DNA of 39,325 nt from Roseomonas sp. (lineage in GTDB: Bacteria > Pseudomonadota > Alphaproteobacteria > Acetobacterales > Acetobacteraceae), in assembly GCA_020249825.1 (NCBI GenBank), contig JADCEX010000084.1, positions 1-39,325 of the forward strand. The letters are read 5' to 3'. Positions within the stretch are counted from its first letter, which is position 1; the number at the start of each line of letters is the position of its first letter. The translations under genes were made by a program, and so were the position numbers. The notes below the pieces were generated by a model. It ran no database searches, was not told where the DNA came from, and saw only the letters and a program-made list of their open reading frames with translations. Of the stretch, positions 1-39,325 are shown in pieces.

Positions 1-255
1 CACGGGGGTTGGCTTCCTCGGCGCTGGGTTGATCCTCAGGGAAGGCGGGACGATCCGTGGGCTGAATACGGCGGCGACCGTTTGGTGTTCGGCGGCTGTC
101 GGCGCGGCAGCGGGGGCTAACCTGCCGGTGCAGGCGGTTGCGATCGCGGTCTTTGTGCTGGTCTGCAATACCGCGCTGCGGCCGCTTGGCATATTGATTG
201 ACCGCCTGCCGGTCCGCGACCAGGCAGCTGAGGCGCGCTACCAGGTGGCCATCAC
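1..255 (+). pseudogene. mgtC: mgtC/sapB-family gene, 5' part, interrupted by the prophage
   Basis: The frame is open from base 2 and reads through GFLGAGLILREGG, TIRGLNTAATVWCSAAVGA and LRPLGILIDRLP, the conserved membrane core of the MgtC/SapB family, inner-membrane proteins linked to magnesium limitation and acid tolerance. The start lies left of the window. The host frame stops making sense at 255, where phage DNA begins, and a stop at 263-265 would end the chimeric protein just inside the phage. The missing C-terminal regulatory domain is found in frame at 37303-37542. Without the phage the protein would read YQVAIT-VPESAVAAA across the site. The membrane part may still be made as a truncated protein. 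Confidence 0.88.
251..255. repeat. Left target-site duplication (ATCAC)
   Basis: ATCAC directly precedes the first prophage base and recurs directly after the last one, at 37303-37307. Mu-family transposition duplicates 5 bp of target. Removing the phage and one copy restores the mgtC reading frame exactly, which fixes both ends to the base. Confidence 0.92.
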
Positions 256-280
256 TGTTACTTGACACATCATTCTGAAC

Positions 281-310
281 ATCCGGGACGATCCGGGATG
301 ATCGGGGATG
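281..310. repeat. Three tandem 10-bp repeats at the left end
   Basis: ATCCGGGACG, ATCCGGGATG and ATCGGGGATG follow one another without gaps, 25 bp inside the phage left end. A 10-bp period places the copies on one DNA face. They may belong to the transpososome assembly region or bind a DNA-bending protein; this is inference. Confidence 0.6.
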
Positions 311-326
311 GGTTGGGATAAGATGC

Positions 327-403
327 GAGAAAAATTGGGTTTTTGACCGATAGGCGACAAAAATTGGGTTTTGCCAAGGTTCCGGACAAAAATGGGTTTT
401 TCG
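327..403. repeat. Three 29-bp-spaced copies of a GACAAAAATTGGGTTTT motif (candidate transposase sites)
   Basis: Closely related copies start at 327 (GAGAAAAATTGGGTTTTTG), 356 (GACAAAAATTGGGTTTTG) and 385 (GACAAAAATGGGTTTTTCG), exactly 29 bp apart. They lie between the phage left terminus and the repressor stop codon, in A/T-rich noncoding DNA. Mu transposase binds several sites at each phage end, so these are good candidates for L-end sites. A partial match in reverse orientation, GGACAAATTG, sits about 20 bp from the right terminus (37272-37281). The region 256-464 holds no gene. Confidence 0.6.
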
Positions 404-464
404 CCGCGAGTGACGGGCGGTTAGGGATAAAGAGCATTATCCTTCTTAGCCTCTCAAGGGGTTC

Positions 465-1238
465 TTAAGACCGGACCGGGCCGGCCTGCCACACCACCTG
501 GCCCAGCACTTGGAGGGTCGGGGTTTCGACTGCGGGCACTTCCTCAGCGGCGTATTTGGGGTTGTCGGATTTCAGGATCACGGACCCGTCTCGGCGCAGG
601 TCTATGCGCTTGACCAGCAGGCCTCCGCCGATTGCCAGCACGTAGATGAAGCTGCCTTCGATGCGCCGGGCGGAGGTATCCACCAGCAGCAAATCTCCGT
701 CCCGGATGGTGGGGTCCATGCTGTCGCCGGAGGCCGTGAGCAGGGCCAGGTTTTGGGGCGATCGGCGAAGGGTCTGCTTCAAAAAACTCTCGGAAAATGC
801 GATGAAGTCTACAAGGTGGTCGCTGCGGAGACCGCCGTGATTTCCCGCTGCCGCGCGGGCTTCCAGCAGGGGCAGAAGCACGTGGCCGGGCGGGGTGGCG
901 GGCGCCAATACGGGCGCGGCTTCGCCCTGCATCGGGCCTTCCCCGGTGGCAAGCCATTCGAGCCTGACGCCCGTGGCGCGGGCCAGCGAAACCAGCGCTG
1001 AGGACGGCAATTCTCGCCCGCCGCGATAGCGGTGGAGGGTGCTGAGATACATCTCCGCCCGGCGCGCCACGGCACTGGGACCACCAGCCTGGGCGATGGC
1101 CAGTTCCAGTCGGGGAGCCAATTCCCCGAATGGGGGCGCCTCATTTTCGCTTCCACCTTCCGGCCCGGAAGGTGGAACTGGGCTTCCACCTTCTTTTTTC
1201 GGTTCCACCTTCGGTTTTTCCTCAATGATAACAGTCAT
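465..1238 (-). CDS. Phage repressor: HTH plus S24 (LexA/CI-like) peptidase domain
   Basis: This is the lysogeny repressor of the prophage, transcribed away from the early operon. An HTH of the XRE/CI type covers roughly residues 41-80. An S24 autopeptidase follows: catalytic Ser173 in ASGDSMDPTIRDGD, Lys210 in LLVKRID, and a likely self-cleavage Ala-Gly at 131-132. Such repressors cleave themselves when stimulated by RecA, so SOS induction is likely (family knowledge). Residues 1-35 are low-complexity, rich in Pro, Gly, Glu and Lys, and are encoded by DNA holding an array of decamer repeats. The true start could therefore be further in, for example a TTG codon before APRLELAIAQ. The ATG at 1236-1238 is the outermost possibility and lacks a good ribosome site. 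Confidence 0.88.
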   Translation of the reverse strand: MTVIIEEKPKVEPKKEGGSPVPPSGPEGGSENEAPPFGELAPRLELAIAQAGGPSAVARRAEMYLSTLHRYRGGRELPSSALVSLARATGVRLEWLATGEGPMQGEAAPVLAPATPPGHVLLPLLEARAAAGNHGGLRSDHLVDFIAFSESFLKQTLRRSPQNLALLTASGDSMDPTIRDGDLLLVDTSARRIEGSFIYVLAIGGGLLVKRIDLRRDGSVILKSDNPKYAAEEVPAVETPTLQVLGQVVWQAGPVRS

Positions 1239-1282
1239 TTAAGGACTTTTTGGCGAAAAATTCCCAAATGGGGAAGGTGGAA
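1151..1282. repeat. Five copies of decamer TTCCACCTTC around the repressor 5' end
   Basis: TTCCACCTTC occurs on the plus strand at 1151-1160, 1184-1193 and 1203-1212, and as its reverse complement GAAGGTGGAA at 1168-1177 and 1273-1282. All copies are exact. Four lie inside the annotated start of the repressor gene and one lies in the repressor-ner intergenic region next to an operator palindrome. They could be binding sites for the repressor, Ner or a host factor in the early switch, comparable in position to the Mu operator region. Confidence 0.7.
1261..1275. promoter_or_regulatory. Operator-like palindrome 1 (TTCCC-N5-GGGAA)
   Basis: TTCCCAAATGGGGAA is a 5-bp-armed dyad in the repressor-ner intergenic region, upstream of the repressor start and of the early promoter. 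It has the same form as the copy at 1304-1318. A weaker version, TTCCCCGAATGGGGG, lies at 1122-1136 inside the repressor gene. Repressor or Ner is the likely ligand (inference). Confidence 0.65.
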
Positions 1283-1293
1283 CAAGAAAACGC

Positions 1294-1322
1294 TTGACGG
1301 TGCTTCCCATTTGGGGAAATAT
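1294..1322 (+). promoter_or_regulatory. Probable early promoter with embedded operator 2
   Basis: A -35-like TTGACG (1294-1299) is followed after 17 bp by AAATAT (1317-1322); TATGAT at 1320-1325 is an alternative -10 with a longer spacer. The second operator, TTCCCATTTGGGGAA (1304-1318), fills the spacer, so a bound repressor would block RNA polymerase. The promoter points into ner and the transposition operon. Confidence 0.6.
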
Positions 1323-1707
1323 GATTTTACCAAACGGCAAAACCGACCACCCAAAGGCACCCCTGTTGCGCGCTAAACCCATCACGAAACCCTCCGCAGA
1401 TTGGCACCCTGAGGACATTAAAGCGGCCATCCGGAAAACCGGCATGACGCTTTCTGACCTCAGCCGCGCTGCTGGCTTTTCTGAGGGTGCCGCCAAGCGC
1501 GCGCTGCTGATCCCCTGGCCCCGGATGGAGGCCGCGATTGCTGCGCGCCTTGGCCGCGAGCCCCACGAAATATGGCCCAGCCGATACTCGCCTGACGGGC
1601 GACCCATGGCTGGGCTGCATATCAGGCGCCGCAAAGACCTAGCGCCTGCCACCCCAGCCCGCAACGTCAGAAAAGAGAGAGCCAGTGAACAACGCGCCTA
1701 TGCTTGA
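1321..1707 (+). CDS. ner: Ner-like HTH transcriptional regulator
   Basis: The first gene of the early operon encodes a small DNA-binding protein of the Ner/Nlp (SfsB) family. The signature is WHPEDIKAAIRKTG, LSDLSRAAGFSEG, a P-W-P motif and the ending EPHEIWPSRY. In Mu, Ner lowers both early and repressor transcription and so tips the switch to lytic growth. The start is uncertain: ATG at 1321 falls within the predicted -10 region. If that promoter is right, translation more likely begins at TTG 1366, which has AAAGG about 8 bases upstream and gives about 113 residues. The 3' end overlaps the next gene by 23 bases. Confidence 0.82.
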   Translation: MILPNGKTDHPKAPLLRAKPITKPSADWHPEDIKAAIRKTGMTLSDLSRAAGFSEGAAKRALLIPWPRMEAAIAARLGREPHEIWPSRYSPDGRPMAGLHIRRRKDLAPATPARNVRKERASEQRAYA

Positions 1708-2506
1708 CCCTATCGAGATGATCCCGGTGGATCAAATCCTGGTCGAGGACCGCCTGCGGTCCGTGAACCCGGACCATGCCGCGCTGATCGCGGAGAGCTT
1801 CCGCGCCAATGGCCAGATGACGCCGATTGAGGTGCGCCGGAATGACGCCGGCGAGTTTGTCCTGGTCGCGGGCGCGCATCGCCTTGCCGCTGCCCGGCTG
1901 GCGGAGATGGACCAAATCGCGGCCAGCATCATTGAAGCCGATGAAGACCAGGCGCGGCTGCGCGAGATTGACGAAAACCTGTGCCGCCGCGACCTGACGG
2001 AGCTTGACCGGGCGACCTTCCTGGCCGAGCGCAAGGCGGTCTGGATTAGGCTAAATCCAGAAACTGCTGTTGTTGGAAGGAAGAAATTAAAGACAAATTT
2101 GTCTTTAATTCCAACCTTTGCCCAAGATGCCGCCGAAAGGCTGGGCCTTTCCGCCCGTTCGGTGGACCGCGCGATCCGCCGCAACAATGCCATCGCCGAT
2201 GATGTGAAGGCCATGCTGGCCCATTCCAAATGGGCCGATAATGGCAGCGTGCTGGATGGCCTGACCAAGCTGCTCGGGGACCAGCAGCGCCGCGCCGCGC
2301 ATGCCCTGACCCGTGAAGACAACCCCGCGCGGAACCTTGCCGCCGCGATTGCGGAATTCACCCCTCGGCCCAAGGGCGCCGCCGCCGCAGAAGCCTCGCA
2401 GGAATATGAACGGCTGATCAATTCCTGGCGGAAGGCCCGGCAGGCAGCCCGCAAGCGCTTCATCGACTTCCTGGTCGCCGAAGGCGAAATCGGGGGTGGC
2501 AAGTGA
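1685..2506 (+). CDS. ParB-like nuclease-fold protein
   Basis: The N-terminal 90 residues show a ParB/Spo0J-type domain: IPVDQILVEDRLR, then GQMTPIEVRRN, then FVLVAGAHRLAAARLAEM, and an ENLCRRDLTELDRA helix. A second HTH-like section follows (AAERLGLSARSVDRAIRRN). Such proteins occur upstream of the transposase in several Mu-like phages of alphaproteobacteria; their role there is not settled, but regulation or DNA partition is plausible. The start is GTG 1685, with ATG 1700 possible. Codons 120-145 coincide with an A/T-rich island containing two perfect inverted repeats, very different in base use from the rest of the gene. Confidence 0.85.
   Translation: MNNAPMLDPIEMIPVDQILVEDRLRSVNPDHAALIAESFRANGQMTPIEVRRNDAGEFVLVAGAHRLAAARLAEMDQIAASIIEADEDQARLREIDENLCRRDLTELDRATFLAERKAVWIRLNPETAVVGRKKLKTNLSLIPTFAQDAAERLGLSARSVDRAIRRNNAIADDVKAMLAHSKWADNGSVLDGLTKLLGDQQRRAAHALTREDNPARNLAAAIAEFTPRPKGAAAAEASQEYERLINSWRKARQAARKRFIDFLVAEGEIGGGK
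2041..2110. repeat. Two strong palindromes inside the ParB-like gene
   Basis: At 2041-2060, CTGGATT and AATCCAG form 7-bp arms around a 6-bp spacer. At 2085-2110 a perfect 26-bp palindrome has 13-bp arms (AATTAAAGACAAA and its complement) and no spacer. Both lie in a short A/T-rich island within a high-GC coding region. A perfect 26-bp dyad in coding DNA is unlikely by chance and suggests a protein-binding site, for instance a parS-like site or an internal transposition enhancer (inference). Confidence 0.75.
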
Positions 2507-2622
2507 TGCAAGCCCGCCGCCTGCTGCGCGCCGCGCTGGGCGGCGCGGCCTTTGCCGGGTGCATCCTGGGCATCTTCTGGTTCGGGTCACTGGTCTTCGT
2601 GGCCGCTGGCATCAAGCCCTGA
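2506..2622 (+). CDS. Small single-span membrane protein
   Basis: This 38-residue frame starts with an ATG that overlaps the stop of the ParB-like gene (TGATG), as is usual inside this operon. It begins MQARRLLRAALGGAAFAGC and continues with one hydrophobic stretch (ILGIFWFGSLVFVAAG), so a positive-inside, single-pass inner-membrane protein is predicted. No family was recognised. The coding call rests on position, tight coupling and the coherent membrane segment. Confidence 0.55.
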   Translation: MQARRLLRAALGGAAFAGCILGIFWFGSLVFVAAGIKP

Positions 2623-2631
2623 GGCGCGGCC

Positions 2632-3084
2632 ATGGTGCGGCACCCCGGACAGCCTGACCTTCTGGATTGGCAGCCGCCAGAGGCGGTGACGCGCTTCAAG
2701 GAAGAACAGGTGCGCGCCGCCAGCTTCGCCGCCCGCGTTTCCCGCGCGGTGGCGGTGGCGCTGGCGGATGCGGATGTGGACCGCGAAACCATCGCCGCGC
2801 GCATGTCAACGTTTCTGGGTGAACGCGTTTCGCCCGCCATGCTGGATGCCTATGCCAGCCAGGCGCGGGAAGACCACCGGATCAGCGTGCCGCGCCTGAT
2901 GGGCCTGCTGCATGCCACGCGCGACCGCCGCCTGCTGGAACTGCTGGCCGAGCCGATGGGCTGGGCGGTGATTGAACGCCGCCACCTGCCGCTGATCGAG
3001 GTTGCGGCCATCCGTGAACATGAAGATGAATTGCGCCGGCGCCGGGAATTCCTGATGCGGTCGGCCAGGAGTGGCGCATGTTGA
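2632..3084 (+). CDS. Conserved early phage protein of unknown function
   Basis: The 150-residue protein starts MVRHPGQPDLLDWQPPEAV and is mostly helical and charged. It contains DRETIAARMSTFLGERVSPAMLDAYASQ, which resembles a helix-turn-helix segment, and ends in a basic region (EDELRRRREFLMRS). Genes of this kind sit directly before the transposase in many Mu-like phages. It overlaps the transposase start by 7 bases, so the two are probably translated together. A DNA-binding accessory role is plausible but not shown. Confidence 0.72.
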   Translation: MVRHPGQPDLLDWQPPEAVTRFKEEQVRAASFAARVSRAVAVALADADVDRETIAARMSTFLGERVSPAMLDAYASQAREDHRISVPRLMGLLHATRDRRLLELLAEPMGWAVIERRHLPLIEVAAIREHEDELRRRREFLMRSARSGAC

Positions 3085-5072
3085 CCGCAGCGCAAACAGA
3101 TCGCTGGTTCACGCTGGCTGAATTGGCCGCGCTGGACCTGCCCGGCATTCCCAACACCCGGCGCGGGCTGGCCATGCAGGCAGACCGCGAAGAATGGAAC
3201 CATGAAGCCGCCGAAGGCCGCCTGTGGCGCCGCCGGCAGGGCCGTGGTGGCGGCATTGAATACTGGATCGGTGTGCTGCCCAGCTTCACGCAGGCGAAGC
3301 TGCTGGCCAAGGAAGCGGCGCAGCACCCCGCCCCCGCGCGCGATACCGCGCTGCGCCAATTGAGCGATGAGGCAGCGTGGCAGGGTTATGACCGCGCCGC
3401 TGATAAGCACAAGCAAAGTGCGGCGAAGCGCGTGGCCGCGCTGGATGCGGTGGAGACGCTGGTGGCGCAGGGCAGATCGCGCACCGTCGCCATTATGGAA
3501 GTGGCCGCGACGCATGATGTTTCGCGCACCGCGATTTATGCCTGGGCGGCGCTGGTGGATGGTGTGCCGCGCGCGCATTGGCTGGCGCGGCTGGTGCCGC
3601 AATATGTGGGCGCCAAGGGCCCGCGCGCGGCATGCGCGGATGATGCCTGGGAATGGCTGCGCGCGCGGTATCTGCTGCCGAACCGCCCGACCTTTGAAGC
3701 CTGCTGGCGGGATTTGCAGCAGGTGGCCGCGCAAAAAGGCTGGTGCTTGCCGTCCGCGCGCACGCTGCGCCGGCGCATTGATGCGCTGCCGGCCACCGTG
3801 GTGGCCTGGCACCGCGAAGGGCCGGATGCGACGGACCGGATGTTCCCCGCGCAGCGGCGCGACAGATCACACCTGCATGCGCTGCAATGGGTGAATGCGG
3901 ATGGCCATAAATTCGATGTGTTTGTGAAGTGGCCGGATGGCACGGTGGCGCGGCCCATGGCCGTGTTTTTCCAGGATTTGTATTCGGGCAAGCTGCTGAC
4001 CTGGCGTGTGGCGCAGGCCGAAACCGGCGACACTTTCCGGCTGGCGTTTTCCGATGTGGTGGAGCGCTACGGCATTCCTGGCGCGGTGACGATTGATAAC
4101 ACGCTGGCCGCCGCGAATAAGACCATGTCGGGCGGGTTGAAGCGGCGCTTTCGCTTCAAGGTGCGGGAAGAAGAACCGCTTGGCATTTTCGCCAGCCTTG
4201 GCGTGGCCGTGCATTGGGCGAAGCCGTTCAGTGGCCAGTCAAAGCCGATTGAGCGCGCCTTTGGTGACCTTGCGCGCGACATTGCGCGGCACCCGGCCTT
4301 TGTTGGTGCCTGGACCGGCAATAAACCAACCGACAAGCCGCATGATTACGGCAAGAAATCTGTGCCGCTGGCGGAATTTCTGGCGGTGCTGGAACCGGCC
4401 ATCGCGGAACACAATGCCCGGCCTGGTCGCAGCGCGCTGAATTGCCGTGGCCGGTCCTTCGATGACACTTTTGCCGAAAGCTACGCCAGCGCGCCGATCA
4501 CGCGTGCGACGGAAGCGCAGCGGCGCATCTTCTTGTTGGCGGCGGAAGAAGTGCGCGTGCGCCGCGATGGCACGATCCATCTGCTGGGCAATCGCTACCA
4601 TGATGCGCGGCTGGTCGAATTGCGCGGGCGCAACGTCGCCCTGCGGTTCGACCCCGACAAGCTGCATGCGCCGGTGCATGTGTATCTGGCGAATGGCGAT
4701 TATTTCTGCACCGCCGAATGCTGGGCCGATGCTGGCTTTGGTGACACCGAAGCCGCGCGCCGCACCGCCACCGCCGTGCGCCAGCGCCGCCGTGGCCTGA
4801 AGCTGCTGGCCGATGCGGAAGCGCGCATCAGCGCGGAACAGCTTGCGCGCGATATCGCCGCCGCACAGCGCGACATTCCAGACCCACCCGCACCGCAGAT
4901 TGTGCGCCCGCTTTTCCGTGGCGCGGTGGCGCTGAAACCCAAACCAGAGACGGAGGAAGAAACTTCGGAAGCGCGGTCCGAAAGGCTTTTCGTGGCAGCG
5001 CGCGCCAGCATGCGGCAGGGCCAGGCGCCCGCGCATCTGCGCGTGATCAGCCATGACGATCCCGAGGCGTAA
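3078..5072 (+). CDS. A: Mu-type DDE transposase (A protein)
   Basis: At 664 residues it matches MuA (663) in length. Residues 1-70 form the winged-helix DNA-binding domain (DRWFTLAELAALDLPGIP, then the IEYWIGVLPSF ending). The DDE catalytic triad reads D275 (WVNADGHKFD), D340 (VTIDNTLAA) and E392 (KPIERAFGD), close to D269/D336/E392 in Mu. The C-terminal Mu-transposase beta-barrel follows (residues about 470-560) and a charged tail that in Mu contacts MuB and ClpX. It cuts and joins the phage ends for integration and replicative transposition. The start ATG overlaps the previous gene. Confidence 0.97.
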   Translation: MLTAAQTDRWFTLAELAALDLPGIPNTRRGLAMQADREEWNHEAAEGRLWRRRQGRGGGIEYWIGVLPSFTQAKLLAKEAAQHPAPARDTALRQLSDEAAWQGYDRAADKHKQSAAKRVAALDAVETLVAQGRSRTVAIMEVAATHDVSRTAIYAWAALVDGVPRAHWLARLVPQYVGAKGPRAACADDAWEWLRARYLLPNRPTFEACWRDLQQVAAQKGWCLPSARTLRRRIDALPATVVAWHREGPDATDRMFPAQRRDRSHLHALQWVNADGHKFDVFVKWPDGTVARPMAVFFQDLYSGKLLTWRVAQAETGDTFRLAFSDVVERYGIPGAVTIDNTLAAANKTMSGGLKRRFRFKVREEEPLGIFASLGVAVHWAKPFSGQSKPIERAFGDLARDIARHPAFVGAWTGNKPTDKPHDYGKKSVPLAEFLAVLEPAIAEHNARPGRSALNCRGRSFDDTFAESYASAPITRATEAQRRIFLLAAEEVRVRRDGTIHLLGNRYHDARLVELRGRNVALRFDPDKLHAPVHVYLANGDYFCTAECWADAGFGDTEAARRTATAVRQRRRGLKLLADAEARISAEQLARDIAAAQRDIPDPPAPQIVRPLFRGAVALKPKPETEEETSEARSERLFVAARASMRQGQAPAHLRVISHDDPEA

Positions 5073-5103
5073 CCCTCGGTTTTCCCCAAACCAAGGAATG
5101 ATT

Positions 5104-6078
5104 ATGAGCGACCAAATTATTGACGTGGACGATATGGATGCGCTGCGCCAGCGCATTCGCAGTGCCATGAAAGAACGCGGCCTGGCGATGACCGATGTGG
5201 CGCGCCAGGTGGGTGTTCCATACGGAACCTTCAGCAGCTGGATGGGCAATACCTATCGCGGCAGGCTGGGGCCGATTGGTGAAAAAGCAAGCCAATGGCT
5301 GGATGGCCAGCAAGCCGCGGATCGCACCCGCGCGCTGGCGCCGAAAGCGCCTGGCTTCCTGCCGACGCCGACGGCAGAGGCCATTCTGGCCACGCTGGAA
5401 CACGCGCAATTCATGCCGGAATTCGTGGTGATCACGGGCAGCCCCGGCGTGGGCAAAACCAGCGCGGGCCGCGCCTATGCCCAGCGCAACACCAATGTGT
5501 GGCTGATCACGGCTGAGCCCACCATGTCCACCCCGCGCGCCGTGCTGGAATATTTGGCGGAAGCGATTGGCGTGCCTTCGCGCGGCATGTCCACCCAGCA
5601 GCTTTCGCGCAGCCTGACCCGGCGCATGACAGGCAGCCAGGGCCTGATCCTGATTGATGAAGCGCAACACTTGACCAGCCAGACACTGGATCAACTGCGC
5701 ATGTTCTACGACCTTGCCGATGTTGGCATGGCGCTGATGGGCAATGAAGCGGTCCATGCCCGGCTTGAAGGTGGCGCACGTGCCGCGCAGTTCGCGCAGC
5801 TATTCTCACGCGTCGGCATGCGGCTTGCCCGCCCGCGCGCGCTGAAGGGCGATATCGAGCAATTGATGGATGCCTGGGATATCGCCGGCAAGGAAGAACG
5901 CGCGATGCTGGTGCAGATCGCCAAGCGCCCAGGCGCGCTGCGCAACCTGACCAAGGTGCTGCGCATGGCCCACATGCTGGCCAGTGCCGATGGCGCGGAA
6001 GCGGTGGCTGAGACGCATATCAGGATGGCGTGGGAACGGCTTTCTGCCGGCGCGCCGCTGATGGCTGAGGCGGCGTGA
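5104..6078 (+). CDS. B: MuB-like AAA+ target-capture ATPase
   Basis: The protein has an N-terminal HTH (AMTDVARQVGVPYGTFSSWM), then an AAA+ ATPase core: Walker A GSPGVGKT at residues 112-119 and Walker B LILIDEAQ around 181-188. MuB coats target DNA, stimulates the transposase and gives target immunity. ATG 5104 is preferred because AAGGA at 5093-5097 is spaced correctly for it; the frame is open further up, but those starts have no good ribosome site. It directly follows the transposase gene, as in Mu. Confidence 0.95.
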   Translation: MSDQIIDVDDMDALRQRIRSAMKERGLAMTDVARQVGVPYGTFSSWMGNTYRGRLGPIGEKASQWLDGQQAADRTRALAPKAPGFLPTPTAEAILATLEHAQFMPEFVVITGSPGVGKTSAGRAYAQRNTNVWLITAEPTMSTPRAVLEYLAEAIGVPSRGMSTQQLSRSLTRRMTGSQGLILIDEAQHLTSQTLDQLRMFYDLADVGMALMGNEAVHARLEGGARAAQFAQLFSRVGMRLARPRALKGDIEQLMDAWDIAGKEERAMLVQIAKRPGALRNLTKVLRMAHMLASADGAEAVAETHIRMAWERLSAGAPLMAEAA

Positions 6079-6614
6079 TGATGCAGACAATCCAATTCGA
6101 AGGTCGGATGTATCAAGGCGAGCAGCCTTCCTCATGGGCCGTGATGGAACTTGCTGATGAGGTGGAGCGTGAAGGCGTCACCATGCTGCCCATCACCCAT
6201 GAAGAAAACATGATGCGGTTACGCAATCTGACGAAACGCTGCCTTGCGGCGCTTCGCTGGGACCGCGGCTGGAAGTTGTTGTGGGGTGATGATGAAGGCG
6301 AGGAGATTTTATATCGTCGCCAAATCTGCCTCGTCCGCGGCGGTAAACAGACGCAGACCGAAAAATGGGAGCCGGAAAACCTGTTCATACATCGCGGCTT
6401 GGCGCCGCTGGTGGAGATGTTGGAAGGCTACATCCTTGTGAGTTTGGCGCAAAGAATTGGGCCAGAGGGCCGCGCATTGTGCCGGCTGGCCAGGCGCGAC
6501 GATCCGCACACTACCTGGAGCCGGTCAGGCGTGACGCTGAATCACGCGATTCTGGCTGCGCTGCTAGCGGATATGGCGACGAAACTGATCAAGAAAGAAA
6601 AGGAGGCCGCGTGA
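6078..6614 (+). CDS. Unknown early-operon protein
   Basis: This 178-residue protein starts at one of two adjacent ATGs overlapping the stop of the B gene. It has no signal peptide or membrane span. Visible parts are a charged N-terminal half with EENMMRLRNLTKRCLAAL and a C-terminal helical part ending DMATKLIKKEKEAA. No family was recognised. Base composition is slightly richer in A/T than its neighbours (for example 6290-6440), which may mean more recent acquisition. Its place in the early operon suggests a role during replication or takeover. Confidence 0.7.
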   Translation: MMQTIQFEGRMYQGEQPSSWAVMELADEVEREGVTMLPITHEENMMRLRNLTKRCLAALRWDRGWKLLWGDDEGEEILYRRQICLVRGGKQTQTEKWEPENLFIHRGLAPLVEMLEGYILVSLAQRIGPEGRALCRLARRDDPHTTWSRSGVTLNHAILAALLADMATKLIKKEKEAA

Positions 6615-7000
6615 TGCAGCCCGGCGCCTTGGCTGATCTGCGCAACCAGGTGGAGATGCTGAGCCGCCGGGTGCGCGCGCTTGAGAATAACACGCGCGAA
6701 TTGGCAGCGCCGGTGCCTGCCGGTTCCATTCACGATGTGCTGCATGCCGTGAGCGATGCCTTCGGTGTGCCGGTGCTGACCATCACTTCCGGCCGGCGCG
6801 ACCGCGATGTTGTGCTGGCGCGGCAAGTGGCGATGGCGCTGTGCGTGGAATGCCTTGGCATGTCCATCCAGCGCGTGGCCCGCGCCTTCGGCAAAGACCA
6901 TGCGACAGTGCGCCACGCCTTCAATTCGGTGTGGGCGCGCGAAGCCTGGGATGCGCCGCTGCGTGAGCGGATCAGAAAAGTGCGGGCGGTGTTCGCATGA
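6614..7000 (+). CDS. DnaA domain IV-like DNA-binding protein
   Basis: The 128-residue protein has a short coiled-coil N-terminus (LRNQVEMLSRRVRALENN) followed by a fold matching the C-terminal DNA-binding domain of DnaA: IHDVLHAVSDAFGVP, LTITSGRRDRDVVLARQVAM, CLGMSIQRVARAFGKDHATVRHA. The last part corresponds to the DnaA signature DHTTV-HA. There is no AAA+ domain. A strong ribosome site, AAAGGAGG, precedes ATG 6614. DnaA-box recognition and control of replication or transcription are likely roles. A second DnaA-like piece is encoded at 8133-8702. Confidence 0.85.
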   Translation: MQPGALADLRNQVEMLSRRVRALENNTRELAAPVPAGSIHDVLHAVSDAFGVPVLTITSGRRDRDVVLARQVAMALCVECLGMSIQRVARAFGKDHATVRHAFNSVWAREAWDAPLRERIRKVRAVFA

Positions 7001-7045
7001 GCGCCGCGAATTCCATCCCTAAATCCCCTTTGAAGGAATCACCCC

Positions 7046-7564
7046 ATGCCCAAAAATAAACGCGCGGCGGAAACCGCGAATCCACCCAAGAATCGCGATG
7101 AAGCGGAAAGCTATCTGGCGCGCATCGGCGAAATCCAGCGCGATGCCGCGTTGAACAAGGCCGTGCTCGCGGAAGCCATCGCGCGCGTGACGGCTGAGAT
7201 GGAAGAGGCCAGCGCGAAGCTGACGGAAGAACATGACCGGCTGTTTCGCGGGTTGCAGTTGTGGGCGGAAGCGAACCGCCACGCCCTGACCGATGGCGGC
7301 AAAACCAAGACCGTGCGGATGGGTAATGGCAGCATCGCCTGGCGCCTGGCGCCGCCTTCCGTGCGCATCAAGGCGCCGGAAATGGCGCTGGCCTTCCTGA
7401 TTGAAAATCAGCGCGAGGAATTCCTGCGCCGCAAGATCGAAATCAACCGCGAAGCGATGCTGGCGAACCCTGATCTTGCTTCTGAAACGCCCGGCGTGAT
7501 GATCCGCAGCGCGGGCGAAGCCTTTGTGGTTGAAACCATTGGCCAGAAGGAAATGGCAGCATGA
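7046..7564 (+). CDS. gam: Gam-like host-nuclease inhibitor
   Basis: The 172-residue protein is of the Mu Gam family (Ku-like fold). A lysine-rich start is followed by a long helix (AESYLARIGEIQRDAALNKA), then the VRMGNGSIAWRLAPPSVRIK strand region and the FLRRKIEINREAMLANPDL helix typical of Gam. Gam binds DNA ends and shields incoming phage DNA from exonucleases. A ribosome site (GAAGGAA) precedes ATG 7046. The short frame 6997-7059 before it is probably not a gene. Confidence 0.92.
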   Translation: MPKNKRAAETANPPKNRDEAESYLARIGEIQRDAALNKAVLAEAIARVTAEMEEASAKLTEEHDRLFRGLQLWAEANRHALTDGGKTKTVRMGNGSIAWRLAPPSVRIKAPEMALAFLIENQREEFLRRKIEINREAMLANPDLASETPGVMIRSAGEAFVVETIGQKEMAA

Positions 7565-7761
7565 GCAACCAGACGCAGACGCTTGACCAGGTGGTGAAGC
7601 GCATTGTCGGCGCAGCCTTTGACGCCGGCGTGCAAGCGGCCGCGCGCCCGCGCGCGGAACGTGACAGGCAGCGCATTGATCAGGCCGATTTCGCGGCGGT
7701 GATGATCCGCGGGCAGGTGGAAGCGGAGCGCGCGAAGCCCGCGAATGAGAATGCCGCATGA
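7561..7761 (+). CDS. Small unknown phage protein
   Basis: The 66-residue protein has overlapping start and stop codons with gam and with the nuclease gene. It is helical and polar (LDQVVKRIVGAAFDAGVQAAA, then RPRAERDRQRIDQADFAAVM) and has no membrane segment. No family was recognised. The tight coupling on both sides supports it being translated. Confidence 0.62.
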   Translation: MSNQTQTLDQVVKRIVGAAFDAGVQAAARPRAERDRQRIDQADFAAVMIRGQVEAERAKPANENAA

Positions 7762-8129
7762 TCCGCAGGCTGAAAATCGCCGCCGCGCTGCTGCTGGCGC
7801 TGGCGGTGCCCGCTGCCGCTGATGCGGTGCGGGTGATTGATGGCGACACCATCATTCATCAGGGCCAGACCATTCGCATCATGGGCCTGGACGCGCCGGA
7901 AATTCACCCGCGCTGCACGGCGGAAGCGCTTCTGGCCGCGCAGGCCCGCGCGCGCCTGGCCGAGCTGCTGGCCGACGGCTTCACGGTGGAACGCCACGGC
8001 CAGGACCGCTATGGCCGCGTGCTGGCCGTGGTGCGCACCGCGCGCGGGTTGGATGTGGCGCATGTGCTGATCAGCGAAGGCTTGGCGCGGCGGTATGACG
8101 GCCGCGGCCCGCGCGAGCCGTGGTGCTGA
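7758..8129 (+). CDS. Thermonuclease-like (SNase family) protein with signal peptide
   Basis: Residues 1-22 form a typical signal peptide (RRLKIAAALLLALAVPAAADA). The mature part is a compact staphylococcal-nuclease fold: VRVIDGDTI, IRIMGLDAPEIHPRC and GQDRYGRVLAVV contain the family's calcium and active-site positions. At 123 residues it is near the minimal size of the fold. It would cleave DNA or RNA outside the cytoplasm, which is unusual for a gene placed in an early replication operon. A role in degrading competing DNA at the cell surface, or a lysogen benefit, is possible. Confidence 0.85.
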   Translation: MIRRLKIAAALLLALAVPAAADAVRVIDGDTIIHQGQTIRIMGLDAPEIHPRCTAEALLAAQARARLAELLADGFTVERHGQDRYGRVLAVVRTARGLDVAHVLISEGLARRYDGRGPREPWC

Positions 8130-8132
8130 ACC

Positions 8133-8702
8133 ATGCAGCGCGCCCTTTTCCCCAAGGATGGCCTGCCGAAGCATCTGCGTGATGACTTCGAGATTTTCTG
8201 GGCGGCATACCCGGCCCGGAAACCAAACCCGCGCGCGCTGGCCGAAGTGGCCTATGGCCGCGCGGTGCGCGAAGGCGTGAAGCCAGATGACCTGGCGCGC
8301 GCCGCCGCGCGCTATTCGGATGAAGTGCGCGCGCAGAAGATTGACGCGGCCTTTGTGGTGCATGCCGCGACCTTCCTGCGTCAGCGGCGGTATCTGGATT
8401 ATTTGAATGTGGCGGCGCCGGCGCCAGAGGCCGCGCCGCGCCGTGTGGATGAAGATCACCCACTGCGCGCAGGCACGCGCGGGCGGATCAGTGATGCGGA
8501 TTTTGTGCGCTGGATCATGCCGCTGCGGCAGGGCCGCAGAGAAGGTGACGAACGCGCCTGCTGGTATGCGCCGACCGCATTCCATCGCGATTGGGTGCGG
8601 CAGCAATACGCCACGGAACTCCGCGAGGCCCTGAAAGTGCGGGTGCTTTTCATTGATGTTTATCCGGCAATGCTGCGCACGGTAGTGGAGAGCGCGCCAT
8701 GA
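8133..8702 (+). CDS. Replication-type protein with a DnaA domain I-like C-terminus
   Basis: Residues 1-90 (FEIFWAAYPARKPNPRALAE, then AARYSDEVRAQKIDAAFVVH) match the N-terminal half of phage replication proteins. The C-terminal 70 residues (ISDADFVRWIMPL, WYAPTAFHRDWVRQQYATEL) resemble DnaA domain I, the part that binds helicase and partner proteins in DnaA. With the domain IV-like protein at 6614-7000 the phage carries both ends of DnaA on separate genes. It may recruit the host helicase to the transposition fork; this is inference from fold similarity. Confidence 0.7.
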   Translation: MQRALFPKDGLPKHLRDDFEIFWAAYPARKPNPRALAEVAYGRAVREGVKPDDLARAAARYSDEVRAQKIDAAFVVHAATFLRQRRYLDYLNVAAPAPEAAPRRVDEDHPLRAGTRGRISDADFVRWIMPLRQGRREGDERACWYAPTAFHRDWVRQQYATELREALKVRVLFIDVYPAMLRTVVESAP

Positions 8703-8923
8703 TGCCCCGAACCGTTGACCGCCAATGGCAGGAATTGGTGGCGCAGGCGGACGCGCAAGACATCTGCGAATTGGCGATGTTGGCGCTTGAAATGCGCACC
8801 GCGCAGCAGCGGTATTTCGCAGACCGTCAGCATCTGCACCTGATGCAGGCCAAGGGTGCGGAGGCGGATTTTGACCGTCACGTAAAGCGCCTGCGCGCGC
8901 CGCAGCGGGGGCTTGGCCTATGA
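8699..8923 (+). CDS. Small unknown phage protein
   Basis: The 74-residue, mostly helical protein overlaps the previous stop and the gemA start by 4 bases each. Visible stretches are RQWQELVAQADAQDICELAM and QQRYFADRQHLHLMQAKGAE. It has no membrane segment, signal or cysteine pair. No family was recognised, and translation is supported mainly by coupling. Confidence 0.62.
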   Translation: MMPRTVDRQWQELVAQADAQDICELAMLALEMRTAQQRYFADRQHLHLMQAKGAEADFDRHVKRLRAPQRGLGL

Positions 8924-9351
8924 CCCAGGATCGCGCGCGCATGATCGCCAAAATCCATCTGGCGAAGAAGCAATTGGCGCTGGCCGAGGAAAGCTACCGC
9001 GCCATTCTGGAACGCGTCACGGGCATGGACAGCGCGGGCAAGATGCGGGTGGACCAGCTTGACGCGGTGCTGCGTGAATTCGCTCGGCTGGGCTGGCGCG
9101 CGAAGCCTGCCGCCAAGCGCAGCGCTCAGCCGCAAATTCGCATGATCCACGCCGTGTGGGCGGATATCTGCAAGTTGCAAGGCCGGGGTGATGAAGCGGC
9201 GCTGCGCGCCTTCGTGCGGCGCCAGACCAAGACGGAAGATCATCCGGAAGGCGTGGACAGCGCCGAATTCCTGACCGCCTCCATGGCGAACCGCGTGCTG
9301 GAAGGCTTGAAGGCTTGGCGCGCGCGGTTGCAGCGGGGGGCCGCCGCATGA
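8920..9351 (+). CDS. gemA: GemA-family protein (Mu gp16, DUF1018)
   Basis: The 143-residue protein has the family pattern: an N-terminal RARMIAKIHLAKKQLALAEE helix, YRAILERVTGMDSAGKM, and a C-terminal part with WADICKLQGRGDEAAL and AFVRRQTKTEDHPEGVDSAEF. In Mu, GemA affects host gene expression and DNA supercoiling. It lies late in the early operon, as in Mu. Confidence 0.9.
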   Translation: MTQDRARMIAKIHLAKKQLALAEESYRAILERVTGMDSAGKMRVDQLDAVLREFARLGWRAKPAAKRSAQPQIRMIHAVWADICKLQGRGDEAALRAFVRRQTKTEDHPEGVDSAEFLTASMANRVLEGLKAWRARLQRGAAA

Positions 9352-9764
9352 ACGCGCCACGCCCCAACACACGCCTGGATAGGCTGTGGCAGGAAATCAA
9401 GCGGCTTGCCCAACAGGGGCAGCCCATGCCGCGCGTGACGGATATCGGCCTCGCCTGTGGCTTCCCGTATCAGGACCTCTATCGGCTGCTGGATGAGGGG
9501 CGCGAAAGATGCCTCTGGACGCTGGAGCGTGACGGCGCGCGCATCGTCGCGATTTGCGGCACCGATGGCGATTGGAAGCTTCATTGTTCGATGCGCCGGA
9601 ATGCCGTGCCGGCTATTTCCGTGCGGCGCTACCGCGATAAGACGGGGCCGAAGCAAACGCCACCGCGCAAATGCCTGCGCTGCCGCATGGTCTTTGCGCC
9701 GATGCACAAGGGAAACTTCCTGTGTGAAGGGTGCCGCGCTTTCGCGGCGCAGGCCGCGCCATGA
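9348..9764 (+). CDS. Unknown phage protein with HTH-like part and C-terminal zinc ribbon
   Basis: The 138-residue protein has an N-terminal helical part (LDRLWQEIKRLAQQGQPMPR, then VTDIGLACGFPYQDLYRLLD) that looks like a helix-turn-helix, and a basic C-terminus with a CxxC...CxxC pair (CLRCRMVFAPMHKGNFLCEGC) typical of a small zinc ribbon. The ribbon resembles those of phage proteins that touch DNA or RNA polymerase. ATG 9348 overlaps the gemA stop, so it is preferred over upstream in-frame starts. Confidence 0.7.
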   Translation: MNAPRPNTRLDRLWQEIKRLAQQGQPMPRVTDIGLACGFPYQDLYRLLDEGRERCLWTLERDGARIVAICGTDGDWKLHCSMRRNAVPAISVRRYRDKTGPKQTPPRKCLRCRMVFAPMHKGNFLCEGCRAFAAQAAP

Positions 9765-9877
9765 GCTACCGCGCGTGGCGCCACCGGCAAAGGCTGCGGC
9801 AATGGCGCCGGGTGCTGGCGCGGCTGCCAGCGGCTGAACGGCTACTGGCAGCGCTCAGCCTGAAGGTGTGGCAGTGA
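9761..9877 (+). CDS. Tiny basic protein at the end of the early operon
   Basis: This 38-residue frame begins MSYRAWRHRQRLRQWRRVLA and ends AALSLKVWQ. It overlaps the previous stop as ATGA. It is rich in Arg and Trp. Its stop is 3 bases before the stop codon of the opposite-strand moron, so it closes the early operon. No family was recognised; coding is likely but not certain. Confidence 0.45.
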   Translation: MSYRAWRHRQRLRQWRRVLARLPAAERLLAALSLKVWQ

Positions 9878-9879
9878 TG

Positions 9880-10215
9880 TCAGCGGCGCTGAAGATCGCG
9901 CGTGGCGCCAGCCTCCATCTCAACACACATGTTGAGCATGAAGTAGCTCGCCGTGCGCAAGGTCTGCTGCTGGCGCAGGCAGGTGCGGCGCGCGGCGGGT
10001 GTGGCCTGATCCCATTGTTGGCGCAAAATCTTGAGCGCGTTGTCTTCGTTATCGAGGCACATGCGCAGCATGACGGCGCTTTCGGAGGCGATAATGCGCT
10101 GCTGCCTTTCGCAGTGGGCTCGGGCATCCCAGTCCGGCAGGGCTGGGCTTTCTTGGGCGTGAGCGGTGGAAATCGTCAGGGCAGCAAGAAGGGCAAAAAA
10201 GACAGCGCGGCGCAT
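9880..10215 (-). CDS. Exported cysteine-rich protein on the opposite strand (moron)
   Basis: ATG at 10213-10215 has a good ribosome site (GGAGG) and gives a 111-residue protein with a clear signal peptide (RRAVFFALLAALTISTAHAQ). The mature part has a tandem duplication: C-x2-QQ-x8-ML-x-MC-x4-E occurs twice (ERQQRIIASESAVMLRMC and LRQQQTLRTASYFMLNMC), so two disulphide-bonded helical hairpins are likely in the periplasm. Similar small exported proteins occur in alphaproteobacterial chromosomes. It is convergent with the early operon and has its own promoter, which marks it as a lysogen-expressed moron. The plus-strand frame across it is a shadow. Confidence 0.8.
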   Translation of the reverse strand: MRRAVFFALLAALTISTAHAQESPALPDWDARAHCERQQRIIASESAVMLRMCLDNEDNALKILRQQWDQATPAARRTCLRQQQTLRTASYFMLNMCVEMEAGATRDLQRR

Positions 10216-10243
10216 CGTTGTTCCTCCGTTGAAACGCCTACCC

Positions 10244-10272
10244 TTATCACCCAACCGGCACCTGGCGCGCAA
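10244..10272 (-). promoter_or_regulatory. Probable promoter of the exported moron
   Basis: Reading the minus strand, TTGCGC (10272-10267) and TGATAA (10249-10244) are separated by 17 bp, a sigma-70-like arrangement. It starts transcription about 30 bases before the moron ATG. The region shares its DNA with the upstream edge of the mor gene on the other strand. Confidence 0.5.
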
Positions 10273-10283
10273 GCATTTCCGCG

Positions 10284-10649
10284 ATGATGAAATGCTCGCT
10301 TCCCGCCCCGGCTGAAATTAATTGGCTGACCAAGATCATCGGCGCCGATGCAGCGCTGCGTTTGATTGAAGCGCATGGCGGGACGCGGGTTTATGTGCCC
10401 AAAGACATCAATCAGAATTCCGCCGCGCGGCTTGCCTTGCCGCTGCCCGAAGCGCGCCGCCTGGGGGAAGCCTTCGGCGGAGAACATATCCTGGTGCCGA
10501 TCGCGCGCGCCTGGCGCGTGCGCATGTATCGCGCGGCGGGCATGACCTATCCGGCCATTGCGCGCAAGCTTGGCATCACGGAACGCGCGGTCGGGCGCAT
10601 CCTGACCGATGCTGGCCTGACAACCTCTCAGGGTGATCTTTTCCGCTAA
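10284..10649 (+). CDS. mor: Mor-family transcription activator
   Basis: The 121-residue protein matches the Mu Mor/C activator family: INWLTKIIGADAALRLIEAHG, GGTRVYVPKD, then a C-terminal HTH (YRAAGMTYPAIARKLGITER, then AVGRILTDAGL). Mor-type proteins act as dimers and recruit RNA polymerase to middle or late promoters with a poor -35 element. No separate C protein was found, so this one may control all later operons. Two identical-form 18-bp dyads, 10654-10671 and 19099-19116, are its best candidate targets. Confidence 0.9.
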   Translation: MMKCSLPAPAEINWLTKIIGADAALRLIEAHGGTRVYVPKDINQNSAARLALPLPEARRLGEAFGGEHILVPIARAWRVRMYRAAGMTYPAIARKLGITERAVGRILTDAGLTTSQGDLFR

Positions 10650-10653
10650 GTGA

Positions 10654-10671
10654 TGCGGACGCATGTCCGCA
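10654..10671. promoter_or_regulatory. Late-operon dyad 1 (TGCGGAC-N4-GTCCGCA)
   Basis: This perfect 7-bp inverted repeat lies just after mor and before the lysis genes. The same arms and the same 4-bp spacing recur only at 19099-19116. The dyad centre is 45.5 bp before ATG 10708 here, and 45.5 bp before ATG 19153 there. Mor/C activators bind dyads about this far upstream of promoters, so an activator site is more likely than a terminator; no T-run follows. Confidence 0.7.
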
Positions 10672-10707
10672 TGACCTGAGCGCCGCGCGCGCGCGATGGT
10701 GCGCGGC

Positions 10708-11124
10708 ATGACGGACGACGCCCTTCCCGACCTTTTACTGCCGCGCGACCATGAACGCCTGATCGGCGTGCACCCCGATTTGGTGCAGGTGGTCAAGATC
10801 GCGCGGCAATTCACGCCATTCATTGTGCTGGAAGGGCTGCGCACACCGGCGCGGCAGGCCAGGCTTGTCGCCGAAGGTGCATCCCGCACGCTGAACAGCC
10901 GGCACTTGACCGGCCATGCGGTGGACCTTGGCTATTGGCTGGATGATGGGGATGGCATTCCCGAAAATGGTGAAGTGCGCTGGGATTGGCCGCTGTATCT
11001 GAAGCAGGCGCGCTGGCTGAAGGATGTCGCCGCTGATCTGCAGGTGCCGATCATCTGGGGTGGCGATTGGAAAAGCTTCCCCGATGGCCCGCACTTCGAA
11101 TTGTGCAGGCGGGCGTATCCATGA
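10708..11124 (+). CDS. M15-family peptidoglycan endopeptidase (endolysin)
   Basis: The 138-residue protein has the M15 (VanY/endolysin type) zinc-peptidase pattern: VLEGLRTPARQARL, SRHLTGHAVDLG with the His and Asp zinc ligands, and the closing PIIWGGDWKSFPDGPHFEL with the third His. It would cut peptide cross-links in the host wall. It has no signal peptide, so it needs the holin for release. ATG 10708 is chosen; ATG 10696 in frame would add four residues. It is first in the lysis operon, right after dyad 1. Confidence 0.9.
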   Translation: MTDDALPDLLLPRDHERLIGVHPDLVQVVKIARQFTPFIVLEGLRTPARQARLVAEGASRTLNSRHLTGHAVDLGYWLDDGDGIPENGEVRWDWPLYLKQARWLKDVAADLQVPIIWGGDWKSFPDGPHFELCRRAYP

Positions 11125-11363
11125 CGGAAGCCGCCATCCCTAAATCATCGCGCAGTTTCAGCCGTGCGCTGGTCGTCGGCAATTGCATCGCGGCCTGGGT
11201 CGCGGTTTTTTTGTGCGTCTATGCCAGCGAAGTCAGCGCGGGCATTGTGGTGCCGGCAGCGCTGACGCTGATCGCGTGGTTGGTCGGTGGCTATATGGGG
11301 ATTGGCGCGCTTGATTTCCGCACCGCCACCGCTTCCGTCCGGCGCCCAGGTGATGCGCCATGA
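11121..11363 (+). CDS. Holin-like membrane protein
   Basis: The 80-residue protein has two hydrophobic segments (ALVVGNCIAAWVAVFLCVY and AGIVVPAALTLIAWLVGGYM) and a polar C-terminus. Size, two spans and position between endolysin and spanin genes fit a class II-type holin that opens the inner membrane at lysis time. No sequence signature was recognised, so the call rests on context. Confidence 0.65.
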   Translation: MTEAAIPKSSRSFSRALVVGNCIAAWVAVFLCVYASEVSAGIVVPAALTLIAWLVGGYMGIGALDFRTATASVRRPGDAP

Positions 11364-11764
11364 TCGCGAGTTTGACAGGCTGGCTGCTGAAGCCGGCCTT
11401 ACCGTATTTGGCCGGCGGCTTGCTGGTGGTGGTGCTGGGCCTTGCCACCGCCTGGCGCGTGGAATCCTGGCGCCGCGCCGGCGCGGAAGAAAGCCTTGCC
11501 GAAACCCGTGCGGAATTGACCGCGGCGCAGCAAGCGCTGGCGGATCGCGCGCAGGTGATCAGCGCGCTGGAACGCCAGGCCGCCGCTGCCGCCGCCACGC
11601 AGGAACGCATCGAACCCATCCGAAGGACCATCCATGCCGCGAACCGTACCTCGGCCTGTGTGGCCAGCCCTGCTGTTGCTGCTGGGCTTGATCGGCTGCG
11701 CGCCAGCCAGCCGCCCAGCGCCCGGCCTGACGCTGGCACCAAGCCTGCTGAATTGCCGCGATGA
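11360..11764 (+). CDS. Rz: Rz-like inner-membrane spanin subunit
   Basis: The 134-residue protein has one N-terminal membrane anchor (LPYLAGGLLVVVLGLATAW) followed by a long periplasmic coiled coil (AEESLAETRAELTAAQQALA, then DRAQVISALERQAAAAAATQ). This is the usual shape of an i-spanin. Its 3' part overlaps an Rz1-type lipoprotein gene in another frame, the classic Rz/Rz1 arrangement. The pair would fuse inner and outer membranes at the end of lysis. Confidence 0.82.
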   Translation: MIASLTGWLLKPALPYLAGGLLVVVLGLATAWRVESWRRAGAEESLAETRAELTAAQQALADRAQVISALERQAAAAAATQERIEPIRRTIHAANRTSACVASPAVAAGLDRLRASQPPSARPDAGTKPAELPR

Positions 11765-11894
11765 ACCGCGCGTGCCCGCCATGACATCCGACGCCGATCT
11801 GATGGGGTTTCTGTTGGATGTGATTGAAGCCGGGGAAGATTGCCGGTCCCGGCTGGCGCGTGTGCGAGAGATTGTTGAAGCGAGGAACGAGTGA
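11634..11894 (+). CDS. Rz1: Rz1-like outer-membrane lipoprotein spanin subunit
   Basis: The 86-residue protein has a lipoprotein signal (VWPALLLLLGLIGC, lipobox LIGC) followed by a proline-rich stretch, then a helical end with two further cysteines. It starts 131 bases inside the Rz gene in a different frame and extends about 130 bases past it, so it is only partly nested. This is the o-spanin partner of the preceding protein. Confidence 0.82.
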   Translation: MPRTVPRPVWPALLLLLGLIGCAPASRPAPGLTLAPSLLNCRDEPRVPAMTSDADLMGFLLDVIEAGEDCRSRLARVREIVEARNE

Positions 11895-12031
11895 TGGTCG
11901 ATAACGTGGATGTCGCGCAGGAATTGGAAGAACGCCATCGCGCCCAGGCACTGGCGCGGATCCGCGCGCGGTTCCCCGCGCCGGCGCCGAAGCCTCCGCA
12001 ACCCGTGAAGGAAGCGGAGGATGACGCATGA
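11894..12031 (+). CDS. Short protein resembling the N-terminus of phage DksA/TraR-type proteins
   Basis: The 45-residue frame begins MVDNVDVAQELEERHRAQAL and ends in a proline-rich tail (PAPAPKPPQPVKEAEDD). Many Mu-like phages have a TraR/DksA zinc-finger gene in this place with a similar first helix, but here no cysteines follow, so the zinc finger is missing. Start and stop overlap both neighbours. It may be a remnant or a reduced form. Confidence 0.55.
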   Translation: MVDNVDVAQELEERHRAQALARIRARFPAPAPKPPQPVKEAEDDA

Positions 12032-12390
12032 TGGTGAGTTTGGAATGGCGCGACATGGCCGCCATTGTCACCACCGCCGCGATTGTCGGCGGTATTGTTT
12101 TGGCATTTCTGCGCTTCAAGCTGGCCGGTGATTTCGCCGCGCGTGGCGATCTGGCGAAGGTGGTGCAGCGGGTTGATGAGGTGGAAGAACGCCTCGGCAA
12201 GGTGCCGTCTCATAATGATCTGCGCGCGCTACAGGACCGGGTGAATGATCTGGATCGCGCGGTTGCCGTGGTGGCGGAACGGGTGACGGGCGTGCACGAC
12301 ATTCTCAAGCGCGTTGAATACCAGGTGCAGCTTTTGGTCCGCCATCAATTGAGCGAAGGCGCGCCGGATAGCACGAGGGGAAAGCGCTGA
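12028..12390 (+). CDS. DUF2730-type membrane-anchored coiled-coil protein
   Basis: The 120-residue protein has one N-terminal membrane span (AAIVTTAAIVGGIVLAFLRF) and a coiled coil (LAKVVQRVDEVEERLGKV, then DRVNDLDRAVAVVAERV). This matches the DUF2730 proteins found between lysis and terminase genes of Mu-like phages (Mu gp25 area). The function is unknown. Confidence 0.78.
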   Translation: MMVSLEWRDMAAIVTTAAIVGGIVLAFLRFKLAGDFAARGDLAKVVQRVDEVEERLGKVPSHNDLRALQDRVNDLDRAVAVVAERVTGVHDILKRVEYQVQLLVRHQLSEGAPDSTRGKR

Positions 12391-12692
12391 TGCCTGATTT
12401 CGCCGCGCTGTTGGCCGAAGACCGGCGCCTGGTGATCCTGCGCGCCCTGGCGGAAGATCACGATTACGCGCTGAATGACAGCGTGCTGAAGCGCGCGCTG
12501 ACATCGCTCGGCCATAATGTATCGCGCGATATGCTGCGGGCTGATCTGACCTGGCTGAAGGATCAGCGGCTGATCACGCTGCGCGAATTGGATGATGGCG
12601 GTATCTGGGTGGCGACCGCCACCGAAGATGGCGTGGATGTTGCGCGCGGCAGGCCGCACCCGGGCGTCGCGCGCCCCATGCCGGGGCGGTAA
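12390..12692 (+). CDS. Winged-helix phage protein (Mu gp26-like position)
   Basis: The 100-residue protein looks like an ArsR-type winged helix: RRLVILRALAEDHDYALND, SVLKRALTSLGHNVSRDML and LKDQRLITLRELDDGG. It belongs to the family annotated as VpaChn25_0724-like, conserved in this position of Mu-like genomes. A DNA-binding role near packaging genes is likely, but its target is unknown. Confidence 0.78.
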   Translation: MPDFAALLAEDRRLVILRALAEDHDYALNDSVLKRALTSLGHNVSRDMLRADLTWLKDQRLITLRELDDGGIWVATATEDGVDVARGRPHPGVARPMPGR

Positions 12693-12695
12693 GCC

Positions 12696-13265
12696 ATGGC
12701 GCGGCCTTCCACCATCGCGCGCCTGCCCAGCGAAATCCGCGAAGCCATTGGCCGGCTGCGCGAACAGGGCCGCACGCTGGATGAAATTCTGACGCATCTG
12801 CAAGGCATGGAGGTAACAGTCAGCCGCAGTGCGCTGGGCCGGCACGTGCAGCAAATGGACAAGGTTGGCGAAAGGCTGCGCCGGTCCCGCGCGATATCTG
12901 AAGCGCTGGTCCGCCAGCTTGGCGATGCGCCGGAGAGCAAAACCGCGCGGCTGAATATCGAGATGATGCATTCCTTCCTGTTTGACTTTCTGGCATCCGC
13001 CGAAGAAGGCGCGGAGGAAGGCAGCGAAGCCGCGCTGGCCCATGTGCGCGATCCGAAATCCGTGGCGCTGATGGCGGAAGCCGTGCAGCGACTGACCACC
13101 GCTAGCCGGCAGAATGTGGAATTCGTGGCGCGCGTGGAAGATCGCGCGGCGGCGAAGGCCAAGGCTGGCGCTGCCCGCGCCGCTGAGGCCGTGGCGCGCG
13201 AGAAGGGCCTCAGCGCCGATACCGTGCGCGCGATCAAGGCGAGCATCCTGGGGGTGGCGGAATGA
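12696..13265 (+). CDS. Small terminase subunit-like protein (Mu gp27, DUF3486)
   Basis: The 189-residue protein starts with the family's HTH region (STIARLPSEIREAIGRLREQ, then TLDEILTHLQGMEVTVSRSA), followed by a long helical part. DUF3486/gp27 lies directly before the large terminase in Mu-like phages and acts as the DNA-recognition subunit for packaging. Its stop overlaps the next gene by 4 bases. Confidence 0.9.
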   Translation: MARPSTIARLPSEIREAIGRLREQGRTLDEILTHLQGMEVTVSRSALGRHVQQMDKVGERLRRSRAISEALVRQLGDAPESKTARLNIEMMHSFLFDFLASAEEGAEEGSEAALAHVRDPKSVALMAEAVQRLTTASRQNVEFVARVEDRAAAKAKAGAARAAEAVAREKGLSADTVRAIKASILGVAE

Positions 13266-13453
13266 ACCAGGACATGGGCATTCAGATTTCATCCGGCGGC
13301 GGCTTCGTGCGCGTTGTGGTGGTGGCCGGCGTGCCGCCGGAGAACTGCGCCACGGTTTTCCTGACAGCGATCCAGGCGCGAGAATTGGCGCGGCTGATCC
13401 GCAATGCCGCTGACTTCACCGCCGCCGCAGGCCCCGCACAAGGCAGCGCGTGA
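13262..13453 (+). CDS. Small unknown protein between terminase genes
   Basis: The 63-residue protein starts MNQDMGIQISSGGGFVRVVV and has a C-terminal helix (FLTAIQARELARLIRNAADF). It overlaps both neighbours by a few bases, so translation is likely coupled. No family was recognised and no membrane segment is seen. Confidence 0.6.
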   Translation: MNQDMGIQISSGGGFVRVVVVAGVPPENCATVFLTAIQARELARLIRNAADFTAAAGPAQGSA

Positions 13454-15057
13454 TGCCGCCGAAGTCGCAGCACTCGACTATACTCGACAAGCCTTCGAGT
13501 ACCCCCGACATCGAAGGCGTGCTGCTGCCATATCAGCGCGACCTGGTGCGCGCGGTGTCCGAGCATTCCGTCACCGTCTATGAAAAATCCCGCCGCATCG
13601 GTGCGACCTGGGGTGTGGCTGCGCCAGCCATCCTCATGGCCGGTGCCAAGCGTGAAGATCGCGGAATGGATGTGCTCTACATCGGCTATAATTTGGACAT
13701 GGCGCGCGAGTTTATTGATGTCTGCGCCATGTGGGCGCGCAGCCTTGGCATGGCCGCCGGTGAGATCGGTGAATTCCTGTTCCAGGACCAGGAAGAAAAG
13801 GGGGTGGAACGCCACATCGCTGCCTTCCGGATCAAGTTTGCATCGGGCTTTGAAATCCTGGCCCTGGCATCACGGCCCAGGTCTTTGCGTGGTCGGCAGG
13901 GTTTCGTGATCATTGACGAAGCCGCCTTCCATGATCATTTGGCAGAGCTTCTAAAGGCTGCTTTGGCGCTGCTTATCTGGGGCGGGCGCATCCTGGTGGT
14001 GTCCACGCATGATGGCGCGGAAAACCCCTTCGCTGAATTGGTGAATGATGTCCGCGCCGGGCGAAAACCCTATCACCTGCTGCGCACCAGCTTCGATGAA
14101 GCCTGCGACCAGGGCCTGTATCGCCGTGTGGCCCTGAAGCTGGGCATTCCATGGACCGCCGAAGGCGAAGCCGCGTGGAAGGCGGAAATCCGCGCCTTCT
14201 ATGGCGACAGCGCGACCGAGGAATTGGATGTGGTGCCGCGCGCCGGTTCCGGCCGCTATCTGCCACTGCATTTGATTGAAGCGCGCACCAGCCGCGATAT
14301 CCCGGTGCTGCACTATACCTGCGACGATGCCTTCGTGCATCTGCCGGACCATATCCGCACCAAGGAAACGCTGCGCTGGTGCGAAGATAATATCCGCCCG
14401 CTGCTGGATCGGCTGGACCCGCTACTGCGCAGCCTGGCTGCGGTGGATTTTGGCCGCGTGGCCGATCTTTCCGTGATCTGGCCCGCCCAGATCATGCCGA
14501 ATTTGATGCGCAAGACGCCTTTCACGATTGAATTACGCAACGTGCCCTTCGAACAGCAGCGCGAAATCCTGTTTTATCTGCTGGATCGGCTGCCCCGGCT
14601 TTCCGGCGTGGTGCTGGACCGCACCGGCAATGGCGCCTGGCTGGCGGAACGCACCATGCAGCGCTACGGCGCGCATCGTGTGGAAGGCATCCATCTGACC
14701 GAAGGCTGGTACCGCGACCACATGCCGAAATTGAAGGCGGCCTTCGAGGATGCCAGCTTTGACATTCCAGCCAATGCCTTGGTGGTTGAAGACTTCCGCG
14801 CCATTGAATTGGTGAATGGCGTGGCGCGCGTGATGGTGCGCCGGAACACCGCGCGCGGCGAAGACCGCGATCCGAATGCTGGCCAGCGCCATGGCGATGC
14901 TGCGATTGCCGCCGCCCTGTTGATTTACGGCGCCAGCCGTGACTGGGGCAGCCTGACCAATTTCCCGATCCCGCGCAGCGACATCATGGCCCTGCCCGAT
15001 GATGGCAGCATTCTGGGCATGTCGCCGCATGGCGCCGTTGCAACTTATCTTGGATGA
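13453..15057 (+). CDS. Large terminase subunit (Mu gp28-like)
   Basis: The 534-residue packaging motor has an ATPase part with an atypical Walker A (EKSRRIGATWG, residues 44-54) and Walker B FVIIDEAAF (151-159), then a motif III-like LVVSTHDG. The nuclease half shows AAVDFGRVADLSVIW (329-343), VVLDRTGNG and RHGDAAIAAAL, supplying acidic metal ligands. It cuts host-flanked phage DNA and pumps it into heads. ATG 13453 is preferred to the GTG three bases earlier. Confidence 0.94.
   Translation: MPPKSQHSTILDKPSSTPDIEGVLLPYQRDLVRAVSEHSVTVYEKSRRIGATWGVAAPAILMAGAKREDRGMDVLYIGYNLDMAREFIDVCAMWARSLGMAAGEIGEFLFQDQEEKGVERHIAAFRIKFASGFEILALASRPRSLRGRQGFVIIDEAAFHDHLAELLKAALALLIWGGRILVVSTHDGAENPFAELVNDVRAGRKPYHLLRTSFDEACDQGLYRRVALKLGIPWTAEGEAAWKAEIRAFYGDSATEELDVVPRAGSGRYLPLHLIEARTSRDIPVLHYTCDDAFVHLPDHIRTKETLRWCEDNIRPLLDRLDPLLRSLAAVDFGRVADLSVIWPAQIMPNLMRKTPFTIELRNVPFEQQREILFYLLDRLPRLSGVVLDRTGNGAWLAERTMQRYGAHRVEGIHLTEGWYRDHMPKLKAAFEDASFDIPANALVVEDFRAIELVNGVARVMVRRNTARGEDRDPNAGQRHGDAAIAAALLIYGASRDWGSLTNFPIPRSDIMALPDDGSILGMSPHGAVATYLG
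13481..13501. repeat. Inverted repeat at the 5' end of the terminase gene
   Basis: TACTCGA and TCGAGTA flank a 7-bp spacer, and ACTCGAC also occurs directly before (13472-13478). It lies in codons 10-17 of the large terminase, in a low-complexity part of the protein (HSTILDKPSSTPD). It could be a protein-binding or RNA hairpin site; no function is known. Confidence 0.5.
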
Positions 15058-15293
15058 AAGAACCAGCCATGGAAAATCAGCACCGCAAGATCACCGGTTA
15101 TCGCGAACTAACGGAGCTTGAAGTCAACGCGATGAACGTGATCAAGGGCCGTGGTGAGCAGCTTTCGCAGATGCTTGATGACCTGGCCAGCCTGCCCGAT
15201 GTGGACAAGCGCGCGCTGGCCATCGCGCGCACCGAATTGCAGACCGGCATGATGTGGGCCGTGCGCGCCGTTGCCCGCCCCACCAGCTTTTGA
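15054..15293 (+). CDS. acb2: Acb2-type anti-CBASS protein (Acb2/Tad1 hairpin family)
   Basis: The 79-residue protein (74 from ATG 15069) reads HRKITGYRELTELEVNAMN, IKGRGEQLSQMLDDLASLP, DKRALAIARTELQTGMMW, VRAVARPTSF. This matches the small helical-hairpin Acb2 family in the order YReL-x-E-x4-MN-x-IK-x2-G-E, then LQTG-M-x3-RAVA-P. Acb2 proteins form hexamers that bind cyclic di- and trinucleotides and so block CBASS immunity; related Tad1 sponges block Thoeris. It sits between terminase and portal, so it is made late with the structural proteins. Which nucleotides this copy binds cannot be seen. Confidence 0.85.
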   Translation: MKEPAMENQHRKITGYRELTELEVNAMNVIKGRGEQLSQMLDDLASLPDVDKRALAIARTELQTGMMWAVRAVARPTSF

Positions 15294-15318
15294 TGAACCG
15301 GCCTTCGGAGCATAAACC

Positions 15319-16815
15319 ATGAGCGGCACCCGCCTGCCCCAGGAATTGAGGGACGAGGTCGCGACCTTCGAACGCGACATCACCGCCAATTACTACGCCT
15401 TCACGATGCAGACGCGCGACGACATCATTCTGACGCGCGGCGGCGCCAAGGGCCTTGGCATCTATCAAGACCTGGCGCGGGATGGACATGCGGGCGCGGT
15501 GCTGCGCAAGCGCCGCAATGCCGTGGTGGCGCGCGAATATCAGGTGGAACCAGGTGGCGAAGCGCCGGCTGATCTGCTGGCGGCAGAACTCGTCAAAGCC
15601 GCGCTGAAGCGCATCCGCTTCGACCGGGCCTGCCGTGGCCTGTTGGGTGCAGTGCTGACCGGGATATCGGTGGCGGAGATCATGTGGGAAGCGGCTGAGA
15701 TTGAGGTGGACGGCACGCGCCGCACCTGGATTGTGCCTGCCGATATCCGCGTGCGTAACCCGCGCCGCTTCGCCTTTCACCGTGACGGCAAGCTGCGGCT
15801 GCTGACGCGGGAAAACCGCACCCAGGGCATGCCGGTACCGGACCGGAAATTCATCGTGGTGCGGTATTGGGCCGAAGAGAATGAAGACGCTTATGGTCGC
15901 GGGTTGGGCTATGATTTGTTCTGGCCCGTCTTCTTCAAGCGCAACGGTGTGGCGCTTTGGAATGCGCTGATCGAAAAGCACGGCCAGCCCTTCGTTTATG
16001 CCGAATACCCGCAAGGCACATCGGATGGGGATGTGGACCGCCTGGTCAGCATGATCCAGGGCATTGCGCGCGGCGCCGGCGTGGCGGTGCCATCCGGCAC
16101 GCTGATCAAGATGCTGGAGGTGTCCAAAACCGGCACGGCGGATATGCACAAGGAACTGGTGCAGGCCATGAATGCCGAGATTTCCAAGATTGTCCTAGGC
16201 GAAACGCTGACCACGGAGATGGGCCAGAATGGCGCGCGCGCCGCATCCGAAACCCATAATGATGTCCGCACCGAATTGGCCGATGCGGATGCGGATATGC
16301 TCTCTGAAGAACTGAATGAGAGCCTGCTCAGGTGGATTGTGGAACTCAATCTGCCCGGCGCAGCGCAGCCGATGGTCTGGCGCAAGGCGCCGGAAGAACC
16401 GGACTTGCTGGCGGATGCGGCGCTGGATGAAAAGCTGTTCAAGGTTGGCTATGAGCCGACCGAAGAATTGGTGCTGGAACGCTACGGGCCCGGCTATCGG
16501 CGCATCGCGGGCGCCCAGCCTGCCACGCTGCCACCGCCGCCCGCCTTTGCTGAAGCCGTGGACCCCGCCACCATTCCGGAAGCGCTGGCGGATCAGCTTG
16601 CGCGCCGCGGCGCGCCTGCCCAGGCAGCGATGCTGGCCGCGATCCGGGCCGAGGTTTCGGCGGCGGTGGATTTCGCCGATCTGGAATTGCGCCTGCTGCG
16701 CTTGTCTGCCGCCATGCCGGTGGGCCGCCTGGTGGAAGAACTCACCCCCGCCTTGATCGTGGGCCACCTGGCCGGGCGCAGCGATGCGCAGGATGAAGCA
16801 ACGCCCGCGACATGA
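15319..16815 (+). CDS. Portal protein (Mu gp29, DUF935)
   Basis: The 498-residue protein has the DUF935 portal pattern: YYAFTMQTRDDIILTRGGAK, KRRNAVVAREYQVEPGG, IMWEAAEIEVDGTRRTWIVP, GRGLGYDLFWPVFFKRNGV and the late LGETLTTEMGQNGARAASET segment. It forms the dodecameric DNA gate of the head. It overlaps the MuF gene by 4 bases. Confidence 0.94.
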   Translation: MSGTRLPQELRDEVATFERDITANYYAFTMQTRDDIILTRGGAKGLGIYQDLARDGHAGAVLRKRRNAVVAREYQVEPGGEAPADLLAAELVKAALKRIRFDRACRGLLGAVLTGISVAEIMWEAAEIEVDGTRRTWIVPADIRVRNPRRFAFHRDGKLRLLTRENRTQGMPVPDRKFIVVRYWAEENEDAYGRGLGYDLFWPVFFKRNGVALWNALIEKHGQPFVYAEYPQGTSDGDVDRLVSMIQGIARGAGVAVPSGTLIKMLEVSKTGTADMHKELVQAMNAEISKIVLGETLTTEMGQNGARAASETHNDVRTELADADADMLSEELNESLLRWIVELNLPGAAQPMVWRKAPEEPDLLADAALDEKLFKVGYEPTEELVLERYGPGYRRIAGAQPATLPPPPAFAEAVDPATIPEALADQLARRGAPAQAAMLAAIRAEVSAAVDFADLELRLLRLSAAMPVGRLVEELTPALIVGHLAGRSDAQDEATPAT

Positions 16816-18065
16816 GCGGCAGTATTGACGCGCTGAACCTGCCGCCGGAAGAAGCCATCCGCTTCTTCCGCGCCAAGGTGAACACGCCAACCCGCGCCTG
16901 GGATGATCTGCGCCACGGCGCGCATGCCCGCGCCTGGTCCGTCGCCGGTGTGCAGGCGGATGACATGCTGGCCGATATTCGCCGCGCCATGGATAAGGCG
17001 ATTGCGCAGGGCACGACGCTGGATGAATTCCGCCGCGATATCGCCCCACTGCTGGGTGAGCTTGGCTGGGCAGATCGCGGGCCCGGTTATGTCGGCTGGC
17101 GCACACGCGTGATTTACGAGACGAACATGCGCACCGCCTATGCCGCTGGCCGCTACGCGCAGATGACGGACCCTGACGTGCTGGCGGCGCGGCCCTTCTG
17201 GCGCTACCGCCATTCCGGCAAGCGCGATGCGCGCAAGCAGCACCGCGCCTGGGATGGCCTGGTGCTGCGCGCGGATGATCCGTTCTGGCAAAGCCACTAC
17301 CCGCCGAATGGCTGGGGCTGCGGGTGCTACGTGCAATCCCTGGGCCCGCGAGACCTGGCGCGCGCCGGCAAAACCGGCCCGGATGAAGCGCCACCTTCGG
17401 GGACCAGGCCGTACCGAGACCCGAACACCGGCGAGATTTCCGCTTTGCCTGCCGGCATTGATCCGGGGTGGGATTACAATGTCGGCGCAAGCTGGACGCA
17501 GGGCGTGGTACCGCCGCCGCTGGCGGAACCGCTTCAGCCTTATCGCGGCACCGCGCTGCGCCCTTCAGGCCAGCGCCCTGGTGATCTGCCAGCCATGCCA
17601 TCTGCGCGGCCTTCCAGCGCAATCACAGCGCCGGAAGGTAAAGACCCAAACACTGCGATTGAAGAATTCTTGGGTGAATTTGGCGCGACCCGAGACCGCC
17701 CCGCTGTGTTCCGCGATGTGTCCGGTACACGGATTGTGATCAGCCGCGATCTGTTCCTGGCTGCCGATGGCAGCATCAAAAGTGATGAGCAGCGCTTTCG
17801 TTATCTGGCGCGGCTTGCGGAAGCACTCAAAGACCCGGATGAGATTTGGGTGGATTGGTGCGAAACCGTCGCCGGCGGCATTCACCTGCGCCGGCGCTAT
17901 CTGCGCCGCTTCGTGGGCGCAGCGTCAGGACTCGCGGTGCTGGAATGGACCGATGCCGGATGGTTCGGCGCCACCCTAATGTTGGCGCGCGCGGCGAGCT
18001 ATCTGGAAAAACAGAGGTCAGGCGCCTTGATCTACGCCCGGCCTGAAAATGAGGAAGGAAGATGA
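16812..18065 (+). CDS. F: MuF head-morphogenesis protein with C-terminal PBECR2-like toxin domain
   Basis: The N-terminal part to about residue 200 is a Phage_Mu_F domain: LDEFRRDIAPLLGELGW, RVIYETNMRTAYAAGRYAQM, the HSGKRDARKQHRAWDGLVLR segment, YPPNGWGCGCYVQSLG. Residues about 275-410 form a second domain (LARLAEALKDPDEIWVDWCE, then HLRRRYLRRFVGA, then LEKQRSGALIYARPE) resembling the PBECR2 nuclease fold (Barnase/EndoU/ColicinE5-D/RelE-like). MuF proteins with toxin tails are known and are thought to ride inside the capsid and enter new hosts. At 417 residues it is longer than a bare MuF domain. Confidence 0.87.
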   Translation: MSGSIDALNLPPEEAIRFFRAKVNTPTRAWDDLRHGAHARAWSVAGVQADDMLADIRRAMDKAIAQGTTLDEFRRDIAPLLGELGWADRGPGYVGWRTRVIYETNMRTAYAAGRYAQMTDPDVLAARPFWRYRHSGKRDARKQHRAWDGLVLRADDPFWQSHYPPNGWGCGCYVQSLGPRDLARAGKTGPDEAPPSGTRPYRDPNTGEISALPAGIDPGWDYNVGASWTQGVVPPPLAEPLQPYRGTALRPSGQRPGDLPAMPSARPSSAITAPEGKDPNTAIEEFLGEFGATRDRPAVFRDVSGTRIVISRDLFLAADGSIKSDEQRFRYLARLAEALKDPDEIWVDWCETVAGGIHLRRRYLRRFVGAASGLAVLEWTDAGWFGATLMLARAASYLEKQRSGALIYARPENEEGR

Positions 18066-18184
18066 GGGGCGCTGCCAACCAGACCCCTCCGCTCCGCCGA
18101 TGCTGACGAGGGTTGGCCTCCCTACAAGCGGTCACGAAGCATTTTCATTACCCATCACCACCTCAGCAGTCAAGGAAATCCATC

Positions 18185-18433
18185 ATGAAACTGCTCCGCC
18201 CCCTACTCCGCCGCTTCGGTTACGCGCTGGTCCCGGTCAATGCCGTGGACTACGTGGATATCCGCGTCGCGGTCTGGGCGGCGCAATACAGCTACGCCGC
18301 CGATAGGATGGGCCTGAAGAATCCGGAAGCCATCGCGAATGATGCTGTCATTCGCGCGCTGGACCCCGTGCAGGCGGAAAGCGACAAGCGCGCCTGGGCT
18401 GCCTTGCTCGCGGCGGTTGAGGAGTATTGCTGA
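18185..18433 (+). CDS. Small unknown protein after MuF
   Basis: The 82-residue protein starts at ATG 18185 behind AAGGAAA and reads KLLRPLLRRFGYALVPVNAV, then DYVDIRVAVWAAQYSYAADR. It sits between MuF and the gpG gene, where Mu has none, and is preceded by a 119-base stretch with no gene that holds an inverted repeat (GCCAACC/GGTTGGC). Because MuF carries a toxin-like tail, this could be its immunity protein, but that is only suggested by position. Confidence 0.65.
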   Translation: MKLLRPLLRRFGYALVPVNAVDYVDIRVAVWAAQYSYAADRMGLKNPEAIANDAVIRALDPVQAESDKRAWAALLAAVEEYC

Positions 18434-18435
18434 CC

Positions 18436-18936
18436 ATGACCGGCGTGCGCATCACCATCAACACCGCCGAATTCCGCGATGCCATCCAGGGCCTTTCCGC
18501 GATCATGCGCCGCCCGCAGGCTGCGATGGCCGAGATCGGCGAAGCCATGATCCTGTCCACCCAGGAACGCGCGGCGGCGGAACAATCGCCGGATGGCGTG
18601 GCCTGGCCAAAGCTGAACCCTGGCTACGCGGCCGCGAAGCGCGGCGGTTCAATGTTGCGTGAAACCGGGCGGCTGCTGGGCAGCCTTTCACGCAAGGTTG
18701 ATGGCAACCGCGTGGTGGTTGGCACCAATGTGATTTACGCCGCCATCCATCAATTCGGCGGCACCATCCGCCCGAAGGCTGCCGGGCGGCTTGCCTTCCG
18801 GCTTGGGCGCACCCGTGTTTTCGCGCGCAGCGTCAGCATCCCCGCGCGGCCATGGCTTGGTGTGTCGGATGCGGACCGCGCGGAGATCATGGCCATCTTT
18901 CAGGACCACGCGCGGCGCGCGATGCGCGGCGCATGA
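18436..18936 (+). CDS. G: Phage virion morphogenesis protein (Mu gpG-like)
   Basis: The 166-residue protein matches the gpG/Phage_tail_S family: ITINTAEFRDAIQGLSAIMR, AMILSTQERAAAEQSPDG, LRETGRLLGSLSRKVDGNRV, GTNVIYAAIHQFGGTIRPK and the PARPWLGVSDADRAEIMAIF ending. It takes part in head completion and joining. ATG 18436 is used; an upstream TTG in frame overlaps the preceding gene. Confidence 0.9.
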   Translation: MTGVRITINTAEFRDAIQGLSAIMRRPQAAMAEIGEAMILSTQERAAAEQSPDGVAWPKLNPGYAAAKRGGSMLRETGRLLGSLSRKVDGNRVVVGTNVIYAAIHQFGGTIRPKAAGRLAFRLGRTRVFARSVSIPARPWLGVSDADRAEIMAIFQDHARRAMRGA

Positions 18937-19049
18937 AGAACCCGCTACGGGCGCGCTACAGGCGGGGATGCGGCCACGGCGCAGCATCCGGGCGTCACGC
19001 GGTTTTAAAGGCGCCTGACCCCGCTCTTAAGGCTCTTATTCGCTCTTAA
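18933..19049 (+). CDS. Tiny basic protein after gpG (uncertain)
   Basis: This 38-residue frame overlaps the gpG stop as ATGA and reads MKNPLRARYRRGCGHGAASG, ending in a Leu/Lys/Arg helix coded by tandem GCTCTTA units (19023, 19032, 19042). It may be translated by coupling, or the stretch may instead be the upstream part of the next promoter region. No family was recognised. Confidence 0.38.
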   Translation: MKNPLRARYRRGCGHGAASGRHAVLKAPDPALKALIRS

Positions 19050-19098
19050 TCGCGCCAGGTCTCAGGCGCGGGTCGCGCGCGCGCGGGGATGCGCGCCG

Positions 19099-19116
19099 TG
19101 CGGACGACTGTCCGCA
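19099..19116. promoter_or_regulatory. Late-operon dyad 2 (TGCGGAC-N4-GTCCGCA) before the head operon
   Basis: The site has the same arms and spacing as 10654-10671. CATAAT directly follows and overlaps its end (19115-19120), a possible -10. The 100-bp stretch 19050-19149 has no gene, unlike the tightly packed rest of the operon, so a separate late promoter here is likely, matching the Mu promoter before gene I. Confidence 0.7.
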
Positions 19117-19152
19117 TAATTTCTGCAAGCCAGAACCGCCAGTAAGGCGGTG

Positions 19153-20310
19153 ATGAAGCAGCTCCATATCTTCCGCGCCGGCATCCACCAGCCCATGCAG
19201 GGCGGTGCGCTGGAATTTCGAGAGGCCGATCTGGCCGCGACCGCCGCTGCCTATGATCCGGCGCTTGGTGAAGCGCCGCTGGTGGTGGGCCATCCGAAAA
19301 CCGATGCGCCGGCCTATGGCTGGGTGCGCGCTTTGCGTGCCGAAGGTGGCGACCTGGTCGCGGAACCGCATCAGGTGGAACCCGCCTTTGCGGAGATGGT
19401 GGCTGCGGGCCGCTTCAAGAAAATCAGCGCGTCCTTCTACACGCCGAACCACCCATCCAATCCGAAGCCCGGCGCCTTCTATCTGAAGCATGTCGGGTTC
19501 CTGGGTGCCGCCGCGCCTGCCGTGAAGGGGTTGCGCGATGTCGCCTTCGCCGCGGATGAAGCGGATGTGGTGACGCTGGAATTCGCTGCCGATGGCGCGG
19601 TGAGCGGTTGGCGTCTTTCGTGGCTGCTGGCCGATGTTGGCGGGCTGTTCCGTGGCATCCGCGATTGGATGGTCGCGAAGGAAGGCGTGGAAGCGGCAGA
19701 GAAGCTGCTGCCCGCGCAAACCGTTCAACGCATGACGGATGAAGTCGCGCGGATGCAGGGCGAAGCCGATGCCGCCCGCGCCGCCGCCATTCCGCCCCCC
19801 GCTTTTGCCGAAGACAAGCAACAGGAGACTGTGACAGTGCCGACTGAAAAAACGGAAGATGCGGATCGCATCGCCGCGCTTGAAGCGCGCGAACGCGATT
19901 TGCAGGCGCGCGAAGCCGCCTTTGCTGAGGCCGATGCCGCGCGGCGCGCCGCTGAAATGGCGGCCTTCACTGAAAAACTGGTGACTGAAGCGCGCATCCC
20001 GCAAGGGGTGGTGCCGCGCATCCTGGCCTTTGCCGCCAGCCTGCCGGTTGCCGGTGAGATTTCCTTCACCGAAGGCGATGCCACCGTGAAAGAAGCGCCG
20101 CTGGATGCCTTCCGTGCTGTTCTGTCCGCGCTGCCTGCGCGGGTGGAATTCCGCGAAGTGGCGCCTGCTGGCCAGGTTGAATTCGCCGCTGATGATCCCG
20201 TCGCCATCGCCGCCGCCGCCCAAGCCTATCAGGCCGAACGCGCGGCTTTGGGCCAAAGCGTTTCAATGGCAGCCGCCGTTGAGCATGTCACGAAAAGGAG
20301 TGCTGCGTGA
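19153..20310 (+). CDS. I: Head maturation protease with C-terminal scaffold part (Mu gpI-like)
   Basis: The 385-residue protein starts with the Mu I protease region: GALEFREADLAATAAAYDPA, PLVVGHPKTDAPAYGWVRAL, FKKISASFYTPNHPSNPKPG and FYLKHVGFLGAAAPAVKGLR. The second half (from about residue 200) is a charged, alanine-rich coiled coil (IAALEARERDLQAREAAFAE) typical of an assembly scaffold. In Mu the scaffold (gpZ) is made from an internal start in the same frame; several internal ATGs make that possible here. AAGG precedes ATG 19153. Confidence 0.9.
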   Translation: MKQLHIFRAGIHQPMQGGALEFREADLAATAAAYDPALGEAPLVVGHPKTDAPAYGWVRALRAEGGDLVAEPHQVEPAFAEMVAAGRFKKISASFYTPNHPSNPKPGAFYLKHVGFLGAAAPAVKGLRDVAFAADEADVVTLEFAADGAVSGWRLSWLLADVGGLFRGIRDWMVAKEGVEAAEKLLPAQTVQRMTDEVARMQGEADAARAAAIPPPAFAEDKQQETVTVPTEKTEDADRIAALEARERDLQAREAAFAEADAARRAAEMAAFTEKLVTEARIPQGVVPRILAFAASLPVAGEISFTEGDATVKEAPLDAFRAVLSALPARVEFREVAPAGQVEFAADDPVAIAAAAQAYQAERAALGQSVSMAAAVEHVTKRSAA

Positions 20311-20681
20311 GCAACCCGCTTTTGATGAAGGGCTTCACCGCTGGTGGCGCCATCAACCCTTACCGCATCGTGCGGTTTTCTGCCGCCGATACGGTGGTGC
20401 AGGCCGCCGCCGCGACCGAGAGCGTGTTCGGGGTCAATGCTGACCTGACCATTGCGTCCGGTGAGCGTGTGGAAGTCATGACGCAGGGCATCGCCTGGGT
20501 GGAAGCTGGGGCCGCCATTACCATTGGCGCGCTGGTTACCGCTGACAGCGTTGGCCGTGGCGTTGCCGCCGCGCCTGCCGCTGGCGTCAATAACCGCCAT
20601 GTCGGTATCGCGCTGGATGCGGCTGTGGCCGCCGGCGATCAAATCCGCGTTCTGCTGAGCCCTGGCTCGGTCCAAGGTTAA
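20307..20681 (+). CDS. Capsid decoration-type protein (DUF2190)
   Basis: The 124-residue protein has the DUF2190 beta-rich pattern: GGAINPYRIVRFSAADTVV, VEVMTQGIAWVEAGAAITIG, ALVTADSVGRGVAAAPAAGV and AVAAGDQIRVLLSPG. Members sit next to the major capsid gene and stabilise the shell. It starts at GTG 20307, overlapping the protease stop, behind AAAAGGAG. Confidence 0.85.
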   Translation: MSNPLLMKGFTAGGAINPYRIVRFSAADTVVQAAAATESVFGVNADLTIASGERVEVMTQGIAWVEAGAAITIGALVTADSVGRGVAAAPAAGVNNRHVGIALDAAVAAGDQIRVLLSPGSVQG

Positions 20682-20696
20682 AGAAGGAACACCCAG

Positions 20697-21656
20697 ATGG
20701 CCACGACCGCCTTTCCCGTAAATGCAAATCTGACCGCCATCGCGATTGGCTATAAGAACCGCGATGTTGATCTGATTGCCGATCTGGTGCTGCCCCGCAC
20801 AGGCCGCGTCGGCAAGCAATTCCGCTACACGCGCTATTCTGCGGTGGACCCATACACCCTTGTGTCCACTCGCGTGGCGCGGCGTGCTGAGCCCACCGTG
20901 CTCGATTTCGGCGGCACCTTTGTCAATGATGAATGCATTGACTTCGGCTTGGATGACATTCTGCCGAATGATGAAGTGATCGCGTGGGAGGAAATGCAAA
21001 AGCCTTCCAGCGGCGGCCTGATTTCGCCCATGGCAAAGTCCACGTCCTTGCTGACCAGCCTGCTGATGTTGGACCGCGAAGTGCGCGTGGCGAACCTGGT
21101 CTTCGCGCAGGCGACTTATCCGGCGGCGAACCGCGTGACGCTTTCCGGCACCAGCCAATGGTCTGACTTCACGAATAGCAACCCCGTGCAGGCCATTATG
21201 GCGGCGCTGGATGTTCCGTTGTTCCGCCCCAATGCCCTGGTGTTTGGGCAGGCGACCTGGACGCAGCTTCGCCAGCATCCGCGTATGGTCACCGCCATCC
21301 TGGGTAACCAGGTGAATGCCGGTGCTGTCACGCGCGAACAGGTGGCTTCTTTCTTCGAAGTCCAGCGGGTGATTGTTGGCGCTGGTTTCGTGAATACGGC
21401 GCGTAAGGGCCAGGCGGCCACCATGTCCCGCGTTTGGGGCAAGCACGCCGCAGCGCTGTTCATTTCCGAAGATATGGCGAATGCCGACCAGCCGACCTTC
21501 GGCTTCACGGCGGAATTCGGCCAGCGTATCGCGGGCACGATGGATGAACCCAAGATGGGTCTGCGCGGTTCCGTGCGCATCCGCGTGGGTGAAAGCGTCA
21601 AGGAAGTGATCGCCGCGAATGACGCGGGCTACTACTTTGAAAACGCGGTGGCCTGA
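20697..21656 (+). CDS. Major capsid protein
   Basis: The 319-residue protein follows the decoration gene behind AAGAAGGAA. It contains NRDVDLIADLVLPRTGRVGK, RVARRAEPTVLDFGGTFV, SLLMLDREVRVANLVFAQAT, FGQATWTQLRQHPRMVTAIL and KMGLRGSVRIRVGESVKEVI, matching major capsid proteins of Mu-like phages of the D3112/RcapMu sort with the HK97 fold. It is expected to be the most abundant virion protein. Confidence 0.9.
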   Translation: MATTAFPVNANLTAIAIGYKNRDVDLIADLVLPRTGRVGKQFRYTRYSAVDPYTLVSTRVARRAEPTVLDFGGTFVNDECIDFGLDDILPNDEVIAWEEMQKPSSGGLISPMAKSTSLLTSLLMLDREVRVANLVFAQATYPAANRVTLSGTSQWSDFTNSNPVQAIMAALDVPLFRPNALVFGQATWTQLRQHPRMVTAILGNQVNAGAVTREQVASFFEVQRVIVGAGFVNTARKGQAATMSRVWGKHAAALFISEDMANADQPTFGFTAEFGQRIAGTMDEPKMGLRGSVRIRVGESVKEVIAANDAGYYFENAVA

Positions 21657-21658
21657 TC

Positions 21659-21913
21659 ATGACGCAGGAAACCCAGAAAATCCGCGCGCTGCGCAACCTT
21701 GATGTTGATGGCGTGCGTATTGAAGAAGGCGCGGTGGCTGAAATCCGCCGCGAATTGGTCCCCGACCTTATCGCCCTGGGCGCGGTGGATGATGAGGTCG
21801 AGGAAGCGCCGGGGGGCAATGGGGATGAGTCCCCCGGCGCATCTTCCACCGGCAAGCAGGACAAGGCCAAGGACAAGGCCAAGGCCGACGATAAGGCCAA
21901 GGACAAAGCCTGA
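21659..21913 (+). CDS. Small unknown protein with lysine-rich repeat tail
   Basis: The first 45 residues look folded (KIRALRNLDVDGVRIEEGAV, then AEIRRELVPDLIALGAV). An acidic linker follows, and then a tail of repeated KDKAKA/DKAKDKA units. Similar genes with a DUF-like head and charged tail sit after the capsid gene in many phages. The tail is encoded by repeats of GACAAGGCCAAG (21859-21910). Function is unknown. Confidence 0.68.
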   Translation: MTQETQKIRALRNLDVDGVRIEEGAVAEIRRELVPDLIALGAVDDEVEEAPGGNGDESPGASSTGKQDKAKDKAKADDKAKDKA

Positions 21914-21916
21914 TCC

Positions 21917-22366
21917 ATGACCGCTTACTGCACCCCGCAGGATCTGATTGACCGCTTCGGCCAGAATGAGGTGGCGCAGCTTGCGCCGGCCTTGCTCGGC
22001 CAGGTTGATACTGCGCGGGTGCAGCGCGCCTGTGATGACGCGGGCGATATCGTGGATGGCTACCTTAGGCCCCGGCACACGCTGCCGCTTTCAGCGGTGC
22101 CGCGCCTGCTGGTCAAGCTTTCCGCCGCCATCGCGCGCTTTGAACTTCACCTGGGCGGGGACCGCCAGCCAACCGACCAGGTGCGGCATGATCGCGACCA
22201 GGCCATTGCCTTCCTGAAGGATGTGGCCGCGGGCAAGGCTGATCTTGGCATTGATGCCAGCGGCAATGAACCGCAGGAAGATACCACTGCGGTGCGCTTC
22301 AAGCCGGGCACCTCAGGCCTGGCGAATGAAGATTTGGGCGCCTATCGCTGGGGTGGCCCGCTATGA
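21917..22366 (+). CDS. Head-tail connector-type protein (Mu gp36, DUF1320)
   Basis: The 149-residue protein reads YCTPQDLIDRFGQNEVAQLA, ACDDAGDIVDGYLRPRHTLP and LLVKLSAAIARFELHLGG, the standard DUF1320/gp36 pattern. It is thought to be a head-completion or adaptor protein. It overlaps the next gene by 4 bases. Confidence 0.9.
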   Translation: MTAYCTPQDLIDRFGQNEVAQLAPALLGQVDTARVQRACDDAGDIVDGYLRPRHTLPLSAVPRLLVKLSAAIARFELHLGGDRQPTDQVRHDRDQAIAFLKDVAAGKADLGIDASGNEPQEDTTAVRFKPGTSGLANEDLGAYRWGGPL

Positions 22367-22998
22367 TCGGCGCGCTGGAAGACGCCATCATCTGCCGCCT
22401 GCGCGAAGCCTTTCAGGGCCGCGTGCGCGAAGTGGATCACAAGCCGGCAAAATTCGACGCGGATGAGCTGCTGCGCATTCTGACCATGGCGCCTGCGATT
22501 TACGTGGCCTTCCTGGGCTGGCAGCGCAGCGCGCGCCTGCCCGGCAGCGTGATGACCACCTTCGGCGTTTATCTTGTGGCGTCCAATGCCAGCGGTGAGC
22601 GCGCGCGCCGGCGCGGCGATGAAGCCACCATCGGCGCTTATGAAATGGCGGTCTGCACCGCTGCCAGTTTGGACCGCTGGGTGCCTGAAGGCGCCGCTGG
22701 CCCGATTGAAGTGCAGAGCTGCGAAAACCTTTACGCATCCGTCTTCGAAAAAAACGGCATCACCGTCTATGGCCTGGTCTGCGATGTGCCGGTGCAAATC
22801 CAGGATGATTGGGGCGTGCCGCAGATTGATGCTGGCGATGCCACCGGCGCGCCGCCATCCTTCCTGGATGATTTCATCACCTTCCATGCCGACCAAGACA
22901 TTCCGCCCTTCGGCAATGTCGCCACGCCCCCTCCCGCCCCGACATCCGGCGCCGATCGCGCCGATGCCGTGCTGCTCGTCACCCTTCCAACACCCTGA
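22363..22998 (+). CDS. Mu gp37-like protein (DUF1834)
   Basis: The 211-residue protein matches gp37: IGALEDAIICRLREAFQGRV, then APAIYVAFLGWQRSARLPGS, then GAYEMAVCTAASLDRW. It is likely a tail-completion or terminator protein at the head-tail joint. The last 50 residues are a proline-rich, probably flexible end (FGNVATPPPAPTSGADRADA). Confidence 0.85.
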   Translation: MIGALEDAIICRLREAFQGRVREVDHKPAKFDADELLRILTMAPAIYVAFLGWQRSARLPGSVMTTFGVYLVASNASGERARRRGDEATIGAYEMAVCTAASLDRWVPEGAAGPIEVQSCENLYASVFEKNGITVYGLVCDVPVQIQDDWGVPQIDAGDATGAPPSFLDDFITFHADQDIPPFGNVATPPPAPTSGADRADAVLLVTLPTP

Positions 22999-23007
22999 GG
23001 CGCCCCG

Positions 23008-23193
23008 ATGTTCGTGAAGCCTGCCCATCCTGACCTTTTGGTCGCCAACCCGGAAGCCCGCCCGCCCATGCCGCGCCATCTGCCGGCAGAAGGGGCCGAA
23101 GTGCCGGATACCCAATACTGGCGCCGCCGCATCGCCGATGGCGATGTGGTCCTGGCCCAGCCATCCAAGCGCCGCACTGGCGAAAAGGAGTAA
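23008..23193 (+). CDS. DUF2635 protein (Mu gp38-like)
   Basis: The 61-residue protein reads MFVKPAHPDLLVANPEARPP, then MPRHLPAEGAEVPDTQYWRR, then RIADGDVVLA. This is the usual DUF2635 form (V-x-P-x-L-x-V-P at the start, YW-x-RR-x3-GDV at the end). It stands directly before the tail sheath gene, as in Mu. Function is unknown. Confidence 0.88.
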   Translation: MFVKPAHPDLLVANPEARPPMPRHLPAEGAEVPDTQYWRRRIADGDVVLAQPSKRRTGEKE

Positions 23194-23196
23194 CCG

Positions 23197-24669
23197 ATGT
23201 CCGGTTCGATCAGCTTCAATAATATCCCGAACAGCATCCGCGTACCCGGCAGCTATGTGGAATTCGACAATTCGCGCGCCTTGCGCGGGTTGAATGATTG
23301 GCCCGCGCGTGTGCTGATCATGGGCCAGCGCCTGACCACGGGCACCATCGCGCAGGGCGTGCCGATCCGCGTGATTGATGCGGCCCAGGCCCGCACCTTC
23401 TTTGGGCGCGGCAGCAACCTTGCCCATATGTTTGAAGCCTGGTTCGCCAACCTTTCCCTGGTGGAAGTCTTTGGCATTGCCATGGATGATGTTGGCGGCG
23501 GCACCTTTGCCACCGGCACCATCACGGTCACCGGGCCTGCCACCGCCGCCGGCGTGATCGCGCTGATGATTGGCGGGCGGCGCATTGAAGTGCCGGTCGC
23601 GTCCGGCACGGCGGCCACCGCCATCGCCACCGCGATCAGCGCCGCCATCAACGCCGCGCTTGATCTGCCCGTCACCAGCGCGGTCGCGGCAGCGGTGGTG
23701 ACACTGACGGCGCGGCATCGCGGTGAGATTGGCAACGCGATTGATGTGCGCCATTCCTTCCTGGCGACGGATGTGCTGCCGCCAGGCACCGGCCTGACCA
23801 TTGTGGCCATGGCATCCGGCGCGCAAAACCCCGTGGTGACCACGGCGCTGGATGCGGTGGCGGAAACCTGGTTCACGGATTTCGTGACGCCCTGGACTGA
23901 CGCCACGAATATGGCCGCGCTTGAAGCGCGCATGGCCACCAATTGGGGGCCACTGGTGCAGCGCGATGGCCATGGCTGGGCGGGCCTATCCGGCGCGCAT
24001 GGCACGCTGACGACCTATGGCGCGGGCCGCAATTCGCCGAATGTCAGCATCATCGGCATGCGTGGTTCGCCCACGCCGCCCTGGGAATGGGCCGCGCAGC
24101 TTGCCAGCATCTGCATCCCCGCGCTGGCGATTGACCCGGCCCGCCCGGTGCAGACGCTGCAATTGCCGACGGTGGTGGCACCGCTGATCAGCCAGCGCTT
24201 CACCTTCCAGGAACGCGATTTGCTGCTGCGCGACGGCATCAGCACCTTCCGGGTGAATGATGCCGGCCAGGTGTTTGTGGAACGCGTGATCACCACCTAC
24301 CAGACCGCGCCTTCCGGTGCGGAAGACATCAGTTATTTGGATATCGAGACGGTGAAGACGCTGTCTTATATCCGCTACGATTTGCGCACCATGATTGCGC
24401 TGCGCTTCCCGCGCCACAAGCTGGCGAATGACGGCACGGCCTTTGCCCGCGGGCAGAATGTGGTGACGCCGGGCACGCTGCGGGCCGAAATTGTCGCGCG
24501 CTTCAAGCAATGGGAAGAAGCGGGCCTGGTCGAAGGCGTGGACCAATTCAAGCGGGACATCATCGTGGTGCGGAGCCAGAGCGACCCGAACCGCGTGGAT
24601 GCGCTGCTGCCGCCTGACCTGGTCAACCAATTCCGCGTGCTGGCCGCGCAAATCGAATTCCTGCTGTAA
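23197..24669 (+). CDS. L: Contractile tail sheath protein (Mu gpL-like)
   Basis: The 490-residue protein starts with the family opening (ISFNNIPNSIRVPGSYVEFD) and ends with a typical sheath C-terminus (ITTYQTAPSGAEDISYLDIE, then TLSYIRYDLRTMIALRFPRH, then VARFKQWEEAGLVEGVDQFK). The presence of a sheath shows a myovirus-type contractile tail. Confidence 0.95.
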   Translation: MSGSISFNNIPNSIRVPGSYVEFDNSRALRGLNDWPARVLIMGQRLTTGTIAQGVPIRVIDAAQARTFFGRGSNLAHMFEAWFANLSLVEVFGIAMDDVGGGTFATGTITVTGPATAAGVIALMIGGRRIEVPVASGTAATAIATAISAAINAALDLPVTSAVAAAVVTLTARHRGEIGNAIDVRHSFLATDVLPPGTGLTIVAMASGAQNPVVTTALDAVAETWFTDFVTPWTDATNMAALEARMATNWGPLVQRDGHGWAGLSGAHGTLTTYGAGRNSPNVSIIGMRGSPTPPWEWAAQLASICIPALAIDPARPVQTLQLPTVVAPLISQRFTFQERDLLLRDGISTFRVNDAGQVFVERVITTYQTAPSGAEDISYLDIETVKTLSYIRYDLRTMIALRFPRHKLANDGTAFARGQNVVTPGTLRAEIVARFKQWEEAGLVEGVDQFKRDIIVVRSQSDPNRVDALLPPDLVNQFRVLAAQIEFLL

Positions 24670-24686
24670 TTTGAGGAGAACGGGAC

Positions 24687-25046
24687 ATGCCGCAATTCCT
24701 GGGCCGCGCGACCATTCGCGCCAATGGGCAGGTGATCGAAACCGCCAAGGGTGCTTCGCTGGATGTGGGTGGCACCAAGCGCAACCCCGTCACGGTTGGC
24801 CGCGTGGTTGGCTGGTCCGAAGAAACCGTGCCCGCCATGGTCGAATGCGAAACCACGCTGCGCAGCGGCATGTCGCTGGAAACGCTGCGCCGCTTGGCGG
24901 GCGTGACGGTGATTTTCGAATGCGACACGGGCCAGCGCTACGTGATCAACGACGCCTTCCTGACGGATACGCCGACGATGAAGGACGGCGAAGGCGGGAA
25001 CATCACCCTGAAATTCTCAGGCCCTGCGGCTGAGGAAGTGCTGTGA
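24687..25046 (+). CDS. M: Tail tube protein (Mu gpM-like)
   Basis: The 119-residue protein follows the sheath behind TTGAGGAG. It reads GRATIRANGQVIETAKGASL, VGGTKRNPVTVGRVVGWSEE and MKDGEGGNITLKFSGPAAEE, matching the Mu M-type tube family. It forms the inner tail tube. Confidence 0.92.
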   Translation: MPQFLGRATIRANGQVIETAKGASLDVGGTKRNPVTVGRVVGWSEETVPAMVECETTLRSGMSLETLRRLAGVTVIFECDTGQRYVINDAFLTDTPTMKDGEGGNITLKFSGPAAEEVL

Positions 25047-25420
25047 TGCGCGCCACCATCAAGATCACGCTCAAGGAACCGATTGTGCTGCGCAACGCGG
25101 AAACCGGCGCGGAAGTGCATCGCATTGCGGAGATTGACTTCCGCGAACCGCGCGCGGGCGATATGGCGGCGGCGATGGATGCGGGCGGCGCCGGTGGCAC
25201 CGGCAGCATGATCCTGGCGCTGACCGCGAGCTGTTCCGGCCTGACGCGGGCGCAGGTGGATAATCTTTCGATTGATGATTTCTTCGCGATCTCCGAGGTC
25301 GCGACCAGTTTTTTGCAGCGTGGCCAGGAGACTGGCCAGAATGCTGCGAAATTGTCTGGGGCACCTTCGGGCTCGCTGCCGGATGGCAGCGCTGGAGTGC
25401 CGCCGAGCTTCGGTTCCTGA
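25046..25420 (+). CDS. Tail assembly chaperone, short form (Mu gp41-like)
   Basis: The 124-residue product of normal reading starts MRATIKITLKEPIVLRNAET and contains the EIDFREPRAGDMAAAMDA and LTRAQVDNLSIDDFFAISEV segments of the gp41 family. It probably coats the tape measure protein during tail assembly. A longer form is made by frameshift (next entry). The GTG at 25043 is less likely than ATG 25046. Confidence 0.9.
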   Translation: MRATIKITLKEPIVLRNAETGAEVHRIAEIDFREPRAGDMAAAMDAGGAGGTGSMILALTASCSGLTRAQVDNLSIDDFFAISEVATSFLQRGQETGQNAAKLSGAPSGSLPDGSAGVPPSFGS

Positions 25421-25464
25421 CGCAACGCGCGGTGGAATGGAACCGCCGCATGGCCGCGAGGTAG
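25046..25464 (+). CDS. Tail assembly chaperone, -1 frameshift long form
   Basis: A -1 shift on the heptamer T-TTT-TTG at 25309-25315 turns the ending into FFAAWPGDWPECCEIVWGTF, then GLAAGWQRWSAAELRFLTQR, then AVEWNRRMAAR, stopping at TAG 25462-25464. The new tail has the W-rich, helical look of the second chaperone domain in contractile-tailed phages (gp41/42 of Mu, G-GT of lambda), and it ends 8 bases before the tape measure gene. The -1 frame has no start of its own. Confidence 0.85.
25309..25315 (+). promoter_or_regulatory. Programmed -1 frameshift site (TTTTTTG)
   Basis: In the zero frame the reading is AGT TTT TTG CAG; both tRNAs can re-pair one base back on T-TTT-TTG, a canonical X-XXY-YYZ heptamer. 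The -1 frame is open from here for 50 codons and encodes a chaperone-like ending. It is the only T6 run in the gene. Confidence 0.85.
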
Positions 25465-25472
25465 TCATATAA

Positions 25473-27230
25473 ATGTCGGGTTCCCTCCGACTATCCATCC
25501 TGATCGAAGCGATTGACCGCGCATCGCAGCCCTTGGCGGCGTTGCAGGCGCGGCTTGGTGGCATTGCGGCAGGCATGCTGGCGGTGGGGCAGGCGGCGCA
25601 GCGGTTATCCAATGTGAGTGGCGCCAGTGTGCTGGCCGGTGCGCTGGGCAATGTGGCCGGGCGCGCGCGGGATGCGGCGGGGGCGGTGGCGGGGCTGAGT
25701 GCCAAGCTGGCAATCGGCGCGGCGGGTGGCGCGTTTCTGTTCAATCAGCAATTCGTGCGCGGCGCGGCGGATTTTCAGAATTATCAGGTGACGCTGGAAA
25801 CCGTGATGGGCAGCGCGGAAGCGGCCCAGGAACGGCTTCAACAATTGACCGAGTTTGCCAATCAAACCCCTTTCAATGTGGGTGAGGTCGTGAGAGCGGG
25901 CGTTTCATTACAGACGCTTGGCATTCGTGGCGAAGCTGCCGAGATGTCGCTGAAGGCGGCGGGCGACGCGGCTTCGGTTTTTGGCGGCGGCTTGGATCAG
26001 GCCATCAATGCCATGAATGCCGTGCTACGCGGCGAGAATGATCCCATCGAACGCTATGGCATCCAGGCGCGCACCGAAGGCCGTGCGGTGATGCTTAGCT
26101 GGATCGAGAATGGCCGCCAGATGCGCGCATCTGCTGACAAAAACAGCCGTTCAGAGGTTGCGCGGATTACCGCGATGGCGATGGCTGGCGTGGCACCCGA
26201 TGGGATGAGGCGCCGCGCGCAGACCTGGGATGGCATGCTTTCCAACTTGGCGGATGCCTGGTCCAACTTCACGCGCGCCGTCGCTACGTCAGGACCATTC
26301 CAATTTCTTCAGGACCAATTGAGAGACGTTCTAGCCTGGATTGAGAGGATGAAGACCGAAGGGCGCCTGGACCAATGGGCGCGGGATATTGGCGCAGGCA
26401 TCACGCGCGCCTTTGAAGCGGTGCGGCAATTCGTGGTCGGAACCGAGGACACACCGGGGGTCATTGATCGGCTTTCGAATGTCTTTGAGCGTGTTTCGCG
26501 GGTTCTGGCGCCGGTGGTGGAACGCTTCGGTGGCCTTGAAACCTTCCTTGCCGCGGTGGCGCTAGCACTCTCCGGTGGGTTGCTCACCTCCTTGGCTTCC
26601 CTCGCCGCGGCGATGACAACCCTTTCGGTGGCGTTGCTGCTGACCCCGGCTGGCTGGTTCATCGCGGCAACGGCGTTCTTCGCTGGGCTTGGTGTCGCGC
26701 TTTATCAGAACTGGGACAAGGTTGAGGCGCTTTGGTCGAGGCTTGGTGACGCCTTCCGTAACTTCCTCAATTCCGAACAGATGCAGGAAGCACAGCGCAT
26801 CTTTGGTGGCTTGGCTGATTTCATCATCGAGGCTTGGAATGGCGTAGGCCAAGTTTTCACCAATATCGGCGGCACCATTCAAAAGGTGTTCGCCGATGTG
26901 CTGGGCTACTTCCAGCCCGTGCGGGACGCGCTGAGTTGGGTGATGGACCGCGTGCCGGGTTTCGGCGGTGGCAGCAGCGCCCCCGCCGCGCCCTCACCGC
27001 GCGATGCTGGCCGGGGCAATGGCCTGCGGCGCCAATCCATCTATGGCGACAATGCCCTGCCGGATGGCGCGGGTGGCGGCGTGATGCCCCCGGCCAATGA
27101 CGTGCGGGTGCAAGCGGGCCTTGATGTGCAAATCCGCGCGCCGGAAGGCTTCGGTGTTTCCGTCACGCAGCGCGGCGCGGATGATGGCATGGCGCTGAAT
27201 GTGCGGCGCGGGATGCTGGCGACACCATGA
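25473..27230 (+). CDS. Tape measure protein
   Basis: The 585-residue protein has the usual tape measure N-terminus (EAIDRASQPLAALQARLGGI), a conserved TIGR01760-like section (FQNYQVTLETVMGSAEAAQE, FANQTPFNVGEVVRAGVSLQ, TLGIRGEAAEMSLKAAGDAA), then long helices and two hydrophobic stretches near residues 355-415 (LAAVALALSGGLLTSLASLA, then WFIAATAFFAGLGVAL). It sets tail length and may open a channel on injection. Residues 200-260 are locally less G/C-rich than the rest. Confidence 0.92.
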   Translation: MSGSLRLSILIEAIDRASQPLAALQARLGGIAAGMLAVGQAAQRLSNVSGASVLAGALGNVAGRARDAAGAVAGLSAKLAIGAAGGAFLFNQQFVRGAADFQNYQVTLETVMGSAEAAQERLQQLTEFANQTPFNVGEVVRAGVSLQTLGIRGEAAEMSLKAAGDAASVFGGGLDQAINAMNAVLRGENDPIERYGIQARTEGRAVMLSWIENGRQMRASADKNSRSEVARITAMAMAGVAPDGMRRRAQTWDGMLSNLADAWSNFTRAVATSGPFQFLQDQLRDVLAWIERMKTEGRLDQWARDIGAGITRAFEAVRQFVVGTEDTPGVIDRLSNVFERVSRVLAPVVERFGGLETFLAAVALALSGGLLTSLASLAAAMTTLSVALLLTPAGWFIAATAFFAGLGVALYQNWDKVEALWSRLGDAFRNFLNSEQMQEAQRIFGGLADFIIEAWNGVGQVFTNIGGTIQKVFADVLGYFQPVRDALSWVMDRVPGFGGGSSAPAAPSPRDAGRGNGLRRQSIYGDNALPDGAGGGVMPPANDVRVQAGLDVQIRAPEGFGVSVTQRGADDGMALNVRRGMLATP

Positions 27231-28510
27231 GCGAGGCACTGACCAGCATCGCCGGCCTTGCCTCTGCCCTGCCTTGGGTGGGCGCCAATCTGCGCCCTGG
27301 CGCTTTGCGGGGCCTGCTGTTCTACGTGCAGTCTTCGGAAGAAAATGCCACCCGTCGCTGGGTGACGCATGAATTCCCAGGCCGCGATGAAGCCTGGCAT
27401 GAAGACCTTGGCCAAAAGACCCGCAGCTTTTCTGTCGAAGGCCTGTTGGTGGGGCCGGATGTGGTGCTGCAATCCCGCGCCTTCGCCCGCGCCGCGGCAG
27501 ACCCTGAACCCGCGACGCTGCTGCATCCCTGGCTGGGCGCGATGCGCGTGGTGGTGCTGGATTGCCGCATCAGCCATGATGTGAACCAGGCGCGCGTGGC
27601 GCGGGTTTCGCTGCGGGTAGAGAAGGCCGGCACCAAGCCTGCGCCGGTGCTGGGCATTGATAGCCTGGGCGAAGTGCTGGATGAGGCTGACCGGCTGCTG
27701 ACCGCCGCGCAATCCGTCTATGCCGAGTATCGCTTCATGCGCGCGGCGGCGGATTTCATCATCCAAAGCTTCAAGGCCAGCGTGCTGGGGATCGCGGGCG
27801 CCATTGAAGGCGCGCTTTCCAATGCGGGGCTGGTGGGCGGTGCGGCAAGCAGTGTTTCCGCGCTGGCATCCGTGAATGATGCGGCGATTGTTTCCGATGT
27901 GGCGGTGCCGCTGGCGGTGGCTTCGGCGGCGCGGGATGTGTCCGCGCTGGCGGGTGGCCGCGCGGCACTGACGCGGGGCGCGGATGCGGCGCCGCAGGGC
28001 GCCTTCGCGGCGCTGGATGCGCTGAACGCCCAGGAATTGGTCAAGGCGCCGATCGGCGGCGCCACCACGCCCGCGCGCCAGCAATTGGCGGCGGCCAATG
28101 AAGGCCTGGCCGTGCTGGCGGCGGCGATATTCGCCGGCGAATTTGCCCGCGCCGCAGCGGCGGTGCCCTGGGCATCGCGCGATGAAGCCATGGTAGCGCG
28201 GGACAAGGTTTCTGATGCGCTGGCGGCGGCGGCAGACCGCGTGGCGGCGGCGGGATGGGATGCTGTGTGGCAGCGCCTGGTGGCCCTGCGCGCCGCCAGT
28301 GCCGCCGACCTGGCTGAGCGTGCGGCGCCGCTGCCGCGCATCAAGCGGCTGGAATTGCCCGGCGTGATGCCGGCCACGCTGATCGCGTATCGGCTGGATG
28401 GGGATAGTCTTTCCGATGTGTTTGGCCGCGCCGCCGCGCTTGCCGCGCGCAACCGCGTGCGGCATCCGGGCTTCGTGCCTGCCGCTCAGCCGATCGAGGT
28501 GCTGGTATGA
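27227..28510 (+). CDS. N: DNA circularisation/tail protein (Mu gpN-like)
   Basis: The 427-residue protein opens with the DNA_circ_N domain (RPGALRGLLFYVQSSEENAT, RRWVTHEFPGRDEAWHEDLG, KTRSFSVEGLLVGPDVVLQS). The rest is alanine-rich and helical. In Mu, N is a tail protein that also helps protect and circularise injected DNA. Start and stop overlap both neighbours as ATGA. Confidence 0.92.
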   Translation: MSEALTSIAGLASALPWVGANLRPGALRGLLFYVQSSEENATRRWVTHEFPGRDEAWHEDLGQKTRSFSVEGLLVGPDVVLQSRAFARAAADPEPATLLHPWLGAMRVVVLDCRISHDVNQARVARVSLRVEKAGTKPAPVLGIDSLGEVLDEADRLLTAAQSVYAEYRFMRAAADFIIQSFKASVLGIAGAIEGALSNAGLVGGAASSVSALASVNDAAIVSDVAVPLAVASAARDVSALAGGRAALTRGADAAPQGAFAALDALNAQELVKAPIGGATTPARQQLAAANEGLAVLAAAIFAGEFARAAAAVPWASRDEAMVARDKVSDALAAAADRVAAAGWDAVWQRLVALRAASAADLAERAAPLPRIKRLELPGVMPATLIAYRLDGDSLSDVFGRAAALAARNRVRHPGFVPAAQPIEVLV

Positions 28511-29640
28511 GCAGCGCCATCGCCGCGACCGTGGAATTGACCGTGGATGGCCTGACCTATCGCGGCTGGCGCAGCATGAAATGCAGCCTTGGGCTGGATG
28601 CGGCGGCGGCGGAGATCTCCATTGAAATGGCGGAACGCTGGGCCGGTGCGGAAGATGCCGCGCAGATCGCGCGCAGCATCCGCCCGGGTGCGGCATTCCT
28701 GCTGACGCTGGAAGGTGAAGGCGTGGTGGAAGGCTTCCTGGATGCGCTGGAAGTTGCCTATGACGCCACCAACCACACGTTGACCGTGCGCGGCCGCGAA
28801 CGCACCGCTGATCTGGTGGATTGCGCGGCGACCGTGGATGGCCCGTATGAATGGGCGAATATCGGTCTGGAAGAAGCGGCGCGGCGCATCGCCGAACCCT
28901 ATGGGATTGAAGTGCGCGCGGAAGCGGATTTGGGTAAAGCCTTCCCGCGCTTTTCGATCCAGCCAGGCGAAGCGGCGTGGGAGGCCATTGCGCGGGCCGC
29001 ACGCGAACGCGCGGTGATCGCGACCGGCGATGGCCTGGGCACGCTGATCCTGACGCGCGCGGGCGAAGGCGGTGAAGCCGCCGGCGCGCTGCGCTTGGGC
29101 GGGAAGGATGGCAATATCCTGCGCGCCAATGGCAGCTTTGATGTCGCCGAACGCCACAACCTGGTTGTGGTGCGTGGCCAGGCGCAGGGCGAGACTTCCG
29201 CCAGCCAGGGCGAAGCGCGCGCGACTGATGAAGACATCATCCGCCACCGCCCGAAGGTGATTTTGGCGGAAGCGCAGGGCGAAGGCGTTACCTTTCAGGA
29301 TCGCGCCGCGCATGAAGTGCGGGTGGCGGCAGGGAAGTCTCGGCGCGTCCGCTACACCGTGCCGGGCTGGCGCGGTTCTTCCGGCAATCTTTGGCTGCCG
29401 AATACAAAGGTGTGGGTGGAAGACGCCTTCCTGGAATTGAAGCGCGAATTGCTGATCTCAAACGTGACGTTCAGCCTGACGGAACAAGGCACCGTCACGG
29501 AATTGCAAGTCGCGCCCGTGGATGCCTATGCCCTGCTGCCTGAACCCGGCAAGGGCGGCGGCGGCGAAAGCGGGCCTTTCGAGACCAAGATCGAAACCCG
29601 CGAGAATGATCGTGACGCCTGGAAGCGGGTGGCCGAATGA
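28507..29640 (+). CDS. P: Baseplate hub protein (Mu gpP, gp44-like)
   Basis: The 377-residue protein reads VELTVDGLTYRGWRSMKCSL, HTLTVRGRERTADLVDCAAT, AFPRFSIQPGEAAWEAIARA and EDAFLELKRELLISNVTFSL, matching the Mu P / GPD hub family. It forms the central tail hub above the spike. Confidence 0.92.
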   Translation: MSSAIAATVELTVDGLTYRGWRSMKCSLGLDAAAAEISIEMAERWAGAEDAAQIARSIRPGAAFLLTLEGEGVVEGFLDALEVAYDATNHTLTVRGRERTADLVDCAATVDGPYEWANIGLEEAARRIAEPYGIEVRAEADLGKAFPRFSIQPGEAAWEAIARAARERAVIATGDGLGTLILTRAGEGGEAAGALRLGGKDGNILRANGSFDVAERHNLVVVRGQAQGETSASQGEARATDEDIIRHRPKVILAEAQGEGVTFQDRAAHEVRVAAGKSRRVRYTVPGWRGSSGNLWLPNTKVWVEDAFLELKRELLISNVTFSLTEQGTVTELQVAPVDAYALLPEPGKGGGGESGPFETKIETRENDRDAWKRVAE

Positions 29641-30206
29641 CGCTGGATGAAATGAAGCGCTTCATCGCCCCTTTGCAGCGCCGCGTGATGCTGGCGATTG
29701 GGCGCGGCACGCTTGGGCCGGTGAATGATGCTGATGGCCTGCAGCGCAGCCAGGTGAAGCTGCTGGCCGGCGAAGTGCGGGACAATGTGGAACGCATCCA
29801 ACCTTATGGATTTTCCGCTGTTCCGCTGCCCGGCGCGGATGTGCTGGTGGTGTGCGTCGGCGGCAACCGCGACCATCCCGTGATCATTGGCGTGGATGAC
29901 AGGCGCCACCGCCCGACCGGGCTGCAACCCGGCGATGTCTGCATCTATTCGTATCAGACCGGCCACAAAATCCTGCTGAAGGCGGACCGCAAGATTGAAA
30001 TTGAGGGTGATGAAATCACCATCAAAGCCGACACTAAGATCACTTTGGAAGCGCCTTTGGTGGAAGTGACCGGCGCCTTGGATGTGCTGGGCGATATCCG
30101 CGACCGCGCGGCTTCCGGTGGCATGTCCATGAATGGCATGCGCGCCGATTACAACAGCCACGTGCATGGCGGGAGCCCGGGGCCCAGCCCGGCGATGGCG
30201 CCATGA
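29637..30206 (+). CDS. Baseplate spike protein (Mu gp45, gpV-type)
   Basis: The 189-residue protein has an OB-like start (LQRRVMLAIGRGTLGPVNDA), GADVLVVCVGGNRDHPVIIG, a beta-helix of short repeats (DRKIEIEGDEITIKADTKIT) and an HxH tip motif (NSHVHGGSPG) near the C-terminus that would hold iron. It is the membrane-piercing spike. Confidence 0.92.
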   Translation: MTLDEMKRFIAPLQRRVMLAIGRGTLGPVNDADGLQRSQVKLLAGEVRDNVERIQPYGFSAVPLPGADVLVVCVGGNRDHPVIIGVDDRRHRPTGLQPGDVCIYSYQTGHKILLKADRKIEIEGDEITIKADTKITLEAPLVEVTGALDVLGDIRDRAASGGMSMNGMRADYNSHVHGGSPGPSPAMAP

Positions 30207-30625
30207 TCGCGCTGGAATGGAACAGCACCGTGGGTGCGGCGGATTTGGCGCTGAATGCCACCGGCGCGCTGGCGAAGGATGACGCGCTGCAAACCGCTGT
30301 TGTGCTTTCGCTGTTCACCGACGCGCGCGCGCGGCCTGATGATGGTGCTGAAGGTGATCGGCGCGGCTGGGTGGGCGATGCCTTTGCCCCGGAAGATCGC
30401 TACGGGTCGCGGTTGTGGCTGCTGCGGCGCGAAAAGCAAACCGAAGAAACCCGCCGCCGCGCCGAAGACTACGCCAATGAAGCGCTGGCCTGGTTGGTGG
30501 ATGCCGCGCTGGCCACCGATGTTTCGGTGACCGCCGAATGGGTGGCGCGTGGCGTGCTTGGCCTTGCGGTGCGGATCGCCACACCAAGCGGCATTGAAAC
30601 CAGCCAGTTTACAATGAGGCTCTGA
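30203..30625 (+). CDS. Baseplate wedge protein (Mu gp46-like)
   Basis: The 140-residue protein reads ALEWNSTVGAADLALNATGA, then LQTAVVLSLFTDARARPDDG, then RRGWVGDAFAPEDRYGSRLW and ETRRRAEDYANEALAWLVDA, which fits the gp46 family. It overlaps the spike gene by 4 bases. Confidence 0.92.
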   Translation: MIALEWNSTVGAADLALNATGALAKDDALQTAVVLSLFTDARARPDDGAEGDRRGWVGDAFAPEDRYGSRLWLLRREKQTEETRRRAEDYANEALAWLVDAALATDVSVTAEWVARGVLGLAVRIATPSGIETSQFTMRL

Positions 30626-30627
30626 AG

Positions 30628-31677
30628 ATGCCCTTTGCCCGCCCTTCGCCCGCTGAAATTCGTGATCGCATGGGCGCCGAAATTGCGGTGGCGCTGCCCG
30701 GTGCGGATGCGCGGCTGCGGCGTTCCATGGAAGAAGTGCTGGTGCGCGCCATCGCCATCGCCAGCCATGAATTGCACAGCCACATTGAATGGGCGGCGCT
30801 GCAAATTCTGCCCGATACTGCGGAAGATGAAGTGCTGGCGCGCCACGCGGCGATTTGGGGCATCACGCGCATCACCGCCACGGCGGCATTGGGCAGCGTT
30901 ACCTTCACCGGGACGCCCGGCGCGGTGGTGCCGGCGAATACGGAACTGCGGCGCGGCGATGATGCGCGCTTTCTGCTGGCGGCGGATGTCACCATCGCCG
31001 GCGGCGGCAGCGGCACGGGCAATGTGGCCGCGCGGGTGGCGGGCGCGGCAGGCAATAGCCAGGCCGGGATCAGCCTGGCGCTGGTGGCGCCGGTGGCGGG
31101 CATTGCGCCCAGCGCGACCGTGGCGGCGGGTGGCCTTGCCGCTGGCGCCGATGCGGAAAGCGATGCAGGCCTGCGCGCGCGGCTGTTGCAGCGCATTCAA
31201 TCACCGCCGGCGGGCGGTGCCAGCAATGATTATGTGACCTGGGCGCTGGCTGTCGCCGGTGTGGAACGCGTTTGGGTTTATCCGAATTGGCTGGGCGCCG
31301 GCACGGTTGGCGTGGCGTTTGTCACCACAGGTGGCGCGATCCCTGCCGCGCCCTTGGTTGCAGCCGTGCAGGCCGCGCTGGATGCGCGCCGGCCCGTGAC
31401 GGCTGCGGTGACGGCCTTCGCCCCGGCAACGCAGGCCGTGGCGCTGACGATTGATCTGGCGGTGGATACGGCGGCAATCCGCGCGGCGGTGCTGGCCGAA
31501 TTGGCTGATTTCTTCGTGCGGGAAGCAGAGCCCGGCGGCACCATCCGCGTATCGCGTATCTCGGCCGCCATCAGCGGCGCGCTGGGCGAAGTGGCGCATC
31601 TGCTGGTGGCACCCGCCGCCGATATCACCCTGCCTGCGGGCACCATCGCCACGCTTGGCGCCGTCACCTGGGCGTGA
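30628..31677 (+). CDS. Baseplate J-like protein (Mu gp47-like)
   Basis: The 349-residue protein starts RPSPAEIRDRMGAEIAVALP and contains ASHELHSHIEWAALQILPDT, FTGTPGAVVPANTELRRGDD, LLQRIQSPPAGGASNDYVTW and VERVWVYPNWLGAGTVGVAF, standard for gpJ/gp47 baseplate wedge proteins. Confidence 0.94.
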   Translation: MPFARPSPAEIRDRMGAEIAVALPGADARLRRSMEEVLVRAIAIASHELHSHIEWAALQILPDTAEDEVLARHAAIWGITRITATAALGSVTFTGTPGAVVPANTELRRGDDARFLLAADVTIAGGGSGTGNVAARVAGAAGNSQAGISLALVAPVAGIAPSATVAAGGLAAGADAESDAGLRARLLQRIQSPPAGGASNDYVTWALAVAGVERVWVYPNWLGAGTVGVAFVTTGGAIPAAPLVAAVQAALDARRPVTAAVTAFAPATQAVALTIDLAVDTAAIRAAVLAELADFFVREAEPGGTIRVSRISAAISGALGEVAHLLVAPAADITLPAGTIATLGAVTWA

Positions 31678-31680
31678 CCG

Positions 31681-32928
31681 ATGGATAGCAGCGCCTATCT
31701 TTCCCAACTTCTGGCCCTGCTGCCGCCAGGTGATGCGCTGGCGCGGGAGCCTGGTTCTGTTCTGGAACGGCTGCTGACGGTGCCTGCGGCGGAATTGGCG
31801 CAGGTGGATGGCCGCGTGGAAGCGCTGCTGGCGGAAAGTGACCCGGCGCGTACAGCGGAAATGCTGGCCGATTGGGAACGCGCGCTTGGCCTGCCCGATG
31901 AATGCTACCCGAATGAGAGCTTCAGCCGAGCATCGCGCGCCTGGTACTTTGATGGCGCGGGCGTGCTGCGCGAAGCGGCGGTGGATGAACCGCGCTATCT
32001 GTTTGATGCGGCGGGCCTGCGCACGGAAGCGGTGTTGGTGGAAGCGGCGGCCACGAATTATGTGCGACAGCCCTATTATCAGGCTGCGGTGGCTGGGGCG
32101 TGGATACAAGCGCAGGGCACTGCTGTAGCCAGCCTGACGCCGAACTTCGCCCAAAGCCTTGACGGGTTAAACCGCGCGGCCAGGGTGCGATGGGTTGGAC
32201 CTAATAACGGTGATGTACTGCTGCTGCGATTTCCGACAAGTGGCGTTCCGGCCAATACGCCAAACACCATCAGTTTTTGGGTTTTCACCCGCAGCCTGGG
32301 TAATCTGACGCAAATCAGGGTTGATGCTGGCGATTTCGGCCTTCCAACCGGCAATCTGATCGCCCAATTTCAGGTCGGGGCTTGGCGGCGGGTGCTTGGG
32401 CAGGTGACGCCCAGCCCGTCTTCCAGCGCATGGATGGATTTGAACTTTACTGGTTTCACCGCTGGTGAAATTGACCTCGACATATTTGGTGTGCAGGTGG
32501 AGGTCGGCGATGCAGCAAGCAGCCTTATTCTGCCATCCGCCCCGGCGACCACCGGCCCTACCACCCGCGCGGCGGATCAGCGCTATGTGGCGACCGTTGC
32601 GGAACGCCGCGCGCGCATTCTGGCGCGGCTGATTGAACGGTTTGAGCCGACACCTGCCGCCATCATCGGCCTGGCGGCGCGCCTTGGCGATAACGTCACG
32701 CTGACGGAATTCACCCCGCATGACTGCGAAGACGCCTGCGAAGCGCCGCTGCTGGATGAGGCTTGGGCGCATGCCTTCCAGGTGGCGGGTGGCGCGCAGT
32801 TGGTGGTGGAATTCACCTGCGAAGATGGCTGCGAAACACCGCTCAGCCAATGGCGCACCGGTGCCTATGAATGCGCGATCCGCCGCTTTGCCCCGGCGCA
32901 TACCGTGCCGATTTTCAGCTATGCGTAA
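31681..32928 (+). CDS. Mu gp48-like tail protein with inserted adhesin-like module
   Basis: Residues 1-78 (YLSQLLALLPPGDALAREPG, then AEMLADWERALGLPDECYPN) and 300-415 (ATVAERRARILARLIERFEP, then IIGLAARLGDNVTLTEFTPH) together form a normal gp48/DUF2313 protein of about 190 residues. Between them lies an extra module of about 220 residues (about 31918-32577): SRASRAWYFDGAGVLREAAV, then EPRYLFDAAG, then AATNYVRQPYYQAAVAGAWI, a pattern seen in phage carbohydrate-binding/head-fibre domains. The insert is less G/C-rich. It would sit on the baseplate rim and may add receptor binding. Confidence 0.88.
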   Translation: MDSSAYLSQLLALLPPGDALAREPGSVLERLLTVPAAELAQVDGRVEALLAESDPARTAEMLADWERALGLPDECYPNESFSRASRAWYFDGAGVLREAAVDEPRYLFDAAGLRTEAVLVEAAATNYVRQPYYQAAVAGAWIQAQGTAVASLTPNFAQSLDGLNRAARVRWVGPNNGDVLLLRFPTSGVPANTPNTISFWVFTRSLGNLTQIRVDAGDFGLPTGNLIAQFQVGAWRRVLGQVTPSPSSSAWMDLNFTGFTAGEIDLDIFGVQVEVGDAASSLILPSAPATTGPTTRAADQRYVATVAERRARILARLIERFEPTPAAIIGLAARLGDNVTLTEFTPHDCEDACEAPLLDEAWAHAFQVAGGAQLVVEFTCEDGCETPLSQWRTGAYECAIRRFAPAHTVPIFSYA

Positions 32929-32940
32929 AGGAAACACACC

Positions 32941-34053
32941 ATGCAGCGCGTAACTCGATCCTCAGCGGTCGCCACCATGCCGGCGCCGCCGGTTTCACCT
33001 GGTGCCCCTGGGTTTTTCAGCGGCGGAAATCCGGGCGGCGGGACGCCCGCGACCACGCCGGGCTTTGAGTGGTTCAATTCCGTGCAGGAGGAATTGATGG
33101 CCCTGATCCTGCGCGGTGGCATCACCGCTTCCAATGCTGATTTGGCCCAGGTGCGGAAATCGCTTGATCGGCTGTTTGGTGGTGGCCTCGGCAGTTTTTC
33201 GGCCAACACCACGCTGAGCGTGGATGATGCTGGCCTGGTGCTGGTGAATGCCAGCGGCGGCGCGCGGACCATCACGCTGCCGGCGGCAAATGCGCTGGGC
33301 GGCCGGCCGATCCGCTATCAGATTGAGAAAACGGACAGCACCGCGAATGCCGTCACGGTGCAGCGCGCCGGTTCGGATACGATTGAAGGTGCCACATCCG
33401 TGGTGCTGTCCGGCCAATGGGCCAGCGTGACGCTGGTGTCCGACGGTGTCGGTGCATGGGTGGCGCTGTCCAGCGGTGATCAGTTGCCGGTCGGGTCTAT
33501 CCTGCACTTCCCAGGTACAACAGCGCCGACGGGTTGGCTAAAGGCGAATGGCGCGCTGATCAGCCGCGCGACCTTTTTCAATTTATGGGCTGTGGCGCAA
33601 GCGTCCGGCAATTTAGTGACAGATGCGGCTTGGGTGGCGGCCAATGGGCCGACCGGCGCATTTAGCCAAGGGGATGGAAGCACAACATTCAGGATACCGG
33701 ACTTACGCGGTGAGTTTATTCGCGGATTTGACGATGGGCGCGGTGCTGATGCTGGTCGCGGGATTGGCACGTTCCAGAATGGTCAGCTGCTAAGCCACGG
33801 ACACGCAGTATCCGATGCCGGCCACCAACATTGGAGTGGCGTGAATAATGGCGGCGGCGGTGATTACTATGGTTCTAGTGCACCTGTGAATCCGACGAAC
33901 AGTGCAGCGTCCAGATATTCGCTGCTTGGTGGGCTGACGAGCAATACCTCGCACCTGACTAGCCCGCAGCAGACCGGCATCACCATCGCGAACACTGGCG
34001 GTGCTGAGAACCGGCCGCGGAACATCGCGCTTCTTGCCTGCATCAAATTTTGA
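32941..34053 (+). CDS. Tail fibre with tail-collar domain
   Basis: The 370-residue protein has an N-terminal part common to Mu-like fibres (GGGTPATTPGFEWFNSVQEE, LMALILRGGITASNADLAQV) and a C-terminal collar domain: LPVGSILHFPGTTAPTGWLK, STTFRIPDLRGEFIRGFDDG, then SHGHAVSDAGHQHWSG and ENRPRNIALLACIKF. The His-x-His pairs suggest metal binding at the tip. The last 190 codons are clearly richer in A/T than the head genes, which fits host-range exchange. Confidence 0.9.
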   Translation: MQRVTRSSAVATMPAPPVSPGAPGFFSGGNPGGGTPATTPGFEWFNSVQEELMALILRGGITASNADLAQVRKSLDRLFGGGLGSFSANTTLSVDDAGLVLVNASGGARTITLPAANALGGRPIRYQIEKTDSTANAVTVQRAGSDTIEGATSVVLSGQWASVTLVSDGVGAWVALSSGDQLPVGSILHFPGTTAPTGWLKANGALISRATFFNLWAVAQASGNLVTDAAWVAANGPTGAFSQGDGSTTFRIPDLRGEFIRGFDDGRGADAGRGIGTFQNGQLLSHGHAVSDAGHQHWSGVNNGGGGDYYGSSAPVNPTNSAASRYSLLGGLTSNTSHLTSPQQTGITIANTGGAENRPRNIALLACIKF

Positions 34054-34068
34054 GAAGGGGAAAACAGC

Positions 34069-34602
34069 ATGGATATCTACAGCTATCATCCTGTGACGGG
34101 CGATTTTCTTGGCGCCACAAAGGCTGATCCGAACCCCATTGTGCCGGGTGACTGGTTGATCCCCGCATTTGCCACAGCGACCGTACCGCCAGTGGTTGCC
34201 GAAGGTGAAGTGATTATCTGGAATGGCGAGGCCTGGTCCGTGCAATTGCAGCCCCCGCCGCTCGCGGTTGAGCCGGAAACGCCTCCGCCCGTGCTCCCGC
34301 CAGTTGAGCCGCCGCCGCCCACCGATGTGAGTTTTTGGCAATTCATGCTGGCGGCGTGGAAGCTGAATTTCATCACGCATGCGGAGGCGATGGCCGCCGT
34401 GCGCCAGCGCATCATGCCGCCAGCCTTTGCGCAGGCCATCGCGGGCCTGCCCGCCGAGGCCAAGTTGGCAGCGGAACTGAAATTCGCCGGCATCACGCGC
34501 ATGCTGCGGTCTGATCCGCTGTTTGGCCTGGTGGTGGAGGCGAATATCGCCACCGATGAACAAATTGATGGTGTGTTCGCCGTGGCGGCGGCCATCACAT
34601 GA
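34069..34602 (+). CDS. Tail fibre partner/assembly-type protein
   Basis: The 177-residue protein directly follows the fibre gene behind GAAGGGGA. It starts with YSYHPVTGDFLGATKADPNP, similar to the opening of fibre assembly chaperones, has a proline-rich linker (PETPPPVLPPVEPPPPTD) and a helical end (FWQFMLAAWKLNFITHAEAM). A role in folding or capping the fibre is likely from position. Confidence 0.72.
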   Translation: MDIYSYHPVTGDFLGATKADPNPIVPGDWLIPAFATATVPPVVAEGEVIIWNGEAWSVQLQPPPLAVEPETPPPVLPPVEPPPPTDVSFWQFMLAAWKLNFITHAEAMAAVRQRIMPPAFAQAIAGLPAEAKLAAELKFAGITRMLRSDPLFGLVVEANIATDEQIDGVFAVAAAIT

Positions 34603-34991
34603 ACGGCAAGCTTCGCCTGATTTTGGATGAATTGGCGCGACCCAGCGCGCAAAAGGCGGATTGGTTTGCCTGGGCCGCTGCGCAATTGGCGCATGCAATG
34701 ATCGGCGTGGCGCTGGCGGGTGCGCTGGCCTTCCTGCTGCCCGCCGTGTGGGCCTTTGCCATCGCGGCGCTGGGCTATGCGGTGGCGAAGGAATTGCCGG
34801 ATTATCGGCGCGCACCTGGTTGGGCTGCCGCACGGGATGGCGTGCAGGACGCGGCGTTTGTCGCCGCCGGCGCCTCGCTGGCCGTCGCGATCCATGGTGC
34901 GGATGGCCTGCTGTTTGGCCTGGTGCTGGGCGCGGCCGCTGCGGGCCTGGCTGCCGGCGTTTGGGTGCGGCTGCCCGCGCAGCCTGGCTGA
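34599..34991 (+). CDS. Small multi-span membrane protein
   Basis: The 130-residue protein has about three hydrophobic segments (QLAHAMIGVALAGALAFLLP, AVWAFAIAALGYAVAKE, LLFGLVLGAAAAGLAAGVWV) and a conserved-looking ELPDYRRAPGWAAARDGVQD loop. It overlaps the previous gene by 4 bases and ends at a hairpin. No family was recognised. Membrane proteins here in other phages include superinfection-exclusion and lysis helpers, but nothing proves either. Confidence 0.68.
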   Translation: MNGKLRLILDELARPSAQKADWFAWAAAQLAHAMIGVALAGALAFLLPAVWAFAIAALGYAVAKELPDYRRAPGWAAARDGVQDAAFVAAGASLAVAIHGADGLLFGLVLGAAAAGLAAGVWVRLPAQPG

Positions 34992-35005
34992 TTTTCGTGA
35001 ATGGC

Positions 35006-35031
35006 ACCCCGCCTGAAAAATAGGCGGGGGT
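35006..35031 (+). terminator. Hairpin at the end of the structural operon
   Basis: CCCCGCCT (35007-35014) and AGGCGGGG (35022-35029) form an 8-bp G/C-rich stem with a 7-base A-rich loop. No T-run follows, so it may weaken rather than stop transcription or protect the mRNA end. The rest of the gap to 35135 shows only a ribosome site (AAAGG) for dam. Confidence 0.55.
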
Positions 35032-35135
35032 CCTGGCCGCTGTCACGGCCTGGAACCGAGAGTTGCGACCTCTCACGGGAAAACCCGCCCCGCCCAGCCG
35101 GGCCGGCATGGGGTGCATACTCCAAAGGTCTGCTG

Positions 35136-35954
35136 ATGTTAACGCCTGAACTCACGCCTGCTCGCCCTGCGGTCCCTGTGGCCGCGTGGATGGGGGGTAA
35201 GAAACTACTCGCGAAGCGGATTATCGAACGCATCGCGGTGATTCCGCACACGACGTACGTGGAGCCATTTATCGGGATGGGCGGCGTGTTCCTGCGTCGT
35301 CCCTTCCGGGCCAAGGCTGAGGCTATCAACGATCTATCCGGCGATGTGGCCAATCTGTTCCGGGTGCTGCAACGGCACTTTGAGCCGTTTTTGGATATGT
35401 TGAGATGGCGCCTGACCAGCCGGGAGGAATTCCACCGGCTGATGGCGTTGGAACCGACCAGCCTGACCGATTTGGAGCGGGCGGCGCGCTTCATTTACCT
35501 GCAAAGGGTGAGTTGGGGTGGCAAAGTGACCGGGCGGACCTTCCAGGTCAGCCTGACCAACCCCGGCAAATTCAACTTGCCGAGGCTGGTGACGGTGCTG
35601 GAAGAAGTGCATGAACGCCTGGCCGGGGTGGTGATTGAAAACCTGCCCTATGACCAGCTGATCCCGCGCTATGACCGGCCTGAGACGCTGTTCTACCTGG
35701 ACCCGCCTTATTGGGGGTGTGAGGGCGTCTATGGCGCGGAGCTTTTCAGCCGGGAAGAATTCACCCGGCTGGCTGAGCTGCTGAGGGGGATCAAAGGGCG
35801 GTTTATCCTGTCGCTCAATGACCATCCCGGCGTGCGGAAGTGCTTCGCCGGGTTCGAGATGGAGGTGGTGGAGACCACCTACGCCATGGGCTACCGCACC
35901 GGGAAAGAGACGCAGCGCGTGCGAGAGCTGCTGATATCCAACACGGGTAAGTAG
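35136..35954 (+). CDS. Dam-type DNA adenine methyltransferase (D12 class)
   Basis: The 272-residue protein has an N-terminal AAWMGGKKLLAKRIIERIA, the SAM-binding YVEPFIGMGGVFLRRPF (residues 41-57), a variable target region and the catalytic DPPY at residues 189-192, followed by GRFILSLNDHPGVRKCFAGF. It would methylate the N6 of adenine in a short site, possibly GATC. A modification gene at the right end takes the place of mom in Mu and would help phage DNA avoid restriction. ATG 35136 has AAAGG upstream. A strong terminator follows. Confidence 0.92.
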   Translation: MLTPELTPARPAVPVAAWMGGKKLLAKRIIERIAVIPHTTYVEPFIGMGGVFLRRPFRAKAEAINDLSGDVANLFRVLQRHFEPFLDMLRWRLTSREEFHRLMALEPTSLTDLERAARFIYLQRVSWGGKVTGRTFQVSLTNPGKFNLPRLVTVLEEVHERLAGVVIENLPYDQLIPRYDRPETLFYLDPPYWGCEGVYGAELFSREEFTRLAELLRGIKGRFILSLNDHPGVRKCFAGFEMEVVETTYAMGYRTGKETQRVRELLISNTGK

Positions 35955-35961
35955 GGGATGG

Positions 35962-36003
35962 GTGGCGCCGTTCCGATTTTTTGGCGCGGCGCCACTTTTT
36001 TTT
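35962..36003 (+). terminator. Strong rho-independent terminator after dam
   Basis: GTGGCGCCG (35962-35970) pairs perfectly with CGGCGCCAC (35987-35995), followed by eight T (35996-36003). It ends the late transcript and separates it from the right-end cassette promoter that begins two bases later. Confidence 0.9.
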
Positions 36004-36004
36004 G

Positions 36005-36034
36005 TTGACGTGCGATACACCGCACGTGTATAGA
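36005..36034 (+). promoter_or_regulatory. Sigma-70-like promoter with embedded operator, right-end cassette
   Basis: TTGACG (36005-36010) and TATAGA (36029-36034) are 18 bp apart. Between and partly over them lies ACGTGCG-N6-CGCACGT (36008-36027), a perfect 7-bp dyad placed to block polymerase. The promoter is near consensus and needs no phage activator, so the cassette is probably expressed in the lysogen. The HTH protein at 36772-37170 is a natural candidate to bind it. Confidence 0.82.
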
Positions 36035-36080
36035 ATGCGCATCGCAGCGGAATGGTCCGCCGCATGAGGGGATAGCCCAG

Positions 36081-36401
36081 ATGAAGATCATCATTACCCG
36101 TACCGCCAACCGCGCATTATATCGCGACCTACAAAAATCGATTGACGGTCAGTGGACCCACCGCACTGTAAATGCTGCGGCTCGGCGACTGATCTGGCTG
36201 GCACGAAGCGGCGATAGGCTGGCGAAATCCGTGGGGAATTGGGGTGGTATCTCTATCCAGATAGATGGCGAGGATGTCTGTGAATTCGACGTTTCGCACT
36301 TCTGGATGCTGGCGTGTGAGTGTGCCCGAGAAGGCAGTGACTGGGAGCTCGTCAAAGCGCTGACCACGGCGGCGGAAGCGGTTAAGGGTGAGGGGGCTTG
36401 A
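36081..36401 (+). CDS. Unknown protein, first gene of the right-end cassette
   Basis: The 106-residue protein reads KIIITRTANRALYRDLQKSI, then TVNAAARRLIWLARSGDRLA, then VCEFDVSHFWMLACECAREG. It is soluble, with no signal or membrane span. Its gene is richer in A/T than the structural genes. It follows the strong promoter, behind a leader of about 40 bases with GAGGGG before ATG. No family was recognised. Confidence 0.72.
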   Translation: MKIIITRTANRALYRDLQKSIDGQWTHRTVNAAARRLIWLARSGDRLAKSVGNWGGISIQIDGEDVCEFDVSHFWMLACECAREGSDWELVKALTTAAEAVKGEGA

Positions 36402-36402
36402 G

Positions 36403-36768
36403 ATGACGCGCAACACGATCCCCGCCACCGATAACCAAGACTGGGGCTTCTGGGGCACCATGGCGGAACACGCCTCTGCCGCCTGGCCAATCGCGTCCAA
36501 GGCCATTCGGGAAGCCACCGATACCGACCCGCACGCGGTACGCGCCTTCCTTGATAGCCGCTACGGGCGCCACTTCGCGGATGGGGTGAATTGCCAGATG
36601 CATCACGGCGCGAGCCTTGCTGACGCCATCGCCAAGACGACCGCCGAATGGATGGGCTGGCGCATCACGCGCCGCACCAGCCGCGAAACGGGCATCCCCG
36701 CGGGCCTGCCTTATCTGACCGGCTTCGTGATGAACGAGGCCATCGCGGCAGAAGCCTTGGAGGAGTAA
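36403..36768 (+). CDS. Conserved protein, second gene of the right-end cassette
   Basis: The 121-residue protein reads RNTIPATDNQDWGFWGTMAE, VRAFLDSRYGRHFADGVNC, ADAIAKTTAEWMGWRITRR and RETGIPAGLPYLTGFVMNEA. Proteins with the GFWGTM and SRYGRHFAD motifs are common, uncharacterised, on alphaproteobacterial plasmids and other mobile elements. This suggests the cassette moves between elements. The start follows the previous stop by 1 base, with GAGGGGG upstream. Function is unknown. Confidence 0.78.
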   Translation: MTRNTIPATDNQDWGFWGTMAEHASAAWPIASKAIREATDTDPHAVRAFLDSRYGRHFADGVNCQMHHGASLADAIAKTTAEWMGWRITRRTSRETGIPAGLPYLTGFVMNEAIAAEALEE

Positions 36769-36771
36769 CGG

Positions 36772-37170
36772 ATGACCCCCTACCGCCTTTTGCTGTTTCG
36801 CGTCGGTCTTTCCCAGGCCGAAGCGGCTGCGCTGCACGACGTGCGGTTGGACACCGTTAAATCCTGGTGTGCTGGCCGTAACCCTGTGCCGGCAGGCGTG
36901 ATGGCGGAACTCCGCGCGCTACACGCGTTCCAGCGGCGATCGGCTGATGAGGCTTTGGCGCTGGCGGCTAAGGCGCCTGAGGGCGCTGAGATTGAGCTTG
37001 GCTACGCGGTGGATGACGCTGAGGCTCAGGCTCTCGGCTGGCCCTGCGCGGCCGCGCAGCATGCGTCCCTGGGCATGGTGGTGGCGCGCTTGGGGCGGCC
37101 CGTGCGCCTGGTGCCGCGCGGCACCACCCTGGCCACGGCAGCGGCTGCTGATGCTCATGAGGCGCGGTGA
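36772..37170 (+). CDS. HTH regulator-like protein, third gene of the right-end cassette
   Basis: The 132-residue protein has an N-terminal XRE-like helix-turn-helix (YRLLLFRVGLSQAEAAALHD, then VRLDTVKSWCAGRNPVPAG). The rest has a VDDAEAQALGWPCAAAQHAS segment and a C-terminal strand-rich end. A strong ribosome site (GGAGGAG) precedes ATG. As the only DNA-binding protein of the cassette it may act on the dyad in the cassette promoter. Confidence 0.78.
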   Translation: MTPYRLLLFRVGLSQAEAAALHDVRLDTVKSWCAGRNPVPAGVMAELRALHAFQRRSADEALALAAKAPEGAEIELGYAVDDAEAQALGWPCAAAQHASLGMVVARLGRPVRLVPRGTTLATAAAADAHEAR

Positions 37171-37190
37171 CGGGCAACGCGATGGGTATC

Positions 37191-37218
37191 AAAAAGGGGC
37201 CTTTGAGGCCCCCTTTTT
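37191..37218. terminator. Bidirectional-type terminator at the right end of the phage
   Basis: AAAAAGGGGCC (37191-37201) and GGCCCCCTTTTT (37207-37218) form a strong stem with a 5-base loop and one bulged C. A-run before and T-run after mean it can act in both directions, shielding the cassette from host transcription and the reverse. Confidence 0.85.
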
Positions 37219-37243
37219 GCTGCTCAAAGACCCGGCTGATCAA

Positions 37244-37285
37244 TTGCGGACAGGGGTGCGGAACCGCTTGTCAATTTGTCCGCAA
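37244..37285. repeat. Inverted repeat near the right terminus (candidate transposase sites)
   Basis: TTGCGGACA (37244-37252) and TGTCCGCAA (37277-37285) are perfect 9-bp arms 24 bp apart, ending 17 bp before the phage end. The inner part CAATTTGTCC (37272-37281) resembles, in reverse, the GACAAAAATTG core of the left-end repeats. They are the best candidates for the right-end transposase sites. The stretch 37219-37302 has no phage gene. Confidence 0.6.
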
Positions 37286-37302
37286 GGTTCTGGCGCGCTA
37301 CA

Positions 37303-37307
37303 ATCAC
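37303..37307. repeat. Right target-site duplication (ATCAC)
   Basis: This is the same pentamer as at 251-255, directly after the terminal ...CTACA of the phage. The mgtC frame continues through it. Confidence 0.92.
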
Positions 37308-37542
37308 CGTGCCCGAATCAGCGGTGGCGGCAGCGCGGGAGGCGCTGAGCCAGGCGCTCTCGGCGGGCGGCTTCCCAGTGGCGGGGTGGGAACAGCATGC
37401 GCTGCAGGATGGGCAGGTGGCGATATTGGCAACCCTGGTCAGCAGCTCTGCCCGGCCAGAGGAGCTGGACGCAATAGTGGCGCGCTTGCGCCGGGTGACG
37501 GTGGCGACTGACACCGCCTGGGTGCGGAGCCCGCTCGCCTGA
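37303..37542 (+). pseudogene. mgtC: mgtC/sapB-family gene, 3' part
   Basis: In frame with the left fragment, it encodes ITVPESAVAAAREALSQALS, then GFPVAGWEQHALQDGQVAIL, then ARPEELDAIVARLRRVTVAT: the ACT-like cytoplasmic C-terminal domain of the MgtC family. A start codon in phage DNA (37276) could in principle drive it alone, but there is no ribosome site. The domain is separated from its membrane part by 37 kb. A small hairpin, AGGGGC-AAA-GCCCCT (37551-37565), follows the stop. Confidence 0.88.
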
Positions 37543-37606
37543 TCCGCGCCAGGGGCAAAGCCCCTTGTGGCCTTTAACCGGCTCGCCCCACCCCCACATC
37601 CGCCTT

Positions 37607-38317
37607 ATGAGCAAACCCCCTGCCCCGCGCGCCCCTTCCGCTGCCGTGGCCGCCTTTCTGGATCAGGCGGCGCGTGTGCCGGCGTTGCGGACGGCGCCCG
37701 CGACGGTAGCGCGGCTGATTTTTGCGATAGATGCCACGGCATCGCGGGAACGTACCTGGGATCAGGCTGCCGGGCTGACGGCGGAGATGTTGCAGGCGGC
37801 GCAGGGAATTGGTGGGCTTGCGATATCCTTGGCCTATTACCGCGGCTTTGGTGAGTTCCGTGCGACACCTTTCCTGAAGGATGCGGCAGATTTGGCGCGG
37901 CGGCTTTCGGGCGTTGCCTGCCTGGGTGGCAAGACTCAGATTCAGGCCGTGCTGAATCATGCGCTGGATGAGACGAAGCGTGAGCGGATCAGGGCGCTGA
38001 TTTTCATCGGCGATGCGATGGAAGAAGATGCCGATGCGCTTTGCCACACGGCTGGTGAGCTCGGCCTTCGCGGCACTCAGGCTTTCATTTTCCATGAAGG
38101 TGCTGATCCCGTGGCGGGGGCGGTGTTTCGGCAAATCGCGCGGCTGACGGGCGGTGCCTATCTGCCCTTTGATTCGGCGGCGATTGGGCAATTGCGCGAT
38201 TTGCTGCGCGCCATTGCGGTTTATGCGGCGGGTGGGCAGGGCGCCTTGGCGCGGCTGCCGGGTGCGGCGGCGCGGCAGGTGGCGGGCTTGCTGCCCAAAC
38301 CCAAGGCCGGCGCATGA
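37607..38317 (+). CDS. VWA-domain protein (host)
   Basis: The 236-residue protein has a von Willebrand A fold: VARLIFAIDATASRERTWDQ (a MIDAS-like D-x-T-x-S version), GLAISLAYYRGFGEF, GGKTQIQAVLNHALDETKRE, RALIFIGDAMEEDADAL and IARLTGGAYLPFDSAA. There is no signal peptide, so it is cytoplasmic. It overlaps the J-domain gene by 4 bases; the pair is probably a functional unit in the host. ATG 37607 is preferred to the GTG upstream. Confidence 0.85.
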   Translation: MSKPPAPRAPSAAVAAFLDQAARVPALRTAPATVARLIFAIDATASRERTWDQAAGLTAEMLQAAQGIGGLAISLAYYRGFGEFRATPFLKDAADLARRLSGVACLGGKTQIQAVLNHALDETKRERIRALIFIGDAMEEDADALCHTAGELGLRGTQAFIFHEGADPVAGAVFRQIARLTGGAYLPFDSAAIGQLRDLLRAIAVYAAGGQGALARLPGAAARQVAGLLPKPKAGA

Positions 38318-39000
38318 CTTGGCTTGCCCTTGGCGCGGGCGCGCTGTTTTTGCTTTTCCTGTTGCTGTGGGCTTTTGCCAATGCGCCGGTCGCGCGTGTG
38401 AAGCAATTCGGCGCGGTGGTGCTGGGTGCAATTGGCGCGGTGATCCTGCTGCTGGGGCTTTTCACCGCGCGCGGGCAGCAGGCGATTTTCGCGCTCGCTT
38501 TCTTCCTGCCCTTGTTGCTGCAATGGGCGCAGCGTTGGCGCACCAATAAGCGCTTTGGCGGCCCGGCGCCGCAAACCGGCGCGGCGAATAGTGTGGAGAC
38601 CGCCTTTCTGATCATGGCGCTTGACCATGATAGCGGGCGCATGACGGGCAGCGTGAAGGCAGGGCAATTCGCCGGGCGCGATCTGGCAGCGCTTGACCTG
38701 CCGGAGCTTCTGTTGCTGCTGGAAGAATGCCAAATCGCGGATATTGATTCCGTGGCGCTGCTGGAAGCCTGGCTTGATCGCGCCCATCCAGAATGGCGCA
38801 GTGAGCCTGCCGCCGAACCGCGCAGCGCTGCGATAACACGGGAAGAAGCGCTTGATATTCTTGGTTTGAAGGAAGGCGCGGATGAGGATGCGATACGTGC
38901 TGCGCATCGGCGCCTGATGAAAACGGCGCATCCCGATCAGGGTGGCAGCGCGTGGTTGGCCGCGCGCATCAATGCGGCGCGGGATTTGTTGTTGGGCTGA
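38314..39000 (+). CDS. Membrane-anchored J-domain protein (host)
   Basis: The 228-residue protein has two N-terminal membrane segments (LALGAGALFLLFLLLWAFAN and FGAVVLGAIGAVILLLGLFT), perhaps a third (AIFALAFFLPLLLQW), and a C-terminal J domain of the TIM14/DjlA sort: REEALDILGLKEGADEDAIR, AAHRRLMKTAHPDQGGS with the HPD motif. It would recruit DnaK to the membrane. Confidence 0.9.
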   Translation: MTWLALGAGALFLLFLLLWAFANAPVARVKQFGAVVLGAIGAVILLLGLFTARGQQAIFALAFFLPLLLQWAQRWRTNKRFGGPAPQTGAANSVETAFLIMALDHDSGRMTGSVKAGQFAGRDLAALDLPELLLLLEECQIADIDSVALLEAWLDRAHPEWRSEPAAEPRSAAITREEALDILGLKEGADEDAIRAAHRRLMKTAHPDQGGSAWLAARINAARDLLLG

Positions 39001-39001
39001 T

Positions 39002-39211
39002 TCAGCGCCGTGCTTCGCGCCGCGCAATCCAGGTGGTGGCCAGGAAAATCACCAGCGCGCCGGCATAGGTTGTCAGCGCCGGTTCCTCGCTGAAGACCAG
39101 CCAGCCCATCAGGCTGGCCCAGACCAGATCAAGAAACTTCACCGGCTGGGTCGCCGACATATCAGCCAGGCGGAAGGCTTCGGTCAGGAACCAATGACCA
39201 ACACTGCCTAG
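39002..39211 (-). pseudogene. EamA/DMT-family transporter, 3' fragment, disrupted by an IS
   Basis: On the minus strand the protein ends LLGSVGHWFLTEAFRLADMS, then ATQPVKFLDLVWASLMGWLV, then YAGALVIFLATTWIARREAR, a typical last part of an EamA-type transporter (final three helices). Upstream of LLGS the frame continues only into unrelated residues (NQATNFSS), so the gene is cut near 39212. It converges on the J-domain gene; the two stops are one base apart. Confidence 0.82.
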
Positions 39212-39325
39212 CAGGCTGCTGAAATTCGTAGCCTGATTTCCGTATTTATGATTCACTGTCCTCGCATTTGGTCGAGGTTGCGATGCGTGGCAATGATGCA
39301 GTGGCTGGTTCCCTGTTCAGCTATG
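39212..39325 (+). mobile_element. Left end of an IS5-type insertion sequence, running off the window
   Basis: Homology to the transporter stops at about 39212, next to CTAG (39208-39211), a tetranucleotide used as target by some IS5-family elements. Seventy bases later a transposase gene begins. The exact border and the terminal repeat cannot be fixed without the other end, which lies outside. Confidence 0.68.
39283..39325 (+). CDS. IS5-family transposase, first 14 residues
   Basis: The frame reads MRGNDAVAGSLFSY at the window end. The pattern MRG-x-D-x3-GSLFSY is a familiar start of IS5-type transposases whose next part is the DUF772/InsH-like N-terminal domain. The gene is cut by the window, so its completeness is unknown. 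Confidence 0.7.
   Translation, partial: MRGNDAVAGSLFSY

Follow-up and report, generated by a model that had tools for sequence, protein, structure and literature searches.

The last three genes of a Mu-like prophage in Roseomonas sp. are best explained, with a probability of about 0.6, as a portable, self-limiting expression unit of the Aca2 type that carries anti-defence genes. The analysed stretch of 39,325 nucleotides (hereafter the window; contig C404 of genome G000) holds this cassette near its right-hand end, and the cassette was also found on two contigs of the same genus (G034:C46 and G007:C60). The original prediction had described a self-contained, regulated accessory unit, with three genes behind a promoter and between flanking terminators. 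All of these parts were present in the ORF list, the folds and the promoter hexamers (Table 1), and the reading as a regulated unit was strengthened by the predicted Aca2 fold of the third gene product, by an operator conserved together with that gene and by passenger genes that vary. On the same basis, its idea of an anti-defence role was kept as the leading guess. Neither the leader RNA element nor the Aca2-like fold of g3 had been part of that prediction.

Table 1 Features of the cassette and of the prophage that carries it
Feature	Coordinates	Strand	Evidence
Mu-like prophage carrying the cassette	256..37302	.	Mu genes, end sequences, target duplication
Insulating terminator between the methyltransferase gene (35001-35954) and the cassette	35955..36004	+	Fold -28.4 kcal/mol, z -5.3
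Promoter: TTGACG (36005-36010), 18-bp spacer, TATAGA (36029-36034)	36005..36034	+	9/12, by eye
Putative operator TACAC-N5-GTGTA	36016..36030	.	Kept in 31/47 distinct loci; single copy in the window
Leader hairpin SL1, GCAGCGGA-AUGG-UCCGCCGC	36044..36063	+	Hairpin scan, family covariation; own match weak
Leader hairpin SL2 with Shine-Dalgarno (GGGGATAGCCC)	36068..36078	+	Fold, family alignment
g1, 106-aa orphan passenger, low GC	36081..36401	+	Searches, coding statistics, replaced in relatives
g2, 121-aa passenger, phrog_8020 (GFWGTM protein), predicted all-helical	36403..36768	+	E 4.2e-40
g3, 132-aa two-domain HTH protein with Aca2/YdiL/SO3848 fold, proposed autorepressor	36772..37170	+	Profile and structure comparison
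Terminator past the cassette	37190..37220	+	Fold -17.2 kcal/mol, z -3.1

As listed in Table 1, the three open reading frames (106, 121 and 132 aa) lie on the same strand and are separated by gaps of only 1 nt and 3 nt, with the ATG at 36403 taken as the start of g2. A terminator scan of 35800-37400 found three terminator-like sites against 1.3 expected. The promoter was recognized by eye and is omitted by the promoter scan, since its second hexamer has a final A; for 22 of the 31 family operators, a TTGA lies no more than 14 nt before the site. The related locus L048 lacks the start ATG of the window's g3 at the corresponding position (about 2998-3016), and its listed ORF begins further in.

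The element carrying the cassette has the marks of a Mu-like transposable phage. Pfam matches to Mu transposase, MuB, Mu portal, Mu F, tail sheath and gpP-like genes lie within it, the 5-bp target duplication ATCAC flanks it at 251-255 and 37303-37307, and its ends read TGTTAC at the start and CTACA at the finish. The right end is supported because L048, L049, L040 and the window share their last bases through CTACA and run into different host DNA just beyond. A host mgtC-like gene is split by the prophage, with the MgtC domain on the left and the MgtC_SapB C-terminal domain on the right; of the host genes at 37607-39000, one matches von Willebrand A and another DnaJ, both weakly and below the Pfam cut-offs. 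Within the phage, the Mu F-like head protein (16812-18062) has, at its C terminus, a nuclease-like domain of the PBECR2 type (Pfam E 2.4e-29). The cassette is the final unit before the right prophage end and is preceded by a D12/Dam-type methyltransferase gene. In phage Mu, the right end carries com/mom, accessory genes beside a DNA-modification gene; the cassette has a comparable neighbour in the same part of its phage, but here the modification gene is of the D12/Dam type and a terminator lies between the two.

The regulator was examined by profile and structure comparison. The best match of the g3 profile among 177,635 distinct PDB sequences was Aca2 (E 8.3e-4), and comparison with Aca2 of Pectobacterium phage ZF40 gave E 6.8e-5 with a probability of 63.5. 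The predicted g3 model aligned across both domains with SO3848, Aca2 and YdiL, and showed the N-terminal HTH and C-terminal dimerisation domain of the Aca2 fold. The Pfam score for Aca2/YdiL (PF08965) was under the gathering cut-off (18.7 vs 23.8 bits, E 0.002). YdiL (1S4K) and SO3848 (2OX6) are said in PMC8434428 to lie outside prophages and to have no known function, whereas g3 sits in a phage operon with passengers. In the families Aca1 to Aca10, as in the cassette, an HTH gene comes behind small genes and the core promoter contains an inverted repeat, although Aca10 and Aca1 matched g3 over the HTH only. These results suggested that g3 would act as an autorepressor, with binding of DNA and RNA and repression proposed by likeness to Aca2.

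A perfect 7-bp dyad, ACGTGCG-ATACAC-CGCACGT, had been put forward as the operator. The dyad is exactly there in the window (36008-36027). In the four other loci with this promoter type (L005, L006, L041 and L042), however, the arms are never intact and vary while TACAC and GTGTA stay; the conserved inverted repeat is TACAC-N5-GTGTA. This repeat was spotted in the first relatives, where it was common to two unlike promoter types and exact except in L040 (one mismatch), and was afterwards tested on a larger set of loci. Of 51 loci, a count that takes in duplicates and the window, 34 have the exact operator no more than 1200 nt upstream of the regulator, and the 256 kb of the same loci contain it nowhere else. 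Once duplicates L063, L085 and L096 were excluded (L070-L072 kept in), 47 distinct loci had 100 nt or more of upstream sequence; the operator occurred in 31 of them, compared with none in 50 dinucleotide shuffles of each. When all 5-bp inverted repeats with spacers of 3-8 were counted, it was by far the commonest (31/47); the next, at 22, was the same site shifted, followed by 6. The newly added loci had it in 17 of 23 distinct cases, and a control of 80 g2-bearing viral loci (430 kb) contained it once, in L118, which is the contig of cassette L042/L058.

Upstream sequence of 600 nt or more was available for 44 loci, and 14 of these had no exact operator. One mismatch was seen in L056, L067 and L081, and operator variants of the AACAC/GACAC type were seen by eye in L065 and L066. 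L070-L072 are without the exact operator, and their HTH proteins are without the family signature DT[VI]K[SN]W; the remaining exceptions are L051, L054, L061, L078, L080 and L087. Two loci with more distant regulators, L099 and L100, have a similar leader hairpin but TGTACA-type promoter repeats, which suggests that operator and regulator diverged together. According to PMC9410906, acr-aca operons carry a single inverted repeat or a pair, of which one lies inside the core promoter, and the cassette has its inverted repeat in that position.

A leader RNA element was found downstream of the operator. In 32 distinct operons a hairpin follows, with an 8-position stem (some with 1-2 mismatches) and a loop of 4-5 nt, most commonly AUUGG (11) or AUGG (6); this count taken alone is biased, since the script chose the best hairpin of each leader. 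Many family leaders also hold the Shine-Dalgarno inside a second hairpin. A leader model (R1) built from 18 leaders and searched over 50 loci gave 34 matches at E <= 0.1, namely the 18 and 16 held-out leaders. The held-out leaders all scored E <= 0.068, 12 of the 16 at E <= 4e-4, with L093 and L056 being near relatives of training rows. Leaders were matched at L061, L065, L066, L067, L080 and L081 despite the lack of an exact operator, and nothing better than E 0.45 was found in the 430-kb control. In the 34 aligned leaders, 90.4% of cells pair, compared with 76.9% when shuffled, and the covariation score was 0.335 against 0.138 for shuffled (0/500 as high) and at most 0.079 for slid alignments, values that lean toward the model because the alignment was fitted to it. 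The family leaders thus have covarying hairpins like those of Aca2-type leaders, and at the level of the family the element is firmly supported.

The leader of the window itself matched at E 0.16, at the expected place and as the only match in 39 kb, with 13.2 bits against 15.8 for the best background, and it folded no better than shuffles (z -0.66). The leader of L048, where nearby DNA is 94-87% homologous to the window, scored E 0.068. Judged by position and by this homology, the window leader is probably a divergent variant of the element.

The closest known arrangement is the acrIF8-aca2 operon of ZF40, which likewise has a small variable gene followed by an Aca2-fold gene, with the regulator fold alike over both domains. 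Its leader has a promoter inverted repeat, then GGUUCGAG-AUGG-CUCGAAUC, and then a Shine-Dalgarno hairpin in the fold. The two systems differ in the operator (TTCGC..GCGAA in ZF40, TACAC-N5-GTGTA in the window cassette) and in their hairpin stems; the regulators are 16-22% identical in structural alignments, model R1 gave no match to the ZF40 leader, and the window cassette has two passengers whose functions are not known. The Aca2 probe printed in PMC9410881 contains a GATTCGAG-ATTGG-CTCGAATC hairpin. The loops of this probe and of ZF40 are the same as in the family leaders, whereas the stems are different. Seven further Aca2-like loci were inspected by eye and with the hairpin scan: a promoter repeat and then a hairpin were seen in L190, L194 and L195 (loops AAGGG, AUUAG and AAUAAG), the hairpin of L191 is weaker, L193 departs from this pattern, and L188 and L189 allowed no verdict. 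No report on the cassette family was found in literature listings restricted to open-licence papers.

In contrast to the constant control parts, the passengers are exchanged. Homology of the window DNA with L048, L049, L041 and L042 spans the promoter and the leader and stops at 36084, at the g1 start codon; it resumes at 36369 (L048) and 36388 (L049), in the last codons of g1, at 36427 within g2 (L042), and at 36772 (L041). In all four loci g1 is replaced by other genes. By eye, the control kit is also placed elsewhere, before a terminase-large-subunit-like gene in L042 and beside a lysozyme-like gene in L041. A simple ORF caller applied to 33 operons yielded 39 passenger ORFs, which single-linkage grouping placed in 23 clusters; the duplicate pair L095/L096 was kept in this set, L056 has one operator mismatch, and L088 gave no passenger. 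The largest cluster is bridged by the fused gene of L058 (430-1110, on the same contig as L042), where a passenger is joined in frame to a g2-like protein in one ORF of 216-226 aa. In L050 (2892-3000) and also in L037, a stretch like the start of g2, matching window positions 36372-36447, lies between passenger and regulator and is possibly a deletion remnant.

A type II toxin-antitoxin module, with g1 or g2 as toxin and g3 as antitoxin and autorepressor, could account for a small gene followed by an HTH gene with the operator in the promoter, and PMC9410906 reports that Aca2 resembles the antitoxin MqsA. This explanation is very unlikely, for such systems match one antitoxin family to one toxin family, and here a single regulator family stands against 23 passenger clusters and could hardly be the matched antitoxin to all of them; moreover, MqsA aligned with the g3 model over about 59 residues only, the closest full-length folds being Aca2, YdiL and SO3848. 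The constant operator, leader and regulator with swapped passengers fit instead an Aca-type self-repressing cassette, and, as in acr-aca operons, variable small genes and then an HTH gene form one operon on a mobile element.

The original prediction had called for co-occurrence of all three genes elsewhere, which was not borne out: g1 was found in 1 of 99 related genomes, its own, and no relatives of it were found in the viral contigs, phages or plasmids searched. Its GC content is 56.7%, compared with 64.0% for the phage, and its coding statistics are weak, although of the six frames its own scores best. What co-occurs is the operator, the leader and g3, joined in the nearest prophages by g2. 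The description of g2 as plasmid-type held in so far as relatives were present in 6 of 72,556 plasmid records, but they were also found in 7 of 50,697 phage records, in 17 of 99 related genomes and in at least 105 of 600 candidate stretches of viral contigs. Five genomes (G000, G005, G015, G020 and G025) have 4 to 6 g2 matches each, with about 81-84% identity where full length, the window copy aside; this multiplicity indicates that the g2 family rides on repeated elements in the genus. A context script placed g2 in 13 of 22 loci, and a ParB/methylase-like neighbour was seen by eye in 10 of these 13 viral loci; two of them, when scanned, contained the domains N6_N4_Mtase and ParB_N, and DUF3489 was confirmed for two neighbours. 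The predicted all-helical fold of g2 had no clear relative in structure comparison. Its neighbours elsewhere point to restriction and methylation as the arena of the cassette's target.

These neighbours bear on a narrower form of the preferred reading, with which its odds overlap, namely a strict anti-CRISPR operon whose g1 and/or g2 would block the CRISPR-Cas systems of the host group. Aca2-like control speaks for it, and of 35 same-genus genomes 7 have Cas1. We consider it improbable, since Cas1 is absent from all four carriers in the genome set searched (G000, G007, G024 and G034), no known Acr was matched by the passengers, and g2 adjoins methyltransferase genes elsewhere. When 33 representative passengers (g1 included, g2 left out) were searched, there was no convincing match, the best being E 0.01 in Pfam, 0.003 in NCBIfam and 0.002 in PHROGs. 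The absence of any anti-defence family among these matches would suit another explanation, in which the same regulator and circuit serve general phage accessory genes for host takeover, superinfection exclusion or lysogenic conversion. It would also suit the figure given in PMC9410906, where upstream acr genes are present for only 3% (35/1223) of Aca2-like proteins. We regard a general accessory role as unlikely, although less so than the strict anti-CRISPR form, because rapid turnover of small genes, unrelated to one another, at a single locus together with an Aca2-like regulator is the acr-aca pattern.

The portable Aca2-type cassette with an anti-defence payload is therefore preferred. Gene order, operator conservation, the covarying family leader, the predicted fold of g3 and the exchange of g1 at its start codon, all read from sequence, would be consistent with the following scheme. 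Upon phage entry the strong promoter would fire at once and the leader mRNA would be translated, so that g1, g2 and g3 are made. Dimers of g3 would then bind TACAC-N5-GTGTA between the -35 and -10 hexamers and turn transcription off. A 2024 paper in Nature reportedly described RNA binding by Aca2, acting on a leader hairpin, and by analogy g3 probably also binds SL1 through its AUGG/AUUGG loop, which would keep ribosomes off the Shine-Dalgarno held in SL2. An autorepressed strong promoter of this kind suggests a burst of expression on infection, followed by a low level; the original prediction had the unit likely at work in the lysogen. The control parts resemble those of anti-CRISPR clusters and recur in dozens of viruses with other passengers, so the passengers are good candidate anti-defence genes. 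Association alone makes anti-defence the most likely payload. Several results weigh against this explanation, including passengers lacking known anti-defence relatives in the three databases, the small share of Aca2-like proteins with upstream acr genes in that source, carriers lacking Cas1, the sub-threshold Pfam score of g3, the weak leader of the window, the failure of R1 to match ZF40, the loci lacking an exact operator, and the weak coding statistics of g1.

With these results, a single cassette becomes a testable family with a defined operator, an RNA element, a structurally recognizable regulator and 23 passenger clusters, whose small uncharacterised proteins likely act between phage and host. 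As Aca2-like proteins are mostly without known acr neighbours in PMC9410906, the cassette set offers a definite starting point for finding out what such proteins regulate. The family could also show how far the RNA-plus-DNA control reported for one Aca2 reaches. At slightly less than even odds, we suggest that the cassettes form a large regulon, whose known hosts are mostly Alphaproteobacteria and in which one kit of operator, two-hairpin leader and Aca2-like DNA- and RNA-binding regulator serves more than 20 unrelated anti-defence clusters. If this is true, two-level control would be old and generally shared among Aca2-type proteins, and the combination of operator, leader and regulator would serve as sequence bait in the search for anti-defence genes where a host has no known ones.
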